Shown here: one piece after another, positions 1 to 64,000 of the stretch
Layout: every line of letters begins with the position of its first letter
Position numbering within the stretch: position 1 is the stretch's first letter
Source: Melampsora larici-populina 98AG31
Taxonomy: Eukaryota; Basidiomycota; Pucciniomycetes; Pucciniales; Melampsoraceae
Reading direction: 5' to 3'
Length of the DNA stretch: 64,000 nt
Assembly: GCF_000204055.1 (NCBI RefSeq)
Contig: NW_006768792.1
Span: 336,560 to 400,559, forward strand
Translations under genes and position numbers: made by a program
The notes under the pieces: model-generated
The model's input: the letters and a program-made list of their open reading frames with translations, nothing else
Databases searched by the model: none
Told to the model about the DNA's origin: nothing

Positions 1-667
1 ACGTTGATTACACAGAGTGTCGCAAGGACGGTGAAAAATCTGGAGGGGCCGAAATATTGATAGAAGGAACGCGGTTCTCGAGCGGCCGGTGTGCTTTGAC
101 TTTGAGACGACATTGATACTATAACTTGGGCAAAGGGCCGATCTGACTACAGGTAAAAGACCTGGACCATTCGTGGATCCTGGCTATTGTTATGGTACAC
201 CTGAGATTCAGAAGATCAAACAGTCAGAGAGTCAGTAAGTGGGTGAATCAATTGCGAATAACACAGCACGCAACGTATTACCACTGGCACCATCAAGTCT
301 TTGGGTAGACCCCTAGACCAATAAAAGTCCACCTTTGTGTAAGTCGAGTGAATTCGTTGGGGTTTATAAAATTGTTGAAGTCTTGAACCACTTCGCGTAT
401 CTTGCCTGTTGACCCTCGAATGTTATCTTATCTGTACTTGTGGATTGATCTTGATTCTTTGAGATCGATCAAGTATGACAGAGTCTGACATAGCGGTGCG
501 GGTCGTGCACCCCGCTAATACGCATTTCGCATTACTCGTGCACTCGGGCCTCCTACCGTAGGATCCCCGGATTTTATTGAAGCCTTGAGGGAAACTTGAA
601 AAGTCAGCTGGAAAAAGTCATCGAATCTACATACTGCAAAGTCGACTCAACCCGCTGGACATCTATA
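1..667. other. 5' flank, no gene assigned
   Basis: No convincing gene is visible. A short open stretch on the plus strand ending at a stop near 234 follows a CTGAC...CAG acceptor-like sequence and could be the last exon of a gene that begins outside the window, but it is too short to call. The bases just before 668 form the promoter and leader of the cyclophilin gene. Confidence 0.4.
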
Positions 668-2177
668 ATGCTCAATCCTCGTACCTTCTTCGACTTCTCA
701 ATTCATCAAGGGGAGCCTAGGCGGGTGATCTTCGAACTCTTCAAAGATGTCGTACCCAAAACCGTTGAGAAGTCAGTTTTGCAAATCAAATAAATCGACC
801 AATGGGATCTGACTATCAACATATACCTGATTTTACGAACCCCTAGCTTCCGTGCATTGTGTACAGGTGAACGAGGGATGAGCACACAAAATCCAGAAAC
901 GCCTCTATGGTTCAAAGTGCGGATCGCTGGCACTGCAAGTCGAACAAGTCTACCTTTCTGACTAGGCGCACGCACACATTCATGTAGGATTCAGTCATTC
1001 ATCGGATAGTCCCAGGATTTATGATCCAAGGAGGTGATTTTATACAACATAACGGGAAATCGGGTGGGTATTCGGAGATGAAGCAATTTGGAAAGAGCAA
1101 CAAAGTACTCAGCAAAGATAAGGACTGACTCAAATCATTTGTGTTAGGGGAATCCATCTATGGGGGGGAATTTGAGGACGAGAACTTTGACTTGAAATGT
1201 GACCGTGAAGGGCGAGTGATCTTTTCCCATGAATGCTATCAGTGACGGAGTAGAGCGCTAACCTATTCAAGATATCTGTGCGTTATATCTTTTGCAGGCT
1301 ACTCGTAATGGCTAACAAAGGACCCAACACAAACCAGTCACAATGGTTCATCACACTCCGCCCGGTAGAGCATCTCAATGACAAGCATGTGGTTTTCGGA
1401 CGCGTTCAGTCTGGATTTGATGTGATCGAAAGTATCGCAACAGTGGAAACAGATCCCAAAAAACATCGGCCACTTGGGGGCTATGACGTTGTCAAAATCG
1501 TACACTGTGGTGAGCTCGAACTCAAGAAAAAGATACAGCAGCCTACAGAAGAGCGAGGGCGCCAGAAAAGTCAGTCAGTGTGAGATCTACTCCACATATT
1601 ACGACGTTGAAAGGTCGAAAGATCTTCATACATAGGCCTTGATTGACCTGAAATGTGCTATGTTTTTTAGAACGCTCAAGTTCCCGTGCTGATTCACGCT
1701 CCATCTCATCACACTCGCGTGTTTCTGAGTCTTCACGATCAACGGCATCGTCTGAATCCTCAGGAGCTGCCCGTAAAAGGCGTCGGCGCGAACGTAAGGA
1801 GACCAAGAAGGCCAAAAAGTCGAAGCGCTTGAAACTTAAGGATGCTCCCCGTCGATCACCACCAGAGGTCGGCCCTACGGAGGAGGAACTAAGACTTCAA
1901 CGGATTGAGGATGAACATCGAGCAGCTGAAGAGGCTCAAAAAGCGGAAGAAACAGCAAGGCGACTAGCCGAAGAACGCCAGCGGAAGCAGCGCGCACTGG
2001 AAGCTTTAAAGCAAAGCAATACTCGCAAGGAAGGCGGGGTTGTATTCAAGGGCGAGTTTCATATCTTTGAACGGCCAAGATATTCTAGCTAACATTGCAC
2101 CGTGACCTATAGGGAGAGGGGCCATGAGATACAAGGATAAGGATGCTGGCCTAGGGACCAGAGCATGGAAAGACTAG
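668..2177 (+). CDS. Cyclophilin-type peptidyl-prolyl cis-trans isomerase with charged tail
   Basis: Proposed exons are 668-771, 847-916, 988-1063, 1148-1211, 1298-1569, 1671-2051 and 2113-2177. They sum to 344 codons (343 aa) with every junction in frame. The first 170 or so residues are a cyclophilin domain: [10 protein letters not shown] start, [24 protein letters not shown] with the catalytic Arg, [29 protein letters not shown] and KHVVFG. The cyclosporin-contact Trp position holds His ([12 protein letters not shown]), as in Cyp40/NKTR-like members. The tail is rich in Ser/Arg, then Lys/Arg and Glu coiled-coil-like sequence, which suggests a nuclear, splicing-associated cyclophilin. The ATG at 668 is chosen because it sits directly before the conserved NPRTFF. 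The introns at 1212 and 2052 both need a GC donor (AAGG|GCGAGT). Family call is certain; partners are inferred. Confidence 0.9.
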
Positions 2178-2606
2178 ACAAACACTACAAGCATATTATC
2201 TGGTATCGTGAGCGAGAAGCTTGTCTGCCGCTGTTTGTAGTGTGCAGTGCATCAGCGCTCTGACAAGCATGCTGTTGTATCAAGACTTATATTTCAAACC
2301 TTGAAAGAGTCTTATACTTGCGCTATCTGCACTTGCTCGTAGTTGGCCTTCCAGATTGACATGCAACAGGTATTTACTCAATAAGCACTTTAATCATATC
2401 ATGATAAAATAAAATCTATCCCGTGAAAGACAAGAAAAAGGTGACGTCAATATGCATACATTACAAATTATATATTCAGGTCTCAAGTCAAACATGTAAT
2501 TAGTAGAATGGAAGTCTTATACAACACAAAGATTAGAAAAAGTGCGATCCTAGAAAGTTGATATGTAAGCCACTCAAAAGCAAAGAAACAGAGAAAAATG
2601 ATTTGA
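2178..2606. other. Convergent 3' intergenic region
   Basis: Lies between the 3' ends of the cyclophilin (+) and the IMD-like gene (-). It is AT-rich, with AATAAA-like signals near 2410 (ATAAAATAAAAT). No gene is seen in either strand. Confidence 0.5.
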
Positions 2607-5258
2607 TTAGGATTCTGTATCCTTGTCTTGCGATTTTGTTGGTTGTCCCATCATTCGAAACTGATGAAGATTAGATTGTGCAAGACTTCGGTTCGGAAGC
2701 AGAGGCAAATGGCCTGTAGGAAGATTATGGTTCGGTCTCATCATAGGCTGTGTAGCTCCCTCATGTAAACGTGGGTTGGTATTTTTGGATCGCTGAGGGA
2801 TGGTTGAGGTAGGGCCTTGTCTGCTAGTGCTAGTTGGGTTTGTGGGTTGTTGAGTCTCAAATTGACGCATGTATGGGTCTGCAAGAGCCGAAAAACGACT
2901 GGCCAAAGCTGCTACGCTGCTTCCATGACTCGATGATTGTTCTACGATGGCAGTAGCGACCTGAGTTGGAATTTGAGTCGTTGATATTGGATCCAGATCT
3001 TTTGGTTTTTGTTTCGAATAAAGATATTTCATTTCTGATACCTTGCTTCTTGTACTACCGACACTCGCGATGCTAGACTGCCTGTCCAAGAACGAAGACG
3101 CATCTGATTCTCTTGAATTTGGTTCATCATTTTGTGTGATTTGATCACCGACAACAGCTGCCGAAGGATAATTAATACCTGCTTTATCTTGTGTAGAAAA
3201 TTGTCTTGTTGGCATTGCGCTCGAAGAGGTTCTAGAAACTTGCTCTCCACACTCAGGAATACCCTCATAGTGTGGAATCTCGAGAAATTCCGAATGTGTT
3301 GGTGACTCTACATGATCGACAGATTCGGCAAAGTGTGAACCCATTGGCTTGCGGTCTATCAAACGAGATAGTTCAAGAGTGGCTCTATGAGATTCTATAG
3401 CTCGATTATTCGCCAGGATATTAGATAATTGTTCAGGTGTCATTCGGCTCAAAAAGTCGAATTTTGATAAATCTTCAGGATTCAAGATTCGAAGAAGCTG
3501 TGATGATATCTGATCTTGATTCGCAGAAGAGAATGCGTTGCCAACATTCAAATCATAGTCCTCTGGCCTGGGTGACATGCCGGATTGTGAGTTCCGAGAG
3601 TTTTTGCGAACCGCTAGGGGCGCAGTCGCATTTGAAGATACAGTAGCCAGACTAGCTTCACTCTTAGCTTGCGTATGAGAAGGTTCTTTCTGTATCAGTG
3701 CTTCTCGACTGGTTTGCTCGACCTGATGTTGAAGCTGAGGAGTGTAAAAATTCATGTTTGCGTGCTCCATGGGAGGACGGCTTGGTCCGAGAGAAGCCGA
3801 AAGGTGTGGTCCAGATGAGATTGACCCCGGATGTGGTCTTGGCCTCAGTGTCTTGGATGACGATCTCACTAAGCCAAGTCCTTGTGTAGTGTACGTCGAG
3901 GAGCTGAGGCTTTCAGGCGGAAACATTGCGGCTGGACTTGATTGTTTGAAAGCGGAAGTGCTACGAGGGTAATCGATGTTCTCCTTCATCTTCTCAATGT
4001 TATCTCCCTGGAGGCGTGAAGAGTCTGGGTGCAAGGATAGGCTTCGAACAGACATAGAATCCTCCTCCTGATGACCTACAGGAATCTTCTTAGGCATCCC
4101 ATCGCTATTACAGAAGTTTGCCCACATGGTAAACCGACCGATTAGCATTCCGCAAGACTTTACTTCTTCACAGCTTCTTTTCCACTCAGTTTCGGCGAAA
4201 TGAAAAAGACTTTTGCAAAATATACGGCATAGAGACTCCCGGCGGTAGTGCAGAACGCTGGAGTGAGCTGCCTTGGACTTGGTGACATCAAGGCCAAGGG
4301 AAGAGATGGAAGCATAATACCGGTCCGCTGCGACAGTACCATCCTGTGAGTCTGAATGTCCTCCTGACATCCCTATACCCTTCTTTGCTGGCTTTCTATG
4401 TTTATCAAAAGTATCTACGAATGATAAAAGATATGAGTTAAGCTAGAACTTCGCCACTTGTGAATGAGTAGAGAAGAATTACAGTTGGCTTTTTGAATCT
4501 TGCTCTCCAGTGCATCAAGATGTTCGTCGTGTGTGCGCTCCTCCTTGACTATTTTCTTGAACGCTTTTGTCACAACGTCTTGCAAGGTGTTATATTCTTT
4601 CTCCGTATTCTTGGCAGTTGTTTTGGTGACTTCATGGAAAGATCCAAAAAAGTTGGAGGCACACAGAAGAGTATTGACTGAAAGGCGAAAAGTCGCGTCA
4701 AAAGGAATGATGCGTTTCATATTGTAGTCAGCTCTTGGGAGCAGGAAGAGGGTGTGTGAGGAACTCACTTAACACATTGTCAGCAATCTCCTCTTTCGAC
4801 AATGTATCCTCTGACAATACATGAGCGAGGTCTTTACAACCCTTCATGATCTTCTTTTGACATTTATTCAGGGCTTGTTGGAGGTTATTGAGCTGAGAGA
4901 GAGCCTCGAGCAAGCTCTCGATAGCCTTCATCGATTTAAGCATGCTTGATCGATCAATCGTGCCCGTACTTGGGATTGGCTGGAGATCTGAAGGTCCCTC
5001 ATTTACAAAAGGGGTTGGTATTCCCTCGGTGCCAAAGGCGGGATTGGGTGACGTGGGTCTGGAACCTAAGGGCGTTCCGGCGCGAGAGTTGCCCTTCGAT
5101 TGATTGGCTGGATAGTCGAAATAGCCGCTGCCGGAATCTTGCCCCGTGGAGGAAAGAAAAGAGGGTGAATTGACGCGTGATGATGGGGAAGGTGCGGAAA
5201 AATAGCTCGCAGGAGTCTCGTTGTGGTGTCCATTTCCTGGAAGTAGTCGTTTCAACAT
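2607..5258 (-). CDS. IMD/BAR-like coiled-coil protein (possibly Ivy1-like)
   Basis: Read on the minus strand: exons 5258-4769, 4677-4483 and 4414-2607, 2493 nt, 830 aa, all junctions in frame. The ATG at 5258 is the first in frame before MLKRLLPGNG. Residues 1-110 are Ser/Pro-rich and disordered. Residues about 125-330 form a helical, heptad-like block (SMKAIESLLEALSQLNNLQ, CASNFFGSFHEVTKTTAKN, FAETEWKRSCEEVKSCGM) resembling the IMD/I-BAR fold of fungal proteins that bind membrane. The C-terminal 480 residues are low complexity, rich in Ser, Gln and Pro. The first intron is placed at 4768-4678 because it has a CTGAC branch site and a pyrimidine-rich acceptor; a 37-bp alternative also keeps frame. 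A role at vacuole or plasma membrane is inference from the family. Confidence is high for the gene and moderate for the fold. Confidence 0.65.
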
Positions 5259-5896
5259 GATTATGTCTTGCAAGTACACCACCAGTCCGAGGTACGTTGT
5301 TTACGAAATAATAATTTATAGGGGAGATGACATGGAGAGGCCAGGCCAACAAAGCGCGCTGCCACTGCAATCACCGAAGCCAAAGGCGCGACGAAAAGCT
5401 CCAAAAAACGCGGTGGTTTGAATTTCGATCATCCTGAGTCATTATGCGCATCCGACATCACCGTTTAAACTTTATGTAATCTGAGACCTCGCCTTATGAT
5501 AATAGAGGCCACGGTGCGAGGGTTTCAAGCATCGCACTAGCCTCTGGGCAAGCAATACGATTACAATTCGGTCCCTCTGGAGGAGATCGATTGCCACTGA
5601 GGACCGCATCACCTTCACTTCTTCGTCGTGATTGGCTCTGTATGCAAAGTATCGCGGTGCAGTCTCAGTGTGGAGTCCCAATCATCTACCTTGGAGCTCA
5701 AGATAGTAGGAGACATTTGTTTTACAAATAGTGATATGATGGCGTTGCTCACCGTCAAAGTGTTTAACACTGGAGAGTACTGTAGAATCAATGACACAAA
5801 ACACCGCCTTTTGAGATAAGATGACAATTTACAACATGATAAAAGTGAGAAAAAGGTAAAAATGGTTTGAGTGAAGCAGAGATATTGATTTGCAAA
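5259..5896. other. Intergenic region upstream of the IMD-like gene
   Basis: Contains the promoter of the minus-strand gene that starts at 5258. Open stretches of 60-70 codons occur on both strands between 5470 and 5830 but lack ATG starts or recognisable motifs, and I do not call them as genes. Confidence 0.4.
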
Positions 5897-6488
5897 CTAA
5901 AGGCTTTGCTTTTGACCAAAGTGAACCAAATCAGGCGAATGTTCTAGCCTGTCTTTGATCTTTTGAACTTTATGAGAAGTACGTTGTACGAGATCTTCTT
6001 GAGTGAGATCGAGATTGGTTTGAACGCTCATTCCGGAAGAAGAGATGTTGAAGCCTTTTGCTTTCAAGGTATCCGCTTCAGCGCTTCATACATTTTTAAA
6101 TGCCAATCGTTCAAGAAGTGGAGGCGATGCGAAACAGAAGATTCAGTCCCAAATTCAAGAATCTTTGGATATCGAGTTCAAGAGAGTCTAGGCCGACCGT
6201 AGAATCTTTTCCACCCTACGCCGTCCTACGATCCAGATTGTTACTATACTAATGAACAGTGTTCCAACGAAAATTGCTCTGAACAACCGACGTTTGATAG
6301 AAACGGAACAGATAAAGAAGCATCATCACGATCAATTCCAACTCAAATCGACTATGTGTTGAGATGAGCGTATGGTGCACTCATGGGTTAAACTTCACAA
6401 TGGGAATACTTCGATCGAATTTGATGGAATTGGAGACATAACTGGTCAGAAACGACACTTACCCTAAAACGTCTGAAGTGTTGGCCAT
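5897..6488 (-). CDS. Possible small multi-exon gene, unknown function
   Basis: A minus-strand ATG at 6488 begins MANTSDVLG and runs into a good GTAAGT donor after 8-9 codons. Downstream, an open stretch near 6300-6190 encodes a hydrophobic segment (TLFISIVTIWIVGRRR) that looks like a membrane helix followed by basic residues. The last open stretch, ending at the stop at 5899-5897, reads TNLDLTQEDLVQRTSHK then KVQKIKDRLEHSP, which has the composition of a real C-terminus. I could not connect these pieces with one consistent set of splice sites, and the plus strand is also open here (48 codons from 6045). It may be a small membrane protein, or chance. No family is recognised. Confidence 0.25.
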
Positions 6489-7474
6489 TGACTTGTATTG
6501 AGAAAAGTTGAGAGTGAAATTTGAGCTGTGGTCTGTGGTGTGTACTTGAGGATCGCTTGATGGATAAAATTTTGTCAACCTACAACAAATTTAGGATGAT
6601 TGACAACTTGGTCATTACTCATCAATCACCTGCACGATCGACCGTCAGATGACGTGGGAGTCTAAGCTGACTGAAGGGGTGACAATGGGAAGTCACCTTC
6701 AGAGAGAATTTCTTGCTCAGAGTCATGATGGAAAACATTCCACATGGTTGAGTCACTTCAACTTTCACTGCTTTGGTATATGGTCTACATAGCAAGATCA
6801 CAAATGGGCCCTCCCTGTCCCAATGACTGGGCAGGCTGGAATAGATTGTCTTTGTTGAGATTCTTCATTTCTGAGTAAGAAGTATACCACCTTTTGATAA
6901 GCACCAATTTCCACCCATAGTGATGTATATTTTAAGCAGCTTCAATCATCACATCATATTTCAATCTTTTAAGCCATTCTTGTAGCTTTTCAAAACCCTT
7001 AGAAATTTGGGTGAGATCTGGATCACAGCAAGATCTATATTTTGCCATGGGGTATACTGTAGCTCATTAGCACTAGAGTGAGAAAAGGCGAGCCTAGGTC
7101 TGTGCAGCTTTCAGAACAATCAGACAGCCCAAAATTCCCACAAAACTCAACCTACATAGAGTTTGATGCATTGATCAGAAGAACACATGTGTCCATGGGT
7201 GAAGCAAATTTGGGCTGAAGCTGGCTGTCCTGTTTGCCACACACATTAGGGGTCTGCAACTTTGGCAAAATTGTGTTTGGATTGCACTTGGACCATGTTC
7301 AAATTGTTCATTTAGTCAGTGCCAATTGCTTGAATTCAATCAGTGGATCAGGGCCTCTGTGCAGGTAACAATCAGAGGTCCACACTGAAATGAACAGAAG
7401 GCCCAAGAGAAATTGCCCCCAAAAGGGTAATCTTTAACCCATAATCATTATCACTCTGTCTGCTTGCTCACGTC
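6489..7474. other. Non-coding stretch
   Basis: No supported gene. Mixed-complexity, AT-rich sequence with scattered short ORFs. Confidence 0.4.
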
Positions 7475-8390
7475 ATGGCTATCAAATCTTCTTTTCCCTT
7501 GTCTCTTTTTTCATATTTGTCAAATATCACCACCAACTTACCACACCATACATCACTCCATGTGCAAAGCTCACAAAGAAACTTGAAAGTCTCACAAACA
7601 CACCCTTTGACTACTCCTTACTATACTCAAATGAATTATGCCAGTCCATCTTACACACAAACCAATCCTGATCAACCTACCAGTAGTTCCTTGGCTCACA
7701 TTTATTGTCCAACATCCCATCAAGGAGGCAGTCCTTTCCACAATCAGTTACCTCAACAGCACAACTTAGCCCCAAATCACTTGTATTGCAGTAATTTACT
7801 GAACCCTCTTCCTTGGCCATATGACCCAACAACAGTCTCATTGCCCATTCTCATTGCTCAGTCTCACCCCTAGCAAGGGCTTATTGGGCAAGACAAAGCC
7901 TCTGCCTGCGGCCACTTCAAAGTCAACAGATGCTCTGTGTTTTGAAAAAAAAGATTTTCTGAACATTATCAAGTATCTCTCCACCCTCAGCACCTGCAAC
8001 CTATTGTTTGCAGATGGGAAGAAGACTTCTGTCATGGGTCAGACTATGCAAACTGCTGTGGCTTGGAATGTGTTTGCAACTCATATCAATTATCTGTACA
8101 ATGAAAACACAAGGCCTACAAACTTCAACTACATGGAGCTCAGTGGCAGTGATCTTTGACAACACTTTGAACAATATCAATGCCTCTATTGCCAAACTAA
8201 GGTAAAGTTTGGAATTGGAGGAACAGGCTCAGATACCTCAGACACAGATACAGCTTGTGGTATCAATACAGTATGCCAGAAACTCAAGAACTTGTGTCCA
8301 TGTTATTATGCAATGGATGAAGTTTTTGACAGAACAGCTGATGTCACTGTGATGGACAAGTGGGACAGTGAAATTACAAATTCCAACTGA
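7475..8390 (+). pseudogene. Decayed rust-family hypothetical gene
   Basis: An ATG at 7475 opens a Thr/Ser/Pro/Gln-rich stretch to 7873. The continuation is in another frame from about 7850 to 8390 and is interrupted by an in-frame TGA at 8157-8159. The second part has a recognisable layout: an initial KKDFLNIIKYL, a KTSVMGQTMQTAVAWNVFA segment, later a GIGGTG, and near the end LCPCYYAMDEVFDRTADVT. I recall this order (K-x-D-F, T-G-x-G, C-P-C-(Y/F)-x-x-M, F-x-x-x-A-x-V-T) from a large family of uncharacterised rust proteins often linked to transposons. One frameshift near 7850-7870 plus the internal stop indicate a pseudogene. The function of the family is unknown. Confidence 0.5.
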
Positions 8391-8849
8391 AATATGGAGT
8401 TGTGGACTTGTTCAACAACCACAACAAATGTATCACATGTGAGGACACAGATAATGCACAAGGTGGTTTTTTGACAAATGAAGTATTTTGCTGTTGTTCC
8501 CATCTTCCTGAAACCATCATTCATTCTATGGCACCAAAACCACAGAGACAAATGCTACCACTACCAACTCTGTTTGCTTGGTCTCCTGTAATTGCACTCC
8601 CATGTTTGCTAACCTTCTTGGCAATGGTAATCATTGATAATTGTTGGAATCAAGAGCCACATACAATCCTAGCATGATGATGTCTCAAGTTAGCCAATTG
8701 TGTTCTGCAACTTGAGGAATGTCAACTCTTGATGAGACTGACTAGTAAGAAACAGTGTCAGTCAGTGAAAAGCAAGCAAAATCGAGGTGACAAAGAAGAA
8801 TGAAGGTGGACATTGACCAAAGCAGAATGTGAGTACACTGTAAACCTGT
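8391..8849. other. Non-coding stretch after the pseudogene
   Basis: The pseudogene frame ends at 8390. Short ORFs at 8402-8677 (+) and 8306-8551 (-) have no start context or motif and are treated as chance. Confidence 0.4.
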
Positions 8850-8995
8850 AAACATCATTCAGTTTCCCCAAGTGGGAAGGGGAAATAATTAAGAGTGTAG
8901 TTTATAATAAAAGGATCCATCACTTCACACCTGAGCCATAACACACAAACTACATATGTGCAGCAGGCTAAGTTAATAGTTGCCTTTCATGCACA
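8850..8995 (-). repeat. Diverged repeat, inverted copy of 34150-34290
   Basis: Reverse-complemented, this stretch matches 34150-34290 over about 140 bp with substitutions and small gaps. Shared landmarks in order are AGCCTGCTGC, ATATGTAG, ATGGCTCAGGTGTG, CTTCCCA-TTGGGGAA and TGAATGATGTT. It looks like two old copies of one dispersed repeat in opposite orientation, on either side of the nested transposon block. Confidence 0.55.
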
Positions 8996-9025
8996 TACAG
9001 GTCCGTTCAGCTGTCTGCTCATCTA

Positions 9026-9545
9026 CAGTTGCTCCAGTCTAGTCACGACCAGAGCCCGGCCCCGGGACCCAAATGATGGGGGGTCCCAGTAATACCCAAA
9101 AAAAATTTTGCAGGGGTTTTTTTTGGCAAAAGTTCTTTTTCTTCACTCTATCACTGCATACTTCACCCTTGTATTGTAAAAATACAAGTCTATGCTGTTC
9201 TGTACCCCAGGAGTTGTGATGAGAGGTGCTCCACCTACTTACTTAAGGTACATAAGTAACAGCTTAAGTGGCTACCTAAGGATTTAAATACTTAAGTAAG
9301 GTACTTAAGGACTGAATATTAGGTCCATTAGGTACCTAGACCCAAATGTTGGAGGTTTGTAAAAATAAAAAAAATTTGGCCAAGCAGATTGACTCACCAA
9401 GTCATTTCTGACACAAACACCCCCCTTAGAGCCCAAAAATGACTTTTTACACATGATTTGTAAGTAAGAGTTCAGTGTGTAAACTTGTGTGATCAAATTT
9501 CGATTTTGCAGAGCGAGTCTGGTCGTGACTAGACTGGAGCAACTG
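9026..9545. mobile_element. Tc1/mariner-like MITE, 520 bp
   Basis: Perfect 28-bp terminal inverted repeats begin CAGTTGCTCCAGTC on the left (9026-9053) and end GACTGGAGCAACTG on the right (9518-9545). The ends are flanked by TA on both sides (9024-9025 and 9546-9547), the target duplication of Tc1/mariner elements. There is no coding capacity. The interior carries short CTTAAG/TACTTAAG repeats at 9240-9310. The gypsy retrotransposon begins only 8 bp after its right end. Confidence 0.75.
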
Positions 9546-9553
9546 TAACTAAG

Positions 9554-9888
9554 TGTAAGGCTTCTAGAGAAGTCTTCACTGAATGTGGGAGATTGGCAGT
9601 TGGCACGGGAGCAGAGCTCCAAAACGTAATCAAAAAACCCCGCTATCTATTCCTGAATTCCTTAGAACTAGCTCCAGCCGAAATGTATCGGTCATTAGCC
9701 TCTACTACTAACTATGATAAGAGAAGAATTGAAAGATAAGACAAAATAAGAGAAATTGTGATGATCACTCACCTAGCTCCAGCCGAAATGTATCGGTGAA
9801 GAAGAATCTCTTCGTGGAGCTAGGGTGAAGTACAAGTAATGATGCCACCCTGTCATAACCCATGCTGTAATCCCATGTAATCCTTACA
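9554..9888 (-). repeat. 3' LTR of the gypsy element
   Basis: 335 bp, TG...CA ends, one mismatch (G for A near 9607) against the other LTR. Contains an internal direct repeat, TAGCTCCAGCCGAAATGTAT, twice (near 9670 and 9776). Confidence 0.92.
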
Positions 9889-9901
9889 TCCCTCCCTTCC
9901 T
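9889..9901 (-). promoter_or_regulatory. Polypurine tract (plus-strand primer)
   Basis: On the minus strand AGGAAGGGAGGGA lies immediately upstream of the 3' LTR, the expected place and composition for the primer of plus-strand DNA synthesis. Confidence 0.75.
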
Positions 9902-10250
9902 AAAAAAAACGCCTCTAAATTGTACTTAAAAGAGAAAACAGAGAAAAGAAAAAAAGAAAAATTGGCATAACTCGCCCCATCAAAATTTTGGCATAACTCG
10001 CCCCAAGAAACAGAATCAAACCACAACTAAAAAAAAAAGAAATTCTTCATCAAATTATATATAATATCTTGAGCAATACCATCCGTGTCTTGAATTCGTT
10101 TTCGTCGTATCTTGAGTCGTTTACTGAAAAAAATTGCGTAGACGCCAGACGAAAAAGAGGTGCTCACACACGTGGCCGAGGTAATGTTTTTTGAAACAAG
10201 GGGGAGGGGTAGAAGCCCTGGCGGTGCATACTCATGGGAGGAACTTACTT
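9902..10250 (-). other. 3' untranslated part of the gypsy element
   Basis: Between the gag-pol stop and the polypurine tract. No reading frame of note; it contains a short direct repeat, TTGGCATAACTCGCCCCA-like, at about 9962 and 9989. Confidence 0.5.
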
Positions 10251-10844
10251 TTAGTCTCCTGAGTTTGTATTATCCGCCTCCGCCCAACGGTATTTCTTCA
10301 ATTTTGAGATATGGAACACTGGGTGCGACTTGTCGGTGTCCTCCAGGAGTAATCGAAAGTTACGACCATCATTGAGACATTCTTCCACTTGATACGGGCC
10401 GTCATAACGTGGTTGTAGTTTTGAGGTGGGTCGTCCGTTTCCTCCTACCACTTGTTGTCGATCCCGGCTATCAATCAAAACCCAGTCTCCTCTCTCTAAC
10501 GTCACACCTGCTCCTCTCCGGTTGTTGTATTGCACTGCTTGTTCGATACGGCTTGACCACAGTCGATCCCTAAACTCAGCCCACGCACTTTGTCTTTTTG
10601 TCAGCCAACTTTGCACGTCGCCACCTACTTGGTCGATCCCTTTGATGACAGGGAAAAGACGAGGCTGTCGACCAAGAACAAATTCAAATGGTGAGACTCC
10701 AGTTGCTACATTGACAGCTGAATTTATTGCGTATTCAACTGCTGGTAGAGCTTCTAACCATCTTCCATGTCGATTTGTGACCAGGTGACGTAATATCTGC
10801 ACGATTGTTTTGTTTGACTTTTCACTTCGCCCGTCCGCCTGTGG
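10251..10844 (-). pseudogene. gypsy pol fragment 3: integrase C-terminus
   Basis: Continues the integrase core immediately after the solo LTR insertion (PQADGRSEKSNKT at the junction), then typical Ty3 integrase sequence (HGRWLEALPAVEYAINSAVN, SPFEFVLGRQP) and a C-terminal SH3-like piece (LQPRYDGPYQVEE, HPVFHISKLKKY). Stop at 10251. No chromodomain is evident. Non-functional as it stands because the upstream part is separated by the 857-bp insertion. Confidence 0.85.
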
Positions 10845-10849
10845 GTGGT

Positions 10850-11706
10850 TGTCAGCCTGAGACTCTAAGTCATGGCAGATGACTGGTAGTTCAGAGCTGA
10901 ATAGTACTTACAAAATGTATTCTATCAAGTTTTAGACAATATTATTGAAACTTGAGGGAGATTATTTTTCAATTCTTTGTAAGTAAAAGGAACTATAGTC
11001 GTTACGTATAGTTGTCTTAGGTGCGGGATGATTACCGCTGCCAGTAGCTTATCGAAGTGCAATCACGACGGTAGCCTTCTAAGGTGAATACGAAGGGATT
11101 CGTGGTTATTCCTTAGGTGACGCTTTAGCGTTGGTTTGATGAATTTATCATCAAAAGGAAAATGAGAGACTATCTACAATATCAATTCAAATAGTAAGGA
11201 AACCATCAATTGATAAAGAGATAGTGACTCAGAGAAAAAAAGGTTGTCTTTGATATGAAAGAAGATGCGATAAAGGATTCTAAAAGATAAGAATTCTAAA
11301 TAAGTCTTCTTTCAGATGAAAGATAAACAAAGAAGGATTTTGATGTAAAATGCTAATTCATTGATGAGTTGCGGTAAAAAGTGGTACGGTATAATGTTAA
11401 GATTGTTCTTCTTTGTTTGGATGCACAGAATCCTTGTTTTATATATCAGAGAAAAGTCACTCGCTCTGAGCTAGACTGTCAGGGTTTTCCCTGGATGCTG
11501 TCATCAGGGTTTGATCTTGAAACACGCAACATCAATAGGTTACTTCTTGGAGTCAATCAATACCCTATTTTGGGACTAGGGTCTTGTTGCTTTCACGGTT
11601 GGTAATGACCTGAAATTCATTGCTTGTGTTAACAACTCTGAACCGATGTGTACATAAATGATGGCTGACACATGGGAGTATCACAGAATACTCCTCATGG
11701 CTGACA
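10850..11706. mobile_element. Solo LTR inserted in gypsy integrase, 857 bp
   Basis: Begins TGTCAGCC and ends GGCTGACA, i.e. TG...CA ends inside an 8-bp inverted repeat, and is flanked by identical 5-bp GTGGT (10845-10849 and 11707-11711). Excising it with one GTGGT rejoins the integrase codons TAC CAC CCA CAG in frame. Length, ends and 5-bp duplication fit a solo LTR of another retroelement family. It has no coding capacity, and its orientation is not known. Confidence 0.8.
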
Positions 11707-11711
11707 GTGGT

Positions 11712-12910
11712 AAGCAGTGGTTAGGTTCACCTTGATTTGCAATAATGCATTCAACTCTTTCCAAAAGTTTGAAGTCCACAATTTATCCCGGTCACCAATC
11801 ATTGTCTTTGGTGCACCAAAGATTGCGAGCCAGGCCGCAAAGAGTCGCTGAGCTGTTTTCTCCGCCGTGTCAGTTTGGCATGCTGGGATTGCTCGTACAA
11901 ATCCTGTAAGTCGGCATGTACAGCTGAGAATCATGTCATACCCTCGCACTTTAGGAAATGGTCCAATAAAGTCCAAACAAATATCCTCCATTGGGTTCCT
12001 TGGAACGTCGGTTGACTGCAGATGTCCAGACGGGAGGGTTGTCCTAGCTTTTGTTCGCTGACACACATCGCATGTGCTGACAAATTTTTCGACGTCACGT
12101 GTCATACTTGGCCAAAAGAATTCTGCTCGGAGTTGTCGAATGGTTTTCAGGCTTCCAAAGTGGCCCAGTGCTTTATGTGTCTGCTGTATCAATTGACGTC
12201 TCAGAGGTATATCGGAAGGTATTACTAAACGTCCATCAACATACATGAACCCGTCACGCTTCTCGGATCCCTCTCGCAAAGGCAGTGTCTTCTCTAGCTT
12301 GATGCAGAATTCGTCTGTAGTGTATCCATGTCGGATTTTCTCTAGTGTATCTTCATCCAGATTGCTTTTAATTTCACAAACTGCGACTTCTTCAACACGT
12401 GAGAGTGCGTCGGCAACCGTATTCTCGCCTCCTTTGATGTAATTAAAGTTCAAATCGAATTGCGACAGCGTCTTGAGCCACCTACCTTGCCTGCGGCTAA
12501 TGTTTCTTTGCGATAATAAATGAGTTAAGGAATGATGGTCGGACATAACATTTATCTTCAGACCTAACAGCAATAGTTTCCATTTTTGCAATGCATTAAC
12601 AACGGCCAAGAGTTCTTGTTCATGTACAGGGTAATTCCTTTCTGCAGGCGTCATCGTCCGGCTCTTGTAAGCTATAGGAGATGACATGTCCCATTTTTCT
12701 CCTTGGGATAAAGCCGCGCCTAAACCGTGGCCACTAGCATCCGTGAATAGCCAGATGGGATCTCCTGAATCGTAATCAAGTTTCTTAAGAACTGGTAAGG
12801 TTGTTATAATCCGTTTGATATTTTCAAAAGCCTGATCTTCTTTTTCACTCCAGTTGAATGTTTCCTTTTGCTTTTTTGTACTTGTCAATGGAGAGAGTGT
12901 ACCAACATAG
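11712..12910 (-). pseudogene. gypsy pol fragment 2: RNase H and integrase core
   Basis: Minus-strand open frame that follows the DNA-transposon insertion. It contains RNase H (IWLFTDASGHGLGAALS, SDHHSLTHLL, ADALSR), an integrase HHCC zinc finger (HKALGHFGSLKTIRQL to CDVCQRTKAR) and the catalytic core (DFIGPFPKVRGYD, IFGAPKTMIGDRDKLW, LTTAYH). It is cut on the right by the 17-kb element at target TGTGAC and on the left by the solo LTR at GTGGT. Confidence 0.9.
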
Positions 12911-12916
12911 TGTGAC
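12911..12916. repeat. Target site duplication, left copy (TGTGAC)
   Basis: Matches 30016-30021 exactly. On the minus strand it encodes part of Ser-His in pol, and the same codon phase is kept at both copies, so one copy is the original target. Confidence 0.9.
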
Positions 12917-13200
12917 TACGGAATGCGAGACGTTCCAAAGTGACAATGCGAAATTTCAAAAAACGAAAATCACAATCCCCGGGTGCGAAATTCAAAAATC
13001 AAAGACAAAACTACAGAAAATACTCAAATACAGGGATAAAACCCCTGTACCGGAGTAAAAGTCATGGCAAAAACCCCTTTTTGCCCAATTTTCCAGTGGT
13101 CGACACCGTTTTCATTGCATTGTCACCTTTTGACAAAAAGTACCAGCAACACCAAAAACCAAAAAATCAAAAAACCAAAAATCAAAAAATACATTTCTCA
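12917..13200 (+). repeat. Left terminal inverted repeat of the 17-kb element
   Basis: Reverse-complementary to about 29720-30015. The best block runs from TACGGAATGCGAG to AAAGTCATGGCA-AAACCCC (about 165 bp). A weaker A-rich match continues past CATTGTC and AAAAAGTACCAG. Between 13200 and 13396 no further structure is seen. Confidence 0.85.
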
Positions 13201-13396
13201 AACTTTACAATTGAAACACCAAAGTTAGATTCTACTGCAGTCAAAAACCACATGTTGGCCAACTAGCTACAAGCTCGGTCTCACAGGTATCAACACCTCC
13301 GACCAGAGACATTCTACCATCAGTCTCAAGAGCTTCAAAGTACCTGCTTACTGTCTCGCTCTCCTCCAAAACCTCTTTCATCATCATCAATCCTCT

Positions 13397-13935
13397 TTGA
13401 TTGTCCTTGATCTTCTTATTTCTTTGTCATCCATCCTCGATCTTCCTCAATCTTTGTCATCCGTCCTCAGTCTTCTTATTTCTTTGTCAACCGTCCTTGA
13501 TCCTCCTCAATCTTTGTCACCCGTCCTCGACCTTCTTCTTTCTTCGTCAACCGTCCTTGATCTTCCTCAATCTTCGTCACCCGTCCTCGATCTTCTTCTT
13601 TCTCCGTCAACCGTCCTCAGTCTTCTTATTTCTTCGTCAACCGTCCTCGATCTTCCTCAATCTTCGTCAACCATCCTCGATCTTCCTCAATCTTCGTCAA
13701 CCATCCTCGATCTTCCTCAATCTTCGTCAACCATCCTCGATCTTCTTCTTTCTTTGTCACCCGTCCTCGATCTTCTTCTTTCTTTGTCAACCGTCCTCAT
13801 TCTTCTTCAATCTTCGACAACCGTCCTCAATCTTCTTCAATCTTCGTCAACTGTCCTCAATCTTCTCAGACCATCCTCGATCTTCTTTGATTATCCTGAA
13901 TATTCTTCGACCGTCCTCAATCTTCTGCAATCCTC
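13397..13935 (+). repeat. Left subterminal tandem repeats
   Basis: About 25 short units built on TCCTCGATCTTC, CTCAATCTTCGTCAACC and similar, period about 27 bp. Both forward frames are open through it, which is an effect of the repeat and not coding. The right end of the element has the mirror version (GAAGATTGAAGAAGATTG units at 28926-29490), so these are candidate transposase-binding sites. Confidence 0.7.
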
Positions 13936-13976
13936 ATCCAAACACCTTCAATCTCCATCACCAACTACACACCAAC

Positions 13977-15544
13977 ATGCCAGCGAAAATATCTGATGAA
14001 ATCTTGCGACCGCTTTTGGAAGAAGCTGTGGCTAACAACTGGCCAGCACAAACAGTATGCGACACTGTTTGGCAACGGCACAACATCCGAGTATGTGTAA
14101 GAACTGTTAGAAGACGGATCAAAGAATGGGACTTGAAACAACAAGGAAATTATGATGTGGAGGTTGTAAAGGATGCAGTATTAGATAATTACAAACAATC
14201 TCTGAACCAAAAGCGAGCTCTCATTGCCCTCAAAAACGAACACAACATCATCATCAGCCGGTCAACTTTAGCTCGAGTTGAGAAGCAACTCAATCTTCAC
14301 CGCCAAAAGGATGATCTTGACATGGGTGTAGTAACATATGCCACCGTATGTAGCAAGATTGAAGAACTTCAGATTGAATATGGAAATGTACTTGGAATCA
14401 AGAGTATCAAGAAGATGCTAGCTCAGGAACACGAGCTTCACATCCACCGGCAAGTGTTTGGGCCTTCTTGATTCCATTTGCTCTGATGCTAATTACATTT
14501 GAAATCCTCTTTGATATAGTGATGTTATTGCGGCTATGATGAAGGCAATGGACCCAGATGCTGTCAGAATGAGAGCTGCTCCTAAACTCAAGCGACGGGA
14601 ATACTATGCGGGCGGTCCCAATGAGGTTTGGGCGGCCGATGGACACGACAAGTTGATCAACTTTGGAATCGGTATATATGGATTCATTGATTGCTGGTCT
14701 CGAAAGATTTTGGGACTTCATGCTCATGTCACCAACAGCGACCCCCGCCATGTTGACTTGTGGTATCTGGGCTTTGTCAAGAAACAAGGTGGCATTCCCA
14801 AAAAGCTCACCACGGATCGAGGAACTGAGACTGTTCCTCTTGCTGGACATCAACTTTATTTTGGAGAAACTTACGGTTCCAGAGCTCCAGACTGGCCTTA
14901 TCATCAATATGTCCCGTCCCCTCGTAACCAAAAGATTGAGTGCTTCTGGGACAAAATGACTTGTGGACTGACTGGAAATATCAAAGCTAAAATTCAAGAG
15001 CGCATTGATCAAGATTTATATAATGACAATGATCCAATGTCTAGGTGAAGCTCCTTTTTTCTTAATTGGTGATTCCATGCTGAAATCTTTGTTATTGCTT
15101 TTCAGGACCTTGTTTCTCCACCTATTTATCCCCGTCTTTCAACGAGCTCTGGACAAATGGGTCAGGTTTTACAATGGTTTCTGCAGACGACACGACAAGC
15201 GGTCGAAATTACCTACTGGATGTTCTGCAGACTACTGCTACAAAAACCCCGTTGACGAATTTGGTTGCATTGATTACCTCATACCTGTCCCGGGTGAAGC
15301 GGTGGATGCTATCCTTGCTGATGATTACCCGGAGCAAGAACACTTGTGGAGCACAACCCCTGAGTGGTTTTCCCCGGTGGTTGATCAAGTCATGGAAGAG
15401 GTTGGAATTGTGAGCGGGGATTTGGACATTGGAAATTTTTGGGGTTCTTTTGATGTTGTATTAGCAAGATTGAAAGATTTGTCTTGGAGTAACACTCCCT
15501 TTGCCCGTGTTGAAGGTGATGATTCTATGGTTTTGGAAAACTGA
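13977..15544 (+). CDS. Integrase-like DDE transposase
   Basis: Exons 13977-14449, 14520-15044 and 15106-15544 give 479 codons (478 aa), all in frame. The ATG at 13977 (MPAKISDEIL) is the first Met after the repeat tract. Residues 20-60 look like a helix-turn-helix (CDTVWQRHNIRVCVRTVRRR). The core is of the rve type found in many basidiomycete integrase-core proteins: GGPNEVWAADGHDK with Asp about 198, KLTTDRGTE with Asp about 257 and SPRNQKIECFWDKM with Glu about 298, giving a D-x58-D-x40-E triad that is intact. The first intron requires a GC donor (CG|GCAAGT); with it the sequence reads HIHRDVIAAMMKAMDP without break. It presumably cuts and joins the element ends. It is transcribed from the left end towards the convergent SNF2 gene. 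No stop or frameshift is seen, so it may be active. Confidence 0.85.
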
Positions 15545-15624
15545 GTACTTTATTTTGCTATTACCTGCATCTCTGTGTGTGGTAAACTTTGTAGTGGTCA
15601 ATGGTATTGATTGTTGTGAGCAAA

Positions 15625-15716
15625 GTAATCACACTACGAGATACAATACTCTAAAAGTAATCACACTACGAGATACAATACTCTAAAAGTAATCACACTA
15701 CGAGATACAATACTCT
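15625..15716. repeat. Tandem repeat, 32 bp x 3
   Basis: Three near-identical units starting GTAATCACACTACGAGATAC at 15625, 15657 and 15689, just 3' of the transposase gene in the 288-bp gap before the SNF2 stop. Confidence 0.85.
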
Positions 15717-15832
15717 TGTTTTCGGAAGAAGAAAAAAAAGGACAGAAGAGAATTTTTTCAAGGATAAAAGCCACTTGTGGTCGGTTTGAAACACAAATTC
15801 TACATATATTTTTGGATGGAACCCTCCATCAT

Positions 15833-18488
15833 CTAGACATATTCTGCATAGCATGCATTCACATTGCCTATATCATCCATGACATCCATCGTGTCCCCAG
15901 GTTGGAGGTAATCTTTAAGTTGATCCTTTGGAACTGACAATGTAATTATTTTTCTAGCCAGAGATGCTTTTTTCTTCTGTACCTGAGGGGTATAAAATGT
16001 TTTTGCAGATGATGGTGAGTGTAGCCCTTTCTGGAAGCTGATTACTTGACTCACATTGAATAGGTGCTGTTCAACAGATTGCCCTGCAACCACATGATAC
16101 ACCTTCACGGGGTGAGTCTGCCCTATTCGATGTAGACGGTCAATTGCCTGTTGCACAATCTGTGGATTCCAATGGGCATCCTAATGATATTACTTTTAGC
16201 TAATATTGACCACTGCATACATATGAATGAATGATAACAAACACACCATCAGATAGACCTCGTCAGCGCAGGTCATATTCAAGCCCACACCTCCAGCTTC
16301 AATAGATACTATAAAGGCCTCAATGTTGTTATCGTTCTTGAATCTGTTGAGTTGGCATGTCCTCTCATGAGTTGTCATGTCACCGTGCAAGGTGCCGCTG
16401 CCAATGCCGTGACAATCCAAAGCAATCTTGATCCTGTGGGGTGTGCAGGTTAGCTTACAGGCCAAGTGATATAACAGAGACATAAAATATAATTACCACT
16501 CCATGAAACACCTCCATTGGGTATAGATAACAGTCTTCTTGCATAGACCTTTATGCAAAGTTCTATGCTTCTTTTTGAGCTGGGAAACCAAGTATGCAAG
16601 CTTGCTACTCAGTGACCAGTCCTCCAGGTAGGCTGGCCTGGCATCAGCAGTCAGTGCCCTCCCATCCGGCACCATGATTCCAAGCTCCTCCTCCATCTCC
16701 GTAATCTTGGTCTGATTGAGCTCTTGTTCTTGCTTGAATAAAAGAGGGTGATTGCATGTCATCCTGAGATTCATCAATTGTCTGAAATATTCACCCTGTT
16801 TATGTTGGATTTGAGATTCCACACCAAAATCCTGAAGAAATCTTTCATAATGTTGCTGATATATTGCTTTCACTTTTTGATGCATTTCCAATAAAATGGT
16901 CTCATGGTATATTGGAGGTAAATTTGATAGGTGGCTTGATTTGGTCCGCCTAAGCATGAAGTATCTTAGAAGCTGGCTGAGTGTGTCCAAATTTCCTTGA
17001 TGAACCGGCAGAGTGATTTGACGGTACCATACTGAGTCTTCTTGAAAAGGTTTGATGTGCAGAAATTTGAAGAGCATGTGCAAGTCGCCAATTCTGTTAT
17101 GGAGCGGAGTACCAGTGAGACAGAGCCGGTTGACTGATTCCAAAGAGGTGAGGACTGCATGGGAGGCGGTTTCATTACGAATTACACTGGCACCAGTAAA
17201 GGGTCAGTTTGGTCACAGACCTTTGGTTGCAAAGAGAGAATACTCACTGAGCTTCATCAATGACCACCCTGTACCATCTGGTTGTAAAAGGAACCTGGGT
17301 TGATCCACCAAGCCGTTGGTCATACATAAGTGTTTTTGGGGTTGTAATGACAATGTCGGCTGAGTGGATATCACGTAGAGGTATTTTGAATCTGTCGGTG
17401 CCATGCCAGCGCAAGACTTTCAAGCTGTTTTTTCTAGTGTGTTTTCCAACCTCCTCTTCCCAGTTGTCCATGAGGCTAGTAGGACATATCAAAAGAGTGG
17501 TGTGAGAAGCTCGCAGCTGAGTGTCTAGAGGGTTGACGGCTGATGCTGAATGCTGATGTTCGTATTGTCTTGACGCATCCAGTGTTGTAGCAATTAAAGA
17601 AATAGTTTGAATTGTTTTTCCAAGCCCCATGTCATCAGCTAGAATTGATGCCCTAGGGCTGACTGGTCCGGTTTGTTCCTCAGTGACAATAAATTCTTCT
17701 CCACAGAGACGGTGACACCACCGGTTGAAGGGTGGCATTGATTTATAAAACCAAAGGGAGTGATAAGTTTTGGAATCCGGATTTTCTCTGTCCAACAAAA
17801 ATGCCAGGCCCTGCTTTTGATGGGGGTGCAGCTGAGAAGTAACTATATCTGAAGGTTCAACAGGCTGAAGATCTGAACCGCAAGAAATGGACGCGAGTCT
17901 TGAGGCCTCTTGGCTGGTCAAAATATGATCAGGAAAAGCAGAACTCCAGTTGGGGGTTGTACGTGCTTCTAGATCCACCAGAGGAATATGTTGATGTTGG
18001 TGAGGTTGGTAATGAGTAGGACGCTGGAGTTTGATCTGGAAAGTCTTGACAATCTTCACAAGGGTTGCTTGATACCAATTTGGTATAAATATAAGTACTT
18101 TGACTTGCAATTGAGTGGCATCAAGTCCATGACATTCTACAATAGTTGTGTTGACAGTAGAGCTGATGAGAACTGGGTGACTTGGTTCCAAATAAGTATT
18201 AGACTTCCATCCACCGGCAGGTTCAGATTTATATGTACGCGGAGTACTTCCAAGCAGCTTCAATAGACAACTATCAACTCCTGCAGGGACATACCCCAAT
18301 GAATGACCACTTGGGAGATATAAAGTGATTTCCGGTGTTCCACGGCCATCATCACAGACTTTCAAGAACACAGGTGACTGATGTGGATGTTGCAATTTGG
18401 CCGCTGTGGAAGTGGGTGATGCCACCAGGAAAGATATCATCCCAGCACATACTGGTTGGCTTGGATTTTGTTGAGGTGTGAGCGGCAT
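15833..18488 (-). CDS. SNF2-family ATPase, Rad5/Rad16-like
   Basis: Minus-strand exons 18488-17248, 17186-16497, 16433-16247 and 16180-15833 give 822 codons (821 aa), all junctions in frame. Start ATG at 18488 (MPLTPQQNPS). Motifs: DMGLGKTIQT (Walker A, about 286-295), LLICPTSLMDNWEEE (Ia), VVIDEAH formed across the first intron (about 408-414), LCLTGTPLHN (III), FMLRRTKSSHL, LHGDMTTHER (helicase C), AGGVGLNMTCADEVYLM, DAHWNPQIVQQAIDRLHRIG (motif VI with the arginine finger). The layout is that of the Rad5/Rad16/HLTF branch, but I see no RING finger between the lobes. ATP-driven remodelling of nucleosomes or protein-DNA complexes is the family role; help with target access or resistance to silencing is inference. 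It diverges from the acidic-protein gene across the palindrome array. Confidence 0.88.
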
Positions 18489-18840
18489 GATTGACCAAAA
18501 AAGACGGAGTGGCAAAAAAAAAAATTGATTGAGGGACAATATACTTTGGGTGCTTGAGGCACGCTTTATATGAGCTCACATTTGCTGTGCGGATTTTCAC
18601 AATTTACATAACATTTGTGGATCTCGCAGATCCACGCACAAGCTCCTGAGATTGATGCAAATCTCAGGTCGCATGTTTCAAAAAATGTTTATCAAGTTCT
18701 CGTAACGTTATCTACTGTATATCCTGTTTGGTCATATGAAGATGATTCCTGATTCATCTTTTGGTATTGATTTGTTACACCGTGGAAATGATCAATTTTG
18801 GGGCGAGTAACCAAATCACCAAAGGCATCCTTTGGTTTGA
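18489..18840. promoter_or_regulatory. Upstream region of the SNF2 gene
   Basis: Short 5' region of the minus-strand SNF2 gene. No distinct motif beyond an inverted GATCTGCGAGATCCAC-like stretch near 18617. Confidence 0.35.
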
Positions 18841-19188
18841 GCTTTATATATTTATTTTTATTATATATAAATTATATTTTGATTATATTTTGATTATAAT
18901 CAAAATATATATTTATGATATATTTATTATATCATAATAAAATATGCAATATATATATTTATATATATAAATATATAATGAAAATATAATAAAACAATAT
19001 TTTTATTATATATATAAATATATAATGAAAACATGATAAAAAAATAAATTTTATAAATTTATATATATAAATATATAATGAAAATATGATAAAAAAATAT
19101 TTTTATTATAATATATAAATTTTATTATATGAATATATAATGAAAATATAATAAAAAAAAAATTATTATATATTTATTACATATGACA
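18841..19188. repeat. Extreme AT-rich block
   Basis: About 350 bp composed almost only of A and T, in ATATATAAATATATAATGAAAA-like near-repeats (similar phrases near 18970, 19010, 19065 and 19130). It directly abuts the palindrome array and would melt easily. Confidence 0.85.
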
Positions 19189-20410
19189 CACCGCACGACC
19201 ACTCAGTAATTGTGCGGTGGAGAAGCCCGGGGCCTAGATAATCTAGGCCCCGGTTCCTATGGCACGATCACCCAGTGATCGTGCGGTGGAAACCGGGGCC
19301 TGGACTCATCTAGGCCCCGGCCTGATCCACCGCACGATCACTCAGTGATCGTGCGGTGAGAGGTCAGACCACCTATCAGCTAGGTGGTCCACCTATCGAC
19401 AGGTAGACCACCTAGCGATAAGGTGGTCTACCTAGGTTGTCCCACCGCACGATCACCGAGTGATCGTGCGGTGGTGATGGCTAGGCCGGGGCCTAGGACA
19501 CTCTAGGCCCCGACAGCTACCGCACGATCACTCAGTGATCGTGCAGTAAGCGATTAGGCCACCTAACAGGGTTAGGTGGCCTATTTGTTTGAATAGGCCA
19601 CCTAGCCTGCCGCTAGGTGGTCCCACCGGCCTAGAACACTCTAGGCCCCGGTAACTACCGCACGATCACATGGGCCTAGAACACTCTAGGCCCCGGTAAC
19701 TACCGCACGATCACCGAGTGATCGTGCGGTGGTGAAGGCACCACCAGGGCCTAGGACACCCTAGGCCCCGGTAACTACCGCACGATCACTCGGTGATTGT
19801 GCGGTAGGTGGCCAGGCCACCTAGGTAGACCACCTACCTGCTAGGTGGTCTACCTATGGAAAGGTAGACCACCTAGCGGTTAGGTGGTCTACCTAATACC
19901 GCTAGGTGGTCTACCTAATACCGCTAGGTGGTCCCACCGCACGATCACCGAGTGATCGTGCGGTGGTTAAGGCCTCACCGGGGCCTAGGACACTTCTAGG
20001 CCCCGGTACCTACCGCACGATCACTCGGTGATCGTGCGGTAGGTGGCCAGGCCACCTAGGTAGACCACCTACCTGCTAGGTGGTCTACCTATGGAAAGGT
20101 AGACCACCTAGCGGTTAGGTGGTCTACCTAACCGCGGTGTGCAACCCACTGCACAATCACTGAGTGATCGTGCGGTAGGTTGCGCCGGGGCCTAGATTGT
20201 TCTAGGCCCCGGTACCTACCGCACATTCACTCAGTGATCGTGCGGTAGGTGGCCAGGCCATCTAAGCGCTAGGTGACCTAGCGCTTAGGTGGCCGCGTCA
20301 TCGCACAATCACCGAGTGATCGTGCGATGGCTAGGTCACTTAACCGCTAGGTGACCTAGCCACCTAGCGGTTAAGGGGTTGATCGAATCGATCAATCGAT
20401 TCGATCAACC
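19189..20410. repeat. Array of interleaved palindromes (about 12 main copies)
   Basis: Class A: about twelve near-perfect 29-31-bp palindromes, half-site ACCGCACGATCACT joined to its mirror, starting near 19189, 19262, 19328, 19443, 19519, 19701, 19777, 19936, 20012, 20149, 20218 and 20300, plus an isolated half-site near 19657. Class B: CCGGGGCCTAG...CTAGGCCCCGG hairpins between them. Class C: nested TAGGTGGTCTACCTA and TAGGTAGACCACCTA hairpins. The array ends with a GATCGAATCGATCAATCG palindrome near 20385. It is GC-rich in an otherwise AT-rich element and non-coding. Sits between divergent genes. Confidence 0.9.
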
Positions 20411-21243
20411 CCATCTTCCAACACCACCTTCCACTCTCCAACTCCACCATCACACCGATCGAAAGCCGTTCGATCGATCGTGACCTTTTTGGAACCCGTC
20501 GATAAGGACACAGTTAACCAGCTATTAGAGGTAGATGGTTTCATCTACCTCAAAGACTCAAATCATCAATAGAACAAATTCAAAAACACTTTCACTAACA
20601 ATATGATTCTTTTTTCTCTCCTTTTCTTTTTTTTTTCTCTATTTCACATCATCAAAAAAGTTTAGGTTACAATCAATATCAGGTCTTCATCATATTATAA
20701 TACCATCAAAACAAGATAAACAAATCCACATCATTTGAATCAATAAACAAAATCAAGTCATTTGAATCATCAATTTAATTTTTTACATTTACAAACTCAT
20801 CAGAACAATATAAACAAAATCAAGTCTTTTGATTCTTCAAATTTGTTTGATTTGTTTAATATTTTATATCTATAACCTCATCAAAACAATTTAAACAAAT
20901 TCAAAACTTTTGAAACATCAAATTAGTGTCATTTTTTAACTGTTATAAACTCATCATAACCAGATAAACAAAAAAAAACTTTGACTCATCAAATTAGTGT
21001 TTTTTTTACTGTTATAAACTCATAGAAGGGAGATAAACAAAATCAAATTACTTGAATCATCAATTTGTTAATTTTGTTAACTCAAATTTTTAACTTTATT
21101 TTGGATTTTTTTAGTTTGTTATATTCATTTCTTTGGAATAATCAAATAAAATTGATAACCTAGTTTCAAAAAAATTATCAAGTCAGTATTCAAACACCTG
21201 AGCTACAATCATTTCAAATAAACTGATACATACCTCAATAGAT
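20411..21243. other. Long AT-rich leader before the acidic-protein gene
   Basis: Between the palindrome array and the ATG at 21244. It contains loose ~65-80-bp repeats of ATAAACAAAATCAAG / TTTGAATCATCAA near 20720, 20810, 20890, 20960 and 21030. No coding frame. Probably promoter and leader. Confidence 0.5.
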
Positions 21244-24066
21244 ATGCCATATGAGAACCGTCCATCACCTCCTCACATGAATTTCAGTGAGGAGAAAAGT
21301 CAGGCCTCTTCTGTAGACTCAGATTCGGACCAGGACAAACTCGAGATGAAGAATAACCCCGCCTCACAGCCGAAATTTCCTGCTCCGAGTTTCCAAACTT
21401 TCTCTCAAGCACCGTCAGTTCCAGGTCCTCTTGATGCGGTTCAACAAGTTGGTTTATCCGATCACGAAGTCCAGGAAATCTCAAAGGAAGAATATTACCG
21501 GAATGTGAACTCGACTTCGGCCATCCTCAAGGAACAGCTTAAAGTTGCTGGTCTTCCTCCTCGAGTTTATGATTTGATTGAACAAGCTGGAAAGGAATGT
21601 GATAACGCTTTTGAAGGTTGCTATTGTTCATTTACTTCTTTCTTTTTGGGTGCTTTCTGACCCCTTTTCTTTTGCAGACTTAGAGCGAGGAAAACGTCCA
21701 CCAACTCGACCCAATGTGAAGGTCATCTGGATTCAAGATGACTCCCCGCCTCCGCCCAACCGAAGGCGTTCTGAACGTACCCGCGAAGCCGCTCCCAGCT
21801 ACTCCGGCACTCAGATGCGCTCGAAACGGACCCGTTTGAATCTTAGCTCAAAACCCAAAGACCCAATCAATGAACATGATTCGAATGAGGATGCCGAAGG
21901 AGACAATGATTCGAATTCTGGTGGCCATGAGGACAAGGAAGAAGAAAAATCAAATGATGAAGTTGTTCAACACGAATCTCAAAATGAAAAAGAACCAGCA
22001 GAACATCAAGATCAAGACAAACTTTCAACCTCAGATGAACTAGATCTTCCCCCGGTCAACTTATCTCAAAATTCTCTACGGAAAGGAGTCATTCGATCAA
22101 CCTCTTCAGACTTAGATGGAGAACCAATCTCCTCAGCACTATCGTCTCCACCACCCGTCCCGGAACCTTCTCCTGGCCCATCTTCCGAACTTGAGGATGA
22201 GGAAGATGGGTTAGGGAAAATCAGGGAGCCCCGAAGCTCACCGGCTCCTGAACAATCTCCGGCCCACGAAAAATCTCAGGTTCCCGAACAGCCTCCGGCT
22301 CCCGAACGCTCTCCGGCTCCCAAACAGCCTCCGGCTCCCGAACGCACTCCGCCTCTGATCTGCCTTCGAGATTGCCTGCAGATGTTAATATATTACCTGC
22401 AGAAGTTCTCGGCGACCCCCATCCGGTCACTACGGAGGCATCCGAACGTAATACCAGCGACGTGGGACCTGGTTCGAACCGTAATTACTCAGCTCATCAA
22501 GAACCAAATGGGTCAGTGTGGAACCAATTACTCAGCTCATCAAGAACCAAATGGGTCAGTTTGTATTTTACGTTTGGCCAGGTCATAACCAGGGTAAGAA
22601 CTCTGTGAAAACACTATTTTAACTTTTCCTCTCTTTTTGACCATTCTCGTCTCTCATAGAAACAAATGTCCAAGTCACACCATGTGAAGACGAAATGGAT
22701 CTAGACATTCCAGTCTTTGACACAACTGAAGTGGCAACTATTCCAGCCAACTTACCTCCCGCAATCTCGGAGACGGATTTTATCCTGAAGCATCAAGAAG
22801 TTTTCTGTCAAAGTTTCACCGAATTTCCGGCCAAAAAGATGTCTTCAGCTACCTTTGCCAAAGGTAGAGACAGTGCTTTCAACTTGATCGCCATGAGGCT
22901 TGAACATATTCCTCTCTTGGAAAAGCCATCTTTCCAATTACCTCCGGGAACGTGTTTTTCAGGCAGCAAGATGTCTAATTCAGCATGGCTTGAATTTGTT
23001 AATGAGCAAGGTTAGTGCATATGATTTATTGAATTTTGGTAAAGTAAATCAACTGACATACCCTTATGTCACAGGACTTCAATTCTTCACACCTGCTGAA
23101 GGTGAATTGCTGTTTAGCTCCGAATTATGGAGCCCTTCTTTGTTTCAAGATTCTTTCAATCCGGACCTGGATACAAAGTTATGGCCTTTTCACGTATGGT
23201 GGACTGTGCGGCCTATTGTATGTCCTTCCAAAAAGAAACGTCAAGAGGTTTCTAATTTATTTCAAGATGCTATTGCGGTGGCTGGGGATCAAGTCATTCA
23301 CAAGAATACCTTTGAAGAAAACCCGGATGCTACTCCTTATGAAAATAGTTATAGATTTGTTTCTCATTTATTATTAACTCGTCCAACCTTAGGCTCCAGC
23401 GGTGGCGGAGAAAATCTACTTACTTCAGGCTCGTCAGGATCTCAATTAATTGCACACGAATCAGCAGTGGTCAAAGCCGGTACATTGAATAATCTTCAAA
23501 ACTTTTCAGTCAGTGTTCACGATGTATTAATGGGGCTAGCTGTAATGGATTTACATTCAAAAATTCCTGAAAAAGCAACTGATACGGAGCAAAAACAAAT
23601 CAAAAAAGATATCAATAAGAAGATTGACGAATTGAAGGAGGTTGGGTTTGCATGGGGTTCCTTGGCCGGTTTCATAACTAGTGGTGTTAGAGGATTAATG
23701 TTGGCTTCAAGAGATAAGCATGTGCCAGTGGGCAATGCTATGGCAATCATCAAGGCTGCGGAAGAAATTCAAAAGTTGGAGAAGATTTGGTGCCGGACTC
23801 ATGATTATATTATGGGACTTTTGGTCAAAGGGTATTTCCCTCACAAGCGGTCAGTTCATCCAGGGAAATCAGTGTTTGGTGAAGTCAAGGTTCAAAAGAT
23901 TCAGCTGGCCATATGCCTGGCCTACGACATTGGATACTATTGGTCGGTGCAGGTACCAGGTATGACTTGTGCTATTCTTCCTAAAGCTTATATCCCTTTG
24001 GTGAAGATCAACAACACCAAGCTGACAGTTGAAGGGGAAGAGGAAGATGCAATGGATATTGAGTAA
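21244..24066 (+). CDS. Acidic protein of unknown function, element cargo
   Basis: ATG at 21244 (MPYENRPSPP). Exons 21244-21616, 21678 to about 22590, 22660-23010 and 23075-24066. The N-terminal half is disordered: acidic (NEDAEGDNDSNSGGHEDKEEE), then Pro-rich units (PAPERSPAPKQPPAPER). The C-terminal half, about 440 residues, looks folded: FFTPAEGELLFSSELWSPSL, FHVWWTVRPIVCPSKKKR, GFAWGSLAGFITSGVRGLML and KVQKIQLAICLAYDIGYYW; the end is acidic (EGEEEDAMDIE). Near 22340 the coding signal moves to another frame, and a 35-bp direct repeat follows (about 22482 and 22527), so exon 2 either has an unseen small intron or a frameshift. No family is recognised. Its place in the element beside nuclear enzymes suggests a structural or DNA-binding partner, but that is guesswork. 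Confidence 0.65.
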
Positions 24067-24947
24067 ATGTTTTGTATCTTCTATGTTTTGTTTTCTTCTT
24101 TTCTCACCAAAATACTCTTATGTAAGCAATGTCAACTATCATTGGTTCTTGAGTAATAAAACTTTCCGTGGTACAACCTTGTGTGAACCATATGATGACA
24201 TGTGAGATATGTAAACATACCAACTGTAACATGTAAGGCTACATGTGTATACATGATGTAATGGCTGACCACAACTCAGCCACCATTTGAGTGGAAGCAT
24301 TTAACCAGTCCTTTGTTCCCAGTTTCTTCCGATCTTATTATTATTTAATTCTGTTCTGTCCGCTTCCTTCAATTTGTTGAATCAACCAAGGTAATCCATG
24401 TTCTTCCTTTGTCTTCCCGTCTGTTCTTTACTTCACTGAGATGAAGACAGATCATATAAGAAGATATATTATATCCTCAAGAAGAAATGGAAACTTGAAG
24501 AATCCACAAGAAGCCGAATCTAATTGAATGTAGATGAATAAATCAATCAACATTTCTCAAACATCTGTTCAATTCATCGCAAAAGAAGACTCATATAATT
24601 CAAAACATTTACCTCTCATGATTTACTCACGAACAATTATTGAAGACGGTGGCACTTGAGATACATGCAGAGATGTTTATGTCTCGTGAAGGGCAGGGCA
24701 AGTGACTGAGGGGTACCCCAACTACCAGCCTAACCCTTTGCTAAATGTATCTCAGTGCTTCCGCATTTCATTCCTCAAGAATTTACTCAATACTTATTCA
24801 TTCAATTATTCATTCATAAGATCTCACATTGAATCATTTCATACAACCAAAATTTTATTCACTTATTTCTTTGCATCCCCACACACATTCCAAAATATTC
24901 ACGTGTTGAACATACCATTAATCAAAGCTATGTTTTTTTCCCTGTAG
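24067..24947. other. Intergenic region before the Tet-like gene
   Basis: Holds the 3' end of the acidic-protein gene and the upstream region of the oxygenase gene. TTTTTTTCCCTGTAG directly before the ATG at 24948 looks like an intron acceptor, so a non-coding or short coding 5' exon may lie here; I could not locate it. Confidence 0.45.
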
Positions 24948-26581
24948 ATGCCCAAACCAGTATCTGAACTTCGAAAGCAAAAGATGGTCGAGTACCAAAA
25001 GCGGAAGAAGGCTCAACAACACAATGCCCAACGGGATCCGGTCCGGGATGTTGGAAGAGAACATGTCAGTCAAAGAATCAAAGCAGGAATCAAAGACCGG
25101 TTTGGCTTGCCAGAGGACTGTGATGTATTCCGAGTTCCTCAATTTGGGAACAGGAAAGAGCGAGTAGTGACCTATGGGACTGTGGTACTTGTGAATCTGG
25201 CTGGAAATAAGCTTATATGTGTTGCTAGGTTCAACAAAGAGGTCAAGTCCCTTGAACTTTCTGTTGTTTCCACATGGCTGACATTTCTTGCTGCAGGACC
25301 CCGCCAGCATTGACCCTGCCCAAGTGCAACTTTGGAAAGACTTTCGAAGGGCTATCAAGATCATGCATCAACACTCTGAAGCACGGGGTGTAATCAAGGA
25401 AAATCATGCAGTCAAGATGCTACCGCCCCACGAGCGGCAAGGTACTATGAAAGCATTTGGTCACAGATCATCTAAGCGTGCTGGACAATATCAAAGAGGA
25501 ACAGTTATTGGTTTGTTTATCTTCACCTTTCCACAGGAGGACATTTCAGAAAGTTAATTTGTTCAATGTCTTAACACCAGCAACCTATGCCCAAAATTCA
25601 TCTACCAGCGAGGACCCAGCCAAACTAGACGAGGACGAAGCCCGCCAAGATGAACTTCCTTGGGTAGTGGACTTTCATGCTGAAAGGACATGTTCATTAT
25701 CTCTATTTGTGTATGATTCCAACAAGAAGCTGGCCGAAGACACTGATGCCCCGTCGTGGGGATCAAAAGAGCCGGTGCCTGGTAGCAAAGAGTGGGAGAA
25801 ATCACCCAATGCCCAAGTCTTTGGGGACAAGGCATTTGTGGGATCCAATGTGATTGCTACCACTGGAGGATTCCGCAACGGAGTTCATTGTGACTTTGAT
25901 GCCACCGGATTTGCTTCGGGTTTCTTCTGCTTAATTGATGCGAACACATGTTGAGTATTTAATATTCACAGTCTTATGACCAATCTGCTGACATATGTAA
26001 TCTATTACAGCTGAAATTATTACTCCGGCAAGAAGACTCGAACTTTTGGCCGAGAGGAAGGAAGAAATTGAACTAGAGAAGAAGACTGGACACCGCATTG
26101 ATAAGAAGCATCCCCAAGTTGGTGCCAAGTTTGTAATTCACATCAGTAACTATTTCAAGTTTATTGTAGACATCAATGCAGCTGATGTGGTAGAATTACT
26201 GTGGGCAACAGATGTTTGCCACAACACCGAACATTTTTTATTTTCTGAAGGAGAAAAAAAAAGACAACATACTTGCAGGGTGCTGTAACAAGGGAAAAAA
26301 CCAAGGCAAGAAAAGGGATTGGAAAGAGTAAAGGGGCAGTAGACCATGTACTTGCTTATGCTTGTAGCACTCAGATCAGTACCACTGTGGTGGCAGCAAT
26401 GAAGGAGATTATGGAACAGCGGGTTGGTTTGGATGATGAGAGCTGGGAAAAATTGCACAGCGGCCTTGCAGAGACCTACGATAAGCAGATGCAACGGAAA
26501 CGGGCCAATTTGGACCATCTTCAGAATAAGATTACTTCTTATAAGGAAACAAAAGGTTCAGCACTCAGATTTTTAAAATGA
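24948..26581 (+). CDS. Tet-like 2OG-Fe(II) oxygenase
   Basis: Proposed exons 24948-25241, 25297-25503, 25550-25949, 26011-26213 and 26279-26581 (469 codons, 468 aa). It resembles the Tet-like 2OG-Fe(II) oxygenases expanded in rusts: GTVVLVNLAGNKLICVARF near the start, an HxD iron motif in GGFRNGVHCDFDATGF, a hydrophobic strand GFFCLID, then FKFIVDINAADVVELLWATD and, near the end, HVLAYACSTQIS where the family has a TRFG-S-Q-like strand. Such enzymes use iron and 2-oxoglutarate; TET/JBP relatives oxidise methylated or thymine bases in DNA, so DNA is the likely but unproven substrate. The second intron is weakly supported (GTTATT donor). The last intron, if real, removes a VCHNT segment that looks like the distal iron His; see findings. 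Convergent with the kinase gene, 141 bp apart. Confidence 0.75.
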
Positions 26582-26722
26582 TATATACATGTTTTTTTTT
26601 TGTTTTTAAGATGATAATTTTGTGAGCAAAGGGATTTTGTAAATTTTTGATTTTTTTAAGAGCAACAAATTTTGGAATACAGATTGAAAGGAAAGAATTT
26701 ACTCCTGAATTTCGGCCTTGTG

Positions 26723-28886
26723 CTAATCTCTTGCTGGAATATGAGTCTGTTCCCCAGACTTACCTCCATACAACAGCTCCATCTCCTCCCGTAGACTTAA
26801 TTTTGCTACCTTTGGCGGTAGCAACCCCAGGTGCTTGCATATCTTGTTGCATTCGTGCTGGGTAGAGAAGTTCTCCAAGCCTTTCCTTCCAGTATTTCCC
26901 TCGCACCAAGCCATACTGGGGCCAAAACAAACCGTCAGGCAAAATGTTGGAATGCAAGCACAAAAGTACTTACTTGCTCGTATCCACAATCAAAGGGTCT
27001 GTCAAAACCAAACCTACCCCCTGAAGATCCGCAACCATTCTTCTTCCGCCATAGTGTTTATGAGACCAATGACTGAGAGCTTGCATTACTTCATTGACTA
27101 AAGGACTGTCTGAAGGCCGGAGTTCAAAGTTGTGATTGCTGGTATACTTGCGGTATTGTGTAACATCAAGTACTTCTTCAAAGAAATAAGCACATTCTGT
27201 CGTAGCACTGCTTCCTGCATAGACCGGAAAGTTTTGAACCATCTGGAAAATAAAAACATGTCATCGAGAAAGCTTGAATAAAATGAGATCCATATATTTG
27301 ACTCACACGAATGTTTTGGATAGCTTCAACCGTTGCAGGGAAAAGTTGAATTTCATTCAGTCCCAAAGCGGCTTTCTTAAACTTTTCAATCACCATGGAA
27401 ACAGCAGCATACACTCCACCGGATTCTTTATGGACAGCCAGATGAGTCATATTGGGAGGCAGCTCCCTCCGCTTCTTGGCAACCATCGGAGTCACCTCAC
27501 CACCAGGTGTTCTTCCAAAGGCATTGTAACATGTCTTGAAAGAACCTTTTCCAATCACCACACTTTCATCAACTTTGAAATGATACGGTGTTACCACCCA
27601 TTCAGGTTTACCTTCTGCATTTCCTGTCAAAATGCATTTTTTCCCAACGGTGAAACCGTCTGTAGTCTCAGCAGGTGGAACAGGGCAAGCCATGGGAAGC
27701 TTTCGACCAAATACGGAGATATCAATAGCCTCTCTGAAATCAAAGGCCGGTACTAAGGAGGGCATGTCAGCCAGACCAAAAATGAGTAGTGAACAAGAGC
27801 GGTGAGCTTACCTGTCTGGTGAGGTGGTATCACATGAGTCATAGCTACAGGAGCCACATCACTCTGAGCACGGTGGGGAGATTTTCGTGGGGTGATGGGT
27901 GGCGGGAGTGTGTATGTACTATTCTTGGTTTTAAAATTAGAAGCCTTCTTTCGAGTGACTCGTGGTGAGGTGACTTTTGTTGAAGTTGAAGGTGTACACC
28001 TGGCTTTCTTGCTTGGCTGGAATATTTCGACACTCAAAGGCAGATCACCATCACTATCACTATCACTATCACCATAATCCGCTTCTTCATCTCCATCATC
28101 TAATAACATCTCCTCATAAGTCAAATGTTGAGATGCCTTTCTTTTAGCTTGTCGTTGAGGTTGTACCGGCTTACTGGTGGAAGGTCGAAGCCAAGGATTA
28201 TTTTTGACATATTTGTCAGCCAGAAAAATTAGCTCGAGGCTAGGTTCTCCTTTAGTGTCATCAAGATATCTGGCAAAAACTTCATTGTTATGTAAGACCA
28301 CAGGTGATTTCCGGCCACGGCCGGTTTTGGCCAGGTTGAAATACTCAGAGTTGTAAACTTTGGGTGCCTGGGGGTAAAGAGGAGAGTCAACCGAGTGGTC
28401 CCACAGGTTGAAGATGCCTTCCTTGGTGTCGTCCAAGAGTGTCAACGATGACCTATCCACAGTGAAAGTTCCCCGAAGTAGACCATGAGCGAAAGAGCCG
28501 GTGTCGTATATCACCATCCATCCTACAGAGCATACTCGGCCAGTGTGAGTAGTGAAAGGTGGAGGTTTAGGTGCTGCTGGGTGACCATTAAACATGCGGT
28601 TGCTGCTAGCTTGTTTCTTGGCAGCAGCTCGCTTTGACTTGTCGCTTTGAAGTTGGTGAACATGAGTACCAGTGGAAGTCGAGGTACGGGCTGCAACAGC
28701 TGCTTTGGCATTGATGACCTTGAGATTGGCAGGGCGGGGTTGAGAAGCTTGGGTGGGTGCCTGCTGGGGGGGAGAAGGAACCTTTTTGTTTCGGTCCGCA
28801 TTGATGTTTTCAAGGCAGGGTCCACATATTTTGTGTTCGCCTTGACGGAGAGTACTTTGACATAAGGGACAAGTAGGTCGGTTCAT
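26723..28886 (-). CDS. Alpha-type protein kinase with zinc ribbon
   Basis: Minus-strand exons 28886-27812, 27752-27307, 27242-26974 and 26915-26723 give 661 codons (660 aa), junctions in frame. ATG at 28886 (MNRPTCPLCQ). Residues 6-24 hold C6-x2-C9 and C21-x2-C24, a small zinc ribbon. The middle (about 120-350) is basic and Ser/Thr-rich with an acidic patch, perhaps a DNA- or protein-binding linker. From about 420 comes an atypical alpha-kinase: ESVVIGKGSFKTCYNAF (nucleotide loop), MVAKKRREL (Lys), RRMVADLQGVGLVLTDP (DxQG, about 579-582) and ENFSTQHECNKICKHLGL, the zinc-binding H-x-C-x3-C that marks this fold. Such kinases phosphorylate Ser/Thr in helical substrates (eEF2K, MHCK). A strong GTAAGT near 26750 allows an alternative last exon. 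Its role in the element is not known. Confidence 0.82.
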
Positions 28887-28925
28887 GATAGTGAAATATG
28901 AGTATCTGAGAGAAACCAAAGTCGA

Positions 28926-29490
28926 AGAAGAAGCTGATTGAAGAAGATTGAGGTCGATCAAAGAAGATTGAAGTCGATCGGAGAAGATTGAAGTCGATCG
29001 AAGAACATTGAAGAAGATTGAAACTGATTCAAGAAGATTGAAACCGAATCAAGAAGATTGAAGAATATTGAAGAGGATTCAAGAAGATTGAAGAAGATTG
29101 AAGAAGATTGAAACCGATTCAAGAAGATTGAAGAAGATTGAAGAAGATTGAAGAAGATTGAAACCGATTCAAGAATATTGAAGAAGATTGAAGAAGATCG
29201 AAGAGAATTGAAGAATACTAGGGAACAATGAAGCCGATACAAGAATATTGAAGAAGGGTGAAGCCGATCCAAGAATATCAAAGAAGATTGAAGACAATCA
29301 AAGAAGGATGAAGAAGAGTGGAGACGATCAAAGAGGTTCAGTGTAGTGTAGAAGAGTGAAGACGATCAAATAAGGATGAAGAAGAGTGGAGACGATCAAA
29401 GAGGTTCAGTGTAGTGTAGAAGAGTGAAGACGATCAAATAAGGATGAAGAAGAGTGGAGACAATCAAAGAGGTTCAGTGTAGTGTAGGTT
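28926..29490 (-). repeat. Right subterminal tandem repeats
   Basis: Units of GAAGATTGAAGAAGATTG with GAAACCGATTCAAG variants to about 29290, then two to three longer ~55-bp units around GAAGAAGAGTGGAGACGATC. Read in reverse complement it resembles the left subterminal array (CAATCTTC core), giving the element mirror-image ends. Confidence 0.7.
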
Positions 29491-29719
29491 TGGTTGAACA
29501 AGTGGATGGGTGGAGACTATAACAAAAGTTGGAGGAATGACTAAGATGATCGGTGATGGTGTGTGGGTTGTGTGATTGGTTGAGAGGTAGAGGTAGAGAG
29601 GTACACTTTTCATCATCTAATGTGAAGTTTTCATTTTTGGGGTCTTTGTTTATGGTTTGTTAATTGTCGTTTTTTGATTATCGACATTTGTTTTTTGATT
29701 TTCGACTTTTGATTTTTTG

Positions 29720-30015
29720 ATTTTTTGATTTTTGAATTTTGATGTCCTCTTTTGTGGTTTCCTGGTACTTTTTGTGTCAATGCGACAATGGGGTGACAAA
29801 TGTTGAGTTTCAAGTTGTAAATCTACTGAAATTTGGGCCGTAACCTGGTCTGAAAGGGGTTTCTGCCATGACTTTTACTCCGGTACAGGGGTTTTTGCCC
29901 TGTATTTGAGTATTTTCTGTAGTTTTGTCTTTGATTTTTGAATTTCGCACCCGGGAATTGTGATTTTTGTTTTTTGATTTTTGCATTGTCACCTTGACAC
30001 CTCTCGCATTCCGTA
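29720..30015 (-). repeat. Right terminal inverted repeat of the 17-kb element
   Basis: Ends CTCGCATTCCGTA at 30015; inverted partner of 12917-13200. Between 29490 and 29720 there is only low-complexity T-rich sequence (TTTTTGATTTTTGA). Confidence 0.85.
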
Positions 30016-30021
30016 TGTGAC
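30016..30021. repeat. Target site duplication, right copy (TGTGAC)
   Basis: Identical to 12911-12916 and in the same pol codon phase. Confidence 0.9.
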
Positions 30022-33000
30022 AATCCATCTACGAATTTTTTCAAAAATTGTACTGTTCCTAAAAATTGTAATAGTTGCTTTTGTGAAGATGGTGTCTTCC
30101 ATTTTGAAATTTTCTCCACTTTAGCATCATCTGGACAAACTCCATCCGCGCTGATTTCATGCCCCAAAAAATTGATCTTCTGTCGGAATAATTTACTTTT
30201 TGATGGTGAACAATAAAGTTTTGCAGCCTTCAATCTACGCAAAATTTCCCGCACATGTTCATCATGTTCCTCCACACTATCCGAAAATACTACAACATCA
30301 TCAATATAAACCACACAACAAGCTCCTATTAAATCTCCTAACGCCTCCTCTACTCGACTTTGATGCGTTGCCGGACCGTTTGTCAGCCCCATAGGCATGA
30401 CAAGCCACTCATACAATCCAAAAGGTGTTTTCACCGCGGTAAGTGGCACATCCGCCTTTCGCATTCTCGTCTGAAAAAATGAGTTTGTTTGGTCAATGAT
30501 GGAAAATATCTTTCCAGTGCTGACCAGGCGTACTGCTTCATCAACATTAGGTAAAGGTGACCTATCTTTGACCGTATACTTGTTCAAAGTGCGGTAATCA
30601 CACACCCAACGCGGTAGTGCCAATGGATCCTTTTTGGGGATTATCATTGAAGGTGACGCGTATTGGCTGGTTGATTTGCGAATACGGCCGGCTTTCACGT
30701 GCTGATCAATCAATTTCCTCCATGATGATAGGTATTTAGGCGGGTAATGATATTGCCGTTCATTGATTTGCACATTGGGATCGGTCAATATTATCCGGTG
30801 TTCAACTTTTGAAGATTCATTCTGCCCTTCAGGCGGAATGAAATCGTCTTTCTTGTCATCTTCCACTGATGGTAGTTCATCTGGGAATAACTCAGAGAAC
30901 TCCGATAGAACTTGTTCTTCTCGTGACGACAATTCACAACTCTCTTGGACTTTTTCAAGGTTGTTTATTACACACGAAACCATGGCACCTTGCAATGAAT
31001 GAATAATTTCATTTCTCTTTGATTCTTCTAACAAGATTGTCTTAGTAGGTACATGTGTGACCGTTCGGTCATGCAGAGAAACATCGAGATGAAACTTTTC
31101 CAAGAATGGCGTTCCTAAGATAACATCGTAGCCTTTGCCTAAGGGAGCGATCTTGAAAAACGTTGATCCGAAGCGTAGTTTGGGATTTGCCGAACTGACA
31201 TTAGCAAACGAGAACTCGGTGATCACATGAGGTTTGGTGTTGGTGGGTATGGCGAGACTCACCTCGATTGGTGTTGCCAGTCTTCTACGCGGAATTCGTG
31301 CTTTCTTTGTTGTTGCCTCGGACATCAGGTTGGTTTCGGCTGCGGAGTCAATTAACGCGCGAACATGAGTTCCGTTAATCACAAGGTTCAAAATGATAGA
31401 CTTGCTACGAGCTTGAGTTCCTACACACATTGAGCCTTTGTCCTCCGCCATATGAGCAATCAACACCTTATCAGCCTCTTCGTATCTTTCAATTTCTTTG
31501 GCAAATAGTGATAAGGTTTCTTCATCTTCAGAGCGTTGATCGATTGCCTTCACCGCTACCGTGGCTGGTGGTCGTCCAGCTGGTTTGGTTATCGGTGCTC
31601 CTGCCGGTGCTGTTTGTGTCGTGTTCCCACCATTGGTACGACGTGGGGGTCGTGGTCCCGGGTTGAATACACTCAGTGGTGGTAAGTTGATGTACGGGCC
31701 TCGGATAGGTCCTTGACACTGAGGATTACCACACTTCGTTCGACAGGCGGAGCAGATTCCAAGATGACGTAGATATTGATGAAAATGCCAAGCGTAGTCA
31801 GCTCGCTGCTCGGCAGTACGGTTCTCATTACCACTCGTTGTGTTAGGGTGAGTCGACGTGTTCCTGTTGTTATAACTATAGTTGGACGCTTGTCGAACTC
31901 CTTGCCCCGGTAATAGATGACTCGATTGTAACAGACTCCATATATCTGCGGCGGCCGTCACGAACTCAAGCCACGAGAAACGCTCCACGCGCAGTAGCCC
32001 TCGATCAGTGATCCACCTTTGAAAAACTTCTGGCGCTCCCCATACAACGTACTCCGCTAGATTCTTGAGATTGAGAGAGGTGTGTGCTTCAATTAAGGTA
32101 AATAGATCTCTAGCACGACCTGCATAAGTCTTAAAATCTTCGTTCGGTTTCATTTTAAGTTGACGAACACCCTTCTCCGATTCTAGCAGCCAACCCGAGG
32201 GGAGCGTTGCGCGTGCCATCGCTTGCATAATTTCGTTCCAAGAGAGATTCATAAGTTTGTCTTCACAGCTTCTCAGCCAGTTGCCCGCACGTGCTTCGAT
32301 GACAATTGATCCGAGTACTGTCAACCGTTCACTCGTATCATCGAGACGTTTCAATTTGAAAAATTGTTCCACAAGTCGTTTCCAGTTAAAGAACGCCGCC
32401 GGGTCTTCTATCAGACCCGTGAATTTTGGCGCTTCGTTCAGTTTGATTTCACAGGCTCGAACCGGTTTGTCGACTTCTTGTACTACGGGCTGTCGATGGA
32501 GCAGTTCAGGATTGATGGCGTCGATAAGTGATGGTCGTTGGGGTGATCTTATGCCTCCATCGCTAGCATGACGTGGCCACGTGCCATAACCTTCAGGTCC
32601 TGTCATGATGGCCGGGGGTCTGTGCACGGTGTGCGGTACAGACTCGTGGGTTTGCTCGTGCACCGTCGCTGAAGGTGGTGGTGGTGAAACTGGTGGTCGG
32701 CTTTCTTCTGGTACGGTAGCTAGATTCCTTGAACTGGCTGGTGTTGGAGTACCCGGGGAACGGAAACGTGAAAAAATATTTGTCGATCGAGCCGTGCCGG
32801 GTGAGATTCCACTACCAGGACTACGATTGTCCGAAGAGCGTATAGACAACATCAATTGATTCATTGAGTGTTCGAGTGAGTTGATCCGGTCTCTGTCGGA
32901 TTTCAAGGCTGAGTTCTCGGCTAGCAGACGTGCTATGAGGGCGTCTTTATCCTCCATGGTATTGCTGCGTTCCTTTCCTTTATCCGATATAAATTGATCG

Positions 33001-33329
33001 GTCATTGGCGGTGGTGTCAAAACGAAAAGTCCGGGAGGATGAGGTGTAGACTGAGCCAGTGCGGCTTCAAAGTAGTCTTTGACGATTGTGCGGTCTGCAG
33101 TTAAGGTAGGATCTTGATAATCTTGATCTGACGGTCCAGTCGAGGCTTTTGAAGTCGAAGCTGTCAAAGTATACGGTATGATATTCGTCTCGTCACTTGC
33201 TTCTGGTTTATAATTAAACCTAGGAGGTGGTGGTGCTGGAGGTGTCTCTGTCGCTGCTGGCTGTTGTCGAAGGCGTCTAAAAAGGCTCTCTAGGTCGGAA
33301 ATGAAGTTGGCAGGCAAGTCAAATCCCAT
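30022..33329 (-). pseudogene. gypsy gag-pol fragment 1: gag, protease, RT
   Basis: Minus-strand open frame. ATG at 33329 (MGFDLPANFI). The N-terminal third is disordered, then a gag-like capsid region (EAPKFTGLIEDPAAFFNWKR, MKPNEDFKTYAGRARDLF). A retroviral-type aspartic protease shows as VRALIDSAAETNLMS (Asp-Ser-Ala rather than the common Asp-Ser/Thr-Gly). Reverse transcriptase motifs: WVCDYRTLNKYTVKD, MPMGLTNGPATHQSR and CVVYIDDVVVFSDS (YxDD box intact), HEISADGVCPDD. There is no frameshift between gag and pol. The frame is cut at 30021 by the DNA element, inside the RT thumb/connection region (FLKKFVDGLS). Confidence 0.92.
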
Positions 33330-33505
33330 ACGTGAATGGGGTGTCGTGGTGTCAAAGGTTTCGCAGTTGTCACGTCGCACAGTCAAGATGGTGTCAAGAA
33401 GGAAAAAAAGAAAAGGAACAAGATAGAAAAATTGAGTTTGAATTTTGACAGGTGGTTGTTCGAGAGGTGGTTATAGTTGATCAACAAAGTTTTTGATTAA
33501 AAAAG
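33330..33505 (-). other. gypsy leader and primer-binding region
   Basis: Between the 5' LTR and the gag start. The first bases after the LTR on the minus strand are CTTTTTTAATCAAAAACTTT; I could not assign a tRNA primer match. Confidence 0.45.
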
Positions 33506-33840
33506 TGTAAGGCTTCTAGAGAAGTCTTCACTGAATGTGGGAGATTGGCAGTTGGCACAGGAGCAGAGCTCCAAAACGTAATCAAAAAACCCCGCTATCT
33601 ATTCCTGAATTCCTTAGAACTAGCTCCAGCCGAAATGTATCGGTCATTAGCCTCTACTACTAACTATGATAAGAGAAGAATTGAAAGATAAGACAAAATA
33701 AGAGAAATTGTGATGATCACTCACCTAGCTCCAGCCGAAATGTATCGGTGAAGAAGAATCTCTTCGTGGAGCTAGGGTGAAGTACAAGTAATGATGCCAC
33801 CCTGTCATAACCCATGCTGTAATCCCATGTAATCCTTACA
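33506..33840 (-). repeat. 5' LTR of the gypsy element
   Basis: 335 bp, matching 9554-9888 except for one base. Should carry the element promoter. Confidence 0.92.
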
Positions 33841-34582
33841 CTAAATAAATTACATGTGATACATCATGTAGCTTTTTGCCATTGACAAAATTGTCCCAAC
33901 AATCCACTACATAAATCATCATGGCTACTCAGGCAACATTTCTGTAGCCATCTGTCAGTAACCAAAAGGGTGTTGCATGAAGTTTAGTTGACAAACTTAC
34001 ACAAAGTCTTGGAATCAGTGTATGTAGTCAATTTTTGGTATGATTTTGTCAAGCTGGAAAATGTTACAGCACGTATTACATATGATTCACACATCCAGAT
34101 GAGCACATAACTGAGTAAACCTGTATGTACATGGTAACCACCTATTCACTCAGCCTGCTGCCATATGTAGGGTGGGTGGCATGGCTCAGGTGTGCAGTGA
34201 GAGATACTTTTATGACAAATCATACTTCTAATCAGTTTGCCCTTCCCATTTGGGGAAGTTGAATGATGTTCACAGTGGTAGGTAAAAGAGTTGACCAAAA
34301 TTTGTGAATCAACATCTGTGTCTTTTGAGGGCAGGTGGGTGTGTTGAAAGTGGGTATGAAAAATTGTAAGGTGGAAAATCACAAATGCTGTTGGACTGGA
34401 CTCTTGATTTGTTGTTTTTCCTCACAAATGGAGAGGAGCAAACTGCCTTGTCTAAACCAATACTTAATTCCTGCTTGGTCACCAGACACAACCTTTTTGT
34501 TCTGGGGATCTATCACATTGGTGTCTGAGGAAGTGGCCCATGCATGAAACAAACATAACACATGTGCCTCCTTGCTCAAATA
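33841..34582. other. Non-coding flank, includes repeat copy 34150-34290
   Basis: No gene. At 34150-34290 lies the inverted partner of 8850-8995 (AGCCTGCTGCCATATGTAGG, then ATGGCTCAGGTGTG and CTTCCCATTTGGGGAA). The remainder is unremarkable. Confidence 0.5.
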
Positions 34583-34991
34583 TAGGGCTATGACCCAGCT
34601 GCAATGCTGCTTTGGATCCCGCCTCAGGCCTGGGGTACTCAAGACAGTAACCAGGCAGCATCAGGCAGGCCCTGGTTTGGGTCAGCCCTTTTTGAGCTAG
34701 TTTGCTAGCTTGGGAGGTATGCTCAATAACATGAATTGTTTGAAATTAAGCATACAGCCAAAAAGGATAGAACAAGAAAACAAACCAGTGTAAAGAAACC
34801 AAACCATAGCAAACAAGGAAAAATAAGAAACAACTGCGAGAAGTAACAAGTGTACAGAAAACATAGAGCGGCCATGTCCCCTTGTCTCTATCATCAGGTT
34901 AGGGCTTAGGCCCTGGGCTCAGCCTTGACCTAGCCTGGAAAATGTTTGGGCACACTTGGCTGGGCAGGGCCAGGGCCAAATCCTAGCCCTA
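34583..34991. mobile_element. hAT-like MITE, 409 bp
   Basis: Begins TAGGGCTA and ends TAGCCCTA. It is flanked by CTCAAATA (34575-34582) and CTCCGATA (34992-34999), an 8-bp duplication with two changes. GGCCCTGG-rich ends resemble the element at 59315-59666. No coding capacity. Confidence 0.5.
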
Positions 34992-35509
34992 CTCCGATAT
35001 TAAACAAGCACACTTGCTCGGAAAACAGTTTGAATTACACTTAAATTTGGACTGTGAATTTTCTGAAGTTGAGGCCCCCCATTTGTCTGTATTTTTCTTG
35101 AAAGGATAGTCCAGGGGAAGGCTGAAGCATTTTCTGGTTCAAAAGCATTACATCTCTTTGATGATACACCTGGTATAGCAGGTACAAAGTCCATCATTTT
35201 CTTGTTCTTTCCTTCTTGGTTGTATGCTTAATTGTGAACAATTCATGTTATTAAGAATACCTCCTAAGCTCTCAAACTAGTTCAAAAAATGGCAGGCCCA
35301 AACAGGGGCTGCTCGACCCGGTACCGTTCTTGAGTACCCCAGGGCCCATGCCGGATCCACACCGGCCCGGTGACTGACCGTGAAGTCTGGGGCCGGAACA
35401 CATTTTCTCCCTACGGTACCGCACCACCAACCTCAAATCCCCAGGTCCAGGGACTTGCAAAGATTTTCAGCCTCACACAATAATTTATCACAACGTCCTC
35501 CAACATACG
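34992..35509. other. Upstream region of uL30m gene
   Basis: Non-coding. The last 100 bp (CCAACCTCAAATCCCCAGG onwards) are the likely promoter and leader. Confidence 0.4.
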
Positions 35510-36022
35510 ATGCTCTTGCAAAATGTCACCCAGACATACCGAGCGACCCAGCAAGTCTCTCGATTGATCGCTCCTCGCTTTCATCCACTCACTAGAACGC
35601 TTCCGAGTGCAAATATTAATCGATGTTATCTTTCGACTCAGCCCACACCTCCCGCTACGACAGCTTCCACCTCTAGCTCTGTTCAACCTATTGAGCAGAA
35701 AACGAAAACAAGTCAAGTGGCTTCAGAAGAATGCGAAATTAAACCGAAAACTACTCATTATCGAGTCACTTTATTTCGATCTGCAATCGGTCTACCCAAG
35801 CCGAAACGAGATACCCTGGCTTCGCTAGGACTCAAGAAAAGAATGAATACAGTCTATCATCGACATTCACCTGATGCTGCCGGTTTAATTCTCAATGTTA
35901 AAGAACTTCTCAAAGTCGAAAATGTCACAGAAGAGGAAATGAAGATGGCTGTGAATAGTAGTCGACGATTGGTGGGAGATGATCGGGGTTATCGTCGGCT
36001 TTATAACGTTCGCGATCTATGA
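35510..36022 (+). CDS. Mitochondrial large-subunit ribosomal protein uL30m
   Basis: Single exon, 170 aa, ATG at 35510 (MLLQNVTQTY). Residues 1-70 are basic and Ser/Thr-rich without acidic residues, a mitochondrial targeting sequence. From about 83 comes the L30 domain: HYRVTLFRSAIGLPKPKRDT, LASLGLKKRMNTVYHRHSPD and GLILNVKELLKVENV, which is the L30 fold with its conserved I-G-x-x-x-x-x-R/K-x-T-L and short C-terminal extension. Acts in the mitoribosome. Homologue of yeast Mrpl33. Shares the plus strand with the gamma-glutamyltransferase gene 690 bp downstream. Confidence 0.85.
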   Translation: MLLQNVTQTYRATQQVSRLIAPRFHPLTRTLPSANINRCYLSTQPTPPATTASTSSSVQPIEQKTKTSQVASEECEIKPKTTHYRVTLFRSAIGLPKPKRDTLASLGLKKRMNTVYHRHSPDAAGLILNVKELLKVENVTEEEMKMAVNSSRRLVGDDRGYRRLYNVRDL

Positions 36023-36710
36023 GGATCTCATGAAGCACAGTTCCCCTTGATATCACTTATATTACATGGGTCCTTGTATGTCGTGCGGAAAGAGGTTTGT
36101 CTCATAGTCTTCCCCACCTCCGCCAAGTGTGCGCTGCGCTGACTTTGTTTTCGATCATAGTTCGTTGACTAGATTCTTATTACATTCACCACAATTTTTA
36201 TACCTCCGATCACATTTTTAATTATACCGATACGCTGGGCCGTTAAAGACTTGTCTGTCGTATGCCCGATGTTTTGCCTTTGATATCACAAAATTTCTCA
36301 TGTGAACTTGGCCTCCGAGCCTTCTGCAACTCAAGTTTTGTAGACTTTTCTTTCTGCATTGTATTCAATTTGTTGAAAGAACGACAATGTCAAAATGGTT
36401 CTGAGTCTAAGCTCACCCAATTGCTCAATGAGTTATTGTATGCTTGTCGACGTCTAGCACGCCTTTTCTCCATGAGAACTCTTCACGGCCACTGTAATCA
36501 GCTGTAATCCAGTTGTGTAAATCTTACACAAACAATCCATCTTACTCAAAGAAACGAATCTACTCTTGACCCCCAAGCCCACATTACGTCATCACACCAT
36601 TTCTATTCGCCAGATTTCAAACTATACAAGAACTCCTTTCAGTCAACCAGGGGAGAACGACACACTCTAAGACTTCTCCCTAGCTTTGTCTAGCCCTTTT
36701 CTCATTCGAT
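36023..36710. other. Intergenic region uL30m / GGT
   Basis: No gene seen; 3' UTR of uL30m and promoter of the downstream gene, with a pyrimidine-rich leader before the ATG at 36711. Confidence 0.45.
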
Positions 36711-39103
36711 ATGAATGATCTTTCGTCTCGTATCCAATGGGACCGAATCGAGCCTGCCTTCAATTCTGACTATGCCGCCTTTCCAAGCCGGCGGAGCGTC
36801 GTCTTCGGTTTGTGTCCTCGTTTCTATCAGCTTTGCTTGGTCACACATGAGATCGATCACCATGGCCTGTCATTCAGCATTCATTCTATAGCTAGCCCGA
36901 GGCTTTGCATCTAACTGTCTTGATGATACAGGAACCCTGGGCATGATTGCTTCCCCTAATCCTTTAGCTTCCTCAGCAGGAATTGAAATCTTAAACAAAG
37001 GTGGCAATGCAGCAGATGCCGCCGTGGCTACCGCTGCTGTTTTGAATGTCGTCGATCCTTGTAACTGTGGAATAGGAGGGGACGCCTTTTGCTTATTCTT
37101 CAACTCGGCCGATCAGAGCCTCAAGGGACTCAATGGGAGTGGGCGAAGTCCAGCAGCTTTGAGTCTAGAGAAGGCTCGCGAGTTGGGCATATCTGGTCGT
37201 GAGATTCCTATAAAGAACATCAACTCGTTTGTTTTTACTCAGCTTGAAACTGAAGGCATAGCCCTTACTGACGTCAGACTCGCTACGGTCAATGTAATGT
37301 ATTCAGTGTTACGGTGCCAGGCTCATGTGCAGCTTGGGTGGACACAATCAAACTATTTGGCTCTGGTCGTGTCTCTTTAGCTGAAGTCTTGCAGCCCGCT
37401 ATACGTCTAGCCGATGAAGGATTTCCAGTCTCAGAGATTGTGTCTGTGGAATGGCAGCGTTCAGAGTCTCTTTTAAAGGCCGCCAGTCCGAATGGTCATG
37501 AGATGCTTCTTGATGGTCAACGGGCACCTCGTACTGGAGAGATCATGACGAACAAAACGTTAGCCGAAACATTCAAAACAGTGGCTCAGCATGGGCGGGA
37601 CGGATTCTATCGGGGTCGAATCTCGGAAGAAATCGTGAAGTGTGAGTGCATCTGTGCATGTGGCACCCCGCAGGATTACGTTTATTTGATCTTTCATTCT
37701 TCTTTCCGACGATAGTGATCAAATCTAAGGGCGGAGTCATGGAATTGTCTGACCTTGACTCGCATACATCCACGCCCGTGGATCCGATCTCATACGCCTA
37801 CCATGCCGCAAACCAAGGCGGCGTCACGTTGCATGAGCTTCCCCCTAATGGACAGGGACTGACTGCCTTAATGGCTTTGGGTATACTTGAATGCCTTGAA
37901 GAGTCGGGAGTGGTGGATATGGGAAAGATGGAACACAACTCAGTAGAGTGGCTACACACTTTGATTGAATGCATGAGACTAGCGTTTGCGGATACCAGGG
38001 CTTATGTGGCTGACCCATCCAAGCAAGACGTCCCGGTGAAAGAAATGCTCGATAAAGAATACCTCAGGAGTAGGTCGAAGCTTTTCGATCCCACGAAAGC
38101 TAAAGCGAATGTCAGCAGAGGATCTCCCATCAAAACTCAGGAAACAGTTTACTTTACCACAGGTGATAAGGACGGGAATGCTTGCTCTTTCATCATGTCG
38201 AATTATGCCGGATTGTAAGCTTGTCTTTTCTCAATTTTTGTACGAGTTCACGAGATAATGTAATGGGAGGCCAGTGGTACTGGTGCTATACCTGCTGGAT
38301 GTGGTTTCACCTTACAGAATAGAGGATGTAACTTTACTCTTGATCCAAAACATCCTAATTGCTTAGAAGTACGTTCCTCCTATTCCTGTCGAAAGCCTTT
38401 TGATTCTCATGCTCTACTAACCAAATGTCGGACATGTACCAAAATCTAGCCGGGAAAACGGCCATACCATACAATTATCCCAGCAATGGTCACCCGTAAG
38501 AATGACTTGTTCTTGTCCTTTGGCGTTATGGGAGGTCAGTGACTGGTCATCTAGATCATCATGATGCGCAATTTGATCCGCTCAAATGACTTTGAACGCC
38601 ATTTCCAGGCTTCATGCAACCCCAAGGCCATCTGCAAGTTTTGATGAATATGTTGCATCGCGGATTCAGTGTTCAATCTGCTCTTGGTCAGCTTTTTGAC
38701 TAGGTTGATTTTTTGATTTGTAAGAAGATTGGACTGATCGGAATGGATCAATAGATGCACCGCGCTTCTGTATCTCAGCAGCCATGCCCGATGCAACCGA
38801 TGATCAGGCGGACGCGTGTGATATAAACGGTGAGATATTCTTGGAGGAAGGAATCGATGTCTGTGATCTTATTAAATGCCTTCTTAGAAAGACAATGCTT
38901 ATTTTACATCCATCCTGCAGCAAAATGTGGCAAAGGCGCTCACTGACATGGGACATCAAGTCAAGATCATCACGGGTCCCAAAAGGGGGATGTTTGGACG
39001 AGGTCAGGTAATTCAAAAGGTGGTGGACAAAAATACCGGTAGATTTGTATGGGCTTCTGGTTCAGATCCACGTGCTGATGGACAATCAATTGCACAAATT
39101 TGA
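36711..39103 (+). CDS. Gamma-glutamyltransferase / glutathione hydrolase family
   Basis: Nine exons: 36711-36807, 36932-37226, 37307-37641, 37716-38214, 38275-38368, 38450-38534, 38609-38686, 38755-38858 and 38921-39103 (590 codons, 589 aa, all junctions in frame). Motifs: [63 protein letters not shown] (made by splicing), [20 protein letters not shown], then the autoprocessing site before Thr of [16 protein letters not shown] (Thr about 386), [31 protein letters not shown] and [17 protein letters not shown]. Members are N-terminal nucleophile hydrolases that cleave gamma-glutamyl bonds, e.g. in glutathione. There is no signal peptide or N-terminal membrane helix, so this is probably an intracellular form closer to bacterial-type GGTs. 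The short first exon ([10 protein letters not shown]) is the least certain part. Confidence 0.9.
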
Positions 39104-40326
39104 AATGAACTGGAGATATGGACACCTCCTCATGTGTAAATTGTATTTTTCATGTCATTATCTGGGTATTTTTTGTTGGCTCAAGAATACCGACGATTCT
39201 TACGTTGACGGTGATGCCAAGAACCTTAGTACTTGCTTACAAAAATGGCTTCTACAATTGAGAAATTATCAAAGTTTTTTTATGACCCAGCTGGGCAGTC
39301 CCAATGATGTGAGTGTCTAAATATGTTTGTGGTATCCACTGAGATACAAGAGTGACTCAAGAAAATTGGAAAGATAGGCAAAGTCACATATTTGCAACAG
39401 GTTTCTGAGGGACTGATTGCATTCACTGTGAGTGTGATATTTACAAGAAAATGGTAGTGAAACGAGGCAAGCAAAAGCACAAGTAGGACATTGACGAGAC
39501 TGGATTGTGCAAGCGCGGTATCCTCGACAAAAAGAACTTTCATCAGAAGCGGTGGTGATTGGCGAGGGTCTGACTCACGACTCAGTGGTCAGAGAGGCTT
39601 AGGCTTCAAGTTCCATTTTCGTCAGTTTCTGGGCTGAGTATCCACAGGGTAGATGGTCAAATTTGCATGCAAGCATTGGACACAGTACTTGATACTTTGG
39701 CTCGAGGTGTTACTTGAAGATAGTGCGAACGTATATGTCTAATATTAAATGAGATTGCGGTGGAATGCAGCCTCGGAATCCCACTCAGAAGATGTGGACG
39801 GGCTCAGCTTGCTGTGCTTTTGGGTTTGGCATTGAACCTTCAGTTGGAGCTTGGACAAAGATGAACGTGAGCGTGTGGGCCGCGGACCGGTAAATGGTCA
39901 ACAGTTGTTTTTTCGTATGAGGATGACAGTTGAGTCACCCCGAGACCCGAAAGCTGGAATGATTTCACTCTGCTTTGGTTACAATCCCCTCAAGGCTCGG
40001 GCTGCTTCAGTCTTATTCCCTTCAAGGCTCAGACTGCTCCAGTCCTCGGTATGCAAAGTTACCCTCTCAAGGTTGCAACACGATCGTCGTGAATACGCAT
40101 GTATGTACGAGTTGAGTTGGTAAACACGTGGTTGCCCTGTGCCTCTAAATAGGAGCTGGAACACATCCAAAATCTTGAACGCCTCCTCGACTCTCAAACG
40201 CAGAAACTCGTACCCCAAATTGCCCCCTGGTTCCTCATTAACACTCAACACTTCCAAGCAACATTCGTTCACTTCAATCTAAAACGAGTACCCAGACCGC
40301 TTCATAATTCATTTAATCAGATCATA
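39104..40326. other. Intergenic region GGT / Cys-rich gene
   Basis: No supported gene. ORFs of 80-97 codons on both strands between 39280 and 40270 lack motifs. The bases from about 40150 (rich in CTTCCAAGCAACATTCG-like sequence) look like the leader of the next gene. Confidence 0.4.
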
Positions 40327-40741
40327 ATGGACAGTGCGTGCGGGTGAGTAATTCGCAAGTTTACCGAGCATATCAAGTAGCTTGCTAATTTGAACTTTTC
40401 TAGGCTTGCGAGTGCTGCCTGCTTCACCTGTTGTGAATCGTTAATCTGGCCTTGCGCGACGACCACCAATGGTAAAGCACCACTTCTTCTATTCAATTCT
40501 GTTCTATCGTTTGATAGGTTTTCTGACTGGTTCTTTGTTCTGAGTAGGTAGATCTAATTCTACCTGTTGCTGTTTCTCATGCGACTGCTGGCCTCAGATA
40601 TGCGGCTCGAGTCTTGATACTTCCAAGGACCGATATGCCGCCAATACTCAACAGCTCGCACCTGATACTTCAGCTCGTCCAAACGAGGTTCCCCCCTCGT
40701 ATCCGGTTAGCCAAGGGATGTCCGTCCCACCTACAACTTGA
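40327..40741 (+). CDS. Small Cys-rich protein, 92 aa, unknown function
   Basis: Exons 40327-40343, 40404-40471 and 40548-40741 give 93 codons. The exons are too short to stand out individually. ATG GAC AGT GCG TGC runs into a GTGAGT donor. Residues 5-47 carry eleven Cys, clustered as CFTCC and STCCCFSCDCW with a final ICG. The second half has no Cys and is polar and Pro-rich (DTSARPNEVPPSYPVSQG). There is no signal peptide, and the middle is only mildly hydrophobic, so Cys clusters suggest palmitoylation at a membrane or metal binding rather than secretion. All three introns boundaries are GT-AG with CTAAT/CTGAC-like branch sites. I do not recognise the family. Confidence 0.6.
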
Positions 40742-42547
40742 AGACAACTTCGCATCATAATACGATCTCAAGTTGTGTCTGAGCTTCAACTTCGAGATTT
40801 GTGGTTACCATCTTATTTCGGAAACTATTTGTCTATTTCACGGACGTGTGTTATTATGAGATATTTGAAGACTCCAGTGCTCCTTTTAGCTCGAAAACAA
40901 CACGGTCTAGTTCTGTACTCTTGTATTGCTTTCTTTTGATGACACCTCAACAGACAAGCTTATCCTGCAAACATTGCAAGGATTGAACTCAATATAATGG
41001 GATCCGGTTCAGATAGTTTGCACACTGATCGCTTTTTTGATTTTTAATATACCAGACCTCTCTGTTTTTGTTTCTTTATCAGATATCTAAACTTGACGGT
41101 TTCATCCCTTTCTTAAGATGCGTTCTGCATATGATGGGCATGCTTTCCCTCAGAATAAACTGTTATCTCCTTTACCTTACCAATATACATCAACGCCAGT
41201 CTCTTTTCTTAAGATAATCATTTTTGCAATGGGGCAAGCTTCATCAATCGACTACCTTCAGAGTTGAATTTTTTATTCAACTGAGTGAATACCTTCCTTC
41301 TGTAAGACAAAGTCACTTTGGCCTCAAGATCAATGGAACGCTTGAAGTAAATATGTTTTCTCCTCGCGAGTACATGAAAGACATAAGTGTTATCACGACT
41401 ATCAGAGATTGCAATGACTCGCTGATTTGCATACATCACAAATCTTCAATCCCTCACTCTTGCCAAGCCTTGCTTGTAAATTATCATCATGGATTGTATT
41501 ATACATGGTCATGATCACCAACCAAAAATCCAAACCACTATTCTTCTATATGTGATGAAAATGTTTATCAAATTCAAGTCCCTGGTTGTGTGTATTGGTT
41601 CCTCATTCCTGCAAGTGTGTCAAACATGAGCAATGCTTGATACATGTGCTCTTTGAAGTTTGCACTTGTCCTGACCAAAGTGCAATAAAATTTTTGACTG
41701 CATTCTTAAATCTTCTTCAAGGGAGTTCAAACTTTCATTCAAATATGTAAGAGAAAAACCAGCTGAATCCAATATAGAAACAATAGCACAACTTTCAAAA
41801 GGATTTGAACAGGTATAAAGGCACAGCAGCTTGATTGGTTAAGCTTAAGCCAGGCTTGATTAGGGTGGCAGTGCAATCCAATTCCAACCAGGATGCTTCA
41901 TCTTACTCACAAGTTGAAGGTGATAATTCAAATTCAAACTGAACAGAAGTCTTCAGAAACAAGAATCTTCTCTAGTCTCACCCTGCAAATATTATGCCTT
42001 CTCATACTTCAGCACAGCAGCCAGATTTTGTCAGAATTTACCATAGACATCACAATGGGTATATCTTCTACCTCTGAAAGGATATCCTTCTTGAACTTTT
42101 TGAATCCTGTCAAGTGAGTCTGAAAGGTTGATTTAGTGGACCATTGAGGGGTTCAGAGGCCATAGTTAGTGATAGTTGTGGTCTATGAGAGGTCAGGCTT
42201 CAAGCCAGTTTTTGAGTTTTCCCTTCTCATTTTTTGATCTCTCAGCTATGTGTTCTCATCTGATTTATTGGATGTTGCAATCCAACATTGCATCCAATTG
42301 CCAGTATTACAAAAAGATTTGGTTTGAGTCAATTGTACACTGACCAGTGACAATTATCATCAAAGTGTATAAAATATGTATCCAAGGTACTCTCACAATT
42401 AATTTGAGATATTTTTGTTAATATATAACGTACAAATAGATTTTCTGTCTTCTATAAACCAAATTATTTTGTAGCTGGTCAATTGCCATCATCATTTACT
42501 ATCTTCATTACCTTCAGTCAAATTTATACATTTCAAAATGGGTTGCA
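40742..42547. other. Long intergenic region, no gene seen
   Basis: 3' UTR of the Cys-rich gene, then 1.7 kb of AT-rich sequence. Short ORFs (41224-41514, 41218-41439) show no motif. Nothing further is supported. Confidence 0.45.
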
Positions 42548-43715
42548 AAACATGAAACACAATCATAACACTTCTTTATGAACCGTTATGATTGAAAACA
42601 GATTTCTCCAAACTCATAAAAGCTGAAGTATTTTGATTTGTCACAAGGTTTCTCTGAAACTTCACTTCAGACTATTTTACGTCATTATGAAAGATTGTAT
42701 AACATGACCAAAAGACACTAAACAATACTTCTTCAAAATCATGATGTTTCATCATAGATTTGATGAAGCATGCTGCATCAAAATCATAACAAAACATCTT
42801 CATCAAAATCATGATGAAACATCATAATTTCAATGAAGCAATAGAGTAATCTTACTCAATTCACTTCAGAAATAGGTAAAGTATGTAATCCTGCTACTCC
42901 CTGGCTTATGAGTGCATGGCTTGTTTGACCCAGCCTTTGGCACAACTGAAAGGGTGCCCTGATTTCATATAAGAAGAGGTGGTTTTGCTTCCAAGAAAGA
43001 AACATGTCTTTGCCAACAGTATAAGAATCTCATTTCATACATTAACACCAAAAAATTCCAATACATCAGGTTTTTCTCTAGCATTTCTACCCCTGTTCCA
43101 TCAGGCCCACAACAACACCTTCTTTAACTTTACTACACCACATCCTTATTCCCTGCTGCTGTTTTATTACATATATTAACTTTAAAATAAAAAGTCAAAA
43201 TGCAACTCTATAACATTTCTCCGCAAAGAGTATAACATTCACATTTTATAGATTACCCAAAAAAACAATACTTCAGTTTTTTCTCTAGCATTTCTACTTC
43301 TGTTCCATAAGCCCTGCATCAACACCTTGTTTAACTTTACTGCACCACATCCTTATTCCCTGCTGCTGTTTTATTGCATATATTCAATTTAAAATAAAAA
43401 GTCAAAGATATAACTCTATAACAGTTCTCCGCCAATAGTATAACATCCTCATTTTATAGATTAACCCAAAAAAAACAATACTTCAGTTTTTTCCCTACCA
43501 TTTCTACTTTGGTTCCATACACCCTGCATCAACACCTTTATCACATTTACTACACCACATTCTTATTCCCTGCTGCGGTTTTGTTGCATATACTAAAATT
43601 AAAGTAAAAAGTCAAAGATTTCACTCTATAACACCATTTTCTAGCATTACTAATTCAGTTCCAAAGAACTGGTAACACTATACTTGAACATTCTTCTGGA
43701 TAAGGATATTTAGAA

Positions 43716-44780
43716 TTGATTTTTGGGTGTCAATTATTTGTAAGAAAAACACAGTCACAAAAAATGGAAGCTGATCCTCTCTCATGTAAGTTCATTTTGT
43801 ATCACTGTGTAAACAACCTTCACTGGGGAGATGGACTGATGGCCCCATTTGCTCAGGCTTTACCACCCATGTGGGATTCAATGGTAAAACTCTGTATAAC
43901 TGCTCCCTTTGTGGGAAGCGTGCAATGGCAGAGACCAAAAATCACTTGAAATCAGCAACTCACCAAGAAAACCTTGCTATGCGGAAACTGGTGTCAAACA
44001 CAGGATCAGCAAGAAGACCGTTAGTAATGGATTCATCTGGCCCCTCAACCTCTCCTAGGGCCCCCATTATCTCCAGGTCAAGGAAAGAGGTCTTTCACAC
44101 AGGTATCAGCTCCGGTGTCCCTGATTTCACCAAGTTCAGTGAACAATTGTTCCAGAGTCACCTCCAATGAGATCTTGCACCCTCCTGGCCATCCATCTCT
44201 CCAAAGACAAAGATCCAGCTCTGTTGGTCTCAATTCACCAGGCTCTCATTGAGCTGACTCTAGATCATCATCAATGTCAATTCAATCACCAGGTGGGGGT
44301 TTAAACCCAACACAAAGAGATGCATCTATTTCATCCAGGGGTCTCTCTGATGGCCTCCCATCTCTCCATAGACAAAGATCCTTCTCAGTTGGTCTCAATT
44401 CACCTGCCTCTCATCAGTCTTACTCTAGATCATCATCAATGTCAATTCAATGACCTGGGCAATCACCTGGTGGAAATGTTATCCAACCACAAAAGCCTGG
44501 AACCAATTTGCCTGCGGACCTATATGATTTGTGTAAAATGCCTCATGACCACACAGATCAAATTTTTGATGATGTAAATCCAGGGTCTGATACAGACTCT
44601 TCAGACGAGAACATGGAGAACCTGGTGGAGCAATCCAATGAATATGACCATGGACAGGATGAAGACTGGGAAACAGTTGTGTATGACGGACCTGCAATCC
44701 AGAATTGTGGTATCAAGGAAGGTTTGGTGGCACTTCATCAGCAAATGAATGGCTGGTTCCCATTTGAAAAATTGGAGGTA
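43716..44780 (+). pseudogene. Truncated transposase-like gene, left-arm copy
   Basis: Two recognisable pieces. First, a zinc-finger-like segment (YNCSLCGKRAMAETKNHLKS followed by ATHQ), a C-x2-C...H-x4-H arrangement. Second, an acidic stretch MPADLYDLCKMPHDHTDQIF, NPGSDTDSSDENMENL, then DWETVVYDGPAIQNCG and MNGWFPFEKLE. I recall this order as the N-terminal part of large rust transposase-like proteins (zinc finger, acidic region, W-x-P-F/Y); the catalytic part is missing. Frames are broken between the two pieces. The 46057-47190 copy is its mirror image. Confidence 0.5.
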
Positions 44781-45049
44781 TGTAACTCATACATTACATA
44801 TTATTCCTCGACTTTCAAATAGCTTATAATAGTGCTGTTATAATTTTTTCATTACCCAGAATGTCATAGGAACAATGTGTTACGGTTCCCCACGCAACCA
44901 GCTATCACAAACTCAATACCAGACAGTACACAGTGCAGTGGGCACCGTAACACATTGTTCCTATGACATTCTAAGTAATGAAAAAATTATACCAGCACTA
45001 TTATAAGTTATTTGAAAGTGGAGGAATAATATGTAATATATGAGTTACA
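44781..45049. mobile_element. Foldback MITE, 269 bp
   Basis: Arms of about 105 bp (TGTAACTCATACATTACATA ... TATATGAGTTACA) around a ~60-bp loop, flanked by TA (44779-44780 and 45050-45051). The mirror arm at 46063 reads straight through this point (GAGGTACAGTAGTTAA), so the insertion postdates the large duplication. Confidence 0.75.
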
Positions 45050-45224
45050 TACAGTAGTTAACGTCTACTTTGTACTACCTTCCGACCAGCCAAATGAAAT
45101 CTTGTTTTTGAGATCAAAAATGACTACCTCAATGACTACCTTTTAAGTTGATAACTAGACAAGTACATTAAGGAGAGTAAGTGTAATCTATCTATATCTC
45201 CTTGGGACCATCTGAGGCATTGAT

Positions 45225-45430
45225 AAAATTTTTTTTCACTAGATGGTCAACATTTGGGCCCAAGCATAAGCTAGGCACTTAAGCCCCTTGGGTTAGGTAC
45301 ATAAGGTCTCAAGCCAAGTACTTAAGGTCTTGAGCCAAGTACTTACGGTCTTAAGCCAAGTACTTACAATCTTAAGTCAAGTACTTAAGGTCTCAAGCTA
45401 GGTACTTATAGTCTTAAGTGTCCGTGACAA
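45225..45430. repeat. Short tandem repeats CAAGTACTTAAGGTCT
   Basis: Seven or so units of about 24 bp with core AGTACTTAAGGTCTTAAGCC, variants included. Similar TACTTAAG phrases occur inside the Tc1-like MITE at 9240-9310. Confidence 0.7.
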
Positions 45431-46029
45431 TGTGGACTTACACAGACCGGGGCCAGCTATGTGTCAGTGGTCCTGTGGTAGACCCAACGGGCTTACCAGC
45501 AGGGTAGATTGTAGGGAGAAGTGTTTGACCCAGGTGTGATGCAAGCTTTGCATATGTATCACAAGTTGCCTTGAGAAGCTTTTTGATACTCTGATGGTAG
45601 TGTATAACATCCTTTCTTTGTTAATCTTCATTAACCTAACCATGTTCTCAAACCATATTGGTTTGCCCTCACTTTTAATCTCTCAACCTCCAATGATGTA
45701 TATTTGGGCTATTGTTCACTTTCAAGAATTCCTACACAATCATGAACCTCATTTTGAAAGTTCACACTCATTCACAAGGTCATTCTAACAAAAGCCAAGA
45801 CAAAAACAAGTAGAGAAAAAAAGTAAAGTAAACAAAAGGAGCAAGAAGAATTTTTAAGGAAATGACAAGAAAAAGAGGAGGAAACAATGTAACAAAGTTA
45901 CATCATGTATAGCGGGTATGGAAAGTTTCCAACCACTACTTGACCCTTGTACATGGTTTTTTTTCAAATCCATGCCAAAAAAATTAAAAATCAGAAATGC
46001 CTGACAATTGGGCCCGGGGCCGCCCGTAG
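45431..46029. other. Centre of the inverted-repeat structure
   Basis: Single-copy spacer between the arms. No gene and no clear structure seen. Confidence 0.4.
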
Positions 46030-48416
46030 TCAGGTGTAGCACAGAGTAGACTTTAACTACTGTACCTCTAATTTTTCCAATGGGAACCAGCCATTCATTT
46101 GCTGATGAAGTGCCACCAAACCTTCCTTGATACCACAATTCTGGATTGCAGGTCCGTCATACACAACTGTTTCCCAGTCTTCATCCTGTCCATGGTCATA
46201 TTCATTGGATTGCTCCACCAGGTTCTCCATGTTCTCGTCTGAAGAGTCTGTATCAGACCCTGGATTTACATCATCAAAAATTTGATCTGTGTGGTCATGA
46301 GGCATTTTACACAAATCATATAGGTCCGCAGGCAAATTGGTTCCAGGCTTTTGTGGTTGGATAACATTTCCACCAGGTGATTGCCCAGGTCATTGAATTG
46401 ACATTGATGATGATCTAGAGTAAGACTGATGAGAGGCAGGTGAATTGAGACCAACTGAGAAGGATCTTTGTCTATGGAGAGATGGGAGGCCATCAGAGAG
46501 ACCCCTGGATGAAATAGATGCATCTCTTTGTGTTGGGTTTAAACCCCCACCTGGTGATTGAATTGACATTGATGATGATCTAGAGTCAGCTCAATGAGAG
46601 CCTGGTGAATTGAGACCAACAGAGCTGGATCTTTGTCTTTGGAGAGATGGATGGCCAGGAGGGTGCAAAATCTCATTGGAGGTGACTCTGGAACAATTAT
46701 TCACTGAACTTGGTGAAATCAGGGACACCGGAGCTGATACCTGTGTGAAAAACCTCTTTCCTTGACCTGGAGATAATGGGGGCCCTAGGTGTTGTAATGG
46801 CAGTTGGGCCCCTTGAGTCTGAGAGGTTGGGGGCCAGATGAATCCATTACTAACAGTCTTTTTGCTGATCCTGTGTTTGACACCAGTTTCCACATAGCAA
46901 GGTTTCTTGGTGAGTTGCTGATTTCAAGTGATTTTCGGTCTCTGCCATTGCGCGCTTCCCACAAATGGAGCAGTTATACAGAGTTTTACCATTCAATCCC
47001 ACATGAGTGGTAAAGCCTGAGAAAATGGGGCCATCAGTCCATCTCCCCAGTGAAGGTTATTTACACAGTGATGCAAAATGAACTTACATGAGAGAGGATC
47101 AGCTTCCATTTTTTGTGACTGTGTTTTTCTTACAAATAATTGACACCCAAAAATCAATGCTGAAATATCCTTATCCAGAAGAATGTTCAAGTATAGTGTT
47201 ACAAGCTTTTTGGAACTGAACTAGTAATGCTAGAAAATGGTGTTATGGAGTGAAATCTTTGACTTTTTACTTCAATTTGAATATATGCAATAAAACTGCA
47301 GCAGGGAATACAAATGTGGTGTAGTAAATGTAATAGAGGTGTTGATGCGGGGCGTATGGAACCAAAGTAGAAATGGTAGGGAAAAAACTGAAGTATTGTT
47401 TTTTTGGGTTAATCTATAAAATGAGAATGCTATACTATTGGCGGAGAAATGTTTTAGAGTTATATCTTTGACCTTTCATTTTAAATTTAATATATGCAAT
47501 AAAACAGCAGCAGGGAATAAGGATGTGGTGTAGCAAAGTTAAAAAAGGTGTTGTTGCGGGGCTTATGGAACAAAGTAGAAACTAGAGAGAAAAATGATGT
47601 ATTGGACTTTTTTTCAATATATGCAGTAAAACAGCAGCAGGGAATATAGATGTGGTGTTGTTGCAGGGCTTATGGAACAGAAGTAGAAATGCTAGAGAAA
47701 AAATGATGTATTGGTTTTTTTTTGTTAATCTATAAAAAGAGTATGTTATACTATTGGTGGAGAAATGTTATAGAGTGATATCTTTGACTTTTTATTTTAA
47801 TTTTGATTTATGCAATGAAACAGCCGCACGGAATATAGATCTGGTGAAGTAAAGGTAAAAAAGGTGTTGTCGTGGGCCTGATGGAACAGAAGTAGAAATG
47901 CTAGAGAAAAAACTGGTGTATTGAAATTTTTGGTGTTAATGTATGAAATGAGATTCTTATACTGTTGGCAAAGACATGTTTCTTTCTTGGAAGCAAAACC
48001 ACCTCTTTTTATATGAAACCAGGGCACCCTTTCAGTTGTGCCAAAGGCTGGGTCAAACAAGCCATGCACTCATAAGCCAGGGAGTAGCAGGATTACGTAC
48101 TTTACCTATTTCTGAAGTGAATTGAGTAAGATTACTCTAATGCTTCATCGAAATCATGATGTTTCATCATGATTTTGATGAAGATGTCTTGTCAGGGTTT
48201 TGATGCAGCATGCTTCATCAAATTTATGATGAAACATCATGATTTTGAAGAAGTATTGTTTTGTGTCTATCTTTCATAATGATGTAGAATAGTCTGAAGT
48301 GAAGTTTCAGAGAAACCTTGTGACAAATCAAAATACCTCAGCTTTTACGAGTTCGATGAAATCTGTTTTCAATCATAACGGTTCATAAAGAAGCGCTATG
48401 ATTGTGTTTCATGTTT
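46030..48416 (-). repeat. Right arm of the large inverted repeat
   Basis: Mirror of 42548-45080 without the MITE. It ends GTGTTTCATGTTT at 48416. It has about four copies of the ~200-bp unit (47240-47960) against three in the left arm. No target duplication is evident at the outer ends. Confidence 0.8.
46057..47190 (-). pseudogene. Truncated transposase-like gene, right-arm copy
   Basis: Minus-strand mirror of 43716-44780: the acidic segment (46335-46057) differs from the other copy by one residue near its end (PLEKLE against PFEKLE). The zinc-finger part near 46900-46960 is more damaged. Confidence 0.5.
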
Positions 48417-48802
48417 AGCCACTCATTTGACCCGCCTTCGAGAGCTGTCTGGACGACTGCACCCATCCACCACTCACACAGTAGCCGAACGGCATCCATA
48501 GTGTTTCACTTTGCTTTGAGAACGCAATTTACATGCATGTATGCAGGTTGAGCAGGCACAAAGGACCTTCCGTTGGTCCAGAGGGACTTTGTTAGGTCAG
48601 AATCAGTAGGTATAAGTGAAGAGGTGAATTAATTTATAGACATGTCCCGGAACTTGGATGGGTCCAATGCTGTCCAATGATTTCACCCTATGTGTTGAGG
48701 GTATGTTATGTGGGTGGACATGAATATGTAGTGTGATCTCGTAACCCATAATTTCATGGGTCTCGAGTGACTGCCCAGTGCCAGTGCCAGACCCAGGATT
48801 AC
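48417..48802. other. Upstream region of the METTL4-like gene
   Basis: Between the inverted repeat and the first ATG. No gene. The frame upstream of 48803 is open to a GTG at 48767 only. Confidence 0.4.
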
Positions 48803-50721
48803 ATGAAGGCCGCGGAAAGCAAACTCAACGGCAGTACCTCTACCGAGTCATCACTAGCTGACCGCCAACTGCAACCGGCCTTAAACATGGCCAATTACTC
48901 TCAATCAAGGCCCTCCATCCTACTCGAACTGGACCTTCCCGATCATCTCTCCAAGGCGTATCTTATTGACCCTTTCGTATCCCTCACTCGCGGATATCCA
49001 CCTGGTTTTTGTTTTTCCGTTACTCGTCCTCCGACTGAGCCATATATCGTTTCAAAACCTTCCATACCTCGAGTGAGGCCGTCACGGGATTCGCCTCATG
49101 CTGGCGCACCATCTACCATGGCTTCGAAAAAGCATTGCAAGCCTTATGCCAGGCAATCTGAGCCTTCTGAGGCTTTTCCTGTGATTGGTTTTGTTGGGAA
49201 AGCACGGCGTCAAGCTGCTACAACTATTCAACAACCCGAAATGGTCCATCATGCAACAGTCGAACCTGAAATATCAGCTGCTGTTGATGCAATACGGATG
49301 CGCTGGATCGAGACAGCTTCGTCCCGCGATCACTCCGAATGGTGGGCCGATGGACAAGGGCGGGTAGCATCAGCGACAATGGAATGCGCTCAATTGAGAT
49401 TTGTCGAAAAAGATGATCAGCCTTTACATTCTTCCTCACCTAGATGGGCAGAAATCACGCGGAGTCCGTCGTCGCACCCCGGTAAATCATGAGCCATCAT
49501 CTGAACCAAACGCCACAGTTTCTCGCATCATATGGCAACTGGATCGTAGAAGACTATCGTGCGCAATGCTGACGATGATGCAACTCTATCACTTTGCTTC
49601 ATCAGTGCCAAAAACTCATACATACATCAACAAATCGTCCTCTAGCGTGCTATCTGTTTCACTACCCGATGATTACCAACTTTATCTACCCCCAAAATCT
49701 GGCTTTAGTTTGGCTCTCCTTGAAGACTTTCATCGACTCGTCCCAAAGCTAAACCACGTAGATGGATGGGACGCGGTGGTGATCGAGTGAGTACGTGCTT
49801 TCAAATGAAGTTCGATATACAAGCATCGTGATGAGCTTAAGCTTATATTCCCGCTTGTGTTGTTTCAGTCCTCCATGGGAAAACAAATCAGCCTCGCGTA
49901 GCTCAAAGTATAAGTCGGTTGAACTGTATGATCTATTCAAGCTACGTCTACCCCAGTTATTAGGTGAAAATGGTGGCAAAAGCGCACTTGTTGCAATATG
50001 GGTTACCAATCGACCAAAGGTATGGGTCCGGTCGTCTCTAGTTCATGAACGAACACTGACTGTCATGTAAACAGTTTCGACGGTTCTTGATGACCAAATT
50101 CATGCCCGATTCTCAAATCGTTGGAGCATATGCTGAATGGTATTGGGTCAAGCTTACTGGATCTCCTGTCAGAAACGGCGAAACTATCCTCTCCGAAGGA
50201 GGCAAGCCAATCTTTGACTTATCAAGTGATTCACCCAGGCGCTGTTACGAAGGTAAGTGTCCGTCTGCAAAAACATCCACTACAGACCGTAGATTTTATT
50301 GCTGAGAGAGGCATTTCATCAAGCAGGCGTGATTCTCGGTTGGTACACCCCAAAAACAATGGCCTCGGCAACCCCAACGTACAGCCTGCCACCCAAAAGA
50401 ATGTTTATGTCTACACCAATGGACCACTCAAGAAAGCCTAATTTGGCAGGTCAGCCATCATCATTTTTCTTCCTACATGACTCCTTTCTAACTGATCTAC
50501 CCGCAGAATTACTTCAACCATATCTTCCGAAGAACCCAAACTTTTTGGAGCTATTTGCTCGAACCACTTCATGCTTGATACCTATAGACAAAACTGATCA
50601 GGGTAATTATCACTCTGATTCACGCCAAGGGTTCTGGCATAGTGTAGGAGATGAGTCTCCAAAATTCAATGGATCACCATGGGTGGATAAAATCCTTACA
50701 ACATCATGTACAGACTCATGA
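48803..50721 (+). CDS. METTL4-like MT-A70 family adenine methyltransferase
   Basis: Exons 48803-49481, 49519-49786, 49869-50019, 50075-50252, 50327-50449 and 50507-50721 give 538 codons (537 aa), in frame. An ATG at 48887 (MANYSQSRPS) is the alternative start. The catalytic DPPW motif (VVIDPPWENKS, about 313-323) is created by splicing intron 2. Then RSSKYKSVELYDLFKLRLPQ, AIWVTNRPKFRRF, AEWYWVKLTGSPV, RRCYEGVILGWY, MDHSRKPNL and FLELFARTT follow in the order of METTL4, the MT-A70 branch that makes N6-methyladenine (reported for DNA and snRNA). The N-terminal 200 residues are poorly conserved. Intron 1 would be only 37 bp, so that junction is doubtful. Intron at 50450 is optional because the sequence stays open. 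Family call is strong; the substrate is not determinable. Confidence 0.85.
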
Positions 50722-52710
50722 GGTCCACTCAGATCTCAGTTAGCTCTTGTATTCTTGACTGGATTTGGTCAATTACCCTAAATTCGTGTCCCCGACTTTT
50801 GAGTGAGTGTTTAATGTCATCTGTTTTCCAGTTGTGGTTTGGCGATTAGTTTGATCACGGTGGATCTCTAACAAGTCCTCTGGAAAATCCAGGCCCTTCT
50901 TTTGAAGCACGCCTGTAACTTCAACACTTTGAAGGGACATTTTATTTGCTGATTATGATGGTTGCTTGAGGTTAACCCCAATGTGATCATGGTGACCAGT
51001 GCCTAAAATTGCGAATTGAGACAACTTGAACAAAATCCAAAACACATTCCTCAACTATTTCCGACTGATTACAAAATCACACAAATTCAATCTTGTTACG
51101 TTGTGGCGTTGTCAATGTTCTTCTTCCGCTCACTCTCCTCAAACTTTATTGTAATGAAAATGAAATCTGATCTCAAACAGAGCATTTATCAAATTTTGAA
51201 GGACATGAGTAATACTTTGTGGAAAAAGTTTGATCACCTCCAAGCTCTTCTTGCAGACTGCAGCCAATAATCAATTGATACGTTGATGGACCAAGCTGAA
51301 CCAAGCTCATATCCTATTTAAATCACTAGGTATGCTGAGCTTCTCATGTTTACTGATAAATTGGATGATCACCAGTCTTTTCACCCATTTCCAATAGCAA
51401 AATGATTTTTATCATTACACTATTCTAATTAAAATTTTACAAAAAACGTCATACTTTCTCTTCTAGAAAAAAAGGAGCTAAATTCCAACATTCCAAGTAT
51501 AACTTAAACTTATTTCTCTGTTCACTATGCAGTTGTGAATTTAAGTTTTTTTATGAGAACTTGTATTCCTACATTGATTACCCTAAAGTTAGTCTTTTTT
51601 GTCAAATAAAGGGTATGTTTTCACTTTTCGTTGACTGATCCGCATTCTATCTTGTGATCAATTGATTCATATATAGGGACAATTTCAGGTAATGTACTTG
51701 TTCCATGGGCAAATGAATTTTGATAAGGGACTCATCAACTTGCTACAGGAAGTCTTTTCCTAAGACAATCTTCGTTTTGTTCTTCAAGAGCATTATAAGT
51801 GCCATAGACCTGGTCCACCTGCTCCTTACTAAAATTCCTCAAATCTGAAGTATCAATTCTCACTATTGGTTTATTAAAGGCTTCACATAAGATAAGAAGA
51901 CAACTCCATTGCCATATGTACACATAGATACTCCTGGTCATAGTATCGGAGTTCAATTAATCACACAGATGAAACAATGTCATTTTTTTCCTGTCCAAAG
52001 GGGATGACTATCAAGATTCAAGAGTCAATATGTAGAATGCTTCTGCCTGATATCTTTGCACTGACTGAAATCTCTCATCCTGCATTTGCATATAAGCAGC
52101 TCCAACAGAGTTTCTGGAGTGAATTGAGCTCAGCCAGTTTTCAGCTGTAGTGAGTGGAACTAGAAATTGGAATTGGTCTAGACGGTGATGTGATTTCAAT
52201 TTTAGAGTGGGATGGTTTGTTTACAGGATGTTATGGTTTTACAGTGGGATTTCATGGTTTTTATAGAATTGGAGTCTCGAACAAACAGAAAAAGGAAAGA
52301 AACTGAATCTAGTCAACAACTGATGAGACATGATATAATGGTTTATTCTCTTGATTACCTTCTCATCGAGCTTTGATATCAACTTTAACTTCAACTTATC
52401 GACATCCACCGACTCGTACTTCAACTTTCATCTCATCAAACTCATCAAACTCTTCAAACTCATCAGATTGTGGGTCAATAGACATTTTCAATTTCTGTCT
52501 ATCATGATTTTGAATTGGCGGATACTAAATTTCCTCAAACCTCTCTTCTCCGTCTGTTATCTTTTCATACAGCTTATCATTTTGGTCATTCATGCTGACT
52601 CACCCTTCCTTTCATATCCTTTACGAAGTCTCAACCTGCTGAAAATCATAATCAACCTGTCTGCGAGGATCACGAGGTAAGCTTGGAGGTTCTGAATTGA
52701 GTTACATGAG
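50722..52710. other. Intergenic region, no gene assigned
   Basis: AT-rich. An open stretch at 52351-52680 is low-complexity (Asn/Phe/Leu-rich) and ends at a good GTAAGC donor near 52678; it may overlap a 5' exon or leader of the SUMO protease gene, but no consistent join was found. Confidence 0.4.
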
Positions 52711-55700
52711 TTGGCCAACGTCTTTTGGTTTATAGACAACTTCTTCATCGAAACTCGAGCCGATGGCGATGCTCGGAAAAGATTTACAGAAAAAAAAGTT
52801 AGTAGATTCTGTCCATTGGAATTGTTCGATGAGAATAACCATGTAATTTCATCCATTTTTCCAATCAGGTTCACCACACGTATAAACCCTCCTGATCACC
52901 CCCCCGAGGAATCTAGCCGAAGTTCCACACGAGGTTACAAGTCGCGTGGTGGTCCATGGGCGACAGGAGAGACAGGAAAGACAGTAAACTATGGATCGCA
53001 TTCCACCCCCGCCGACAGCTTACTCTTCACCGCCAAGGGCAACGTTCCGTCAAATTTTACTTTACCTAAGATTCCGAAAAACTCGAATGCGGGCTCCAAG
53101 AAGCTGTTCAGCAATGCTGTGGGCAGTATCAATCAAAATCAGAATGCTAAGTCGTCCAACGCACGCACAAGACACTCACACCCACAGCAAGGTCCATCCG
53201 TTTCGAGTGAACAGCAGCGGAGTGTAAACATTCGTGGGAGGGGTAAAGGCAAGGAGAAAGTCAACGATGCTACGATAGACCTCACGAACGACGAAGATCC
53301 GATCGAACAATTTTCCGACCAGGGTGATCCCCCTGCCAATTTACACATAACCTCACGGCCCCTTCAATCATCATCTATGACAGAGGACCCGTTGCGTCTT
53401 CCTATACGGTCAAGACATAATGCGCAAGTAGAGATCAAGGGTTCCCAGGATTTCCAAGCGAAGTCAAATCACAATGTCAGTCTGAACCTGGCCTCTATCG
53501 AGTTTTCCGCTTTCAACACTTATTCATTTGTTGTAGGTCGAACGCCAGCATCTGACCTCTCAAGGCAAAGTCATCACAAACTCTTTTGTTCCCCAAAGAA
53601 TGTACTTATCGGCAGAGGAAGGACTAGCCACGCTACCGTTCCCTGGAGCATGCGCTTGCTCTCGGCTGTATCTCGAAGGGCGCGACATCATATTCGTCGG
53701 ACAGCTACCGTTAAAATTTGAAATGAGATTCCGGCCCCAGGATATTGACAATGTCTTCACCCATAATTCACAGAAGCGAAGATTCGGACTTCAGCTGAAA
53801 GCTGAGTTTAGGTGGTCCCACGGGACCTCCCGCTGCGGGTTGACCAAGCAGCCTCCCGGATGGTCTATCCCGAGTTTGTCCAGCACTCTTCATCCAACCG
53901 AAACCCGATATTCATACATGTTCACTCAATCCTTTTGTCTCGCAGGCCCGGATCTCAAGAGAATAACTAATCCTCCGCCGTCCGGCCTAATATTGTTCGA
54001 GCTCGACTCGGCTGATGCCAGAGTATCTACAGAGGCGCTGGCTCTTCTGTTTGAGACCCTGAAACATATACCTTCGCCGCACACTACAAACCTCGAGTGA
54101 GCCTTTTCCTCGCCTATGTAACCGTTCAAAACTCACCCATTTGATCTTCATAGTCCGCTTTGGCATTCCTGGTTGCCTCCGACCAATCATTGGCAGAAGC
54201 CTGCACAGTATTCCTTGGAGCCGCCATCCAACAACCAATCTTTTGAAGGCGATCGGATGACCCGGACTTCAGATTCGTGAGAGGATATTTTATGTATGTA
54301 GAGTGCTCGATAGTTTAAACTGATTGTCTTCTATCGTTCCAGCGATGAAATCGAAATTCAACCTCCGGATCGCCCCAGGTCGCGTGGAGCGCAGTAAGAG
54401 TTCAATCTTCCTTGGGCATGTGATTTCTGTACGAAAAAACGCTGACCTTTATCCTTTCTAGCCACTTCAAACCCCATCGACCCTCAATCAATGATATCAA
54501 CGTTTGCAAGAAGTCCAAAGCAACTGCAGATGGACTATCGACCAGCGAGCTCGAGTGCCATGATTCAAAGGTCAAAGATGGGCATACAGGCACTTCTACA
54601 CTTTTGACCCTTGATGAGCCACAGGGCTTGGAGGTCGAAGATACAGACATTTCTTCTCTTTCTACCCGCGATCAGTCAGACGGGCGTAATTTGGAAGCCA
54701 AAGACACAGGCACTTCTATTCTTGCCTTTCGAGATGAACTCATGAATCCCCAGCCTCCGTCCAAACTCAATCGTGATCGAATCACAAAATTCCAATCTCA
54801 GTCCAAAGACACCTCGCAGTCAGTCTCCAGCCGCACAAAGCCCAATACTCAATCCTGCAATTCCCCGGTGTCGGCTCAGGGGTTCTATTCTATCCGGCCA
54901 AACACGCGTTTTTCGACTCGAGAAAAGGCAAATACACCGACAGCGACCTCCTCTAAACCCGTAGCTGATGATCGTCCTATCGAACCCCTTAAAGGCAACG
55001 GGAAACGGAGCCATCCTAGTGCGACGGGAGCTGCTCAAGATCCTCAGCAAAAAGCTGACTCGGACATGTACGTCTCCAATCTTACTTCAGACCAGGACTT
55101 ATCAATCGCTGACCCTATGTTTTAGTGTTTTAGTATGGCCTTATGATAGTGAGAAAAGCACAAATTCAGTGGCCATTACCCAAGCTGATATGAGACGTCT
55201 TGAGGAAGGGGAATTTTTGAACGATACTCTCATCGAGTTCGGATTAAAGTGAGAATTTTGATTTTGAAATGTGTCATGATGGCGGTGACGCTAAGATACA
55301 TGTTTATTTGGATAGATGGGAGCTAGATCAGATCCGCCAAAGGGATCCTAAAGTCAGTGAATCGATCCATATGTTCAACTCCTTCTTTTTCCATAAGCTC
55401 AGCAGGAAGTCAAAAAAAAAGTAAGTTTAATTTTGACCTATCTGTGATTGTGCTGTTCCCGAATTCCATTTTGACGACACATTCTCTGACCAGGTCAGAT
55501 GTCATAACAGAATCTAAAATAGCATATGAAGGCGTGCGCAAGTGGACTAAGGGGCACGATCTATTTACAAAAGAATTTGTTGTCATCCCTATCAATGAGC
55601 AGTAAGTGATATATCTGACTATTCGATCTCTTGAGTCTAATCAATTGCTTTTTTTAGTATGCATTGGTATTTCATAATCGTAGCGAATCCCGGAAAGATC

Positions 55701-57660
55701 TTAGATGCCAAACCCCCTTCGATTACAGCTCCACTTAATCGCGCTACTCGATCCAGGTCTTCGGTTGCATCAATGCCCGAGGCTAATCAATCGGCCTCTG
55801 CGTTGCCGGACGATGAAGAAGATCAACTAGAAGACTCTCCACACTTCCGCAAGGAAGAGGCGGGTTCTAACACAGTTGATCAGCCTGCGATGGACGTTGA
55901 TGGATCCACAGTTGCCCTAGGGCAAATGAACTTGGAAAATAAAGAAGACCAAGATATGTTGGAGGTTGAACATGATGACAGCAGCAGGTCAGTCAACCTA
56001 GTCTGCATCACCGACCTGAGAGTTACTGACTGCGTCCAATCACAGTGCTTGCGTCTTGACCTTGGACTCGTTAGCTACTGGCTCTCACAAAGCACAGGCA
56101 AAGACAATACTGCGGTACTTTATCAACGAAGCCAAAGCAAAACGAAGTATGGAACTAGCTTATGAAATTGTTGACCACGTCGCAATCACCAAAGTCTCTG
56201 TACCCGAACAGCCGAACTTCTGTGATTGTGGTCTTTACCTTATCCATGCATTCAAAACGTTTTTTGAAGATACCAGCAGTATGATGGCTTGGATCCACGT
56301 ACGTTTGTCTCACTTTCGCTATGCAGACTAGATTCAGATGATACTCATTCATTTATGTAATTTTATTATAGACAAACTCTTCGCGTAAGAAAAAGCCAGA
56401 AGATCTCGATTGGGCAAATGAAGTTCGTACGACATGGAATGCCGAGGCTGCGGAAACAGCCAGGCAGAACATGAAAAAGACTGTCAATGATTGTATTCCT
56501 GGATATCAGAAGCATTTAGAGGAAATGAAACAAAAGAAAATCAAGGAACGTACCCCGAAAGATTTGTCCACATCTAACGCCACACAGCCGAAGGCAGGAC
56601 TTGAAGGAATGCCACCGAAGGGTTGCGTTTCAGCAAGAACGGCCGAGTATGAACAACTAGCATCGCAGCAACCAGCGCCCTCGTCATCTGGCATAGGCGT
56701 TAATACCACTGACGAAGACGTTCAATGTCTTGACCCTCCAATCAAACCTCCCGACCGTACGTTTTTGTATTCAACATTCCACCTGGCTTGTCCTAATGAA
56801 CAGAATATGAGTCTTGGCGGATGACTGACAATATATATCCTACAGAGTCACACACACCATTCCGTGAATCGACATCGAATAGCTCCGCCGTCAAGCACGA
56901 TGGATTTTCGCGCCAGAGCAAACGTCGACGAGTCTTTGGCCCCTTTGACGATAATTCCGAAGAATTTCGCCTTCAAACAAATCAGATCGACAGACACGGC
57001 AATGAAAAACCCCGGGACTTGGATATTCCGGAGTCATTTCGAACACGGAAACAATCGGGCGATATATCCATGAACGAGGCTACAGGTAGTCCTGAAGAGC
57101 AATCACAACGACCTAGCGAAGCCACGAGAACTCCTGCGAGTGACCGTGAACGCACCTCATCTCTCACCCTCACCTCTAGACTCTCTGGAGCAATCGACCA
57201 TGATCAGACAATGGATATAGATGGTACCCCGCTGGAAAGTTCAGATCCATCTCCCTCTTCTCTACAGAACAAGTTTGAATCTCCGCCCGCTATGCAGGGC
57301 AAGATTGAAGATCATCAATTTATCATGACTCCAAGGCCGAACCAGTCCGTCACTCACTATATGTCACCGATAGATCAAGCTGTTATAAATTCTTCGCGTC
57401 CTGTAGCCCTGTCAGAGTTGTCTCAGTCGCGAAACTCAACGCGTAGGGCAAGTGACCAGCATGGAAATAGTTTTGGAGCTCCGTCACAATCACCGGTCGT
57501 GTCTGACGCAGAGCGGAAAAAACGGGATAAACATCGCCGACATCCGCAGATGACTTACAAAGACGCCCGCGCTAGGGACCAACAGCCGCCGCCGAATAGT
57601 CTATTTGAGCAATTCAAGGGGCCATCAGGCGAACCGAATGACCCGATTCAGCTTGATTGA
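52711..57660 (+). CDS. Ulp2/SENP6-7-type SUMO protease (5' end unresolved)
   Basis: Open from about 52711; exons end/start at 53475/53537, 54096/54154, 54276/54343, 54393/54462, 55067/55126, 55248/55316, 55420/55494, 55601/55658, 55987/56046, 56298/56372, 56756/56846, stop 57660. All phases agree. No in-frame ATG suits the first exon, so a 5' exon is missing. The C48 peptidase core lies at 55126-56300: VWPYDSEKSTNSVAITQADM, EGEFLNDTLIEFGLKWEL, FVVIPINEHMHWYFIIVANP (His), then a ~110-residue acidic insertion, CVLTLDSLATGSHKAQAK (Asp) and PEQPNFCDCGLYLIHAF (catalytic Cys). A split core with an insertion before Asp is the mark of Ulp2/SENP6/7, which trim SUMO chains. The long N- and C-terminal parts are disordered; the N-terminal half has TIDLTNDED, a possible SUMO-interacting motif. 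Confidence 0.85.
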
Positions 57661-58113
57661 TCACCTCTGTCTAACTTCATATTACACACCGATTTTTTTC
57701 GACATCTTTCTTTTTCTCATTGTTGTTTTCAAATCGCTATCTAAAACTCCAATTTATTAAGCCTTGGACTTTGTTTTAACGTAGTTAAGATCTCATATTT
57801 CAAGAGAGTGAAAAGACTCAACATAAATGGAACAATATTAATATGAAATGTGTCTTGGTGTTAAACATTCGACAAGTCGAGGAGTCAGCAGTTTGAATTG
57901 ATTATTTCAATCATTTCGATGAACAAAAGTTGTATTGATAGTGAATAAATTTGTTCCAAATTGAATGGTTTGCAAGAATATTACTCAAACATAACTTAAC
58001 ACAAGTCAAATTACTGTCTTGGTTTACCTGAGTTGAGGGATCAGAGACTTGTATATCAAAAGACAAGTCACAAACTACCATCCTGATGCACTTGAACAGT
58101 TTTCAATCACTTA
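57661..58113. other. 3' flank of the SUMO protease gene
   Basis: AT-rich, no gene; probable 3' UTR in the first 100 bp. Confidence 0.4.
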
Positions 58114-58253
58114 GGGCGTGTTCACTGAAGGAATTTCTGACCGGAAATCACATTCTGTAAATTTTTTAATGCAAAAGTGAAACATGCACCACCAAATAAA
58201 CACTCTGAATTTAATGTGATTTCTCACCAGAAATCTCATTAGTGAACGTGCCC
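58114..58253. mobile_element. Harbinger/Tourist-like MITE, 140 bp
   Basis: Begins GGGCGTGTTCACT and ends AGTGAACGTGCCC, flanked by TTA on both sides (58111-58113 and 58254-58256). The GGGC start and 3-bp TTA duplication are typical of PIF/Harbinger. A possible degraded relative starts near 63212 (GCGCGTTCACTTAAGCGATT). Confidence 0.7.
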
Positions 58254-59314
58254 TTATTACAACATCCAAAAGGACCAAAACATGCCACATTCACCACATG
58301 ACCTCTGACAAGTTTACAAAAAAATCCCCTGGCACTGAAGGGCAACTGTTAAGCATGTTTTCAAACTCTCTTCTAGTTGTATGTACAAATGAGAAAGAGA
58401 CTTTTGAATACTTTGTGGGGTTTTTTCCTTGTAAAATTCTGTCTAAAGATTTTTAAAATTTTATTTCAAGTAGTGTAATTTGATTTACAAATAAGTAGTA
58501 AAATTATAGGACAGCACTATTTGGTGCCGGGTTGAATATTACCCAACGCCCGCTTTTTTCAGGGCTTTACCCGTCAATTTTGTGCATACCCGCACCCGTC
58601 TCAGCCAAATGTAACCGCAGCTTGCAGCCAAAGAGGGCTCTACATCACCAAACTGCCCAAAAACAAACTTACAAGCTTCTGTAAAAAATTACAACCCTTT
58701 TTGGTTTTTCATCATCTTTGAATAATAATCAAAACAAATGTCGGATTCCTCATTGCTTTTTGGAGAAGCAAGTACGGCATCACAAAATCTCCAAAACTCT
58801 TGATGAATAATTTTGGGATTGTTCATTATGAATTCTTGAATGTCCTCCGTTTTAGACCCAAATAAGTAAGCTGTTCCATCTTCTTATTCTGTATTGGTTG
58901 CCATCATCAATCCATGGGTTCATTTTCCCACAATTTCCTTGATTTGTTGACTTGAGGAAGAAGGCAAATAAGTTGGTTTGAGAAGTTCAGGAAATCAATC
59001 CTGGATTTTTTGAAATCTCCTGCTAAGGTCATCTCTTTTTTGTTAGTCTAACTTTTGATTCACTCCACATTCAGTAAATTCCTGTGAGACTTTTTGTAAT
59101 CCTTTCCAGAATTCATACAATGTGATGTCCATATCGGCAGCATTAGACAAACCTAAATAGCAGCAGCAAGTCTGACACTTCTCATAGGATCAGATGATCT
59201 TGAATCAAGCTCTGCCTTATTTATGTTCAGCATTGAATAAATGTGATTTATTTGTTGTTTTGTATACATACATGACAATTTTGATGTTTGTCTTGTTGAA
59301 TATGTACATGAACA
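58254..59314. other. Non-coding region between MITEs
   Basis: No gene. A GC-richer patch at 58530-58620 (GGTTGAATATTACCCAACGC) may be another repeat fragment. The remainder is AT-rich with short chance ORFs. Confidence 0.4.
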
Positions 59315-59666
59315 TAGGGCTGCAACCTGGCCTTGGGGCGCCACCCGGCCTTGGTGAAGCCTGAAGGCCTTCCAACATGGATCAGGGCTAGGCAGGACAC
59401 ACCCTGAATCTGACGCCTCGGGGCCAGGCAGGGCCAGGGGCTGTTTTTAGCCACAAAAACCACTCAGAGAGTCATTATTTCATTTGACGAAATTGTAAAA
59501 GAGTGATATACATGGGATTTTTTGAAGGAAAATGATCGGCAGCCCCGGTGCCCGACCTGCCCAAGGCACCCTCAGGGCGCATTTGTGATTGTCAGCACAT
59601 TACGTTTGGCGGCCCCAGGGCACGTACTGTGAGCGCTTGCGGGGCCGGGTCTGGGTTGCAGCCCTA
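59315..59666. mobile_element. hAT-like MITE, 352 bp
   Basis: Begins TAGGGCTGCAACC and ends GGTTGCAGCCCTA, flanked by identical 8-bp CATGAACA (59307-59314 and 59667-59674), the hAT signature. GC-rich ends with GGCCAGGCAGGGCC phrases. No coding capacity. The intact duplication suggests fairly recent insertion. Confidence 0.85.
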
Positions 59667-59674
59667 CATGAACA

Positions 59675-60700
59675 TGACACCACAAGAGCCCTAGCTGTGG
59701 CAAGAGAAATTGAACCATCAATGGTCACAGCCCGGCTTGGAAGTAAACCGGGCTGTGAGAATTTAACTATCCGGCAACTGGGTGTTGGACCTGAAAATCT
59801 GTGCACAAAATAGTGACGTCCAAATTATAACTTTATCAAACCCAATTGATGAATCTGACTTTGTAAATCTCAAAAGCAAATAATAACTCACAAATCCCCA
59901 CTTGTGAAGCCCCCTCATAGTTTTTAGTTGGAAAGTCTCAAATTTTGCACTGTTGAACTACAGGAGTCCAATTTGTGTAAAATTTTAAGTCATGTTAGTT
60001 CAACTTGAATAACTCTGATGATCAGGATTCAGGAGTTGTCTCACAGAAATTTTGACACTGAACTTAAGGGTGACTTCAAAGGAAAGAAGTTGAGTATGTT
60101 TGTACATACAAAGTGTGGACATGGATTTGAAGCCCAAATTGGATGGACAGTGACTGCTAGCTTGAGTTGATGGACTCTGCTGCGGATCCTTGAATGAATC
60201 ATCAGAACCCCTTCTTGTCTGACTAAACAAGATGTAATTTCATAGACGCATATAAGAGCTGCAACGACAGGAGGCATACTTATCAAAATGGCTGCGAGTC
60301 ATAAGTATGGATCTTTTGGTCTTGGACATTTCATGTTCTATCGATGTCCAAGCATTTCTCACATCTCTCTACTCTTGATTGCTATCAAGTGTCACTTAAG
60401 ATAACCAAGTTGACCGTGATAGTTCAATTCTCATACCACAAGACAAATTTGACTTATCACATGCTTGATGATGAAAGTTTTTTTTGCTTTTGGAAAGATC
60501 TTCAATTTTCGGGGATATTTGATTTTCTTCTCTTCTCAATGGTGTTCACAATCTAAACAATATATATAACAAACTATAATAAAGGTAATTGATAGATTTG
60601 TTTAACCTTTGATGAATTTAACACCTGTGATTTGTCAAGCGAGGAGAAGACCCGAGGATCAACAACTGTACGAAGGGTAATTCAAGATGAAGAGAGGATT
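59675..60700. other. Non-coding flank and MDH 3' region
   Basis: No gene supported. The last 120 bp, with AATAAA-like sequence in reverse near 60580, are the 3' UTR of malate dehydrogenase. Confidence 0.4.
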
Positions 60701-62145
60701 CTAACCTTTCTCAATGTTCTTCTTCAACTCAGGTAAACAAGCTTTGATCAATTCTTCTTCTTCAGCACTGATCGATCCCATTGGTAAGATGTTCTTCACA
60801 CCATCCGGACCAAGTTCGACATTGCTAGCAAAGTATTCGACACCCTCTGATTCGTAGAGATGGCTACGAACAAATGTTGGCTCAACAATACCCTTAGCAC
60901 CACCAAGAGCCTTGAGTAAACTCTCAGCAAAGATAGCAGCAGCATAGGCCATCGAGAGGGTTGCTGAACCGGATCCATCCTTAGCTTGAACAACTTCATC
61001 TCCACCGAATTGGATTCGCTTAACGAGAGCCTTGTAGGCTTCACCAGTGACACCCTTGCCTTCGGAAAGTTGAGAGAGTAGAGGACAGATGGTAACACCA
61101 GAGTGACCACCCACCACTTGAACTCTTGTCTTCTCGGGTGATGAACCAGCGATAGACGATAGGAAAGCGGAAGCACGGACGACATCAAGGGTAGTGACAC
61201 CAAAGAGGCTAAGAGAAAGAAGGTGCCGAAAAGGTCAACACGTGAGTTGAGGAGCTGAGAATGATGATTTCATTGGGATGTGAGAGCTAGTGATCTTACC
61301 GCTTGGGGTCATAGACACCAGCTTTCTTGTAAACTTCACCAACGATTGGAACGGTCGAGTTGACGGGGTTGGCGATGATGAGCATGTGTGCCTTTGGACA
61401 AACCTTTGCAGCTGCAGTAGCAAGGTCTCGGACGATGGAGGCATTGGTCTGAAACGAATAAGATCACGTGGAATAGTAAGAAATTAGATCACTAATGAGT
61501 GGTCAAAAAGGGAATCAGATCGTTGAGTGATAAACCTACGTTGAAGAGGTCATCTCGGGTCATTCCTGGTTTCCTTGGTACACCAGCGGGGATCAGAACG
61601 ATTCCAGCACCATCGAGGGCTTTCTCGAGGCCATTGTTGTCAGGTAGATAACCTTTGCAGGTCGCGGAAGTGTTGACGTGAGACACGTCCTATTTTTCAA
61701 ACAATACAAAACACCTTGAGATTATGATTTGAGCTGAGTCCTGAACAAGTGATCACTACTTACGGCAGCAACACCAGGGGCACCTCTAACATCGTAAAGA
61801 GCTAGGTCAGAGACCAATGAGCTCTATAGATCGAAACATGTAGTGAGGTAAGTTTCTGTGATCAAAATTGAAGTCTGATCAGATCTGGAGGATTAAGAAA
61901 GTACATACCTGCTTCATAAGAAGACTGAGAGGCTGTCCAATTCCACCTGAATCAAATCAAGATTGTAAAATCAAATTTGATCAGAACGGCAGTTTGGAAT
62001 TGAGAATCAGAAGAAGTTGTTTACCAGCTGCACCCAAGACTGCTACTTTGGTAAGACTTGAAGACGAAGATGAGAAGAAACGTGATGAAGAAGCATTGCT
62101 GAGCCTTAAGGCAGATCGAAGAGGGGTTTGAAGAGTTGCCAACAT
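60701..62145 (-). CDS. Malate dehydrogenase, mitochondrial
   Basis: Minus-strand exons 62145-62025, 61946-61909, 61823-61764, 61689-61540, 61448-61300 and 61208-60701 give 342 codons (341 aa), all in frame. ATG at 62145. Residues 1-32 are Ser/Arg/Leu-rich ([16 protein letters not shown]), a mitochondrial presequence. Then [20 protein letters not shown] (NAD fold), [17 protein letters not shown] with the two substrate arginines, [28 protein letters not shown] with catalytic Asp, and [16 protein letters not shown] with catalytic His. It oxidises malate to oxaloacetate with NAD in the TCA cycle. Length is normal and the ending (LKKNIEKG) is typical. All introns are GT-AG. Confidence 0.96.
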
Positions 62146-62315
62146 GATGCTGATTTGATTTGGATGGTATTGGTTGAAGATGGTAATCAAGAAACTCAAT
62201 CGATCGATCAAATCTTAACCCCAACCCAGCCCAACCCGCTCCTATCCGATCCGACATCACTTAAGTACATAAGCTAAATTACACAAACACTTGTATTTAT
62301 GCCACAATTGGACAA

Positions 62316-62503
62316 TAGGGGTACACAAACTTGAACACCCGACCTAAAAACCCATGGACAAAACCCATGACAACCTGATTGTTTTTTGGGTTTTGTCCTT
62401 GGGTTTTCCGCTTTCCCGTTGGACAAAACCCAAAAAACAATTGGGCTGTCATGGGTTTTGTCCATGGGTTTTCAGGTCGGGTTTTCATGTTTGTGTACCC
62501 CTA
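62316..62503. mobile_element. Palindromic hAT-like MITE, 188 bp
   Basis: Begins TAGGGGTACACAAAC and ends GTTTGTGTACCCCTA; the two halves are almost complementary throughout (CATGGACAAAACCCATGACA and its mirror). A clear 8-bp duplication is not visible (TTGGACAA against ATGGAGTC). It lies about 170 bp upstream of the MDH start. Confidence 0.7.
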
Positions 62504-64000
62504 ATGGAGTCTGACTCTGGAGATGCTCTGACAAAGTCATGAAGAAGAACATTGATGATGCTACATAAAATGCCTTAAAACCAAAGTCTGATAGATCCGC
62601 ACATCCAATATCTCACACCACACAGGAAGGTAGCCAATAACAACTTGAAAGGTACAGCTGCTTTGGCAATGATTGATTTTTTTTTGAAAATGTGCATTGC
62701 CACGGTGTTCAATGCCAATCAAAAATTGCTTTTACAGGGTTTGTGCCCTCCGTATTCTCAAGATTAGCAGAGAAACAAAACTTGGTCACAAAGAGGCCAG
62801 ATTTCTTGCCTTGATGCACTTTTCAACAAAACATTTATTCTCAAATTGGCTGTAAATAAACCAAATGAACCAAAAGGGGAGAAATTTCACAAGAATTGGT
62901 GATGGTATTTGGGGATTGCAGCGGCCCATGAAATGTTTGAAATATTTTATCAAGTATTGTGAAGGAAATTGTAGTTATGGATATTGGTTGTTAGCAAAGA
63001 TAGCTGCATTGGTAACAAATATGGTTGTCAGCTGTTGTTTACATACCTTTTGTATATAAGATACAGTTTTGTAGTACAATTTAAGAGGGAAGAAAAGTGT
63101 CCATGATTAAGCAAGCTTTGATTGATGAGAAAATAAAACTTACAGATGACAGTCCTTTCAGCTTTTGTGTAGGCATCAATTTTTTGCTTGCCAATGTAAC
63201 AAGCTAAGAGCGCGTTCACTTAAGCGATTTCTGCTCAGAAATTGCTTTTTGTGAATTACAGAAATTGCATTCTACAGAATGCGTTCGTTTTCTTAATTTG
63301 ACACATTCTATAAATTGTAGAATGCTCATAGAAATCGATTTTTAAGCCGATTTCTACAATTCGATAATAGCGAATTTTTTTCGATTTCTATTCTTTCTGC
63401 CCTCTCGATGACTTTGGACAAGTCCCCGTGTTACCATAGGCCACCATACAAAACCCATCAAACCCCATCAAAACCATCCAGAAGTATACCAAACCATGAC
63501 CGATGCACTCCATCATTCCCCCTTTGATCACTTCACGCCTTCAATCGCTTCTCAACAACCACTTCTCACTTCTCAAAAACCACTTCTCACTCCTCAACAA
63601 TCACTTCTCACTCCTCAGCACTCGCTTATCACTTCTTGCTCCTCAACAATCACCTCAAAAACATCCAACAGTAACTAGAACAACAGTTGCGGTGAAGAAG
63701 CTACCGAACAACCATCTCTACATCGCAAATTGATCAGATATCTTCGACATTATCGTTTCAATGTTCTATATGATTAGCTTTCCATCCTCAAATTATCTCT
63801 CTTATTCATTAATCAATCTCTTGTTTCACAAATGTCTTAACAATACATGAATCTCGGTTGAAACTTTCATTTAATTTACTATCACTTCCAAGAATGAAAT
63901 ATCATCTATCAGTATATATATCTGAATCCTATGTGTACAATGGAAAAATATGCCCTGTTTTTCCTTTATTTGTATCTTACTCACAACATTCATCTTGTAC
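62504..64000. other. Non-coding right flank
   Basis: No supported gene. 63530-63670 holds imperfect tandem repeats of CTTCTCACTCCTCAACAA, which keep a short frame open from the ATG at 63496 without looking like a gene. A degraded MITE-like inverted stretch lies near 63205-63370. Confidence 0.4.

What the first reader, a model, noticed from the sequence alone, without database searches (positions are those of the whole stretch)
12917..30015. A 17.1-kb cut-and-paste element carrying five multi-exon genes and no polymerase
Ends are fixed to the base: TACGGAATGCGAG inverted repeats, a 6-bp TGTGAC duplication, and exact restoration of a retrotransposon reading frame on excision. Inside are an intact DDE transposase, SNF2 ATPase, Tet-like oxygenase, alpha-kinase with zinc ribbon and an unknown acidic protein. 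Size and 6-bp duplication match Polintons and the presence of TET plus SNF2 recalls KDZ elements, but the gene set fits neither. It may be a distinct superfamily of large fungal transposons.
Basis: partly seen in the sequence, partly recalled or inferred. Interest (0 to 1): 0.93.

Follow-up and report, generated by a model that had tools for sequence, protein, structure and literature searches.

The report
Five-gene IS3EU transposon in rust fungus
This is a real, multi-copy 17-kb jumping gene of a known family (IS3EU) in a rust-like fungus; beyond the published gene set of its relatives it carries a chromatin-remodelling enzyme and a protein of unknown kind, and all five of its genes show signs of being kept by selection.

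Summary
The element is real and its ends are right to the base (12917-30015). The inverted repeats are about 163 bp, not 13. The 13-bp terminus occurs 121 times in the genome; 23 of 27 end pairs tested have an exact 6-bp duplication, among them all eight pairs 16.7-35 kb apart. It is not a new superfamily: 6-bp duplications, TACGG..CCGTA ends, an integrase-like (PF24764) transposase and a TET gene between transposase and an opposed alpha-kinase are the published description of TET+ IS3EU transposons of rusts (PMC12730594). That paper's main text does not mention SNF2. Here SNF2 and a fifth gene are fixed parts of one sublineage: seven loci, in two families 37-69% identical in protein, hold all five genes in one order and orientation, and each gene shows dN/dS well under 1. 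Between the closest copies, CpG cytosines (TCG most) change 10-12 times as often as others, so methylation-type mutation acts on the element. A 1.1-kb array of 22 GC-rich hairpins separates the divergent SNF2 and fifth genes; its main hairpin was found at 19 places, all in or near this family. Verdict: new variant of a known kind.

The parts
12911..12916 (.). 6-bp target site duplication TGTGAC, left copy
30016..30021 (.). 6-bp target site duplication TGTGAC, right copy
12917..13079 (+). left terminal inverted repeat (about 163 bp; weaker similarity to the right one goes on to about 314)
29853..30015 (-). right terminal inverted repeat
13403..13866 (.). subterminal 30-bp tandem repeat, 15.5 copies
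13977..15544 (+). transposase, 480 aa; exons 13977-14455, 14520-15044, 15106-15544; D200, D259, E300 (D58D40E); PF24764
15833..18488 (-). SNF2-family ATPase, 797 aa; exons 18488-17248, 17186-16497, 16433-16247, 16180-16055, 15982-15833; PF00176 and PF00271
19227..20288 (.). array of 22 perfect GC-rich hairpins (arms 8-17 bp, loops 1-7) in the divergent region between SNF2 and the fifth gene
21244..24066 (+). fifth gene, protein of unknown kind with an acidic stretch (by eye); conserved last exon in the frame 22897-24066; exon 2-3 joints not settled
24948..26578 (+). TET/JBP-like 2OG-Fe(II) dioxygenase (PF20515); exons 24948-25241, 25297-25510, 25581-25949, 26011 onward; frame of the last part uncertain at a poly-A run near 26255
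26723..28886 (-). alpha-kinase, 660 aa (PF02816), with N-terminal CxxC..CxxC motif; exons 28886-27812, 27752-27307, 27242-26974, 26915-26723
28936..29487 (.). subterminal tandem repeats at the right end (units of 20-68 bp)
11695..12915 (-). interrupted Ty3/Gypsy-type ORF, RNase H/integrase side
30016..33470 (-). interrupted Ty3/Gypsy-type ORF, protease/RT side

Best explanation
A TET+ IS3EU cut-and-paste transposon of a rust-like fungus (Pucciniales), of a sublineage that added an SNF2 ATPase gene and a gene of unknown kind to the published transposase-TET-alpha-kinase set. Shown here: many copies with the same ends and exact 6-bp duplications; the five genes inherited together in fixed order (transposase +, SNF2 -, fifth +, TET +, kinase -); purifying selection on all five; CpG/TCG-type change among the copies. 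Inferred: the DDE transposase binds the 163-bp inverted repeats, excises the element and joins it to a target with a 6-bp stagger. The TET enzyme oxidises 5-methylcytosine on the element and so slows methylation silencing and methylation-driven mutation. The SNF2 ATPase gives TET, transposase or the transcription machinery access to silenced chromatin. Kinase and fifth protein act in regulation, unknown how. The hairpin array is a cis element of the divergent SNF2/fifth-gene region.
For: Ends and duplications; they fit the published TAYGG..CCRTA, repeats over 30 bp, 6-bp TSD (PMC12730594). Transposase: PF24764 55.5 bits (cut-off 26) against 18.9 for rve, and no Integrase_H2C2 match; Puccinia PF24764 proteins are its named relatives, 29-44% identical over 50-99% of the query; RNase H order of elements, closest solved folds retroviral integrases and TnsB, with modest TM-scores of about 0.4-0.5. 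Linkage: 7 loci with all five genes, same order and orientation each time, in families A and B that form one transposase clade (100/98) and are 37-69% identical in protein. Selection: upper end of the 95% bootstrap interval of dN/dS under 1 in 16 of 18 comparisons, at least twice for each gene. CpG C<>T change 60/751 vs 41/5331 at other C (C12) and 46/729 vs 29/5343 (C86); TCG 40/239 and 27/223 vs 17/501 and 17/502 at other CpG.
Against: The paper's supplement was not readable, so SNF2 may be listed there. No activity, expression or methylation data. The division of labour among accessory proteins is inference. The CpG excess was not compared with host genes, and CpG observed/expected is 0.62 in the element and 0.67 in the rest of the window, hardly different. 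TET of copy C71 has broken frames and dN/dS 0.70, so not every copy keeps it. Four of 27 end pairs have no duplication.
Confidence: 0.88

Rival explanations
1. A distinct, undescribed superfamily of large fungal transposons.
For: SNF2 is not mentioned in the main text of the IS3EU paper, nor did I see the fifth gene or a hairpin array in the parts that I read.
Against: 6-bp TSD, TAYGG..CCRTA ends and TET between transposase and opposed alpha-kinase are as published for IS3EU in rusts; the transposase groups with rust PF24764 proteins.
Confidence: 0.05
2. An IS3EU element in which SNF2 and the fifth gene are cargo captured by chance, without a role in transposition or survival of the element.
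For: 57 clusters are a transposase match alone, and the TET-kinase-only loci lack both genes; many copies have lost genes.
Against: Both genes are kept in order and orientation in two diverged families (stretches 36-80% identical for SNF2, 19-51% for the fifth gene), and dN/dS is 0.27-0.37 and 0.17-0.35.
Confidence: 0.2
3. A Polinton/Maverick-type element.
For: Size and 6-bp duplication (Polinton features recalled).
Against: No DNA polymerase B, protease or capsid Pfam match in the scanned pieces of the element.
Confidence: 0.01
4. A KDZ (Dileera/Zisupton) element, another TET carrier of rusts.
For: TET gene; Dileera carry TET in rusts (PMC12730594).
Against: Zisupton and the Dileera family cited there make 8-bp duplications; here exactly 6 bp in the 23 duplicated pairs; PF24764 and no KDZ-type match.
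Confidence: 0.01
5. Assembly artefact at this locus.
For: Runs of N near the hairpin array in four other copies (gap or withheld) suggest that the region is hard to assemble.
Against: The window copy has no N; seven other pairs 16.7-35 kb apart lie at other loci with their own, different 6-bp duplications (one of them, C4, is mostly N).
Confidence: 0.01

Closest known systems
TET+ IS3EU transposons of Pucciniales (Kojima 2025, PMC12730594; seen: abstract, passages, part 1 of the discussion, figure legends)
   Same: 6-bp TSD, TAYGG..CCRTA, TIR over 30 bp, TET between transposase and alpha-kinase, those two opposed; three published families also have TET in the transposase's orientation
   Different: SNF2 ATPase (0 mentions in the main text) and a fifth protein added; hairpin array
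Other IS3EU-like loci in the same genome (C32:390875, C3:3212464, C7:304175)
   Same: transposase 42-45% identical, with TET and a distant alpha-kinase
   Different: TET opposite to the transposase; no SNF2 or fifth-gene match in the cluster; ends of the C7 copy not found
IS3EU/GingerRoot superfamily (PMC10045372; seen: passages)
   Same: TA..TA ends, usually 6-bp TSD, no HHCC motif before the core
   Different: no accessory genes described in the passages that I saw
KDZ transposons (through PMC12730594)
   Same: TET gene in rusts
   Different: 8-bp TSD, other transposase
Trypanosome JBP2 (recalled, no call): one protein with TET/JBP and SWI2/SNF2 domains
   Same: pairing of a TET/JBP dioxygenase with an SNF2 motor
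   Different: two separate genes here, on a transposon

Membership tests
IS3EU (TET+) | 6-bp target site duplication | tested here: met
   23 of 27 pairs exact 6 bp, never longer; 4 pairs without
IS3EU (TET+) | ends TAYGG..CCRTA, TIR over 30 bp | tested here: met
   TACGG..CCGTA, about 163 bp
IS3EU (TET+) | TET between transposase and alpha-kinase, these two opposed | tested here: met
   7 of 7 five-gene loci
IS3EU (TET+) | integrase-like DDE transposase without HHCC domain | tested here: met
   PF24764; no Integrase_H2C2 at E <= 0.1
IS3EU (TET+) | transposase inside the IS3EU/GingerRoot clade | not testable with these tools
   no Repbase sequences at hand; only compared with Puccinia and metagenome PF24764 proteins
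Polinton/Maverick | protein-primed DNA polymerase B and capsid/protease genes (recalled) | tested here: not met
   no such Pfam match in the scanned pieces
KDZ | 8-bp TSD and KDZ transposase | tested here: not met
   6-bp TSD; PF24764
Ginger1 / LTR-element integrases | H2C2/HHCC domain before the core | tested here: not met
   absent in the transposase, present in the gypsy ORF of the window

The most novel reading that the evidence does not exclude
An IS3EU lineage that carries its own chromatin-opening kit: a TET dioxygenase and an SNF2 motor kept together under selection, with a fold-back hairpin array as a cis element between divergent promoters, that counteracts methylation and silencing of itself. 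The same cargo would explain part of the enrichment of SNF2 and alpha-kinase domains reported for wheat rusts (PMC5295586, Table 3: 2.56 and 2.34 fold).
Probability: 0.35. Interest if true: 0.75.

Novelty: new variant of a known kind. Interest (0 to 1): 0.55.

Why it matters
It shows a transposon that keeps, under purifying selection, two enzymes that could act in series on silenced chromatin (SNF2 motor and TET dioxygenase), in a host whose CpG/TCG mutation signature is visible on the element itself. That makes the anti-silencing hypothesis for transposon-borne TET testable: copies with intact, broken and missing TET or SNF2 coexist in one genome and can be compared for methylation and CpG decay. 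It also warns that SNF2 and alpha-kinase enrichments read as host adaptation in rust genomes may partly be transposon genes.

Tried and rejected
New superfamily, Polinton, KDZ, Ginger1 and assembly artefact: rejected as above. A three-gene IS3EU-like copy in the same genome (C7:304-309k) was fetched with 17.4 kb around it, but no TAYGG ends with a duplication were found, so I cannot say that it is a complete element. Structure of the fifth protein: mean pLDDT 38 from five sequences, not used. Fifth protein against Pfam: only a sub-threshold match (LCIB_C_CA, E 0.056), rejected. Rfam: 17 matches at E <= 1, none at gathering score; 16 of the 17 lie in the hairpin array, 15 of these to miRNA precursors, and only reflect hairpins. 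Pairing of variable hairpin arms is partly circular because only perfect hairpins were collected; I do not count it as proof. Whether the genome has a host SNF2 gene orthologous to the Puccinia proteins could not be tested (the search with P0005 did not complete). dN/dS of the window against C12 and C86 is uninformative (too close). The species was not identified; the best-scoring named relatives are Puccinia graminis (transposase 38%; SNF2 32%) and Melampsora americana (fifth protein 27%), so it is rust-like but no close annotated copy was found in that database.

TSD pairs were 27 plus/minus neighbours chosen by eye from the 100 listed of 121 end sites. The four pairs without a duplication are C18:1317075, C28:607838, C47:133352 and C28:1002181-1063117 (61 kb apart, probably not one element).
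Full report
1. The observation. The sequence shows TACGGAATGCGAG at 12917 and its reverse complement ending at 30015, between two copies of TGTGAC. The inverted repeats go on for about 163 bp (about 93% by my count), with weaker similarity to about 314 (76% over all). The 13-mer occurs 121 times in the genome (98.3 Mb, 243 contigs; window = C28:336560-400559) and never in the reversed control (100 of the 121 places were listed). I paired 27 neighbouring opposite ends and compared flanks: 23 have an exact 6-bp duplication and none a longer one. All eight pairs 16.7-35 kb apart have it (window, C12, C86, C75, C19, C4, C71, C13), each with its own 6-mer; so do 15 of 18 pairs 1.7-11 kb apart, so shortened derivatives have moved too; a pair 61 kb apart has not. 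The insertion lies in a Ty3/Gypsy-type ORF, and 15 other places in the genome match the joined flanks across the junction.

2. The genes. Splice models with GT-AG introns of 55-72 bp give a 480-aa transposase, a 797-aa SNF2 protein and a 660-aa alpha-kinase without internal stops. Pfam: transposase PF24764 E 7.8e-15; SNF2 PF00176 E 1.2e-62 plus PF00271; TET-like PF20515 E 9e-13; alpha-kinase PF02816 E 8.5e-34. Transposase: D200, D259, E300; the model of the catalytic exon (mean pLDDT 79) has the RNase H order, and its best solved matches are retroviral integrases and TnsB, TM about 0.4-0.5. SNF2: closest solved sequence Rad5. In a tree of 59 SNF2 proteins the six element copies, one metagenome protein and five Puccinia proteins form one group (SH-aLRT 97, quick method, long branches), and the P. 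graminis protein shares the region before the ATPase. Whether those Puccinia genes lie in transposons was not testable. Fifth protein: three proteins at E <= 0.001 in the large database, the only named one from Melampsora americana, 27%; no usable fold. TET: the frame of the last part differs among copies at a poly-A run.

3. Is the five-gene set fixed? From I grouped match rows lying within 9 kb of the next (245 of 382 rows typed). Seven loci hold all five genes: window, C12, C86, C19, C75 (family A) and C34, C32 (family B). Order and orientation are the same in all seven: transposase +, SNF2 -, fifth +, TET +, kinase -. Eleven more clusters hold three or four neighbouring ones (8 fifth-TET-kinase, 2 with SNF2 added, 1 SNF2-fifth-TET). 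The B loci match the window at 65-67% (transposase), 37-47% (SNF2), 43-51% (fifth), 60-69% (TET) and 47% (kinase). By stretch, window against C34: transposase 52-66%, SNF2 36-80%, fifth 19-50%, TET 39-77%, kinase 31-62%. The A and B transposases form one clade (100/98) whose nearest rows are two unnamed environmental proteins (the C7 row lies outside but has a long branch). Three other loci have transposase at 42-45% with an opposed TET and a kinase at 27-35%, five more a transposase at 37-50% with an opposed TET, and none of these eight clusters holds an SNF2 or fifth-gene match. So SNF2 and the fifth gene are old, fixed members of one sublineage.

4. Selection. Window against C75, C19 and C71: dN/dS 0.31-0.32 transposase; 0.27-0.37 SNF2; 0.17-0.35 for the fifth gene's last exon and 0.22-0.31 for the exon before it; 0.28, 0.18 and 0.70 TET (C71, the last, has broken frames); 0.23-0.35 kinase. 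The 95% bootstrap interval ends below 1 in 16 of 18 comparisons; the exceptions are kinase C19 (1.09) and the fifth gene's exon 3 in C75 (1.91), and TET C71 only just passes (0.99). Many copies carry stops or frameshifts, as expected of a family with dead copies.

5. Methylation-type mutation. Between the window and its two closest long copies, C<>T change at CpG is 60 of 751 sites (C12) and 46 of 729 (C86), against 41 of 5331 and 29 of 5343 at other cytosines: 10.4 and 11.6 fold. For C75, C19 and C71 the ratio is 4.7-5.4. Within CpG, TCG changes 4.9 and 3.6 times as often as other CpG in C12 and C86. PMC12730594 cites TCG hypermutation for Pucciniomycotina. CpG observed/expected is 0.62 in the window copy and 0.33 in decayed C32; but it is 0.67 in the rest of the window, so the element is not much poorer in CpG than its surroundings. 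No host-gene control was run and changes were not polarised. The element is thus under the kind of attack that a TET enzyme is thought to relieve; that it relieves it is not shown.

6. The hairpin array (new, not in the finding). Between the divergent SNF2 and fifth genes, 19227-20288 holds 22 perfect hairpins with arms of 8-17 bp and loops of 1-7, of three recurring types; shuffles of 1.1 kb gave a mean of 0.1 and at most 1 in 50. A second count over 1.1 kb gave 21 against a mean of 0.21 and a maximum of 3 in 100 dinucleotide-model sequences. The CCGCACGATCAC..GTGATCGTGCGG type occurs at 19 places in the genome, none in the control: 12 inside tested end pairs (window 5, C12, C15, C18 two, C42, C75 two; the C18 pair has no duplication) and 7 within 1-9 kb of other ends or gene matches of this family (C10, C42, C43, C105 four). 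C75 has 13 hairpins of all types in the same interval, and family B (C34) has six of another sequence at the same place; the C101 piece has none but ends with its contig. In C12, C86, C19 and C71 runs of N (gap or withheld) lie at or beside this interval. Candidates for its role: control of the divergent promoters, a fold-back RNA, or a DNA-level signal; I cannot choose.

7. What it is. Published TET+ IS3EU elements of seven rust species make 6-bp duplications, have repeats over 30 bp, end TAYGG..CCRTA, and all hold TET between transposase and alpha-kinase, these two opposed; in three families TET lies in the transposase's direction (PMC12730594). Each of these features is met here. The main text of that paper has no mention of SNF2 and one of helicase, about Helitrons. 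Searches of the held library for TET, JBP, SNF2, transposon and alpha-kinase, for rust fungi, SNF2 and TET, for KDZ names with SNF2 or alpha-kinase and for alpha-kinase, transposon, Basidiomycota and rust listed no paper that by title or abstract describes the five-gene set; the supplement of PMC12730594 was not readable. Hence: a new variant of a known kind.

8. How it most likely works. Shown: past mobility, gene linkage, selection, CpG change. Inferred from the families: cut and paste by the DDE transposase with a 6-bp stagger; TET oxidation of 5mC; SNF2-driven access to silenced DNA. The pairing of TET/JBP and SNF2 functions has a precedent in trypanosome JBP2 (recalled, no call). PMC5295586 (passages) lists SNF2 N-terminal and alpha-kinase domains as 2.56 and 2.34 fold enriched in wheat rusts and reads the enrichments as adaptation by gene duplication; transposon cargo is an alternative worth testing.

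Noticed in passing
window 19227-20288; L021 (C75), L030-L031 (C34): Dense array of GC-rich hairpins between divergent SNF2 and fifth genes, found only in or near this transposon family; family B has hairpins of another sequence there; runs of N lie at or beside it in four copies.
   Followed up: partly
G000:C86:46500-74000 (L036, L019, L020): A family A copy (53413-70111, with 6-bp duplication) appears to sit inside a family B copy: B transposase at 48989, a fifth-gene match up to 53410, then B TET at 71567 and kinase at 73071 on the other side.
   Followed up: no
window 13403-13866 and 28936-29487: Subterminal tandem repeats of 30 bp (left) and 20-68 bp (right) just inside the inverted repeats; possible transposase-binding or leader repeats.
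   Followed up: no
G000:C45:349726-351588, C50:167972-169694, C90:164378-166258: Short 1.7-1.9 kb elements with the same first 13 bases, a different continuation (GAGGTG) and exact 6-bp duplications: MITE-like derivatives.
   Followed up: partly
G000:C28:607838-616431, C34:806789-814571, C46, C41, C68, C100 and others: A shortened subfamily of about 6-10 kb with decayed gene remnants (TET pieces at 74-79% identity).
   Followed up: no
window versus C75, C19, C71: Mosaic divergence: SNF2 at 74-80% protein identity while transposase, TET and kinase are at 93-98%, suggesting exchange between copies.
   Followed up: no
PMC5295586 Table 3: SNF2 and alpha-kinase domain enrichment in wheat rusts may partly be transposon cargo.
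   Followed up: no
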